From: Bacteroidales bacterium
Lineage (GTDB): Bacteria > Bacteroidota > Bacteroidia > Bacteroidales > ML635J-15
Reading direction: 5' to 3'
Length of the DNA: 32,099 nucleotides
Assembly (NCBI GenBank): GCA_016937855.1
Contig: JAFGVU010000215.1
Coordinates: 1-32,099 of the forward strand
A program made the translations under genes and the position numbers. Shown piece by piece: positions 1 to 32,099 of this stretch; the first letter of the stretch is position 1, and each line of letters starts with the position of its first letter. The notes below the pieces were generated by a model that did no database searches, was not told the origin of the DNA, and saw nothing but the letters and a program-made list of their open reading frames with translations.

Positions 1-1280
1 TCGGAAGTTACTGTTATTGCAGTTGAATAATCAACATCTATGTTTCCGTTTGCGTCAGTTGCGGCAACTGTTGGGTCAGGAGACATTACTACGCTAACTA
101 CGGTATTTGAAGGTTCCTGAACAAAATTAAGTTCTGATGCTGTTACTCTAATTGTAAAATCATTTGAATTAAAATCTCCAAGAGTAAATGGATTTTCAAA
201 TGAGGATCCGGAGTTGTCGGCAGTAAAACCATGATCATCTGCATCTACCATAAACGAAAGTATTGCATTATCCGTGATTCCCGTGTTGTTTATTTGAATT
301 TGTAAAGTAATAACGTCTGAACCTCCGTCCGTAATGTCTAAATCACCCGAAGTTATTGGAATGTCGATATATGTGTCTGTAATATCTACTGTCCCAATGG
401 TAATATCAGAGCCATTATTAAGTTTTACTGCATTAATATGATCTGTCCAGTCAGCTGTATTTGTAGAGTGAGGTTTTACTCTAATGTTAGTAACTTTAGT
501 GTCTAAACCATCTGCTGTTCCAATATCTTCTATTTCAATTTCAAAAACATCAGTAAAAGCAGTGCTTGTAGATGCAATGTTTGCTGCTGCCGGTTGAGAA
601 CCGGAATCATAGGCTTCTGAGTCTGTGTCGTTTGAAGAACCTGATGTTCCATATATTTCAATATGGTCAATCGCGATGTCTTCATCGCCAGACTCTAGTT
701 GGATAGTTATTCTAATGTCTAATAAAGAACCTGTTCCTGAAATGTTCTGTGTAAATTGAACAAATGTTGATGTTATTTCTGTTCCATCACCAGTTCCATC
801 ATAATCAGTATCTATAAATGGAGCAGTGTTGGTAGCACCAGAACTTTCAATCCATAGTAAATCAGAAAAGCTTCCAGTATTATCAATGTCATAATCAAAA
901 TGGACATAATCTGCGGCATCCCAATCTTGATTGCTTCCGTCATCATCTTCGGCAAGATAGACTCTAATTTCAAGGTTCGTATATCCTGAAATATTAACAT
1001 CATCAATATTAATAATGCAAGGTTCAGTTGGTTGGTCTGCGTCAATGTCTTGAGCACCAAAGAAATATGTTCCCTGTATATTAGAGACAGAAACAGCGCT
1101 TCCAATAGTATTATTAAAAGTGCTTGTGAAATAGTCTGTTCCTCCATCACTAAATTCAGCAGGAGTTGTTGAATATCCAGCAGCAGATTCAAAATCGACC
1201 ACATAAATCTGTGTTTGCCCCCATCCAACTTGTGTAAATAGAAGGAAAAGTAACGATAAAAGTAGGTGTTTCGTTTTCAT
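1..1280 (-). CDS. Secreted surface protein, C-terminal part beyond the left edge
   Basis: I read this frame by hand from the ATG at 1280-1278. It stays open without a stop to the window edge, giving at least 426 residues. It starts with a classical signal peptide (MKTKHLLLSLLFLLFTQVGWG, then QTQ), so the product is exported. Residues about 22-200 form a beta-rich, Asp-rich domain (for example FDYDIDNTGSFSDLLWIES) that resembles jelly-roll or concanavalin-like modules of Bacteroidetes adhesins. The following region, with TDGGSDVITLQIQINNTG, looks like an Ig/CARDB-type stalk. No catalytic motif is visible. A C-terminal T9SS sorting domain is expected by analogy with the next gene, but it would lie outside the window. 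The gene is co-oriented with the giant gene to its right but is separated from it by 523 bases and a terminator, so it is probably a separate transcription unit. Confidence 0.85.
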   Translation of the reverse strand, partial: MKTKHLLLSLLFLLFTQVGWGQTQIYVVDFESAAGYSTTPAEFSDGGTDYFTSTFNNTIGSAVSVSNIQGTYFFGAQDIDADQPTEPCIINIDDVNISGYTNLEIRVYLAEDDDGSNQDWDAADYVHFDYDIDNTGSFSDLLWIESSGATNTAPFIDTDYDGTGDGTEITSTFVQFTQNISGTGSLLDIRITIQLESGDEDIAIDHIEIYGTSGSSNDTDSEAYDSGSQPAAANIASTSTAFTDVFEIEIEDIGTADGLDTKVTNIRVKPHSTNTADWTDHINAVKLNNGSDITIGTVDITDTYIDIPITSGDLDITDGGSDVITLQIQINNTGITDNAILSFMVDADDHGFTADNSGSSFENPFTLGDFNSNDFTIRVTASELNFVQEPSNTVVSVVMSPDPTVAATDANGNIDVDYSTAITVTS

Positions 1281-1638
1281 AATTTGTATGTTTTAAGAGT
1301 TGACAAATGAATTTAATAGCCGTAAAACACATTTGTCGTCAGGTATATTTTAAGAAAAATAATAATTTACCTTGTAATACTAGACGTATAAAACAACTTA
1401 AAAGTTGCAAATAAAAGTCTGATATTTTGTTAATTTATTGTTAATTATGCTCTTTATAGAATTACTCTCTGTTTTTCTTGTTCTTTTTAAAATGTTTTGA
1501 AATGAATAAGACATTTTTTTAAAAAAAATAAGTGAGTTGAGTATATCAAAAAAGTTCTTGAAAAAAGTTGATTTTATTTTTAGGTTAAATATGCAAATAT
1601 ATTAAATATTTTAACACTAATGACCCATTTTTTTTAAA

Positions 1639-1690
1639 TTAACCCACATTATTCATGAATTTTATTCAAATCTAATAATATGTGGGTTAA
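1639..1690. repeat. 11-nt inverted repeat with 30-nt spacer
   Basis: TTAACCCACAT (1639-1649) and ATGTGGGTTAA (1680-1690) are perfect reverse complements. The spacer contains the 10-nt palindrome ATTCATGAAT (1651-1660). No U-run follows either arm, so an intrinsic terminator is unlikely. An operator or mRNA structure upstream of the gene starting at 1280, or a remnant of a small mobile repeat, are the alternatives. Confidence 0.55.
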
Positions 1691-1753
1691 TATGTGAAAT
1701 ATTGCATTTTAGCTGAAATCATGATTTAGCAAAGGGAAGCATATTATAAAACA

Positions 1754-1782
1754 AAAAAGCCCCCTAATAAAGGAGGCTTTTG
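1754..1782 (-). terminator. Intrinsic terminator of the giant T9SS gene
   Basis: Read on the minus strand, AAAAGCCTCCT pairs with AGGGGGCTTTT around a 5-nt loop. The stem is about 11 bp with one C/A mismatch, and a T-run follows. It lies 20 bases beyond the stop codon of the 2985-residue protein. The A-rich left arm also gives a T-run in the other direction, so it could be bidirectional. Confidence 0.8.
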
Positions 1783-1803
1783 TAGAATAGTTTAAAAAAT
1801 TAG

Positions 1804-4800
1804 TTATTTAATAATCAATTTTTGAGTTTCAACGGCTACATCATCTCTTATTTCAACGAGGTAAACACCTTTTGCTAAATTAGAGATATCGATAGTGTTG
1901 ATATTATTAACCTGATTTGTCTCAAAAACAATTTTTCCTGATATGTCAATTATTTTAATCGTTGTTTCTGAAATAACATTAGTAATTTTAATAACCACAA
2001 AGTTTTCAGCAGGATTTGGATAAATCATAATCTGATTTTCAGGAATTTTATTTATGTCAACTGTTGAAAGAACTGTTATTGTGAAAATTTGAGAAGTATT
2101 AGCTCCAAATTTGTCAGTTGCAGTTACTTTTACGTTTACCGTTTGAACTTCAGAAGGAGTTCCTGCGAAAGTTCCATCTTCAAAAGTTAACCAATCAGGT
2201 AAATCATTTCCATCTTCCAAAGAAGCAGATATTGTTAAATAGTCACCCATATCAGCATCAGCAAAAGCTTCCGGCAAAGAATAAGATAATGTTTCGTTTG
2301 TATACAAACTTTGATTTTCTAGTGCTAAAACACTGTAAGGAGCAGTATTTAGATTTAGCCATAATTCAAATCGTTCAGTATTTAATCCTCCTTCAAAATC
2401 AAATGAATACGAAGATGTGTTTTGTAAGTTTGTAGTTGTATTTGTTTCATTATCTTTCAGATAAACGTGATAATCCCCCATGTTTACATCATCAGTATAA
2501 ATAGAATAATTTCCTTCATTTTTGATAAAAACACCAATAGGAATTACTTTGATAGGTTCAAAAGCAGAATAATTAATCGAGTAATTTGAACTTGCATTGT
2601 CAATTGTGAATATCTGAGGAACTTCTTTAACTGGAGAAAACATTTTGTATCCGTCAAATAAGTCATGGAAATCAGTTGCATTAGAATCAAGTTTTACAAC
2701 TGTTTCGTCTGAATATTCATCAAAGTCAATTTTAAGTCTAACTATATCAATATGTTTGTCATTAGGATAAGAATGATTTTTCCAAAAATCCTGTCCATTA
2801 TGTTCTCTGGCATTGTCAGGAATAGTAACAGTTCCTCCATTTACTGTGGCTTTGACAAAGAAAGCCTGATTAGCAGGAACAAATTGTGATCCGCCGTTTA
2901 CAGTTATTCCCTGATCATAAGAAGTTCCGGTTCCGTAATATTTGTAATTTGAAGCAGCACCATCGTAATAGTAAACAACCTCTTCAACATTACTTAAGTT
3001 TACTTTATCCCAATCAATTGCAGCGGTATATGGATTTCCAAATAAGTTCCAGCCTTCAAAATCGTTCCAGTCTGCTGTAACTCCGTTTAAGTTAACAGAG
3101 CCTGAACCTGAATCAGTATAAGTTGTTGTGAAAATTTTATTTCTGCTAGTTGCATCAAAATACATATTACCTCCTGTTAGATTATAGATTTGAGTAGCAG
3201 GATGATAAACAATATAACCTCTCGAAGTAGCTAGTGCTCCACCGGGAACGTTTTGCCAACCCATTGGTTCGTATATGTTAATTGCGTCCCAATAATCAGC
3301 AGTTGCTTCGTCATAATAATAGAAATTTGGATTTGAACCTCCCAAAATTCCTTCAGATACTGCACTTAAAGGAGGAAATATATATCCCCAAACACCACCG
3401 GCAATATATCTTTCGCAAGTTGCAGGTACATTTTCAGTATAATGAATTAATGAAGCTGTTCCTGTTGCATTAGATTTTAGTAATAACCCTGTTGTACCAA
3501 CATTGTTAGTAATTGTATTGGAAACAGTAAAGAATTTTCCAGCATTAAGTTGAATTGTTCCTGCATCAATTAACATATCAGACATTGTTAGATTAGTCGC
3601 AAGTGCAGCAATTTCTCCTCCTCGATTTATTGTAAAAGAATTAAGTTGTTGTGGAGTAGAAAAATAGAACGCAGCTAGTGTTCCTGCTCCTTGAACATCT
3701 ATATTCGAAGCTGAGTTTCCGGCAAAAAATCCTGAATTTCTGGAATATTGTCCATTAATTGTTATGTCGCTACCGTTAAGACTTAATAATCCACTATTTA
3801 ACAATAAGTTATCGGCAGTTGTTATTGAATTATTCAAAACAACACCATTAGTTGAATTATTATTAATTGTGATATTTGCGAAATCTTCAGTCGCATCAAC
3901 AGTATTGATGTTTTGATCAGTACTCGCATTAAATTCAATAGTCGAGTTTCCTTCAATAAATCCATCGGTTCCAAGATTATTTATCCAGTCTCCGAATAGA
4001 ATTATCGTTCCGTCTGTTACCGCTGAATTTCCGTCATCTAAGTCAAGAGCTTCGGCATTTATTGTTAAATCACCTCTAATATCAAGAACTTTAGTAGCAT
4101 CTCCTTCAAGTTTGATAAAGTATGAAGCAACTGCACCGTTAATAGTCATGTTTCTACAAACAGCATTTTCACCTGAAAGAATAACAATATCATTGAAACA
4201 ATTATCATTTTCAAATTCTACATCAGTAGTTGCATCAGGAACTTTTAAACTATTCCAGTTTGCACAATTATTCCAGTCGGTATTTGTAACACCTGTCCAT
4301 TTTGAAGAAACAACAGCATAGTTGATAGGTATAACACAAGGCAAAGAACCACCGGCAAAATAAGTTGGATTATCAGCAAAATCAGTCCAGTTTCCGGGAT
4401 CGTTAAAACGACCAATCCATCCAATTTGAGAAGTAATTCCTGTAGGTCCAGTATAACGTACCTTATCCGGGAATGTCTTTCCTGCAACGTCTGTAGTAGC
4501 ACATTCTGCACCGGGATAAATAGTAGAACCTTTGGTGTCATCATAACCCGGAGCCGGTTTCCAGCCTGTGGCAGTCCAACCGTATAGTACATTTCCTGAA
4601 TAAGAAGCGTTGTCGTTACTATGATTTCCATCATCGTTCCAAACTCCACCTTGCATCATCCAAATTTGGTCGTTCACATTTAAGTCATAAGGACCATTTA
4701 AGTTTAATGAAGAAACAGACCAATTTCCATTGTCATTAACTCCGCATACAAAAACGTCATAATCAACTCCTAGAGTCGGAGTAGCAGAACTGCTTAATCC

Positions 4801-7800
4801 CTGAATAGTAATAATAGTTCCGGCAGGCAAATCAGCACCAGTTCTAGTAAATCTTAAAGTTCCTTCTCCGTCGCCCCATTCTCCTGCGGTTTCTCTTTCA
4901 TATCCATTATCAGTAAAATCAATTGAAGTTCCTGTTGTAACATCAACGAAACAAACAAATTGAATTTCATCAGGTTTTACAGGTAAACCTGTGATATCAG
5001 TATTGATTCCAACAATTGCAAGATCACCGTAATTCAAAACAACAGCAGTAGAAGGCATACAGCTTACTTCCACGCCGGCAGACCAATCTGTACCACTTCT
5101 TACAAAAGCTTTGAAGTAATATGTTGTGTTGTTTGTTAATCCTGTAATGTCAACAAGTTCGCCTGTCCCTTTGTAAACAACAAATTCGTTTGTTCCAATA
5201 TCAGTACCTCCGCCGTATAAAGGATTTGCTGTGTATGTACTGCCGTCTCCTGCAGGAGTAGCAGTTATAGAAGCATCGCTGGCAATAATAATTACATCGT
5301 CAAAGCATGCTGAATTAGGATTATTCCACCCAACCTGACTAGTAGTGTTACCACAACTAGCTTGTAAATTGGTAACATCAGATACTTCTGCTGTTTTTGT
5401 AACAGAAATTCCATTTGACCATGACGAATTAATGTAAACAAATGCTTTTATTGTGTATGAAAGACCACTGGTTAGTCCTGATATAGAAACGTTTGTTCCA
5501 ATATCATTGAAAACATATACAGCACTTGAAGCATTTGCACAATAAATATCTGCAGAAGAATAATCAGTAACAGGATTTATTAAAGAGGAGCCTTCGCAAG
5601 AAGGATCATCCGGAGTTCCGCCCTGTAATACAGTTATCAAAATTGCATCATAATTTCCGGTTGGTAATGTCCAGCTGACATCGATTGTACTTGCAGTTGC
5701 ACATATTACAGATAAATCTGAAATATTATTTGGTAATGTTGTTTCGTTACCTTCTTCAGGTGTTCCTGAGGTTAGATAATCTTCGGTTCCAGGAGTACAT
5801 CCATATTCAAATATTTTGAAATAATAAGTTGTACCGGGAATAAGATTTGTAACAGAAAATCCATTTCCTGAACCGTTGTAAACAACATAATTGCCTGTTC
5901 CCATTTCAGTTCCTGAACCAAAAGAAGAATTTGCAGTGTAGGTTGTACCATCAACGGGTTCCCAATCAACCGGAACTTCTGCCTTAGCAACAACAATTCT
6001 GGAAACTCCGTCTCCGGAAGTCCATGATAAGTCCATGTCAATATCTGAAACATTTGTAAACACAAGATTATTAGCTTCCGTTGTTGGTTCTTCACAAGTA
6101 CAAGTCATTGTGTGAATACCCATATTTGAATAATCTCCATTTGCGTATCCGTTCCATTCAGTTGAGGGGTCAAAAGCATCACTTTCATTTGCGTCACCGG
6201 CGACAATAGAAGATTTTCTGATAAGCATATTATCAGCTGTCGAAGTTAGTCCTGAACCCCATTCAGATCCAGGGTCAGTTCCTACAACACCAATTACGTC
6301 TATAAAAGCGTCAGCAGTTGTTCTTAATGCAATCGCATCGTTACCATTGAAACCTAAACTTCCGCTTGTTTGATCAGCATTAGTTAATATCGAAGCATTT
6401 GACGAACTATTTGCAATAATATATGCGTCATTTGCAGCAAGGTCAACAGCATCTAGAGAAATATCAGTTGCAGAAGTACTTCCGTTTGCATATAATGAAA
6501 TTTTGTAACCACCAAGATTTATTGCACTGGAGCTACCATTAAAAATTTCAATGTATTTGTCATTACTAGCTCCTTCGTAATATTCAGAGATTATTAGTTC
6601 AGAAGCACATGCAGATGCAGGGTCTGTAACTTGTCCGTCACATGTAACAGTTTCATCAGAAGAATCACCTCCTCCGCTGACAGTAATTGTTTCTCCGTTA
6701 TATGTTCCAATTGCAAGACTAGCTTTTAGTCTTACATAAATTGTTGTTGCTGTACCATCAAAAGAAGATAAAGTAATTGAACCAGAAAAAGAAGCATCGT
6801 CAGTAGATATTTCATAATCTGCAGGAGCAGTAAGAGTAACATCAGAGCCGTCTAAGTCTGTACCGGAAACTTCAAATGATTGAGAAGCAGAAGGTCCAAA
6901 TCCAAAGGTGTAATTTAATCCGCTTAATGAAGAAGGATCAACAATTAGAGTAGGGACAGGAATTGCTGTAACTTCTCCATCATTTGAAACATTAACATCA
7001 GAAGCAGTTCCGTCATCAGAACATGTGACAAGTTCGCTATTGTATAGTCCTACGGGTAAACCGGCTTTTAATCGGACATAAATTGTTGTACTAGCTAAGT
7101 CCGGAACTGTATAGCTTACGTTAAAATTAGCGCTAAAAGTTGCATCATCTAGAGAAATTTCGTAATTTGTAGGAGCAGTAACTGTTACTTGGGTTCCGTC
7201 TAAATTTGTTCCGGAAAGTTCAAAACTTTGAGAACCTGAAGGTCCGCTACCGAAAACATAAGTATAGCCGGTTAAAGATGTTGGAGTAACATTTAATGTT
7301 GGAGAATTACAATTCATAGTGTGTGAGCCAATGTCAGAAAAATCATCTTGAGCATTAACTACCCATTCAGAATTAGAAGCGTCAGTTCCGGCAGAAGTAG
7401 GCCAATCTGTTTGAGGATCTGTAATAGTTGGTTTTCTTACAAGGGTATGATTTGCTGTTGCAGCAGAAACACCAGCGACATTCCAACCGGTTCCAGGGTC
7501 TCCGGTTGTATTACCTACAATATCAATTAATACTCCTTCCTTAAAAAGACCAACGGCATCATCACCGTTAAAGGCTGTTACAGATGCTTCTGTGTCATCT
7601 GCTGCGGCTAAAATTGTTCCGTTTGCAGAAGTATTTGCCAAAATAAAAACAGCACCATCAGCAAGAGTTCCGGATAAAGTATATGGAGCTCCCCATGAAC
7701 CACCTGCGTTTGCTTGTCTTAAAGTATAAGTTACTGATGAAAAATCAATTGTAGCTCCTGTTCCATTGTATATTTCAATATATTTATTGTTACTTGAACC

Positions 7801-10761
7801 TTCACAATATTCAGAAATAAATAAATCGGAAGCACAACCACCGGCAGAAGGTGCAGTAACTTCGCCATTATTTTCAACTATTTTGTCAGAAGCAGAGCCA
7901 TTATCATCGCAGGTAACATTTTCGGAATTATAAGTACCAGCCGATAAACCGGCTTTTAATCTTACATAAATTGTAGTCGAGTTCAAAGTTGGTGCAGTAT
8001 AACTAACATTTACGCTCGCACCAAAAGAAGCATCATCAAGAGACACTTCATAATTTGTTGGAGCCATAATGGTTACCTGTGTACCATCTAAATCAGCACC
8101 TGACAAATCAAAAGATTGAGAAGCAGAAGGACCAGAGCCTTCAATGTAAGTATAACCGGTTAAAGAAGTTGGAGAAACAGTAAGTCTTGGTTCTAAAATG
8201 ATTAATCGTCCTGATTTATTTCCTGAACCACTTGTATATGTGTTTGTCCAAAAGCCACCGTTATAACCACCGTAATAATAATCACCACTACCAATTTGGA
8301 ATCTACTTACATAATAATAAGTTCCACCTGCTCCAATACTTGTTCCTAAATCAAGTACATATTCATCATTATTTCCAGATTGGGTATTAAAAGACATAGC
8401 AACCCAAGTCCAGTCGCCGGGATTTGCTACGGGGTCGTTATCAACTGAGCTGTAACCAATCCATGCATTTACATGTGCAGCTTGTCCGGCAGGATTTGTA
8501 TAACCGTCTTCCCAAACTTGTGCATATACGTTAAAAGTAGGAGTACTTATGTTTACTGTTCCATTAGCAGGAGATTGAATATTACACCAGTCAACAACAT
8601 CGTCAACAGTTAAAGCACCGGAAACATTAGCACTTCCATCCCAAAAACCGCCACCACCGACATTATATCCACCGTATTTATATGCGCCACCGGATAATTG
8701 AAAACGACTTGAATAATAATAAGTTCCTCCTGTTAAAGAAGGACCAATATTGGCAAAATATTCATCATTGTTACCTGAATCTGTATTATAACTAGCCGCA
8801 ACCCATGTCCAGTCTCCCGGATTTGTTTCGGGATCGTTATTAACTGTACTGTAGCCAATCCATGCAGTTATTCCTGCGCCTTGACCTGCCGCTTCAGTAA
8901 CAGAAGGTTCGTAAACCTGTGTGTAAACATTAAAATCATTTCCACCTCTTATGCTACCGGATGCAGGAGATTGCACATTGCACCAATCAACTTCGGGGCC
9001 TCCGGCTGAATAGTTTGAATAACAAAAATCGTCAATATATAATCTTTCACCAGATGTATTTGTTATTTTAATTTTAATATTATCTGATCCATTATTGAGT
9101 GTATAAGTAAATTCGAGAAAATTTGTACTTGTTGTATTTATAGTTCCAATTGTTGCATAGCCACCTCCATCAATATTTGCAGAAACATCATAAACAGCAG
9201 CAGGACTTCCGTCCCAGTTTCTATACCAAAAAGAAATATCTCCAACACCACCATCTACACCGTTTCCATCAGAACCAACCAACTCTAGATAAGATCCTGC
9301 AGCATTGCGTAATCTAACCGCATTTCCACTCATAGAATATGTATCATCGCATAATCCATTATTAATATGGAAGTCATTGTAATCATAATTACCATAAGCA
9401 GTTTCGTTTAAGCCGTTAAAATCTTCACAAGTTGTAGCAAGAGGAGCTCTTGTTGTTGCATCATCAGTAGGAATTGGAATATCTATTTTATAATCAATAT
9501 TTGAACCTGAGTTTGAATATGACCAAATTTTGAAAAAATATTGAGTTTCAGGATCTAAACCGGTAAAAGAATAATTTCCTTTTGAACCATGTAATACTTT
9601 TATAACAGCACTTCCGTCAGATAAATCAGTGTCAACAGAAGGATCAGTTCCATCTACCGGATTAGTGAATGTTCCTGTTAAATTAGCAAGAATTAAATAA
9701 CCATCGGGTAAATTTGAACCGACAGCATCAGTCCAAGAGACATCAATCTGGCTGTCACTTATGTCTGAAGCCACAAAATTAGTTGTATGATTGTCCGGTT
9801 CTGGTTTAATAGTATTTTCAGCAAGCCAAATTGTAGCATTAAGAATTAAGGTAGAATTATCATAATCAGCCCAGTTATCATATAAAGCATCATCGGAATC
9901 GTTAGATGTACCATCGTCAGCAGGAGAACTATCTCCTAATGCAACAACACGTCCACTCCCATATTCTGCATAAGCAACTAAAACTCCGGTTGAACCGGAA
10001 GTAGATTCTCCGTTATTAAAAACGATGCCAAGTACAGTTGAATTTGCAGCAGAACTAATTGTCATTGTGGCAGATCCATAAAAAGCCATATCAGAAACAT
10101 CTCCTGCTGAACCATGCAATAATGGATCACCAGGTAATGTGGGCAGATTTGATGCTGGATTTACAGAAACATCAGTGTCATCGAATGTCATTCCAAAAGG
10201 ATTTCCAGACATGAGATCGTTCCAAACATCAGTAGAATTCCATCCGTCACCGTTTCTGTCTGCAGGTATTGCTCCTCCATGATCAGAGACCATAAATAAA
10301 CCTCCGCCATTACTTACAAAATTAAGAATTGCTGTTTTTTCGGCAGCAGTAAATGGAATATTTGGCTCGCAAACAATAAAAACATCATAATTTGATAAAT
10401 CCTGAGTGTTTCCGGCATCGCCAAAGGTGATTGCTCCATCCCAGGGCAGAGTTTCAACGTCATATCCTAGTTTTACTAGCTCAACACCCCATTCTGAGAT
10501 AGCTCCGTTCCAGTAAGTTTCAACGGTAGAGACATTAATTCCTGATTGAGGAAGAGTAGGTGTTTGCTGAGCTGTTGCTTCATTTCCAGAAACATCAACT
10601 CCGCCACTAGAATAATATCTTAGAGTGTATGCATCAGCATCTATAACCCAGTCTGCGCTTCCAGCAGATTCTGCTTTTGTTGCATCGAAAAGTATTTTTT
10701 GTGCATTTAGAATTAAAATACCAAATAATACAATTAAGGTTGTTAATAAAGTTTTTTTCAT
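1804..10761 (-). CDS. Giant multidomain secreted protein with T9SS type A sorting domain
   Basis: A 2985-residue exported protein. It has a signal peptide (MKKTLLTTLIVLFGILILNAQ). Residues about 20-310 form a GATase-like/DUF4350-like alpha-beta domain, with the stretch YDVFIVCEPNIPFTAAEK and then a GGG-rich strand. A fibronectin type III domain lies at about 325-440. A tandem pair of about 130-residue WCN repeats starts at 591 and 723. Three copies of an about 90-residue Ig-like unit start near 860, 1156 and 1272. Two lamin-tail domains start near 977 and 1385 (ISEYxEGxSNxKYIEI). Further Fn3 domains start near 1560, a TDWNNCANW-type beta-solenoid-like region near 2155, and a dystroglycan/cadherin-like Ig domain near 2804. 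The last about 78 residues are a T9SS type A sorting domain (IYPNPAENF, then DISGKIV, KGVYLVEI). The product is therefore expected to cross the outer membrane by T9SS and be anchored or released. The role is unknown; adhesion or a catalytic task for the N-terminal domain are both possible. Confidence 0.93.
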   Translation of the reverse strand: MKKTLLTTLIVLFGILILNAQKILFDATKAESAGSADWVIDADAYTLRYYSSGGVDVSGNEATAQQTPTLPQSGINVSTVETYWNGAISEWGVELVKLGYDVETLPWDGAITFGDAGNTQDLSNYDVFIVCEPNIPFTAAEKTAILNFVSNGGGLFMVSDHGGAIPADRNGDGWNSTDVWNDLMSGNPFGMTFDDTDVSVNPASNLPTLPGDPLLHGSAGDVSDMAFYGSATMTISSAANSTVLGIVFNNGESTSGSTGVLVAYAEYGSGRVVALGDSSPADDGTSNDSDDALYDNWADYDNSTLILNATIWLAENTIKPEPDNHTTNFVASDISDSQIDVSWTDAVGSNLPDGYLILANLTGTFTNPVDGTDPSVDTDLSDGSAVIKVLHGSKGNYSFTGLDPETQYFFKIWSYSNSGSNIDYKIDIPIPTDDATTRAPLATTCEDFNGLNETAYGNYDYNDFHINNGLCDDTYSMSGNAVRLRNAAGSYLELVGSDGNGVDGGVGDISFWYRNWDGSPAAVYDVSANIDGGGYATIGTINTTSTNFLEFTYTLNNGSDNIKIKITNTSGERLYIDDFCYSNYSAGGPEVDWCNVQSPASGSIRGGNDFNVYTQVYEPSVTEAAGQGAGITAWIGYSTVNNDPETNPGDWTWVAASYNTDSGNNDEYFANIGPSLTGGTYYYSSRFQLSGGAYKYGGYNVGGGGFWDGSANVSGALTVDDVVDWCNIQSPANGTVNISTPTFNVYAQVWEDGYTNPAGQAAHVNAWIGYSSVDNDPVANPGDWTWVAMSFNTQSGNNDEYVLDLGTSIGAGGTYYYVSRFQIGSGDYYYGGYNGGFWTNTYTSGSGNKSGRLIILEPRLTVSPTSLTGYTYIEGSGPSASQSFDLSGADLDGTQVTIMAPTNYEVSLDDASFGASVNVSYTAPTLNSTTIYVRLKAGLSAGTYNSENVTCDDNGSASDKIVENNGEVTAPSAGGCASDLFISEYCEGSSNNKYIEIYNGTGATIDFSSVTYTLRQANAGGSWGAPYTLSGTLADGAVFILANTSANGTILAAADDTEASVTAFNGDDAVGLFKEGVLIDIVGNTTGDPGTGWNVAGVSAATANHTLVRKPTITDPQTDWPTSAGTDASNSEWVVNAQDDFSDIGSHTMNCNSPTLNVTPTSLTGYTYVFGSGPSGSQSFELSGTNLDGTQVTVTAPTNYEISLDDATFSANFNVSYTVPDLASTTIYVRLKAGLPVGLYNSELVTCSDDGTASDVNVSNDGEVTAIPVPTLIVDPSSLSGLNYTFGFGPSASQSFEVSGTDLDGSDVTLTAPADYEISTDDASFSGSITLSSFDGTATTIYVRLKASLAIGTYNGETITVSGGGDSSDETVTCDGQVTDPASACASELIISEYYEGASNDKYIEIFNGSSSAINLGGYKISLYANGSTSATDISLDAVDLAANDAYIIANSSSNASILTNADQTSGSLGFNGNDAIALRTTADAFIDVIGVVGTDPGSEWGSGLTSTADNMLIRKSSIVAGDANESDAFDPSTEWNGYANGDYSNMGIHTMTCTCEEPTTEANNLVFTNVSDIDMDLSWTSGDGVSRIVVAKAEVPVDWEPVDGTTYTANSSFGSGTEMGTGNYVVYNGSGNGFSVTNLIPGTTYYFKIFEYGCTPGTEDYLTSGTPEEGNETTLPNNISDLSVICATASTIDVSWTLPTGNYDAILITVLQGGTPDDPSCEGSSLINPVTDYSSADIYCANASSAVYVFNDIGTNVSISGLTSGLSYTIKAFVYINSSWSNGISVTKTAEVSDVTNLQASCGNTTSQVGWNNPNSACFDDVIIIASDASITATPAGDGSTYTANPLYGGGTDIGTNEFVVYKGTGELVDITGLTNNTTYYFKAFVRSGTDWSAGVEVSCMPSTAVVLNYGDLAIVGINTDITGLPVKPDEIQFVCFVDVTTGTSIDFTDNGYERETAGEWGDGEGTLRFTRTGADLPAGTIITIQGLSSSATPTLGVDYDVFVCGVNDNGNWSVSSLNLNGPYDLNVNDQIWMMQGGVWNDDGNHSNDNASYSGNVLYGWTATGWKPAPGYDDTKGSTIYPGAECATTDVAGKTFPDKVRYTGPTGITSQIGWIGRFNDPGNWTDFADNPTYFAGGSLPCVIPINYAVVSSKWTGVTNTDWNNCANWNSLKVPDATTDVEFENDNCFNDIVILSGENAVCRNMTINGAVASYFIKLEGDATKVLDIRGDLTINAEALDLDDGNSAVTDGTIILFGDWINNLGTDGFIEGNSTIEFNASTDQNINTVDATEDFANITINNNSTNGVVLNNSITTADNLLLNSGLLSLNGSDITINGQYSRNSGFFAGNSASNIDVQGAGTLAAFYFSTPQQLNSFTINRGGEIAALATNLTMSDMLIDAGTIQLNAGKFFTVSNTITNNVGTTGLLLKSNATGTASLIHYTENVPATCERYIAGGVWGYIFPPLSAVSEGILGGSNPNFYYYDEATADYWDAINIYEPMGWQNVPGGALATSRGYIVYHPATQIYNLTGGNMYFDATSRNKIFTTTYTDSGSGSVNLNGVTADWNDFEGWNLFGNPYTAAIDWDKVNLSNVEEVVYYYDGAASNYKYYGTGTSYDQGITVNGGSQFVPANQAFFVKATVNGGTVTIPDNAREHNGQDFWKNHSYPNDKHIDIVRLKIDFDEYSDETVVKLDSNATDFHDLFDGYKMFSPVKEVPQIFTIDNASSNYSINYSAFEPIKVIPIGVFIKNEGNYSIYTDDVNMGDYHVYLKDNETNTTTNLQNTSSYSFDFEGGLNTERFELWLNLNTAPYSVLALENQSLYTNETLSYSLPEAFADADMGDYLTISASLEDGNDLPDWLTFEDGTFAGTPSEVQTVNVKVTATDKFGANTSQIFTITVLSTVDINKIPENQIMIYPNPAENFVVIKITNVISETTIKIIDISGKIVFETNQVNNINTIDISNLAKGVYLVEIRDDVAVETQKLIIK
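6610..8184 (-). repeat. Three Ig-like units interleaved with two lamin-tail domains
   Basis: Three copies of an about 90-residue unit begin near residues 860, 1156 and 1272 of the giant protein. They share SLxGxxYxxGxGPSxSQSF, LDGxxVT, APxxYEIS and TIYVRLKAxLxxGxYN. A lamin-tail domain follows copy 1 (near 977) and copy 3 (near 1385). The Ig-LTD, Ig, Ig-LTD order suggests block duplication of an Ig-LTD pair. Confidence 0.8.
8215..8991 (-). repeat. Tandem duplication of an about 130-residue WCN module
   Basis: Within the giant protein, residues 591-720 and 723-850 both start with VDWCN(V/I)QSPA. Both share AWIGYS, DP, NPGDWTWVA, SGNNDEY and GTYYY(V/S)SRFQ in the same order and end in a Gly/Tyr-rich stretch. 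The two units follow each other with only a few residues between them, so they look like an internal gene duplication. Confidence 0.85.
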
Positions 10762-10875
10762 ATCTTTAAAATTTGCGGATTTTTAATATAAGAGAAACAA
10801 GATTTTATTAGAATTCAAATCTTCAATATAAGACAATTGAATTAGTAAAAAGTTGCAAAATATATACATGTTTTA

Positions 10876-12399
10876 TCAATTATTTTGATGAGCATCTCGA
10901 AGCAAATCAAATATTGTCTTTACGGGATTAAACGTTTCTTCCGGTACTTCAACAAACAAAGTGTTCCAGTTAGCCATAGCACCATTCCAAAGTCCGGGTA
11001 ATTCTAAAGCCTTTAAAATTTTTCCGTCTTTTGATTTTTCTGAAATAAAACCGGTTTCGGGGTCTATAAACTTAGTGAGGTCAAATTTTTCGCCGTTATA
11101 TCTAATCGGACTAAGTACAATATCTACAGGGTTAAAATGAGTAGAATTGTCAAAAATTTCTTTTTTATCGGGTTTGGTTAAGTCAATTTGTGCTTTTTCA
11201 ACAATTTGAAGCGTTGCTGTTTTGTCATTTTGCATTACAAAAAATGGACCTCCGCCGGGTTCTCCTTCATTTTTAACCATTGCACAAACTCTTATTGGTC
11301 TGTCGAGTTTGCCAAGTAAAAATTCTATTTTTTCAGTTCCTGAAAGTTCTGAAAATTCAAAGAATATTTTTACACATAAGTTATTAACAACAAAATTAAA
11401 TGCCTCTTGTATAGTTTCAACCGAAGGATTATGAAGAAGTAAATCAATCAGTTCAAATGTTTTTTTCTGAATTTCAAGCAAAACACCTGCAATTGCTTTT
11501 TTGTACTTGCAATTCTTCTTTTTAAGATAATCAGGAACAACGTTGTCTATGTTTTTTATGAAAATTAGATCAGAGTTAATATTGTTCAAATTATAAATTA
11601 AAGCACCGTGTCCACCTGGTCTAAAAAGAATGTTTTCATTGTCTCTAAATGGAGTATTGTCTGTGTTAAGAGCAATAGTATCGGTAGAGGGGTTTTGAGC
11701 TGAAAAATCAATTTCAAGTTGAGTAGTGGAATATTTTGTAATCAATTTTTGAGAAAGCTCTATGAAATTATTCTTATGTTCAGGAGAAACAGTAAAATGT
11801 ATTTGGCTTTTGTTTTTAGAATTTGCGTATAAAAGAGATTCTACAACATGTTCTTCAAAAGACGTTCTTTTTTCTTCGTTATATTGATGAAATTTTAACA
11901 AACCTTTTGGAAGGTTACCATAATTTAATCCTTCTTCTGAAATAATAAGATTTACTATGGTTTTGTAATTTTTATTTGCAATCTCAGTTTTTAAGTCTGT
12001 TCCCTGATTTTTTAAAATTTCGTTCAGATCTTCATAAAAAGCAAATTTTTCAATGTTGTTTATGAGGTTTTGAATGTCTTTTGGAGTTTCAGAGTTGGTT
12101 AAAGAAACAAATTCGAATAAGTCTTTAAACATTCTGGTAGCAGCACCCGAAGCTGGAACAAACTTCACGATTGATAAATTATCTTTCTTTTTGTTGAAAA
12201 ATTGTAGATAATGGTTTTCTGTTTCTTCGCTTAATTTTTTTATTCCAGAATTGTTTATTGTTGCAGGATAAACAATATTGATAGATGGTATTCCATTGAT
12301 AAATTGAGTAATTTGTTCACTAATAGCAGAAAAAGATATTCCTTTTTTAGCAATTTGTTCTTTGTCTTTTTGGTTAAATGAAGAAAGTAAGTCTGCCAT
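10876..12399 (-). CDS. DUF4301 family protein
   Basis: The 507-residue protein matches the Bacteroidetes family DUF4301 by its landmarks: KFVPASGAATRMFKDLF (about 78-95), FRPGGHGALIYNL, FIKNIDNVVPDYL and NEGEPGGGPFFV. The PASGAATRMFK and GGHGAL motifs resemble the nucleotide-binding Gly-rich loop and sugar-binding region of nucleotide-diphospho-sugar pyrophosphorylases, so a nucleotidyltransferase-like fold is plausible. That is inference, and the family has no settled activity that I know of. There is no signal peptide, so it is cytoplasmic. It is transcribed alone from a well-formed promoter 41 bases upstream of the ATG and is divergent to the acylphosphatase gene. Its 3' neighbour, the giant gene, is co-oriented after 114 bases. 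Confidence 0.85.
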   Translation of the reverse strand: MADLLSSFNQKDKEQIAKKGISFSAISEQITQFINGIPSINIVYPATINNSGIKKLSEETENHYLQFFNKKKDNLSIVKFVPASGAATRMFKDLFEFVSLTNSETPKDIQNLINNIEKFAFYEDLNEILKNQGTDLKTEIANKNYKTIVNLIISEEGLNYGNLPKGLLKFHQYNEEKRTSFEEHVVESLLYANSKNKSQIHFTVSPEHKNNFIELSQKLITKYSTTQLEIDFSAQNPSTDTIALNTDNTPFRDNENILFRPGGHGALIYNLNNINSDLIFIKNIDNVVPDYLKKKNCKYKKAIAGVLLEIQKKTFELIDLLLHNPSVETIQEAFNFVVNNLCVKIFFEFSELSGTEKIEFLLGKLDRPIRVCAMVKNEGEPGGGPFFVMQNDKTATLQIVEKAQIDLTKPDKKEIFDNSTHFNPVDIVLSPIRYNGEKFDLTKFIDPETGFISEKSKDGKILKALELPGLWNGAMANWNTLFVEVPEETFNPVKTIFDLLRDAHQNN

Positions 12400-12439
12400 A
12401 TTGATTTTATTTTTTGAAAATTAAAAAAAAGAAATTCTT

Positions 12440-12470
12440 CAAAAGTAATTATAATTGTGGTTTAAAACAA
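12440..12470 (-). promoter_or_regulatory. Promoter of the DUF4301 gene
   Basis: On the minus strand, TTG (12470-12468), a 20-base spacer and TACTTTTG (12447-12440) match the Bacteroidetes primary sigma-factor consensus TTG-N19-21-TAnnTTTG exactly. The predicted transcript starts near 12433, about 34 bases before the ATG at 12399. It lies in the 78-base divergent gap shared with the acylphosphatase gene. Confidence 0.75.
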
Positions 12471-12477
12471 AAAAATA

Positions 12478-12747
12478 ATGAATACATTTGAAATAACAAT
12501 ATCCGGTTCTAGGGTTCATGGAGTAGGTTTTAGGCGCTTTGTTAAGGATAAAGCTACAATACTAAATCTTACGGGATATGTTAAGAACACTTACGATGGA
12601 AAAGTACTAGCAGTAGTACAAGGAGAAAAAGATGCTGTTGAAACTTTAATAAAATACTGTAGAACAGGTCCGCGTTTGGCTGACGTGGATAGTGTTGATT
12701 TCCAGGGCGTTTCTGAATGTGATTTTTTACAGTTTGAAATTAGATAA
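12478..12747 (+). CDS. acyP: Acylphosphatase
   Basis: The 89-residue protein has the complete acylphosphatase signature. SRVHGVGFRRFV (about 11-22) holds the phosphate-binding loop and catalytic Arg. GYVKNTYDGKV (about 33-43) holds the catalytic Asn and the following Gly-x-V strand. The length is typical for the family, which hydrolyses carboxyl-phosphate bonds such as acetyl phosphate or 1,3-bisphosphoglycerate in the cytoplasm. It lies 88 bases upstream of the Mrp operon, but a promoter in that gap suggests the operon does not depend on it. No clean promoter was found for acyP itself. Confidence 0.92.
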   Translation: MNTFEITISGSRVHGVGFRRFVKDKATILNLTGYVKNTYDGKVLAVVQGEKDAVETLIKYCRTGPRLADVDSVDFQGVSECDFLQFEIR

Positions 12748-12776
12748 ATAAACATATTTTTAAACATGTAAGATTT

Positions 12777-12808
12777 TTGTATTGATATAGCTAAATATTC
12801 TAATTTTG
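12777..12808 (+). promoter_or_regulatory. Promoter of the Mrp/Nuo-like operon
   Basis: TTG (12777-12779), a 21-base spacer and TAATTTTG (12801-12808) match the Bacteroidetes consensus. The predicted start of transcription is near 12814, about 20 bases before the first ATG at 12836. No other equally good promoter was seen before the terminator at 24133, so the 13 genes are probably one transcript. Confidence 0.75.
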
Positions 12809-12835
12809 TCGAAGTTTAAAAATCATAATTAAATT

Positions 12836-13342
12836 ATGGAAGCAACAAATAAAATCAGTAAATTCTTTTTCACTTGGGTTGTTTTGTTTGCCATTTGGTT
12901 AGCATTCACTTCTACATTTGCTTTGGCAGAGGTTGTTACTGGAGTTGTTGTAAGTTTTATTATTGCAATTTATAATTTCAATAATTTTACAGAAATAGGC
13001 TTAAAATCTTTTAGTCCAAAAAAGGTGTTGTATATGATACAGTATGTTTTTGTTTTTTTGTGGGCATTGATAAAGTCTAACTTAAATGTTGCCTTAATTG
13101 TACTTAATCCTAAATTGCCAATCAATACGGGGATAGTAGAATTTGAGACAAAATTGAAATCTGATTTTGCAAAATTGGTACTTGCTAACAGCATTACATT
13201 AACACCCGGTACTTTTACTATTGATGTAATAGACAACAAGTATTACATACATTGGCTCGATGTAAAATGTACAGATAGAGACGAGGTTTACAAAGAAATA
13301 GCCGAGCCGTTTGAAAAAATATTATTAAAAATTTTCCAATAA
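12836..13342 (+). CDS. mnhE: Mrp-type antiporter subunit E (MnhE-like)
   Basis: A 168-residue membrane protein of the MnhE/MrpE family. It has two or three hydrophobic segments at the N-terminus (about 9-50 and 62-85) and the family hallmark LANSITLTPGTFTIDV (about 116-131), followed by a soluble tail. MrpE-type subunits are part of the multisubunit cation/proton antiporter module and also occur in MBH/MBS-type respiratory complexes. It is the first gene of the operon, directly behind its promoter, with mnhF 12 bases downstream. The E-F-G order at the head of the operon matches archaeal mbh/mbx gene order. Confidence 0.9.
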   Translation: MEATNKISKFFFTWVVLFAIWLAFTSTFALAEVVTGVVVSFIIAIYNFNNFTEIGLKSFSPKKVLYMIQYVFVFLWALIKSNLNVALIVLNPKLPINTGIVEFETKLKSDFAKLVLANSITLTPGTFTIDVIDNKYYIHWLDVKCTDRDEVYKEIAEPFEKILLKIFQ

Positions 13343-13354
13343 ACATAATCAACT

Positions 13355-13612
13355 ATGGATTTGTTTCTTGAAATAATCTTAGGTGTAGTAGCATTAGCAC
13401 TCATCTTATCGTTTGTAAGGTTTGTAAAAGGACCAACAGCAGCAGACAGAGTTGTAGCATTAGACACAATGTCGGTTACAGTAATTTCTTTACTAGCACT
13501 ATTTGCATTTATGTTTCATCGTATTATTTATATTGATGTTTCGTTGGTGTATGCTGTACTAGGTTTTATCGGAGTATTAATCATTGCCAGATATTTGGAG
13601 GGAGGAATATAA
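13355..13612 (+). CDS. mnhF: Mrp-type antiporter subunit F (MnhF-like)
   Basis: An 85-residue protein with three predicted membrane helices and the family motif FVKGPTAADRVVALDT (about 23-38), followed by LVYAVLGFIGVLIIARYLE. Its length is normal for MnhF/MrpF. In the complex this small subunit sits in the sodium/proton-translocating Mrp part. The stop codon overlaps the next start in TAATG (13610-13613), indicating translational coupling with subunit G. Confidence 0.92.
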   Translation: MDLFLEIILGVVALALILSFVRFVKGPTAADRVVALDTMSVTVISLLALFAFMFHRIIYIDVSLVYAVLGFIGVLIIARYLEGGI

Positions 13613-13971
13613 TGGAAACAGTATTACAATATTTAGGGTATTTTTTCATTTCTGTCGGAGCAGCTTTTTTGCTCTTAGGCTCCTTTGGTATTTTAAGAAT
13701 GCCGGATATTTACAGTCGATTACAGGCAGGAACAAAAGCTTCTACAATGGGGTCTTTGGGTATGTTATTTGGTATCGGTTTTTTAGAACCGCAGTGGCTA
13801 CCCAAAATAATAGTAATTATGATTTTCATACTACTATCAAACCCAATTAGTTCTCATGCAATAGCAAGAGGCTCTTGTAAAAGCGGTATTAAACCAAAAT
13901 TGAACGAAACCGTCAATTCATACAAAAGAATAGCAGAGGGTTGCGAAGAATCAATTAAAAAAGAAGAATAA
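13612..13971 (+). CDS. mnhG: Mrp-type antiporter subunit G (MnhG-like)
   Basis: A 119-residue, three-helix membrane protein. It carries the MnhG signature LLGSFGILRMPDIYSRLQAG (about 21-40) and the polar helix KASTMGSLGMLFG, followed by a third helix and a charged cytoplasmic tail (residues 85-119). It is coupled by TAATG overlaps to mnhF upstream and to the DUF4040 gene downstream. The HAIARG motif after the last helix is typical of the family. Confidence 0.92.
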   Translation: METVLQYLGYFFISVGAAFLLLGSFGILRMPDIYSRLQAGTKASTMGSLGMLFGIGFLEPQWLPKIIVIMIFILLSNPISSHAIARGSCKSGIKPKLNETVNSYKRIAEGCEESIKKEE

Positions 13972-14222
13972 TGAGCGTTTTAACTGTACTTATAGTCGTA
14001 CTTGGAGCAATCTTTTTGGTAGTTGGTGCATGGTATGTGCTTACACGTAAGGATTTGTTAGTCGCTACAATAGCGAGTTCCATAATAAGTTTAATTCTTT
14101 CTGTTTTCTTTTTGATTTTGCAAGCTCCTGATGTTGCACTTACAGAAGCAACAGTTGGAGTAGCACTTACGACAATAATTTTTGTCGTTACAATTAGAAA
14201 CACAAAAAGAATGGAAGAATAA
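13971..14222 (+). CDS. DUF4040 / MbhD-like subunit
   Basis: An 83-residue protein with three hydrophobic helices and the signature LQAPDVALTEATVGVAL (about 49-65). This corresponds to the DUF4040 segment in the C-terminal part of MrpA and to stand-alone MbhD of membrane-bound hydrogenases. The sequence is close to NuoJ in fold. The large MrpA N-terminal antiporter domain is not attached, as in archaeal MBH/MBX and unlike canonical Bacillus MrpA. It overlaps mnhG by TAATG, and a 73-base gap follows. Confidence 0.88.
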   Translation: MSVLTVLIVVLGAIFLVVGAWYVLTRKDLLVATIASSIISLILSVFFLILQAPDVALTEATVGVALTTIIFVVTIRNTKRMEE

Positions 14223-14295
14223 TAATTATATGAAGATAAATGAATTAAGCAGAGTTTTTTTCTGTATTCATTATTCATAATTCAAAAATTTATTT

Positions 14296-15018
14296 ATGAA
14301 AAAAATTATAATAATATTATTATTAGCTGTTATTGGCTACTTTTTGGCTGATATATTTTTCGAAATACCCTTTGGAGAAGATAGTATGGTTGTTTCCAAA
14401 GAATATCTTGATAAATCGCCAAATGATTTACATGTTGCAAATACAGTAACTTCTATTGTTGTTAATTTCAGGGGATTTGATACTCTGGGAGAAGTAACAG
14501 TGTTGTTTTTGGCTTCCACAGCAATTGGCAGCATTCTTTTCCGTCGCAGAAAAGTACATACAAAACTTAATCCACAGCGTAATGCACCACATGCAAGTAG
14601 AATAGTACAAATAAGTGCGAAAATTTTATTTCCTCTTATCGTTCTTCTGGGTGCTTATGTATTTATTCATGGGCATTTAACACCGGGAGGAGGATTTCAA
14701 GGAGGGGTTATTATAGCGACAGGTTATTTATTATTATTAGTTACTTATCGCAAATTTTCAGTTAGTCACTCTTCATTAACCTGGATAGAAGCTATTGCCG
14801 GAGTAACCTTTGCCGGAATAGGTGTTTTAGGATTAATTTTAGGAAAAGATTTTCTTGAAAACTTTTTACCCGTTGGAACAATAAATAATCTTTTTAGTGG
14901 CGGAATCATAGGAATAATCTATGTTGCTGTTGGTTTTAAAGTGGCATCGGAACTTACCGGTATTCTGGACACTATGCTTTCTATTAAAGTTGATTCTGAA
15001 GAAAACGAACAAAATTAA
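14296..15018 (+). CDS. MbhE-MnhB fusion subunit
   Basis: The 240-residue protein joins two families. Residues 1-85 match MbhE (the far C-terminus of MrpA): two hydrophobic helices around the loop NTVTSIVVNFRGFDTLGEV (about 50-68). Residues about 100-230 match MnhB/MrpB: ILFPLIVLLGAYVFIHGHLT, PGGGFQGGVIIATGYLLL, and a last segment FSGGIIGIIYVAVGFKV. In MBH-type operons these are usually two genes, so this is a fusion or an ancestral MrpA-tail plus B arrangement. There are about six membrane helices. It follows a 73-base spacer and is 10 bases ahead of mnhC. Confidence 0.88.
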   Translation: MKKIIIILLLAVIGYFLADIFFEIPFGEDSMVVSKEYLDKSPNDLHVANTVTSIVVNFRGFDTLGEVTVLFLASTAIGSILFRRRKVHTKLNPQRNAPHASRIVQISAKILFPLIVLLGAYVFIHGHLTPGGGFQGGVIIATGYLLLLVTYRKFSVSHSSLTWIEAIAGVTFAGIGVLGLILGKDFLENFLPVGTINNLFSGGIIGIIYVAVGFKVASELTGILDTMLSIKVDSEENEQN

Positions 15019-15028
15019 AATTTGAACA

Positions 15029-15424
15029 ATGAGTGAAGAATTAATGCAACAGATATTATCAATAAGCTTCTACGGAGCCTCGCTTGCACTTATACTTATT
15101 GGTGTATATGGCGTGTTGACAAAGAAAAACCTGATTAAAATATTGTTATCTTTAACAATTGTCGATTCAGGCGTTAACTTACTTTTTGTGTCTTTAGGAT
15201 ACATAATGAATGGAACTGCACCTATCTTTTCACCGGCTATTATGGACGGAAAAATAGAAGTGCTAAAAACAGCTCCAATGGTAGATCCTGTTCCACAGGC
15301 TTTGGTGCTTACCGCGATTGTAATTGGATTAGGAGTTACAGCTGTTGGCTTGGCTCTTGTTATTCGATTATTCAGACATCATAATACAACTAATATTGAC
15401 GAAATAAGAAACTTAAAATGGTAG
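15029..15424 (+). CDS. mnhC: Mrp-type antiporter subunit C (NuoK-like)
   Basis: A 131-residue, three-helix protein of the MnhC/NuoK family, with LALILIGVYGVLTKKNLIKI (about 19-38) and DPVPQALVLTAIVIGLGVTAVGLAL (about 87-111). Its length fits MnhC. NuoK-like subunits form part of the lateral ion path next to the D-type pumps. Its last seven bases overlap the start of mnhD (15418-15424), so the two are translationally coupled. Confidence 0.92.
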   Translation: MSEELMQQILSISFYGASLALILIGVYGVLTKKNLIKILLSLTIVDSGVNLLFVSLGYIMNGTAPIFSPAIMDGKIEVLKTAPMVDPVPQALVLTAIVIGLGVTAVGLALVIRLFRHHNTTNIDEIRNLKW

Positions 15425-16917
15425 TAGCGAATCCTATATTATACGTAGCTCTTCCCTTATTGGTAGCTTTTTTACTGCCTTTATTCGGGAAAATACATAA
15501 GGAGTTGATAAGAGTAGTCCCTGGCTTGTTATTCATGTTCCTGATATTTAATACGGTGGTGTTATTTTCAGAGGTAACATCTACTGGTAAGCCAATTATT
15601 ACTCAAATAGCCGGTTGGGCTCCTCCAATTGGTATTAATTTGGTATTTAGTGCTTTTTCGGGATTTATTGCCGGGATAATATCTATAATGGGACTTCTTG
15701 TTTGGGTGTACAGTTACAAATTTAAGAAGGTTGAGTTCGATAACTCTCTCAAATATTTTGTGCTGATAATGTTAGTAACTGCCGGTTCTATTGGGGTAGT
15801 TCTAACAGGTGATATTTTCAATCTGTTTGTATTCCTTGAAATAGTAGCTTTAAGTTCTTATCCGCTAGTTGCTTTTTATAGAGGAAGAGATGGTGCAGAA
15901 GCCTCTTTTAAATATCTTATAGTTGGAGCATTTGCTTCTATTGCAATATTACTTGGGATCGTCTTAATATATTCTCAATTAGGCACATTAAATATGGCTG
16001 AAATTTCTTTGAGAATTGGAGAAATGCCGGAAAAAATAAAGATTACAGCTTTTATTTTACTTTTCCTTGGTTTTGGTATCGAAGCAGAAATGTTCCCTCT
16101 AAATGGTTGGGCTCCTGATGCTTATTCGCAAGCGCCCGGACCGGTTGGAGCAGTGTTTGCCAGTATGACAGCCAAGGCTGGTATCTATACAATAATTCGT
16201 TTGGTTTTTACACTATTCGATATTGATGCGGGTTATCAGTTGTTGCTTGGTATGGGTATAATTACGTTAGTTGTTTCTGAGGGTATCGCACTAAGGCAGG
16301 AAAAATTAAAAAGAATGCTTGCTTTTTCAAGTCTTGGACAAATGGGATTGTTAATGATTGCATTTGGTATCAACACAAAAGCAGCTGTTGTTGCAGGTAT
16401 GTTTATTCTATTTAATCATGCCGTAATTAAGTCATTGTTATTCTTTTCAGGTAGTTATTTAGTTTATAATTCTGAAAATAAAAACATAAAAGACTTATTT
16501 GGATTTGGTAAAAAACTACCTCTAACAGCTTTCTTATTTGGACTTGGAGCTTTTGCAATAGTAGGCTTACCTCCATTGTCAGGTTTTTGGGCTAAATTAA
16601 GTTTATTAATGGCTTCTGCTGACAGCAATTTAATTGCTTTAATTGCTCTTATTCTGATTGTTAGTGTTGTAGAAATTGTTTACTATTTTAGAGTTGTTAA
16701 CGGACTTTATTTTAAGAAATATACAGGTGAGTTTGAGCCTCACAAACCTTCTTGGAATGCAAGTTTAGTTATGCTTATACTTGCTGCTGTAATTGTTACG
16801 GTTGGACTTTATCCTGACTTAATTTACAATTACTTTGTTAACGCTGCTGATGCTTTGATGGACAAAGCAAACTATATACAAAATGTTTTACCAAGTAACT
16901 TTGTTGGTTTAAATTAG
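15418..16917 (+). CDS. mnhD: MnhD-like proton-translocating subunit, first copy
   Basis: The 499-residue protein has about 14 membrane helices and belongs to the MrpD/NuoL/M/N antiporter-like family. The TM5 glutamate lies in GDIFNLFVFLEIVALSSYPL (about 138-157). The TM7 lysine lies in FASMTAKAGIYTIIR after the AEMFPLNGWAPDAYSQAPG loop. A second pump-type motif appears as LFNHAVIKSLLFFSGSYLV. These residues support a working ion channel. It overlaps mnhC by 7 bases and is followed after 21 bases by a second D-type pump. Confidence 0.93.
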   Translation: MVVANPILYVALPLLVAFLLPLFGKIHKELIRVVPGLLFMFLIFNTVVLFSEVTSTGKPIITQIAGWAPPIGINLVFSAFSGFIAGIISIMGLLVWVYSYKFKKVEFDNSLKYFVLIMLVTAGSIGVVLTGDIFNLFVFLEIVALSSYPLVAFYRGRDGAEASFKYLIVGAFASIAILLGIVLIYSQLGTLNMAEISLRIGEMPEKIKITAFILLFLGFGIEAEMFPLNGWAPDAYSQAPGPVGAVFASMTAKAGIYTIIRLVFTLFDIDAGYQLLLGMGIITLVVSEGIALRQEKLKRMLAFSSLGQMGLLMIAFGINTKAAVVAGMFILFNHAVIKSLLFFSGSYLVYNSENKNIKDLFGFGKKLPLTAFLFGLGAFAIVGLPPLSGFWAKLSLLMASADSNLIALIALILIVSVVEIVYYFRVVNGLYFKKYTGEFEPHKPSWNASLVMLILAAVIVTVGLYPDLIYNYFVNAADALMDKANYIQNVLPSNFVGLN

Positions 16918-16938
16918 AAATTACAGAAAACATTAAAA

Positions 16939-18768
16939 ATGAGTAATTTAGTCATCATTTTAGCTATATTTGGCTGGGCAATCTTAACTTACTTAGCCTT
17001 TAAAATTAACAAAACTTTGGGTAATGTTTTTGTTGGTGTTTTAGCACTTGCATTACCTGCGTATTTCTTTACTTATACTCCAAGTGATTATACTGTGAGT
17101 GTAATGGGAATGAGTTTGCAGTTTGGTTTCACTTCATTTGCATCGCTTTTTGCTATGCTTGTAGTTGTGCTTTCTTCATTTGCTCTTTTGTATTCTATTC
17201 CTTATATGAATAAAAAAGACCGATTGGGGTGGTTCTACATGAATTTTATGTTTTCGGTCGGTGGTATGATGGGTATTTTGATGAGTAAAGATCTTGTTTC
17301 TCTTTTCATTTTCTGGGAAATAATGACTTGGTCATCTTACCTAATTGTTATTTACCAAGGTAAAAAAGTAAATAAAGTAGGACTAAAGTATATGATTTTT
17401 AGTGCAATTGGAGCTTACGCAATGTTAATGGCAATTGTACTGATTAACAAATGGAGTGGTAATGTAAATATTGAGCAGTTTTTTGCTTCTTTCCCAAATT
17501 ATTCAAGTGCAGCAAAATTATTAAGTAGTTTATTGTTACTTACAGGATTTGGTGTGAAAAGTGCTTTGATGCCGTTACATGTATGGGCACCTGGTGCTTA
17601 TACTAAATCTCCTATGTCTTATACCGCTGTTTTTTCAGGTGCATTATCTAAGATGGGTATCTATGGTATGGCGTTGGTAGCGGTTAATTTATATGTTCAT
17701 TCAAATATGCCTATTATGGGTGAAGTTATTGCCTGGGCTGGTGCGATTACTGCGGTTTTAGCTACTTTTTGGGCAATATTCCAAAACGATATACGAAAAC
17801 TTTTAGCTTATTCTTCTATTGGTCAATTAGGCTATATTGCGGTTGGACTAGGAATAGGAACAGAGCTTAGTGTTTTTGCCGGATTGTATTTAGCGATTCT
17901 TCACGGATTATTCAAAGGAGTTTTGTGGATGGTTGTTGGAGCAATTGAACACAGAACCGGAAAAACGGATTTTAGAGATATTAGTGGATTAATCAAAAAA
18001 ATGCCTTTTACATTTTTTGTAGCATTGGTTGCTATTATAGCTCTTGCCGGTATGCCGCCTTTATCTGGTTTTGTTGGAAAATGGATGCTTTATGAATCTA
18101 TGATAACCTCAAATCATTTTATTATGGTTCTCTTTATTTTCCTTTCAAGTACCGCAGCATTTTTATATTGTTTCCACTTTTTATACGGACTTTTCTTAGG
18201 CCAACAAGAAGACGAATTTTTGAAAGATGTTAAAGAAGTTCCTGTTTTAATGATGATTCCAATGGGACTTATCAGTTTGTCTCTAATAGCTTTTGGTACT
18301 TTCCCTGGATTAATTTTCAAACCTATTGCACAAGCAATGAGTACATTGGGATTTGAAAATGTAACTTGGCGAATGTCTTCTCTTACAAACGCGTGGGGAA
18401 ACAGTATGTTTTTAAAACCTGCTAACTTCATGTTTATGGCTGTGTTTGTGTTCTTCCTTATTATTATTACTGTGGTAAATCACAAAAAGACCAAAAAAGT
18501 TGGAACAAAAGACATAGCAAATGGAGGAGAACCAATTCGAGATGAAGACAATTTACATTATTCAGTAGATATTTACAGACCATTCTACCGTGTAATTTCT
18601 CCAATTATGAAATATAAAGTTGAAACTTTCTATAAAAGAATTTCTAAAGGAATTGAAGAATTCTTTCAGTTTTTTAGAAGAATATATTCAGGGAACGGGC
18701 AAACTTACGCTTTATACGTGGTAATATTCTTAACAGCTCTTTTAATTTTAAGTTCAACTATTTTTTAA
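16939..18768 (+). CDS. MnhD/NuoL-like proton-translocating subunit, second copy
   Basis: The 609-residue protein is a second antiporter-like pump, longer than the first by a C-terminal extension with an amphipathic cytosolic stretch and a final helix (about 500-609). The key charged residues are present: Glu in SLFIFWEIMTWSSYLIVIY (about 121-139) and Lys in VFSGALSKMGIYGMALVA. The loop KSALMPLHVWAPGAYTKSP is typical of the family. The terminal helix with a lateral stretch is reminiscent of the NuoL arm but shorter. Two D-type pumps per complex distinguish archaeal MBX/MBS from MBH, which has one. The NuoH-like gene follows after 19 bases. Confidence 0.92.
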   Translation: MSNLVIILAIFGWAILTYLAFKINKTLGNVFVGVLALALPAYFFTYTPSDYTVSVMGMSLQFGFTSFASLFAMLVVVLSSFALLYSIPYMNKKDRLGWFYMNFMFSVGGMMGILMSKDLVSLFIFWEIMTWSSYLIVIYQGKKVNKVGLKYMIFSAIGAYAMLMAIVLINKWSGNVNIEQFFASFPNYSSAAKLLSSLLLLTGFGVKSALMPLHVWAPGAYTKSPMSYTAVFSGALSKMGIYGMALVAVNLYVHSNMPIMGEVIAWAGAITAVLATFWAIFQNDIRKLLAYSSIGQLGYIAVGLGIGTELSVFAGLYLAILHGLFKGVLWMVVGAIEHRTGKTDFRDISGLIKKMPFTFFVALVAIIALAGMPPLSGFVGKWMLYESMITSNHFIMVLFIFLSSTAAFLYCFHFLYGLFLGQQEDEFLKDVKEVPVLMMIPMGLISLSLIAFGTFPGLIFKPIAQAMSTLGFENVTWRMSSLTNAWGNSMFLKPANFMFMAVFVFFLIIITVVNHKKTKKVGTKDIANGGEPIRDEDNLHYSVDIYRPFYRVISPIMKYKVETFYKRISKGIEEFFQFFRRIYSGNGQTYALYVVIFLTALLILSSTIF

Positions 18769-18787
18769 TTTTTGATAATCATTCACA

Positions 18788-19696
18788 ATGGATATAGGAA
18801 GATTTTTATTGACATCAATTACTACTACTGCATTAGCATTTGTAGTTGGTATGTTTTATGCCGGATTTAGAAGAAAAATTACTGCACGTGTTCAAAATCG
18901 TGTTGGACCTCCTGTTTATCAGAATTTTATCGACGTGGTTAAACTGTGGAGTAAAAAAAGTAATATTACTCATGGTGTAATGCAGCATCTTGCTCCTTTA
19001 TGGCAAATTGCAACTTCAATTACTACTTTGATGTTTATTCCGATACTTGTTGACAGCACTTTCTTTGTTAACCTTACCTTTAAAGGGGATTTAATTTTCC
19101 TTTTATATCTTATGGTAGTTGGTTCGCTTGGAATGGCACTTGGAGCTGGTGAAGGAGGAAACCCAAATAGTGCAATTGGTGTAACAAGGGGACTTACCCA
19201 AATGATTGGTTTTGAAATTCCTTGGGTTATGGCACTTGTTGCGTTGATGATTCAACATCAAACAACTACAATTGTAGGTTTAATGGATGTGCAACAGGCT
19301 TCAGGAACTTGGCTAATGTTTAGTTCTCCTTTTGCATTTTTGGCTGCTCTTTTAGCAATGCCTGGAATGTTCAGATATTCCCCGTTTGATATTGTAGGTG
19401 CGCCAGCAGAGTTGGCATCGGGACCAATTTCAGAGTTTGGAGGGAAATATCTTGGTACCCTTATGACAAATGGTTCTATCTTTGCCTTTGTTAAACTTGT
19501 GCTTTATGTTGATATTTTTATGGGCGGAGCAACAAACCTTGTTCTATTAGTTGTAAAAACTTTTGTTTTGTATATGTTCCCTGTTCTTTGGGGTTTGGTT
19601 TCTCCACGATTTAGAACAGAACAATCTGTTAGGTTTTTCTGGGGATGGCCTTTGTTCTTTGGGCTTCTTGGGATTTTACAAGCAGCTTTTTTGTAA
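18788..19696 (+). CDS. NuoH/MbhM-like membrane anchor subunit
   Basis: A 302-residue, about eight-helix protein of the NuoH/HycD/MbhM family. The N-terminal quinone-site-like loop reads ARVQNRVGPPVYQNFIDVVK (about 33-52), the glutamate-rich loop has GAGEGGNPNSAIGVTRGLTQ, and the conserved RYSPFDIVGAPAELASGPIS motif with the following EFGGKY loop matches hydrogenase-type members more than NuoH. This subunit links the peripheral redox arm to the ion pumps. A quinone is not needed in MBH/MBS complexes, so the NuoH likeness does not prove quinone use. It is followed by a 137-base spacer with repeats before the NuoB-like gene. Confidence 0.92.
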   Translation: MDIGRFLLTSITTTALAFVVGMFYAGFRRKITARVQNRVGPPVYQNFIDVVKLWSKKSNITHGVMQHLAPLWQIATSITTLMFIPILVDSTFFVNLTFKGDLIFLLYLMVVGSLGMALGAGEGGNPNSAIGVTRGLTQMIGFEIPWVMALVALMIQHQTTTIVGLMDVQQASGTWLMFSSPFAFLAALLAMPGMFRYSPFDIVGAPAELASGPISEFGGKYLGTLMTNGSIFAFVKLVLYVDIFMGGATNLVLLVVKTFVLYMFPVLWGLVSPRFRTEQSVRFFWGWPLFFGLLGILQAAFL

Positions 19697-19716
19697 AAAA
19701 TAATAAATAAAAGTTA

Positions 19717-19749
19717 AGCCTAAATTGTAACTTTATTGACTTTTGGGCT
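19717..19749 (+). other. Intercistronic stem-loop
   Basis: AGCCTAAA (19717-19724) can pair with TTTGGGCT (19742-19749), including one G-U pair, with a 17-base loop. No U-run follows, so it is not a terminator. It may stabilise or process the mRNA between the membrane and redox halves of the operon. Confidence 0.4.
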
Positions 19750-19784
19750 AAATATGAAAAAATATATACCAGAAAACAAGTCAT

Positions 19785-19830
19785 CTCGATAACTCGAAAA
19801 CTGGTCTACTGGTTAACTCGATAACTGATT
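19785..19830 (+). repeat. Degenerate ACTCGATAACTGG mini-repeat
   Basis: The spacer before the NuoB-like gene contains CTCGATAACTCGAAAACTGG followed by CTACTGGTTAACTCGATAAC, that is several degenerate copies of an about 8-base (T)AACTSGW unit. Similar filler occurs at 20439-20489 and, on the other strand, at 29283-29325. Confidence 0.6.
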
Positions 19831-19833
19831 AAG

Positions 19834-20379
19834 ATGGTAAACGATAAAGAATCACGAAAAATAGTTGATATAATTCAGGATTTTGCAAGAAAAAGTTCAC
19901 TTTTTGTTCTTGCTTATGGTACTGGTTGTGGGGCAATAGAAATTCCGCCGACAATGACATCAAGATACGATGCCGAACGTTTTGGGATTAGAGGTGCTGC
20001 TACTCCTCGTCAAGCCGATGTATTACTTATTACAGGTTATCTTGCAACGAAAAGTTTGAAGCGTGTTATACGTGCTTACGAACAAATGCAAAACCCTAAA
20101 TACATTATTGGTTTTGGCTCTTGTACTATTAATGGTGGAATGTATTGGGATTCATATAATACTATAAACCGACTTGATATGTATATGCCTGTTGATGTTT
20201 ATATTAACGGTTGTATGCCTCGTCCCGAAGCTGTTATTGCCGGTTTTGCTAAATTGCAGAAACTTATTCAGGCCGGAAAAGCCGACGGTTGGGAGCGTTA
20301 TCAAAATAACCTTGAGTTTTATCGCAAAAACCAAAAGAAAATTATTCATAATTGGGTAATGCCGGATTATAATTGGTAA
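19834..20379 (+). CDS. NuoB/MbsJ-like iron-sulfur subunit with only three cysteines
   Basis: A 181-residue NuoB/hydrogenase small-subunit homologue. Landmarks are the GTGCGAIEIPP loop (Cys32), SRYDAERFGIRGAATPRQAD, FGSCTINGGMY (Cys97) and INGCMPRPEAV (Cys127). These are the only three cysteines in the protein. Complex I NuoB has two adjacent cysteines at the first loop, and energy-converting hydrogenases have CxxC; here the second is Gly33. The proximal [4Fe-4S] cluster would thus have three Cys ligands and an open or non-Cys site. That agrees with the site-differentiated cluster described for Pyrococcus MBS. SRYDAERFG resembles the hydrogenase/MBH branch. It is cytoplasmic, in the redox arm. 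A basic C-terminal tail (140-181) is longer than in NuoB. Confidence 0.92.
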   Translation: MVNDKESRKIVDIIQDFARKSSLFVLAYGTGCGAIEIPPTMTSRYDAERFGIRGAATPRQADVLLITGYLATKSLKRVIRAYEQMQNPKYIIGFGSCTINGGMYWDSYNTINRLDMYMPVDVYINGCMPRPEAVIAGFAKLQKLIQAGKADGWERYQNNLEFYRKNQKKIIHNWVMPDYNW

Positions 20380-20388
20380 ACGAAATTT

Positions 20389-20489
20389 AGAACTAAGAAC
20401 TAAGAACTAACAAGTAATAATATTACTTAGACAATTTTCTGGTTAACTGATTAGCTGATTAACTGGTTAACTGATTAACTGGTTAACTA
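20389..20489 (+). repeat. Spacer of tandem mini-repeats
   Basis: The 135 bases between the NuoB- and NuoC-like genes hold three runs of AGAACTA(A) at 20389-20411 and a small hairpin AAGTAAT-AAT-ATTACTT at 20412-20428. Next comes a run at 20439-20489 built from units of the type CTGGTTAA / CTGATTAA. There is no ORF and no clear promoter. Confidence 0.7.
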
Positions 20490-20514
20490 ACAACACGAAA
20501 CTAATAACTGTTAT

Positions 20515-21075
20515 ATGGAACAAGAATTATTAGATCTTTTAGTCGAACACTTTCAAGACAGGATTGCCGGAAGTGTTAAAAGTGACAAAAGAGTAGAAAT
20601 ATTTACTTCAACTAGTGCTATTGAAGATGTATTGATGTATGCCAAAAATGTGTTGGGATATATTCATTTAGTGCATTTTTCATGTGTTGACTGGATTGAA
20701 GAAAATGAATTTGAGTTGATGTATGCTATATTTTCTCCTAAATCTAAAATAACTATCATGTCGAAAGTTAGAGTAGATAGAGAGAATCCGGTAGCTCCTA
20801 ATATTGACTATATTTGGAGACATGCTAATACATTTGAGAGAGAAATACGAGAAATGTTTGGTATTGAATTTACAGGATTAATAGCCGAAAAAGAAATGAT
20901 ATTAGAAGACTGGATTGAAATGCCTCCAATGAGAAGGGATTTTGACACAGCTGAATATGCTAAAAAAACTTTTTTTGATCGTCCGGGACGTGAAGATGCT
21001 CAGGATGTTAGAGAAACAATAATTAAAAGAACCGGCGAAGAATTACCGGAATTTTCTAAGAAATATTCAAGATAA
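20515..21075 (+). CDS. NuoC-like (30-kDa) subunit
   Basis: The 186-residue protein belongs to the NuoC / HycE N-domain family. The signature WRHANTFEREIREMFGIEFT (about 101-120) is the 30-kDa subunit motif (ERExxDxFGI), followed by ILEDW and MPPMRRDF, which replace the usual RL..DYG..G PLRKD ending. NuoC-type proteins scaffold the NuoD-like subunit and carry no cofactor. The stop codon overlaps the next start in TAATG, so NuoC- and NuoD-like proteins are coupled. In many hydrogenases these two are one fused protein; here they are separate. Confidence 0.92.
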   Translation: MEQELLDLLVEHFQDRIAGSVKSDKRVEIFTSTSAIEDVLMYAKNVLGYIHLVHFSCVDWIEENEFELMYAIFSPKSKITIMSKVRVDRENPVAPNIDYIWRHANTFEREIREMFGIEFTGLIAEKEMILEDWIEMPPMRRDFDTAEYAKKTFFDRPGREDAQDVRETIIKRTGEELPEFSKKYSR

Positions 21076-22184
21076 TGAAACAAGATAGAAGTACAACTTT
21101 ATATTTAGGACCTCAACACCCGGGAATTACCGGAAATATGATGATCAAACTTCAATTGGAAGGTGATACAATTGTTAAGGCTACTACCCATGTGGGATAT
21201 TTACACAGAGGATTTGAAAAACTTATTGAACGTCGTAATTGGCTTCAAAGTTTTACTATTTTGTGCCGTATGTGCGTGCCGGAACCCGATCCAAATGAAG
21301 AAAATTATGCAAGAGCAGTAGAGCAAATTGAGGGTAGAGAAGTTCCTGAAAGAGCAAAATATATTCGTGTTTTGGTTTTAGAACTTGCACGGTTAGCTTC
21401 TTTGTTACTTTGGTACGCAGGACAGCCTGGTTCTGCCGGTTTATACACAATGGGACAATGGTCTGTTGGTGATAGAAACTATATTCTAGATTTGTTTGAA
21501 GAATTAACTGGTGGACGTATTTACCACATGTATATTTGGCCGGGTGGTGTTCGTAGAGATTTACCGGAAGGATTTGGAGATAGAGTTTTAAAAGTAATGG
21601 ATTATCTTGAAAAACGTTGGAAAGATTACGACAGACTTATGTTTGATAATGCAATTTTCCAAAAACGTGCTAAAGGTGTTGGAATTATTAATCCTAAAAA
21701 AGCCCGTGAATGGGGCGTTGTTGGACCTCCTTTGCGTGGTTGCGGCATAAAAAGTGATGTTAGAATTGATGAACCTTACGAAGTTTATGATAAATTAGAT
21801 TTTCAGGTACCTGATATGTACAAAGACGGTGATGTATGGTCAAGAGCTTTGGTGCGAAGATTTGAATTTTTACAATCTATAAGCATTGTTCGTCAGGTTA
21901 TTGAAAAAATGCCACAAGGACCTGTTTTTAATAAAATTCCTAATCCACATAAATGGGTTGTACCCAAAGGTGATGCTTTGGTTAAAACAGAAACAGTTCG
22001 TGGCGAATCAGCATTCTATGTTGTAAGCGACGGATCAAACAAACCAAGACGTGTTCACTTAAAAGGACCTGCTTATATTCATGGATTCACTTTATTAGAG
22101 GACGTACTTGTTGGAGCAAATCTAGCTGATGTTTCATTTATTATGAACAGCTTAGGGACTTGTCCTCCGGAAATGGAAAGATAA
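21075..22184 (+). CDS. NuoD/MbsL-like large subunit with degenerate [NiFe] site
   Basis: The 369-residue homologue of NuoD and the [NiFe]-hydrogenase large subunit keeps LGPQHPGITGNMM (11-23) and GYLHRGFEKL (41-50). The N-terminal metal motif is LCRMCVPEPDPNEE: Cys64 and Cys67 sit where hydrogenases have CxxC, but the H after it is missing and three residues appear inserted. The C-terminal motif SLGTCPPEMER keeps the first Cys (Cys363) of DPCxxC, and Glu366 replaces the second. Three of four Ni ligands therefore survive, so a functional [NiFe] site is unlikely, yet the site is less eroded than in NuoD. That intermediate state is known from MBX/MBS-type proteins. The product is cytoplasmic, in the redox arm. 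Confidence 0.9.
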   Translation: MKQDRSTTLYLGPQHPGITGNMMIKLQLEGDTIVKATTHVGYLHRGFEKLIERRNWLQSFTILCRMCVPEPDPNEENYARAVEQIEGREVPERAKYIRVLVLELARLASLLLWYAGQPGSAGLYTMGQWSVGDRNYILDLFEELTGGRIYHMYIWPGGVRRDLPEGFGDRVLKVMDYLEKRWKDYDRLMFDNAIFQKRAKGVGIINPKKAREWGVVGPPLRGCGIKSDVRIDEPYEVYDKLDFQVPDMYKDGDVWSRALVRRFEFLQSISIVRQVIEKMPQGPVFNKIPNPHKWVVPKGDALVKTETVRGESAFYVVSDGSNKPRRVHLKGPAYIHGFTLLEDVLVGANLADVSFIMNSLGTCPPEMER

Positions 22185-22229
22185 TAATCAAAGTACAATT
22201 GATAATGTACAATTAATAATTTATAAATT

Positions 22230-22247
22230 CCCTCTTAAAAAAGAGGG
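22230..22247 (+). other. Intercistronic hairpin CCCTCTT-AAAA-AAGAGGG
   Basis: A perfect 7-bp stem with a 4-base loop lies in the 109-base spacer between the NuoD-like gene and the fusion gene. No U-run follows it, so it is more likely an RNA processing or stability element than a stop signal. The direct repeat GTACAATT occurs just upstream (22190-22215). Confidence 0.5.
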
Positions 22248-22293
22248 TAGAAAGATGTAAAAATCCTATAATTAAAAACTTAAACTAAATACA

Positions 22294-24111
22294 ATGAGTT
22301 TTTTCAACATAAAAGGAACAGTTAACCCATTAACAGCTTTGGCTCAGTTTGCTAAAAAACCTCATACTTTGCGTTTCCCGGAAGTTGAAGTTGAAGCAAA
22401 AGACAGATACAGAGGGGTTCATTATAATGATTTACAAGCATGTATTGGTTGTGGTAATTGTTCCACTATTTGCATGAATGAGGCTATCGACATGATTAAT
22501 ATAGCCGGGATTGACTCTTCAAAAGGCGATACTGGGCTTCGTCCAAGAGTTGATAATGGTCGTTGTTGTTGGTGTGCTTTGTGTGTTGAGGTTTGTCCTA
22601 CCGGTTCATTAAGTCTTACCAAAGATTATATTTATGTTACAGAAGATGCTGACGCATTTTTGTGGACTCCGGGTGTTGATAATCCTGAAGGAGTAAATCT
22701 TAAAAGCTTTGTTTCCAGTAAAGAACATTCATTGAACGTTTACGGAAGAGTTCCAATGAAAGAACTTGTCGGAATGGAACGTGTGAAATCATTTGCCGAA
22801 GTTGTTCTTGGATACGAGGAAGCCGAAGCCAGACTTGAAGCTAGTCGTTGTATTAGTTGCGGTATTTGCACCGAAGTTTGTCCTGAACACATGCATATTC
22901 CTGAATACATAAATGCAATTGCTGCCGGAAAGGATGAAGATGCTCTTAGAATTATTTATGATAATAATCCATTCCCTGAAATGTGCGGAAAAGTTTGTAC
23001 ACGTCGCTGCGAAGAGGTTTGTGCAATGACACATAGAGGAGTAGAAGATGATCCACATGATAAAGGTGCTATTGCTATTCGTTGGTTAAAACGATACGTA
23101 ACAGAAACTGCTCCTACTGCTGAAAGAATTAAAGAAATTGTTAACCCTGAAATTTCAGAATCTAACGGATTTAAAGTTAGCATTATTGGTGCTGGTCCAT
23201 CTGGACTTACTGCCGGATATTATTTAGCTCTGAGAGGTTTTGATGTTACAATATACGAAGCTCTTAATAAAGCAGGCGGTATGACTATGTGGGGAATTCC
23301 AAAATATCGTTTCCCAATGGATAGTCTCGACAAACAAGTTGAGTATATGGAAAGTATCGGCGTAAAAATTAAATACAACACAAGAGTTGGAGTTGATATT
23401 CAATTTGATGATATTTATAGTAATTCTGATGCCGTATTTTTAGGAATTGGTTATCAAAAAGCGTGGACTTTGGGTATTGACGGAGACGACATGCCGGGAG
23501 TTATTGCAGCAGTTGATTATTTGAGAGAAATAAACGGTGGAGGAACCCTTGATGTTGGAAATAAAGTAGTTGTAATTGGAGGCGGTAACGTTGCTATTGA
23601 CGGAGCCAGAGTTTCTGCTCGTCATGGTGCAGATGTTACAATTCTTTATCGTCGTAGAGTTCAGGATATGCCTGCAGATTGGGAAGAAATTGAAGGTGCT
23701 GAACACGAAGGTATTACAATTGTTCCTCAAGGTATTCCTGTTAAATTTATTGCCGGAGATGATGGAAAGGTCAAATATGTTCGTTACTTGAAAGCTGAAA
23801 TGAAAGTTGAAAAAGAAGGCGCAAGACCAAGTCCTGTTGCTATCGAAGGAAGTGAAACAGACATTGAAGTAACTACAGTTATTGGTGCAATTGGTCAGGA
23901 AGCTGATTATTCGTTCATTCCTGAATCATTTAAAGATAAAATTGAAATTAACCGAGGTAGAATTATCACTTATGAATACAATCAGACAAAAGATCCGAAA
24001 GTATTTGCAGGCGGAGATACTGTTAACAAAACAGCTGATGCAATTAGTGCTATCGCTGACGGTTTCCAAGCAGTAAAAGGCATCGTAAAAATGTTACTTA
24101 AAGAAGAATAA
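22294..24111 (+). CDS. Fusion of a NuoI-like 2x[4Fe-4S] domain with an NfnB/GltD-like FAD/NAD(P)H oxidoreductase
   Basis: The 605-residue protein begins with a NuoI-like ferredoxin domain. Cluster 1 ligands are Cys50, 53, 56 and 60; cluster 2 ligands are Cys91, 94, 97 and 101. After a linker (about 115-180) comes the GltD/NfnB-type part. Its N-terminal iron-sulfur ligands are Cys186, 189, 192, 196 and Cys231, 235, 239, 243. The FAD site is IIGAGPSGLTAGYYLA (297-312), the NAD(P)H site is VVVIGGGNVAIDGARVSARH (425-444), and the C-terminal FAD contact is FAGGDTVNKTADAISAIADG. GltD and NfnB use NADPH, but the nucleotide here is not decidable by eye. A wire of up to four [4Fe-4S] clusters can link NAD(P)H/FAD to the NuoB-like cluster. 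No NfnA-like [2Fe-2S] partner is encoded nearby. It is the last gene of the operon, before a strong terminator. Confidence 0.93.
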   Translation: MSFFNIKGTVNPLTALAQFAKKPHTLRFPEVEVEAKDRYRGVHYNDLQACIGCGNCSTICMNEAIDMINIAGIDSSKGDTGLRPRVDNGRCCWCALCVEVCPTGSLSLTKDYIYVTEDADAFLWTPGVDNPEGVNLKSFVSSKEHSLNVYGRVPMKELVGMERVKSFAEVVLGYEEAEARLEASRCISCGICTEVCPEHMHIPEYINAIAAGKDEDALRIIYDNNPFPEMCGKVCTRRCEEVCAMTHRGVEDDPHDKGAIAIRWLKRYVTETAPTAERIKEIVNPEISESNGFKVSIIGAGPSGLTAGYYLALRGFDVTIYEALNKAGGMTMWGIPKYRFPMDSLDKQVEYMESIGVKIKYNTRVGVDIQFDDIYSNSDAVFLGIGYQKAWTLGIDGDDMPGVIAAVDYLREINGGGTLDVGNKVVVIGGGNVAIDGARVSARHGADVTILYRRRVQDMPADWEEIEGAEHEGITIVPQGIPVKFIAGDDGKVKYVRYLKAEMKVEKEGARPSPVAIEGSETDIEVTTVIGAIGQEADYSFIPESFKDKIEINRGRIITYEYNQTKDPKVFAGGDTVNKTADAISAIADGFQAVKGIVKMLLKEE

Positions 24112-24132
24112 CAATCATAATTTATAACTGTT

Positions 24133-24163
24133 AAAACTCTCGCATAATTGCGGGAGTTTTTTT
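24133..24163 (+). terminator. Intrinsic terminator of the Mrp/Nuo-like operon
   Basis: AAAACTCTCGCA and TGCGGGAGTTTT pair around a TAAT loop (10-12 bp with one T-G pair), followed by a run of seven T. It lies 21 bases after the last stop codon, so it closes the operon cleanly. Confidence 0.9.
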
Positions 24164-24179
24164 ATGTGAATAAACATAT

Positions 24180-24553
24180 AGCGAAGAATTTATATCTAAC
24201 AAAATCCTTCGCCTGTTAAAATCATTTCTTATTGTTCATTATACTTGAATTATTAAGCATATAAATTATACAGACAGCTTATTTTGGTTTAAGTTTTTAA
24301 TTAAATTCAGGAATATTAGTAAGTTTTCAATTTATACTTTCTATTTTGCGAAAAAAACGGGTCGTCCCGCTGGGACTTTTTTGTTATGTTATGATATAGT
24401 GGCACTTGCGTGCCACTTTTCAAACAGACTGTCCCGCTGGGACTTTTTTAGATGTCTTACTTAACGACCTTAGTTTCTGAATTGAAAAAGTTAAGCGAAG
24501 AATTAATATCTAACAAAACCCTTCGCTTTTAAAATTATTTTTTATTCTTCATT
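24180..24553 (+). repeat. Pair of imperfect 60-base direct repeats
   Basis: The copies at 24180-24240 and 24494-24553 differ by about six substitutions and one indel. Both start with AGCGAAGAATT, contain ATATCTAACAAAA and end in TTCATT. Each carries an internal inverted repeat GCGAAG/CTTCGC with an about 20-base loop. They flank the three-hairpin block like arms of a small repetitive element or a local duplication. Confidence 0.75.
24364..24449 (+). repeat. Three stacked hairpins, outer two identical
   Basis: GTCCCGCTGGGACTTTTTT occurs at 24364-24382 and again at 24431-24449. Between them AGTGGCA-CTTGCG-TGCCACT-TTT forms a third hairpin (24398-24420). All are followed by T-runs in the plus direction and look like terminators, but the operon's own terminator stands 200 bases upstream. 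Short G/C-rich palindromes of this kind are often dispersed (REP-like) in Bacteroidetes genomes. Confidence 0.7.
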
Positions 24554-24586
24554 GTCCTCTGTTCATTGTTCATTGTTCTTTGAAAA

Positions 24587-25495
24587 TTATTTTCTTCTAG
24601 ATAATTCACTTGCGTATTCCATTCCAAGCGTGTTTTTGCTTTCTTTTGCCCAATCCGTAAGTTTTGTTTTACCCGTTGCAGGAGTATCCACGTAGAGTAG
24701 GTTTTTCATTAATCCTCGAATCTCAGGGAACGTAATTGTAACATCATTCTGCTTTTTGCTTATTTTTTTCCCAACTAAATAACCAATCCATGGCGGAGCG
24801 CAAATCACAGGTTTTTTTATTCCTATTATTTTCATTATGGTTTTAATCAAACCGCGATATGTAAATGTTTCTGGACCTATGGCATTAACAATGTTATTTT
24901 CCGGATTTTCAGCTTCTTCAACTAAAATATTTGCAAAATCTTCGACATGAATCGGTTGAATTTTGTACAAACCAGGTCCAAATGTCCCCATAATTGGCAG
25001 TTTTCTGATTGTCCAAGCTATATTATTGATTAAAATGTCATTGTCGCCGAATAGAACTGCCGGTCTGACAATCGAATATGATATTCCAAGATTTATCAAG
25101 TAGTCTTCAAGTTCTCCTTTGCCTTTAAAATATTCTAGTTTTGAGTTTTTGTCGGGATTTGTGATGCTTACATGAACAATTTTCTTAATTCCCGCTTTTT
25201 TTGCTGCCTCGAAAAGTATTCTAGTGTTTTCAACGGCTTCATGGTGATTGAACTTTTTGTGATTAAAACGCACCCAATATGTGTTAATTAAAATTGTGCA
25301 ATCTTTTAGACTTTCTGATAATTTATCCGGATTTTGAAAATCGAGCGGAACAATTTCCAGTTTGTCGCCAAATGGATTTGGTTTCTGCGTAGAATTTGTA
25401 AGAGTTTTGACTTGTAATCCATTGTTAAATAATATGTTAGCTACGTGTTTCCCTGAATAGCCTAAGGCTCCTGTTACTGCAATTTTTGTTTTCAT
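24587..25495 (-). CDS. NAD(P)-binding atypical SDR (NmrA / NDUFA9-like)
   Basis: The 302-residue protein opens with the Rossmann dinucleotide loop AVTGALGYSGKHVANIL (TGxxGxxG, residues 7-23). An ILINTYWV strand and a KKIVHVSITNPDKNSKLEY region follow, ending in YFKGK, a plausible YxxxK pair, and then SIVRPAVLFG, typical of NmrA/NDUFA9-like atypical SDRs. It probably binds NAD(P)H; the substrate is unknown and a sensor or chaperone role is also possible. It is downstream of a GbsR/MarR-type regulator on the same strand (124-base gap), and a palindrome shared with the regulator's promoter lies 30-49 bases before its ATG. Its 3' end faces the repeat region. Confidence 0.85.
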   Translation of the reverse strand: MKTKIAVTGALGYSGKHVANILFNNGLQVKTLTNSTQKPNPFGDKLEIVPLDFQNPDKLSESLKDCTILINTYWVRFNHKKFNHHEAVENTRILFEAAKKAGIKKIVHVSITNPDKNSKLEYFKGKGELEDYLINLGISYSIVRPAVLFGDNDILINNIAWTIRKLPIMGTFGPGLYKIQPIHVEDFANILVEEAENPENNIVNAIGPETFTYRGLIKTIMKIIGIKKPVICAPPWIGYLVGKKISKKQNDVTITFPEIRGLMKNLLYVDTPATGKTKLTDWAKESKNTLGMEYASELSRRK

Positions 25496-25524
25496 GCTTA
25501 TTTGTTTTTATTGTTGTTATAGAA

Positions 25525-25544
25525 GTTTCAATAATTTTTGAAAG
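25525..25544 (-). promoter_or_regulatory. Operator-like palindrome before the SDR gene
   Basis: GTTTCAATAATTTTTGAAAG reads as an imperfect palindrome (TTTCAA...TTGAAA). It differs at only 3 of 20 positions from the palindrome at 26208-26227 upstream of the neighbouring regulator gene. No TAnnTTTG promoter was found here, so it may act as a repressor roadblock or as a second regulator site. Confidence 0.55.
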
Positions 25545-25619
25545 TTTTAGTTTTAAAAAAAGTTGCATTCCGTTTACATTGTTCTGGAAGACAACTAGGT
25601 TTGTGATTTGGACTTTTTT

Positions 25620-26120
25620 TTATTTAAGAAGTTTAATAAACTTCGACCAAAACCAATTTTCGTCCATTTTTATAAATTTTTCGAGCATTGAATCTGCTTC
25701 CATTGCAAATTTTTCGATATTTTCGATTTTAGCTTTAAATGCCTCTGCTTCGGGAGTTTGTTCTTCTATTTCTTTAAAATTTTTCACAACTTTTAGCATT
25801 GGATCAAGTTCTTTTTCTTTTCTTACTTTTAGCACTCGTTTCAGCACAACCCACAAATCTTTTTCACCAACAAAAAACTCTCTTCTTTCGCCAAATTTAT
25901 GTTCTTTATAGACTAATTGCCAGTCAATTAAGGTTCTTACATTCATGTTTACGTTTCCACGAGAAATTTGAAGTTTTTCCATTATATCTTCTGTGGAAAT
26001 AGGTTCTTCGGTAGTAATAAAAAGTGCATGTATTTGTGCAAGAGTTTTATTGATTCCCCATTGAGAACCTAAACTTCCCCATGATTTGATAAAATTTTCT
26101 TGTGCTTCGTTGAGTTTCAT
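25620..26120 (-). CDS. GbsR/MarR-type transcriptional regulator
   Basis: A 166-residue winged-helix protein of the GbsR-like MarR branch. KSWGSLGSQWGINKTLAQIHALF (residues 13-35) is the typical N-terminal helix pair. The helix-turn-helix spans PISTEDIMEKLQISRGNVNMNVRTLIDW (about 40-67), and the wing is KEHKFGERREFFVGE. The C-terminal half (about 85-150) is a charged helical dimerisation region. Members of this family repress osmoprotectant or metal/efflux genes, and the ligand here is unknown. Its promoter is overlapped by a palindrome that also occurs before the downstream SDR gene, which points to autoregulation and control of that gene. Confidence 0.88.
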   Translation of the reverse strand: MKLNEAQENFIKSWGSLGSQWGINKTLAQIHALFITTEEPISTEDIMEKLQISRGNVNMNVRTLIDWQLVYKEHKFGERREFFVGEKDLWVVLKRVLKVRKEKELDPMLKVVKNFKEIEEQTPEAEAFKAKIENIEKFAMEADSMLEKFIKMDENWFWSKFIKLLK

Positions 26121-26182
26121 AACATAAAATTGTTAAAGTGTGAATTGAAAATATGTTGATAATTTAGTTTTAAATATAAACG

Positions 26183-26227
26183 CAAAAATATGTAAAATGT
26201 TTCTAAACTTTCAATAAAATTTGAAAG
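26183..26227 (-). promoter_or_regulatory. Regulator promoter overlapped by an operator-like palindrome
   Basis: On the minus strand TTG (26214-26212), a 21-base spacer and TATTTTTG (26190-26183) match the Bacteroidetes promoter consensus. The palindrome CTTTCAATAAAATTTGAAAG (26208-26227, arms CTTTCAA/TTGAAAG with a 6-base centre) includes that TTG. A protein bound there would block the -33 contact, a standard autorepression layout. Transcription would start near 26176, about 55 bases before the ATG. Confidence 0.7.
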
Positions 26228-26581
26228 CTTGTTTTTTTAGTTTGATTTAGTGGTAGTTAGGGTAGAAGTTGAAGTTAAAAATAAGGAGAATATTTTTAGT
26301 TTTTATGAGAAATATAAATTTTATATGTGCGATTATTTTTTAATTTTCAAAAGAATTGAGGTTAAAACTATTTTTCTTAGTTTGTAAATTAGGTAATTAG
26401 AATTATATTTGCAGATTGATGTTTTTAGGCAAAAATATTTTTAGTCGTTCATTTTCAGACGTTAAAACGTACAAACTGTGCGAATCAAAGAACATAGAAA
26501 ATAGTTTTAAACTAATCAGAATGGTCTTTTCAATAATACTTTATAACATCAAAACTTTATAAACTTTATAACTCATTTATT
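26228..26581. other. Spacer with the carbamoyltransferase promoter and a long leader
   Basis: These 354 bases hold no convincing gene. A promoter sits at 26382-26411. The following about 165-base leader contains the small palindrome ACGT-TAAA-ACGT near 26460-26471 and a repeated AACTTTATA near 26550-26572. No known riboswitch fold was recognised. Confidence 0.55.
26382..26411 (+). promoter_or_regulatory. Promoter of the carbamoyltransferase gene
   Basis: TTG (26382-26384), a 19-base spacer and TATATTTG (26404-26411) match the Bacteroidetes consensus. Transcription would start near 26418, leaving an untranslated leader of about 164 bases before the ATG at 26582. That is long for this genome and could hold regulation. 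Confidence 0.7.
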
Positions 26582-27775
26582 ATGCAAAACATTAAACAAC
26601 TTATTAACCAAATTGCAGGTTATAAAACCGAAAATCTTTTTGGGCACGATTTTATCAATACTTGGGATAAAAATCTAAACGAACTTAAACAACTATTGCT
26701 TGTTGCTGAAACTCTTAAAGAAATGAGAGACAATAACATATCAGCAAAAATGTTTAAATCAGGATTGGCTGTTTCTCTTTTTAGAGATAACTCAACTCGT
26801 ACTCGTTTTTCTTATTCTTCTGCTGCTAATTTACTTGGGCTAGCTGTTCAGGATTTGGACGAAGGCAAAGCGCAAATTGCTCATGGTGAAACAGTTCGCG
26901 AAACAGCAAACATGATTTCTTTCCTTTCCGAAGTAATTGGTATTCGTGATGATATGTATCTTGGAGCAGGCGAAAAATATATGCGTGAAGTTGGTGATGC
27001 TCTTACCGATGGTTTCCAACAAGGCGTTTTACCTTCACGTCCTGCAATTGTTAACCTACAAAGTGATGTTGATCATCCAACTCAATCATTGGCTGATTTA
27101 CAACACCTTGTAAAATATTTTGGTAGCCTTGATAATTTAAAAGGCAAAAAAATAGCTGTAACATGGGCATATTCACCTAGTTACGGAAAACCACTTTCAG
27201 TTCCTCAAGGAATTATTGGTCTTATGACACGTTTTGGAATGGATGTTTCTTTAGCTTATCCTAAAAATTATAATTTAATTCCTGAAGTTGAGCAATTGGC
27301 TGATAAACAAGCACAAGAAAACGGAAGTAAATTTGAAATCGTTGATTCAATGGAAGCAGCGTTTGAAAATGCAGATATTATTTATCCAAAAAGCTGGGCT
27401 CCATATTGGGTAATGGGCGAACGCACAAAATTGTTGCAAAATAAAGATCATGACGGACTAAAAGCTCTTGAAAAACAAGCTCTTGCAGAAAATGCAAATC
27501 ACATGAATTGGGAAACAGATGAAGCAAAAGTGAAACTTACAAAAGGCGGAAAAGCTCTATACATGCACCCGCTACCTGCTGATATTTCAGGACTTAGCTG
27601 TGTAAACGGAGAAGTAACAAATGAAATTTTCGACCGTTACAGAATTGAAACATACAAAGAAGCAGGCTGGAAACCTTATGTTATTGCTGCAATGATGCTT
27701 ACAAGCAAATTCCAAAATCCGGCTCAGGCTTTACAACAAATGCTAGATAAAAATTCAAAAAGAATTATGTACTAG
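26582..27775 (+). CDS. ygeW: YgeW-type knotted carbamoyltransferase
   Basis: The 397-residue protein matches the YgeW family in length and motifs. The carbamoyl-phosphate loop is SLFRDNSTRTRFSY (65-78, Ser71-Thr-Arg-Thr-Arg). The second-substrate and carbamoyl-phosphate residues lie in VDHPTQSLADLQHL, and the C-terminal HPLPADISGLSCVNGEVT loop is characteristic of YgeW rather than of ornithine or aspartate transcarbamylases. The family has the knotted fold of N-acetylornithine transcarbamylase, and its amino-acid substrate cannot be read from sequence. E. coli ygeW sits in a purine-catabolic cluster, while here it stands alone with its own promoter and no ureide or purine genes nearby. It is cytoplasmic. 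Confidence 0.93.
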   Translation: MQNIKQLINQIAGYKTENLFGHDFINTWDKNLNELKQLLLVAETLKEMRDNNISAKMFKSGLAVSLFRDNSTRTRFSYSSAANLLGLAVQDLDEGKAQIAHGETVRETANMISFLSEVIGIRDDMYLGAGEKYMREVGDALTDGFQQGVLPSRPAIVNLQSDVDHPTQSLADLQHLVKYFGSLDNLKGKKIAVTWAYSPSYGKPLSVPQGIIGLMTRFGMDVSLAYPKNYNLIPEVEQLADKQAQENGSKFEIVDSMEAAFENADIIYPKSWAPYWVMGERTKLLQNKDHDGLKALEKQALAENANHMNWETDEAKVKLTKGGKALYMHPLPADISGLSCVNGEVTNEIFDRYRIETYKEAGWKPYVIAAMMLTSKFQNPAQALQQMLDKNSKRIMY

Positions 27776-27781
27776 ATTTGG

Positions 27782-27813
27782 TTGTATTATTTGTTTAAAA
27801 TTTAGTATCTTTG
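27782..27813 (+). promoter_or_regulatory. Promoter in front of a short leader and the BrnT locus
   Basis: TTG (27782-27784), a 21-base spacer and TATCTTTG (27806-27813) match the consensus exactly. The predicted start lies near 27819-27820, directly at an ATG (27819) that opens a 13-codon ORF (MKRKIFIEIRINY, stop at 27858-27860). The toxin gene begins 155 bases further on, beyond a terminator-like hairpin. Confidence 0.65.
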
Positions 27814-27864
27814 TCTTAATGAAACGTAAAATATTCATAGAGATTAGAATAAATTACTAATGTC

Positions 27865-27902
27865 AAAAAGAGCTGTTTATTTTATGTTGCAGTTCTTTTT
27901 TT
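27865..27902 (+). terminator. Terminator-like hairpin between ygeW and brnT
   Basis: AAAAGAGCTG (27866-27875) pairs with CAGTTCTTTT (27890-27899) with one G-U pair and a 14-base loop, then more T. It can end ygeW transcription, or attenuate the transcript that starts near 27820, giving an RNA of about 80 bases. Confidence 0.6.
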
Positions 27903-27974
27903 ATAATAACCGTTAAGTTCTGTTTAGAATATAAAAACGATGAATTTAACAACTAAATATTAAAATATCATGAA

Positions 27975-28259
27975 ATGAATTTTGAAAAATTCCAATGGGA
28001 TGATAACAAAAATGAATTAAACATTAATAAGCACCAAATTGACTTTAATGATGCAAAAAAAGTTTTTGAGGATGAAAATATATTAATTTCCGAGGATGAA
28101 CGAAAAAAATACGGAGAAACAAGATGGCAAGTTATTGGTAAAATGTATAACTTAATAATATTTGTAGCTTTTACATATAGAAATGAGGAGGTTAGGATTA
28201 TTTCAGCAAGAAGGGCTAATTATAGAGAAAGAGAAAAATATCAAACAAATAGTTTTTAA
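27975..28259 (+). CDS. brnT: BrnT family type II toxin
   Basis: The 94-residue protein has the BrnT (DUF497) pattern along its whole length: FQWDDNKNELNINKHQIDF (6-24), DAKKVFED, a GETRWQVIGK motif (46-55), IIFVAFTYRNEEVRIISARR and the final REREKY. BrnT toxins have a RelE-like fold, cleave RNA and are neutralised by the DNA-binding BrnA encoded next door. The adjacent gene starts 12 bases downstream, consistent with a toxin-first bicistron. It is cytoplasmic. I see no truncation. Confidence 0.92.
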   Translation: MNFEKFQWDDNKNELNINKHQIDFNDAKKVFEDENILISEDERKKYGETRWQVIGKMYNLIIFVAFTYRNEEVRIISARRANYREREKYQTNSF

Positions 28260-28271
28260 AAAACAGTAGCT

Positions 28272-28652
28272 ATGGAACAGCAAATTACAGCAAAAGAAGC
28301 CATTGAGCTTATAAAAACAAATAAATACAACGGTTATTATATTATTAAATTTGATGATGAAAAAATAACTTTTCAAGATGCAATTCTTTTGGGACGCTTT
28401 GGTATTGATGTTCCTGAAAATTTTATTTTTTACGATGATGATAATATAGATTACTCTGATATTCCGGAATTAACTCAAGATGACATAAATTCTGGTAAAG
28501 TTATTCCATATATAAATGCTCATATTCCATTAGAAAATGAAATTAGAGAATGGATAAAAAAAGAAAATATAAACATAGGAGAATTAACAGGTAATTTGAT
28601 AAAAAATTTCTACGAAAACATCAAAACTCTTTATAAAAATACCGCTCTTTAA
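28272..28652 (+). CDS. BrnA-like antitoxin with N-terminal extension
   Basis: The 126-residue protein is encoded directly behind brnT, where the antitoxin is expected. Residues about 66-126 contain SDIPELTQDD, which matches the toxin-binding start of BrnA, then a probable ribbon (INAHIPLENEIREWI) and a helix pair (INIGELTGNLIKNFYENI), like a ribbon-helix-helix domain but divergent from the usual TIRLD...YQTRIN. The first about 60 residues (AKEAIELIKTNKYNGYYIIKF onward) have no counterpart in classical BrnA and look like a separate small alpha/beta module. The link to BrnT rests on position and the SDIPELT motif. Its own terminator follows. Confidence 0.7.
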   Translation: MEQQITAKEAIELIKTNKYNGYYIIKFDDEKITFQDAILLGRFGIDVPENFIFYDDDNIDYSDIPELTQDDINSGKVIPYINAHIPLENEIREWIKKENINIGELTGNLIKNFYENIKTLYKNTAL

Positions 28653-28660
28653 ACTTTATT

Positions 28661-28690
28661 GCCACAGATTTATTTGTGGCTTTTTATTTT
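28661..28690 (+). terminator. Terminator of the brnT locus
   Basis: GCCACAGA (28661-28668) pairs with TTTGTGGC (28673-28680) around a short T/A loop, followed by TTTTTATTTT. It stands 8 bases past the antitoxin-like stop codon. Confidence 0.8.
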
Positions 28691-28760
28691 GAAAATATAG
28701 TTTTTTGATTTTCATGAATAAAGCATTTATAAACCTGTATATTTATAAGGTGTAAAACAT

Positions 28761-29273
28761 TTAACGTTTAATATATTTGTGTATTTTATAAATTTCTCCT
28801 GTTTTTAGACGATATTCCAAAAGACCGTATTTAGCTGAATAAAATTCTTTTACTGTTTCACAAGTATCCTGACAAACATTTACAAATACATTCTGCTCTC
28901 TGATTGTGTCAATTTCTATTAAAGTATCTATTTTATAGAATTCTTTCCTATTGCAATCATAAGAACTTAAAGTTACTGAAAGGCTGGAAATTGTAATCCC
29001 GTACCTTTCCCAACCTGTTGTTACAGTCATAAATGCTGTATCTTGGTACTGTGCATCAATATTAGGATCTCTTCCCATATAAATACCAGACTGCATTTTA
29101 CAAACAAGTGTGTCATAGTTTCCTAAATTACTTTTCATAATAACAGTGTCTAACCAACCATAAACAGGATAATACTCTTCCGGTATATCAACATAAACTG
29201 TTTGATGGCAAGAAGTTAAAAATACGAGGAATAAAAATGTTAATAATAAAGTGGTGTTTTTTGATGTTTTCAT
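28761..29273 (-). CDS. Small lipoprotein, tandem family member 1
   Basis: A 170-residue predicted lipoprotein. I chose the ATG at 29273-29271 over one 84 bases upstream because it gives a clean signal sequence (MKTSKNTTLLLTFLFLVFLTSC) with lipobox LTSC and the same length as the paralogue. The rest has VYVDIPEEYYPVYG, TVIMKSNLGNYDTLVC, FVNVCQDTC and the family tail FYSAKYGLLEYRLKTGEIYKIHKYI. It is probably anchored in a membrane facing the periplasm or surface. No known domain was recognised. Paired cysteines (CQDTC) may form a disulfide. It is the most downstream copy, 80 bases beyond member 2. Confidence 0.85.
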   Translation of the reverse strand: MKTSKNTTLLLTFLFLVFLTSCHQTVYVDIPEEYYPVYGWLDTVIMKSNLGNYDTLVCKMQSGIYMGRDPNIDAQYQDTAFMTVTTGWERYGITISSLSVTLSSYDCNRKEFYKIDTLIEIDTIREQNVFVNVCQDTCETVKEFYSAKYGLLEYRLKTGEIYKIHKYIKR

Positions 29274-29282
29274 AATTTTAAT

Positions 29283-29345
29283 GAGTTTTTGAGTTTTCGA
29301 GTAATCGTGTTTTCGGGTTATTAAGTTTTTGAATTGAATTATTAT
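29283..29345 (-). repeat. GAGTTTTCGAG-type mini-repeat spacer
   Basis: The spacer between lipoprotein copies 1 and 2 contains GAGTTTTTGAGTTTTCGAG, TAATCGTGTTTTCGGGTTAT and TAAGTTTTTGAATTG in a row. Its reverse complement resembles the ACTCGAAAACT units at 19785-19830, so it belongs to the same degenerate filler type. Confidence 0.5.
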
Positions 29346-29353
29346 TAGTTTTA

Positions 29354-29869
29354 TCAATCAGGATGTCCAATGTATTTATAAATTTTATAAATTTTACCAG
29401 TTCTAAGATGATATTCCAAAAGCCCATATTTCGCAGAATAAAATTCTTTTTTTATATCACATGTATCCTGACAAAAATTAACAAAGACATTGATTTCTTT
29501 TATTGTGTCAATTACTATTAGAGTGTCAAGCTTGTGAAATTTTTTTTCAGAGCAATCAAATAAAGAAAGTACAGATAATGAATGAGATACATTTATATAA
29601 TATTTGTTCCAATCGGAGGAAATCGTATAATAAGCAGTATCTGATTCTTCTGGTGGTACTCCATAAATAGTTCCTTCATAATAACCATATTTAAACTCAC
29701 AAACAAGAGTATCATAGTTTCCAAAATTGCTTTTCATGATAACAGTGTCTCCGAAATTATATATTGGGACTAATTCTTCCTGGATATCAACATACTCTGT
29801 TTGATGGCAAGAGTAAAACGAAATAGTGAATAAAGTTATAAAGAACCAGATGTATTGTTTTGTTCTCAT
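29354..29869 (-). CDS. Small lipoprotein, tandem family member 2
   Basis: A 171-residue paralogue of the previous gene with lipobox FYSC (signal MRTKQYIWFFITLFTISFYSC). It shares YVDIQEELVPIYNFGDTVIMKSNFGNYDTLVC in the same place, IDTIKEINVFVNFCQDTC, and the tail FYSAKYGLLEYHLRTGKIYKIYKYI. Identity with member 1 is high in these blocks, while the middle is more divergent. A palindrome lies 29 bases upstream of its ATG at 29898-29915 (AACGTAT-TATT-ATACGTT), which could be an operator. Confidence 0.88.
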   Translation of the reverse strand: MRTKQYIWFFITLFTISFYSCHQTEYVDIQEELVPIYNFGDTVIMKSNFGNYDTLVCEFKYGYYEGTIYGVPPEESDTAYYTISSDWNKYYINVSHSLSVLSLFDCSEKKFHKLDTLIVIDTIKEINVFVNFCQDTCDIKKEFYSAKYGLLEYHLRTGKIYKIYKYIGHPD

Positions 29870-29897
29870 GTTTTAAAGAGTTATATAGTTGATAATT

Positions 29898-29915
29898 AAC
29901 GTATTATTATACGTT
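29898..29915. promoter_or_regulatory. Palindrome AACGTAT-TATT-ATACGTT
   Basis: A perfect 7-bp inverted repeat around a 4-base centre lies in the gap between lipoprotein copy 2 and the broken copy 3. It may be a regulator site or an mRNA hairpin. No T-run follows on the minus strand. Confidence 0.4.
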
Positions 29916-29929
29916 TTATTAGTTTCAAA

Positions 29930-30492
29930 TTATTTATTGACGGTCATATTTTTGATGTATTTGTGTATTTTAAAAACCTCACCTGTTTTTAGATGATATT
30001 CCAAAAGCCCATATTTTGGAGAAATAAATACATATTCTAATAACCCTTCATTTGGATATAATGCCTTAAAATTACAATTGGAATATATTGTGTCAATATT
30101 TATTAAAGTATCAGATAATAATGGGTGAACATCTTTATTATAAAAATTAAGTTCCATAATCATATCATCTAATGGCAATGGTTTGGATTCAGGTAGTGAA
30201 TAAAAATAATAAGAATAAGAATATTTAATTGAGTCATGTATTGCTTCTCATTTTACATTAATTGTTTCCCATGCAATAGAAGATTCTGAATGAACTCTTC
30301 AATATATGACTTTGTGTAATATTGATACATAAAAGTATCATAATCACCTTTGTTACTTTTAAAAACAACAATATCGCCAGACTCAAAAACGGGCAAATAT
30401 TCATTACTGATTGTAATATAGGTTGTGGGCGGTAAAAAAAGTTGACACCCCGTAATAAATATTAAAACAAAAATAAATACATTTTTTCTCAT
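29930..30492 (-). pseudogene. Broken third copy of the lipoprotein family
   Basis: The N-terminal piece (30492-30253) has the lipobox ITGC, then YITISNEYLPVFESGD and FKSNKGDYDTFMYQYYTKSYIEE. It then runs out of frame to a TAA at 30255-30253. The C-terminal piece in another frame (open from about 30297 to the stop at 29930) carries SPKYGLLEYHLKTGEVFKIHKYI, the family tail. Between the two there is one frameshift near 30298-30310 and, in the downstream frame, a TGA at 30250-30248. Because two lesions are needed, this is a real pseudogene rather than one sequencing error. It lies 2 bases from copy 4. Confidence 0.82.
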
Positions 30493-30494
30493 AA

Positions 30495-31010
30495 CTAAAG
30501 AGTTTTTCGTTCGTATTTTATACCACCTCTATAGAAATATTTGAGCAACCCATATTTTGGTGAAAAATACATTTTAATAGGAAATTTGTCATCAATATCA
30601 TTTTCAATAATGAAAATTGGAGTTACTTTAATTGTATCAAATAAAAAAACCATGTCAATTTTATGAAAATTATTAGTAACTCCCCAAAAAACAACATACA
30701 ATTCAATAGTATCAAGCGGCATACCTTTAATTTCGTATGAGAAGTCTATATTCATAACTGTATCTATTAATTTCCATCCCAATAAATCAAGTTCTCCGTA
30801 CCATTTTTTATCGAAATTCTTATATTTATATTCAGCCTTGTAATCACACTTAAATCTGTCACTATCACCCGTATTACTTATAAATAAAATTTCATCATTA
30901 AGATTGTATACAGGCTTAAACTTTTGCGGTATTTTTTTTGAATTAAAAATATAACAACCTGTAAACAAGTTGATTAGTATAATAATTATAGAAAAATATT
31001 TTATTTTCAT
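30495..31010 (-). CDS. Small lipoprotein, tandem family member 4 (divergent)
   Basis: A 171-residue lipoprotein with lipobox FTGC (MKIKYFSIIIILINLFTGC). It has KFKPVYNLNDEILFISNTGDSD, matching the (P)VYxxxDxVxxxSNxGxYD start of the family, and the tail FSPKYGLLKYFYRGG. The middle is longer and less alike. Its ATG overlaps the stop codon of the outer-membrane protein in TAATG (31008-31012), so the two are coupled, unlike copies 1 and 2. Confidence 0.87.
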   Translation of the reverse strand: MKIKYFSIIIILINLFTGCYIFNSKKIPQKFKPVYNLNDEILFISNTGDSDRFKCDYKAEYKYKNFDKKWYGELDLLGWKLIDTVMNIDFSYEIKGMPLDTIELYVVFWGVTNNFHKIDMVFLFDTIKVTPIFIIENDIDDKFPIKMYFSPKYGLLKYFYRGGIKYERKTL

Positions 31011-31656
31011 TACTCCTGATTTTTAGATTTATAACCAAATTGAATAAAAATACCGGTGTTTATTTGGTAAATATCAATCATAGAAACCTCTGCGTTTGCT
31101 AGCAATCCAATTCTTAAAAAAGGTTTTATGGGATATGAAAACGAAGTTCCTATTTTTAAGCCTGGATATTTCATGTTACCAAAAATCCATCTTTTGCATG
31201 AGTAATAGCATTTGAAAGTTCTATATAAATCTTCGGGTTCTGTCTTTTTTATATTCATGTTTGTGGACATTAAAATATAATAAGAACCACCTACCCAAAA
31301 ATTAAAATTTAGAGCATTTGATTTGCCAATAGAAAAGCCAATATTCAAAGATGTTTGTAAGAATGCAAAATTTGCTTTTGCGTCAACAACAGCAAAATAT
31401 AAATCAGAAAGCACTTCGTTTTCATAGAATAAGCTCTTATTTTTTTTGTTGATGTCCAAACCAATAAAAAAATGATCGGTTATATTTACATTTAGTGTTG
31501 TTCCAAAGTAATTACCAATAGCATTGGTTGCACTTGTGTCAATTAAATATCCTTGATTTCCTCCTGTGTAGAACCTGTTCGTTAACAAGTATTCCTGAGA
31601 AAAAGCATAAATACTTGTAAAAAGTATTGCAATTAAAATAATTATTTTTTTTTCAT
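31010..31656 (-). CDS. Predicted outer-membrane beta-barrel protein, start frame-shifted in an A9 tract
   Basis: A frame of 192 residues runs from a TTG at 31588, with barrel-like strands (LNVNITDHFFIGLDIN, FLQTSLNIGFSIGK, NFNFWVGGSYYIL, PFLRIGLLANAEVS) and an aromatic-rich end. The open frame goes on upstream without an ATG as IIILIAILFTSIYAFSQ, a perfect signal-peptide core. An ATG stands at 31656-31654 but is out of frame: after it come nine A's and TAA (MKKK-stop), while ten A's would give MKKKIIILIAILF.... The start is thus either phase-variable, a sequencing/assembly slip, or mutated. Function is unknown. It is coupled to a lipoprotein gene downstream, so the two may act together in the outer membrane. 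Confidence 0.75.
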
Positions 31657-31749
31657 TTTTTGTTTGGTTTTTTGTTAGAATTGTTTATCAAATATCAATA
31701 AATAAAACTCATTTTGAATAAATTTTCAGAGAAAGACAATTAATAAGCA

Positions 31750-32067
31750 TTATTCTTCAATAATTTTTATGGTTTCAATACCATTATTAGTAGATATGAC
31801 GCAAATATATATTCCGGCACTAACATCCGATAAATCAATTGAATTTGAATGATAACCTTTTGATAATAATTGGTCAAATTTATAGACAAAGAACCCCGAC
31901 ATATCAAAAATGGAAATAGAGCAGCTGGATTCTTCGGTTACAGTAATAAATATATTGCAATAATTTATAATAGGATTTGGGAAAATTTCAATATTTTGTA
32001 CTACATAACTATTTTTTTTATGGCGGTAGTTTAAAATAACGTTGATTTTGTTATCTTTGCAAATATA
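31750..32067 (-). pseudogene. Headless T9SS sorting domain (3' remnant of a secreted protein)
   Basis: The frame ends at a TAA (31752-31750) and is open back to a TAA at 32070-32068, 106 codons without any ATG. Its last about 85 residues are a full T9SS type A sorting domain: NIEIFPNPIINYCNIFITVT, SIFDMSGFFVYKF, LLSKGYHSNSIDLSDVSAG and IYVCVISTNNGIETIKIIE. No signal peptide or passenger is left, and the upstream end overlaps a plus-strand promoter (32052-32059), so the rest was probably deleted. A gene using a rare start cannot be excluded. Confidence 0.75.
32030..32059 (+). promoter_or_regulatory. Promoter of the gene at the right edge
   Basis: TATCTTTG (32052-32059) matches TAnnTTTG. The -33 element is weak (TTT at 32030-32032, 19-base spacer). 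A transcript would start near 32066, 18 bases before the ATG at 32084. Confidence 0.45.
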
Positions 32068-32083
32068 TTAAAAAACACTCAAA

Positions 32084-32099
32084 ATGGAAGATATACTAA
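32084..32099 (+). CDS. Start of a plus-strand gene cut by the right edge
   Basis: ATG GAA GAT ATA CTA (MEDIL...) begins 24 bases after a promoter-like TATCTTTG. Only five codons are visible, so no function can be given. Confidence 0.45.

Follow-up and report, generated by a model that had tools for sequence, protein, structure and literature searches.

Among the membrane complexes of the complex I superfamily, the closest described relative of the locus reported here is the MBS complex of P. furiosus, which we take to be the complex formerly named MBX. Its electron donor is ferredoxin, and its activity resides at the open iron of the proximal cluster, with C25, C85 and C385 being dispensable (excerpt of PMC7684303). 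T. maritima possesses a 13-subunit Mbx whose transcript rises with sulfur (excerpt of PMC9431562), and the Ehr complexes resemble the present operon in joining group-4-like modules that lack a full [NiFe] site to Mrp-type subunits, although the formate dehydrogenase pairing proposed for them (excerpt of PMC6349859) has no corresponding gene in the operon. A search of CC-licensed PMC articles pairing Mbx with Bacteroidetes or Bacteroidota, with Caldithrix, and with a glutamate-synthase subunit showed, among the articles listed, none on such a complex in Bacteroidota.

The window (i.e., the whole analyzed stretch, 32,099 nucleotides from a Bacteroidales bacterium) carries a 13-gene operon at positions 12836-24111 of its + strand, and inspection of the open reading frames confirmed exactly the coordinates and subunit order of the original prediction: MrpE, F, G, MbhD, MbhE-MnhB, MnhC, two MnhD, NuoH, NuoB, NuoC, NuoD and a NuoI-GltD fusion. 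Profile searches with NCBIfam and Pfam gave subunit-family matches far beyond chance; the features are listed below, with chains of P. furiosus MBS given as 6u8y.

12836..13342, + strand: MrpE/MnhE-type subunit, MbsA counterpart (over cut-off with Pfam MNHE, 1e-40; below cut-off with the NCBIfam MrpE models)
13355..13612, + strand: MrpF-type subunit (NCBIfam antiporter subunit F 4.5e-27, under cut-off)
13612..13971, + strand: MrpG-type subunit (NCBIfam subunit G, over cut-off)
13971..14222, + strand: MbhD/DUF4040 subunit (Pfam MbhD 3.6e-20; 6u8y_D the top of two PDB matches; counterpart of MbsD E58 present)
14296..15018, + strand: MbhE-MnhB fused subunit (Pfam MbhE and MnhB, each over cut-off)
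15029..15424, + strand: MnhC/NuoK-type subunit (NCBIfam subunit C 7.6e-29, under cut-off)
15418..16917, + strand: MnhD1, antiporter-like, MbsH counterpart (6u8y_H 353 bits vs. MBH 214)
16939..18768, + strand: MnhD2, antiporter-like with a long C-terminal extension that is included in the span aligned to 6u8y_X, MbsH' counterpart (6u8y_X 319 bits vs. MBH 184)
18788..19696, + strand: NuoH-type membrane anchor, MbsM counterpart (Pfam NADHdh 5e-50; 6u8y_M 162 bits vs. MBH 75.5)
19834..20379, + strand: NuoB-type subunit with the proximal [4Fe-4S] cluster, MbsJ counterpart (6u8y_J 224 bits vs. complex I-type 130 vs. MBH 108; ligand columns C32, C97, C127)
20515..21075, + strand: NuoC-type subunit, MbsK counterpart (Pfam Complex1_30kDa 5.9e-25)
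21075..22184, + strand: NuoD-type subunit, MbsL counterpart (6u8y_L 355 bits vs. complex I 238 vs. MBH 147; alignment columns; tree)
22294..24111, + strand: NuoI-GltD fusion (NCBIfam PRK13984 8.4e-182; PDB matches to NfnB/GltD-type chains and 6u8y_N; motif columns)
24133..24160, + strand: intrinsic-terminator-like hairpin 3' of the last gene (12-pair stem with a T run; pattern match)

The operon is likely co-transcribed: our pattern scan of the window found no terminator-like match in the three intergenic gaps of 109-137 bases but did find the hairpin 3' of the last gene, in a scan that was noisy overall (15 matches vs. 6.9 expected, including five + strand matches within operon genes). Considering the best + strand matches only, the gene order is repeated as far as contigs reach in the best 80 of at least 564 relatives, and because it is repeated we reject chance as its origin. 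No NuoE/F/G module occurs within the operon according to its list of open reading frames. The claim that NuoJ and NuoN are likewise absent holds by name, but in the MBX/MBS family the MbhD/MbhE and MnhD proteins fill these positions.

What is new here is that the same genome contains a second, diverged MBS-type operon, whose NuoD is 49% identical to that of the window, and that relatives form two separate clades, type 1 (window-type) and type 2, divided at the cofactor site. The numbers of the two types are not random samples, because the best 80 of at least 564 confirmed loci were taken (all 80 being type 1, as expected from a ranking by likeness to the window NuoB) and the type-2 loci were retrieved with an alignment built from the two copies in the window's genome, 20 stretches being chosen by hand; nearer to random is an order-wide survey, in which NuoD of the MBX/MBS family occurred in 58 of 393 sampled genomes of the window's order, its own genome counted. 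The 84 type-1 loci include two pairs of duplicate records (L060/L154 and L080/L160), and the NuoB, NuoC and NuoD of L035 are identical to those of L038.

Sequence comparisons make it almost certain that the operon belongs to the MBX/MBS branch of the complex I superfamily, as originally predicted. Of seven subunits compared, six (NuoD, NuoB, NuoH, MnhD2, MbhD and MnhD1) had P. furiosus MBS (6u8y) as their top PDB match; for the seventh, the fusion, the top matches fell on the GltD part, and 6u8y_N was the best NuoI-type match. The tree proposed in the original prediction, built for NuoD from 34 of 79 type-1 and all 17 type-2 rows, united MBS and both types in one clade (support 100/99) outside complex I and the [NiFe] hydrogenases, the clade containing a single MBS row and the reference branches being long. 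Two antiporter-like subunits and an Mrp-type set, which membership requires, are both present. The window further shares with P. furiosus MBS its subunit types, an open proximal cluster, two surviving [NiFe] cysteines, the MbsH/MbsH' pair and, from the published description of MbsE, a single chain of MbhE-MnhB type. It differs in that its host is bacterial, MbsJ C25 is replaced by Gly, and MbsN is a 208-residue NuoI-type chain without the GltD/FAD/NADP module of the window.

Profile searches of the whole genome, which the original prediction had also called for, yielded five [FeFe]-hydrogenase-type matches, no PF00374 match, and two NqrB/RnfD-type loci. From reading the open reading frame lists by eye, one of these loci is an rnf cluster (L168, contig C90) and the other an nqr cluster (L172, contig C65); of their products, RnfD/NqrB and an RnfC-type protein alone have model matches, and on C90 these matches adjoin one another. 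The suggestion that the complex perhaps replaces Rnf was therefore wrong, and a role as Rnf substitute is rejected.

Window NuoB has counterparts of MbsJ C28, C93 and C123 (C32, C97 and C127 in its own numbering), such that the proximal cluster has three cysteine ligands and one open iron, as in MBS. A fourth loop cysteine is absent from all 84 aligned type-1 rows, and the three-cysteine pattern recurs in 15 of 16 type-2 rows, the odd one being L144, where the NuoB match found was short. In window NuoD, two of the four [NiFe] cysteines remain (C67 and C363), and Glu takes the place of the second cysteine in both pairs wherever a row has a residue at that position; of 17 type-2 NuoD rows, 8 retain both survivors and the other 9 have lost both. 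With the CxxC...CxxC nickel ligands incomplete and the tree separate, membership in [NiFe] hydrogenase group 4 is rejected, in line with the original prediction.

Because the superfamily and membrane arm are those of complex I, and since the nqr cluster implies a quinone, the complex might instead be an NADPH:quinone oxidoreductase, a complex I-like entry into the menaquinone chain. We consider this improbable: the quinone-site residues His38 and Tyr87 of Nqo4 are Thr in 95/95 NuoD rows with a letter there and Val in 96/96, respectively (3 of 99 sequences having been dropped beforehand as too short), complex I's paired cysteines are missing from NuoB, and Nqr could handle the NADH:quinone work. 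The same two substitutions, and the closer relationship of NuoD to MbsL, lead us to reject membership in complex I itself, which the original prediction had already denied.

The operon's last gene encodes a protein with two NuoI-type clusters, Fer4_20 clusters, and an FAD and NADP(H) site. Such a fusion is not new, because T. maritima exceeds the PRK13984 (NF010590) equivalog cut-off of 946 bits, which the window (605.5 bits) and type-2 (888.9 bits) fusions both miss. The original prediction had mentioned an mbx-like cluster with a GltD-like gene in Thermotoga; the T. maritima protein is presumably part of Mbx. The motif YRR at residues 452-454 is found in 66 of 66 full-length type-1 fusions (64/64 once two duplicate records are removed) and in 0 of 17 type-2 fusions, 9 of 92 proteins having been dropped beforehand as too short. 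In T. maritima NfnB, YRR contacts the NADP phosphate, and a DsrL-2 enzyme with YRR is strictly NADP(H)-dependent (both from an excerpt of PMC7596348). The predicted NAD(P)H module is upheld, and the motif allows its cofactor to be narrowed to NADP(H).

The fusion resembles NfnB/GltD proteins in its Fer4_20, FAD and NADP domains, YRR, and all seven NfnB cluster cysteines checked; it differs in being joined to NuoI within a membrane-complex operon. Several Nfn-named enzymes bifurcate, and the solved relatives of the module include NfnB and other Nfn-named chains besides GltD-type proteins, so the module could, by flavin-based bifurcation, send NADPH electrons in part to ferredoxin and in part to the proximal cluster. 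This seems quite improbable: Glu117, the fourth ligand of the large-subunit proximal cluster in NfnB, is Lys in 83/83 fusions of both types, for which reason Nfn-type bifurcation was rejected as first choice.

Our preferred reading, which we hold tentatively and at slightly less than even confidence, is a type-1 NADP(H)-linked MBX/MBS complex in which electrons from NADPH would reach sulfane sulfur at the open iron and drive Mrp-type ion transport. The FAD in the GltD/NfnB-like domain would oxidize NADPH, and the electrons would then travel by way of two [4Fe-4S] clusters in this domain and the pair of NuoI clusters as far as the NuoB proximal cluster, a direction of flow that we infer; the iron without a cysteine ligand would, by likeness to MBS, be the catalytic site. 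The acceptor there would be a small one, most likely sulfane sulfur (polysulfide). The redox step may power H+ or Na+ movement by the membrane arm, with a coupling and stoichiometry that we infer as well; since the potential difference between NADPH and polysulfide is small, pumping would be weak. Counterparts of MbsD E58 and of MbsM D196, E203 and E211 are conserved in the window proteins. Against this mechanism, window NuoH lacks equivalents of MbsM E193 and E104, the donor of MBS is ferredoxin rather than NADPH, and ligation of the proximal cluster in the NfnB-like domain is uncertain because of the Lys at position 117.

Genes adjoining other loci offer some support. A PhsA-like gene lies beside only 2 of 84 type-1 loci, both in Flavobacteriales and one cut by a contig end, with a protein score below its model's cut-off; nfnAB-type genes adjoin 4 of 84. 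The latter, together with the NADP(H) module, also fit the original prediction of an energy-conserving ferredoxin:NADP+ oxidoreductase, the role published for P. furiosus Mbx, which may pump H+ (excerpt of PMC6349859). If, by analogy with MBS and complex I, the NuoB cluster drives the pump, electrons passing from the NuoI clusters to the flavin would skip the proximal cluster and leave the pump undriven; ferredoxin to NAD(P)+ is doubtful as the pumping reaction because its route need not cross that cluster. The genome moreover already has an rnf cluster, and P. furiosus MBS reduces sulfane sulfur (excerpt of PMC7684303), so that we regard this role as unlikely.

A DHOD-like gene (PRK07565), which has no place in the NADPH-to-sulfane model, adjoins 17 of 18 type-2 and 31 of 84 type-1 loci (31/82 without the two duplicate records), adjoining meaning the same strand on the fetched stretch; at type-1 loci L021 and L074 it lies about 2.4 kb away with nfnAB-type genes in between. 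Dihydropyrimidine dehydrogenase unites GltD-like and DHOD-like parts with ferredoxin-type domains, and the complex might by comparison act on an organic substrate through this flavoprotein, the pump then serving as an additional outlet. We give this the least credence: no DHOD-like gene stands beside the window operon or at 11 of the 22 type-1 loci whose flanks are visible for 1.2 kb or more on each side, and among 14 control genomes PRK07565 matched three, T. maritima not among them, whereas PRK13984 exceeded its cut-off in T. maritima alone.

The type-2 complex looks built for NADH in place of NADPH, judging from its cofactor site, and the two lineages appear to split the NADPH and NADH pools between them. 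It is very improbable that Bacteroidales cells with both types hold a matched ion-pumping pair, one NADP(H)- and one NAD(H)-linked, that shares a sulfane pool, acts in opposition as an ion-motive transhydrogenase and includes the DHOD-like flavoprotein as an unrecognized extra component. The split between types offers a sequence-based test of a change in electron donor with the pump retained, and the preferred NADPH-to-sulfane reading predicts a route in anaerobes from pyridine nucleotides to sulfur compounds. These loci extend the MBS branch to a sizeable though scattered group of Bacteroidota and relatives: the NuoI-GltD fusion occurs in 7 of 31 genomes of the window's family, and in full length in only 2 of 296 genomes sampled from its phylum, its own genome counted.

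The window genome encodes two MBX-type operons, of which the window's own, running from MrpE to a NuoI-GltD fusion, agrees exactly with the original prediction in its 13 genes, their order and their coordinates, all with strong family matches. Gene order is conserved, up to contig limits, across the best 80 of 564 relatives, which by record titles and tree origins are Bacteroidota, Chlorobiota, Ignavibacteriota, Calditrichota, Fidelibacterota and one Spirochaetota MAG. A pattern scan placed no terminator-like matches in the NuoH-NuoB, NuoB-NuoC and NuoD-NuoI-GltD gaps and a 12-pair hairpin 3' of the last operon stop codon; this is weak evidence, because the same scan found five terminator-like plus-strand matches inside operon genes, and promoter-like matches numbered 58 versus 47.2 expected. 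Within the NuoB-NuoC gap, tandem GGTTAACTGATTAACTG-like repeats (four matches versus 0.02 expected) stand at 20441-20481, and a stretch that looks similar occurs at 19780-19830.

The second operon lies on another contig of the same genome:

G000:C214, L003:4477-16151, second MBX-type operon, without the YRR motif

Its two MnhD proteins are fused into one of 1042 aa, and its MrpF and MbhD genes are shorter than the length threshold of the ORF listing. An FNR/CRP-type gene (E 4e-14, under cut-off) lies divergently upstream, as at 11 of 18 loci of its type (type 2; the window operon is type 1), and a DHOD-like gene (L003:4480-5466) is immediately downstream. The two copies are 49% identical in NuoD and 44% in NuoI-GltD. 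A NuoD of the MBX/MBS-type family occurs at E <= 1e-100 in 58 of 393 genomes from the order: identity to the window protein is 73-100% in 31 genomes and 48-52% in 36, nine genomes have both classes, and no match falls in the interval between.

Several subunits have as their top PDB match 6u8y, the P. furiosus MBS structure: NuoD (355 bits; complex I 238, MBH 147), NuoB (224; complex I-type 130, MBH 108), NuoH (162; MBH 75.5), MnhD1 (353; MBH 214), MnhD2 (319; MBH 184) and MbhD (52; MBH 49). The top matches of NuoI-GltD cover its GltD part, and 6u8y_N leads among its NuoI-type matches. In a 56-row NuoD tree, both operon types group with MbsL (support 100/99), the two types join without MbsL (93/91), and type 1 (96/98) and type 2 (100/100) form separate clades. 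As the original prediction anticipated, both fall outside the complex I and [NiFe] rows, with the deepest splits insecure because branches are long in all five reference rows and a program warning flagged long branches meeting.

Alignment column counts, rechecked, give the NuoB loop one cysteine, so that three cysteines ligate the proximal cluster, the MBS arrangement. In NuoD, Glu replaces the second cysteine of each [NiFe] pair, and Thr and Val stand at Nqo4 His38 and Tyr87. The first cysteines are kept throughout type 1 (79/79 and 77/77 rows with a letter, listed loci); of the 17 type-2 rows, 8 have both and 9 have neither. Since C25, C85 and C385 are dispensable in MBS, whose activity resides at the proximal cluster's open iron (accessible portions of PMC7684303), cysteine loss in some type 2 does not alone exclude sulfur chemistry.

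The 83 full-length NuoI-GltD proteins from the listed loci (66 type 1, 17 type 2) retain the nine NuoI cysteines checked as well as the seven NfnB cluster cysteines, and carry Lys at the NfnB Glu117 position. In NfnB the YRR motif accommodates the phosphate of NADP (accessible portions of PMC7596348). It is present in 66/66 type-1 proteins; in 17/17 type-2 proteins its two arginines are replaced by Leu-Glu, preceded by a short insertion in the three rows inspected. These motifs suggest that type 1 is NADP(H)-linked; type 2 may be NAD(H)-linked, a weaker reading because a missing YRR is not by itself proof of NAD(H) use. In-frame stop codons (three TAA, one TGA) interrupt two NuoI-GltD genes (G299:C18:108986-110773 and G386:C106:80608-82395), and some copies may therefore be defective or the result of misassembly.

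The DHOD-like gene is PRK07565 (NF005741; over cut-off in 3/3 examples tested). Among type-2 loci, 17 of 18 have it next to the operon, in every case on the downstream side; among the 84 listed type-1 loci, 31 have it (22 upstream, 9 downstream), and so do 11 of the 22 where 1.2 kb or more is visible on each side. Because none adjoins the window operon and a profile search of T. maritima returned no match, it does not belong to such complexes in general. The window genome has another copy on C53, which adjoins apparent PyrK/PyrD-like genes in the ORF list. Among the 84 listed type-1 loci, nfnAB-type genes adjoin four and PhsA-like genes two, both in Flavobacteriales and directly downstream of the operon:

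L077:15590-17884, PhsA-like gene
L079:15587-15982, PhsA-like gene, cut by the contig end

Many host samples carry names that we take to mean sulfidic springs, caves, vents and seeps.

The original prediction's suggestion that this kind of complex might be described in Thermotoga is borne out: T. maritima has a PRK13984 match over cut-off (profile search) and a published 13-subunit MBX whose mbxA transcript is raised by sulfur (accessible portions of PMC9431562), so the kind is already known. Our searches, with partial literature coverage, found no published account of an MBX-type complex in Bacteroidota or of a division into two clades that differ in cofactor motif, and those on MBX-type complexes met none of the DHOD-like neighbor; this is weak evidence.

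Elsewhere in the window genome, profiles matched two RnfD/NqrB-type, six RnfC/NuoF-type and five [FeFe]-hydrogenase-type proteins, and ORF lists show an apparent rnf and an apparent nqr cluster. In this genome PF00346 matches nothing but the two MBX-type NuoD, and a search for PF00374 hydrogenases came up empty, absences being provisional because the assembly is 95.4% complete. Three [FeFe]-hydrogenase-type matches lie on C10 (L170), with regulator-like genes close by when read by eye. Long open frames with a GltD-like part occur at C4:1509-4381 (1231 aa, adjoining a NuoF-type match) and C180:12658-13815 (1123 aa). In the window itself, an acylphosphatase-family gene (12478-12747, below every model's cut-off) lies just 5' of the operon on the same strand; the minus strand encodes a secreted-looking protein of 2985 aa (1804-10761) and a 507-aa protein with no NCBIfam match (10876-12399), and a YgeW-type knotted carbamoyltransferase gene, over cut-off, occupies 26582-27775.
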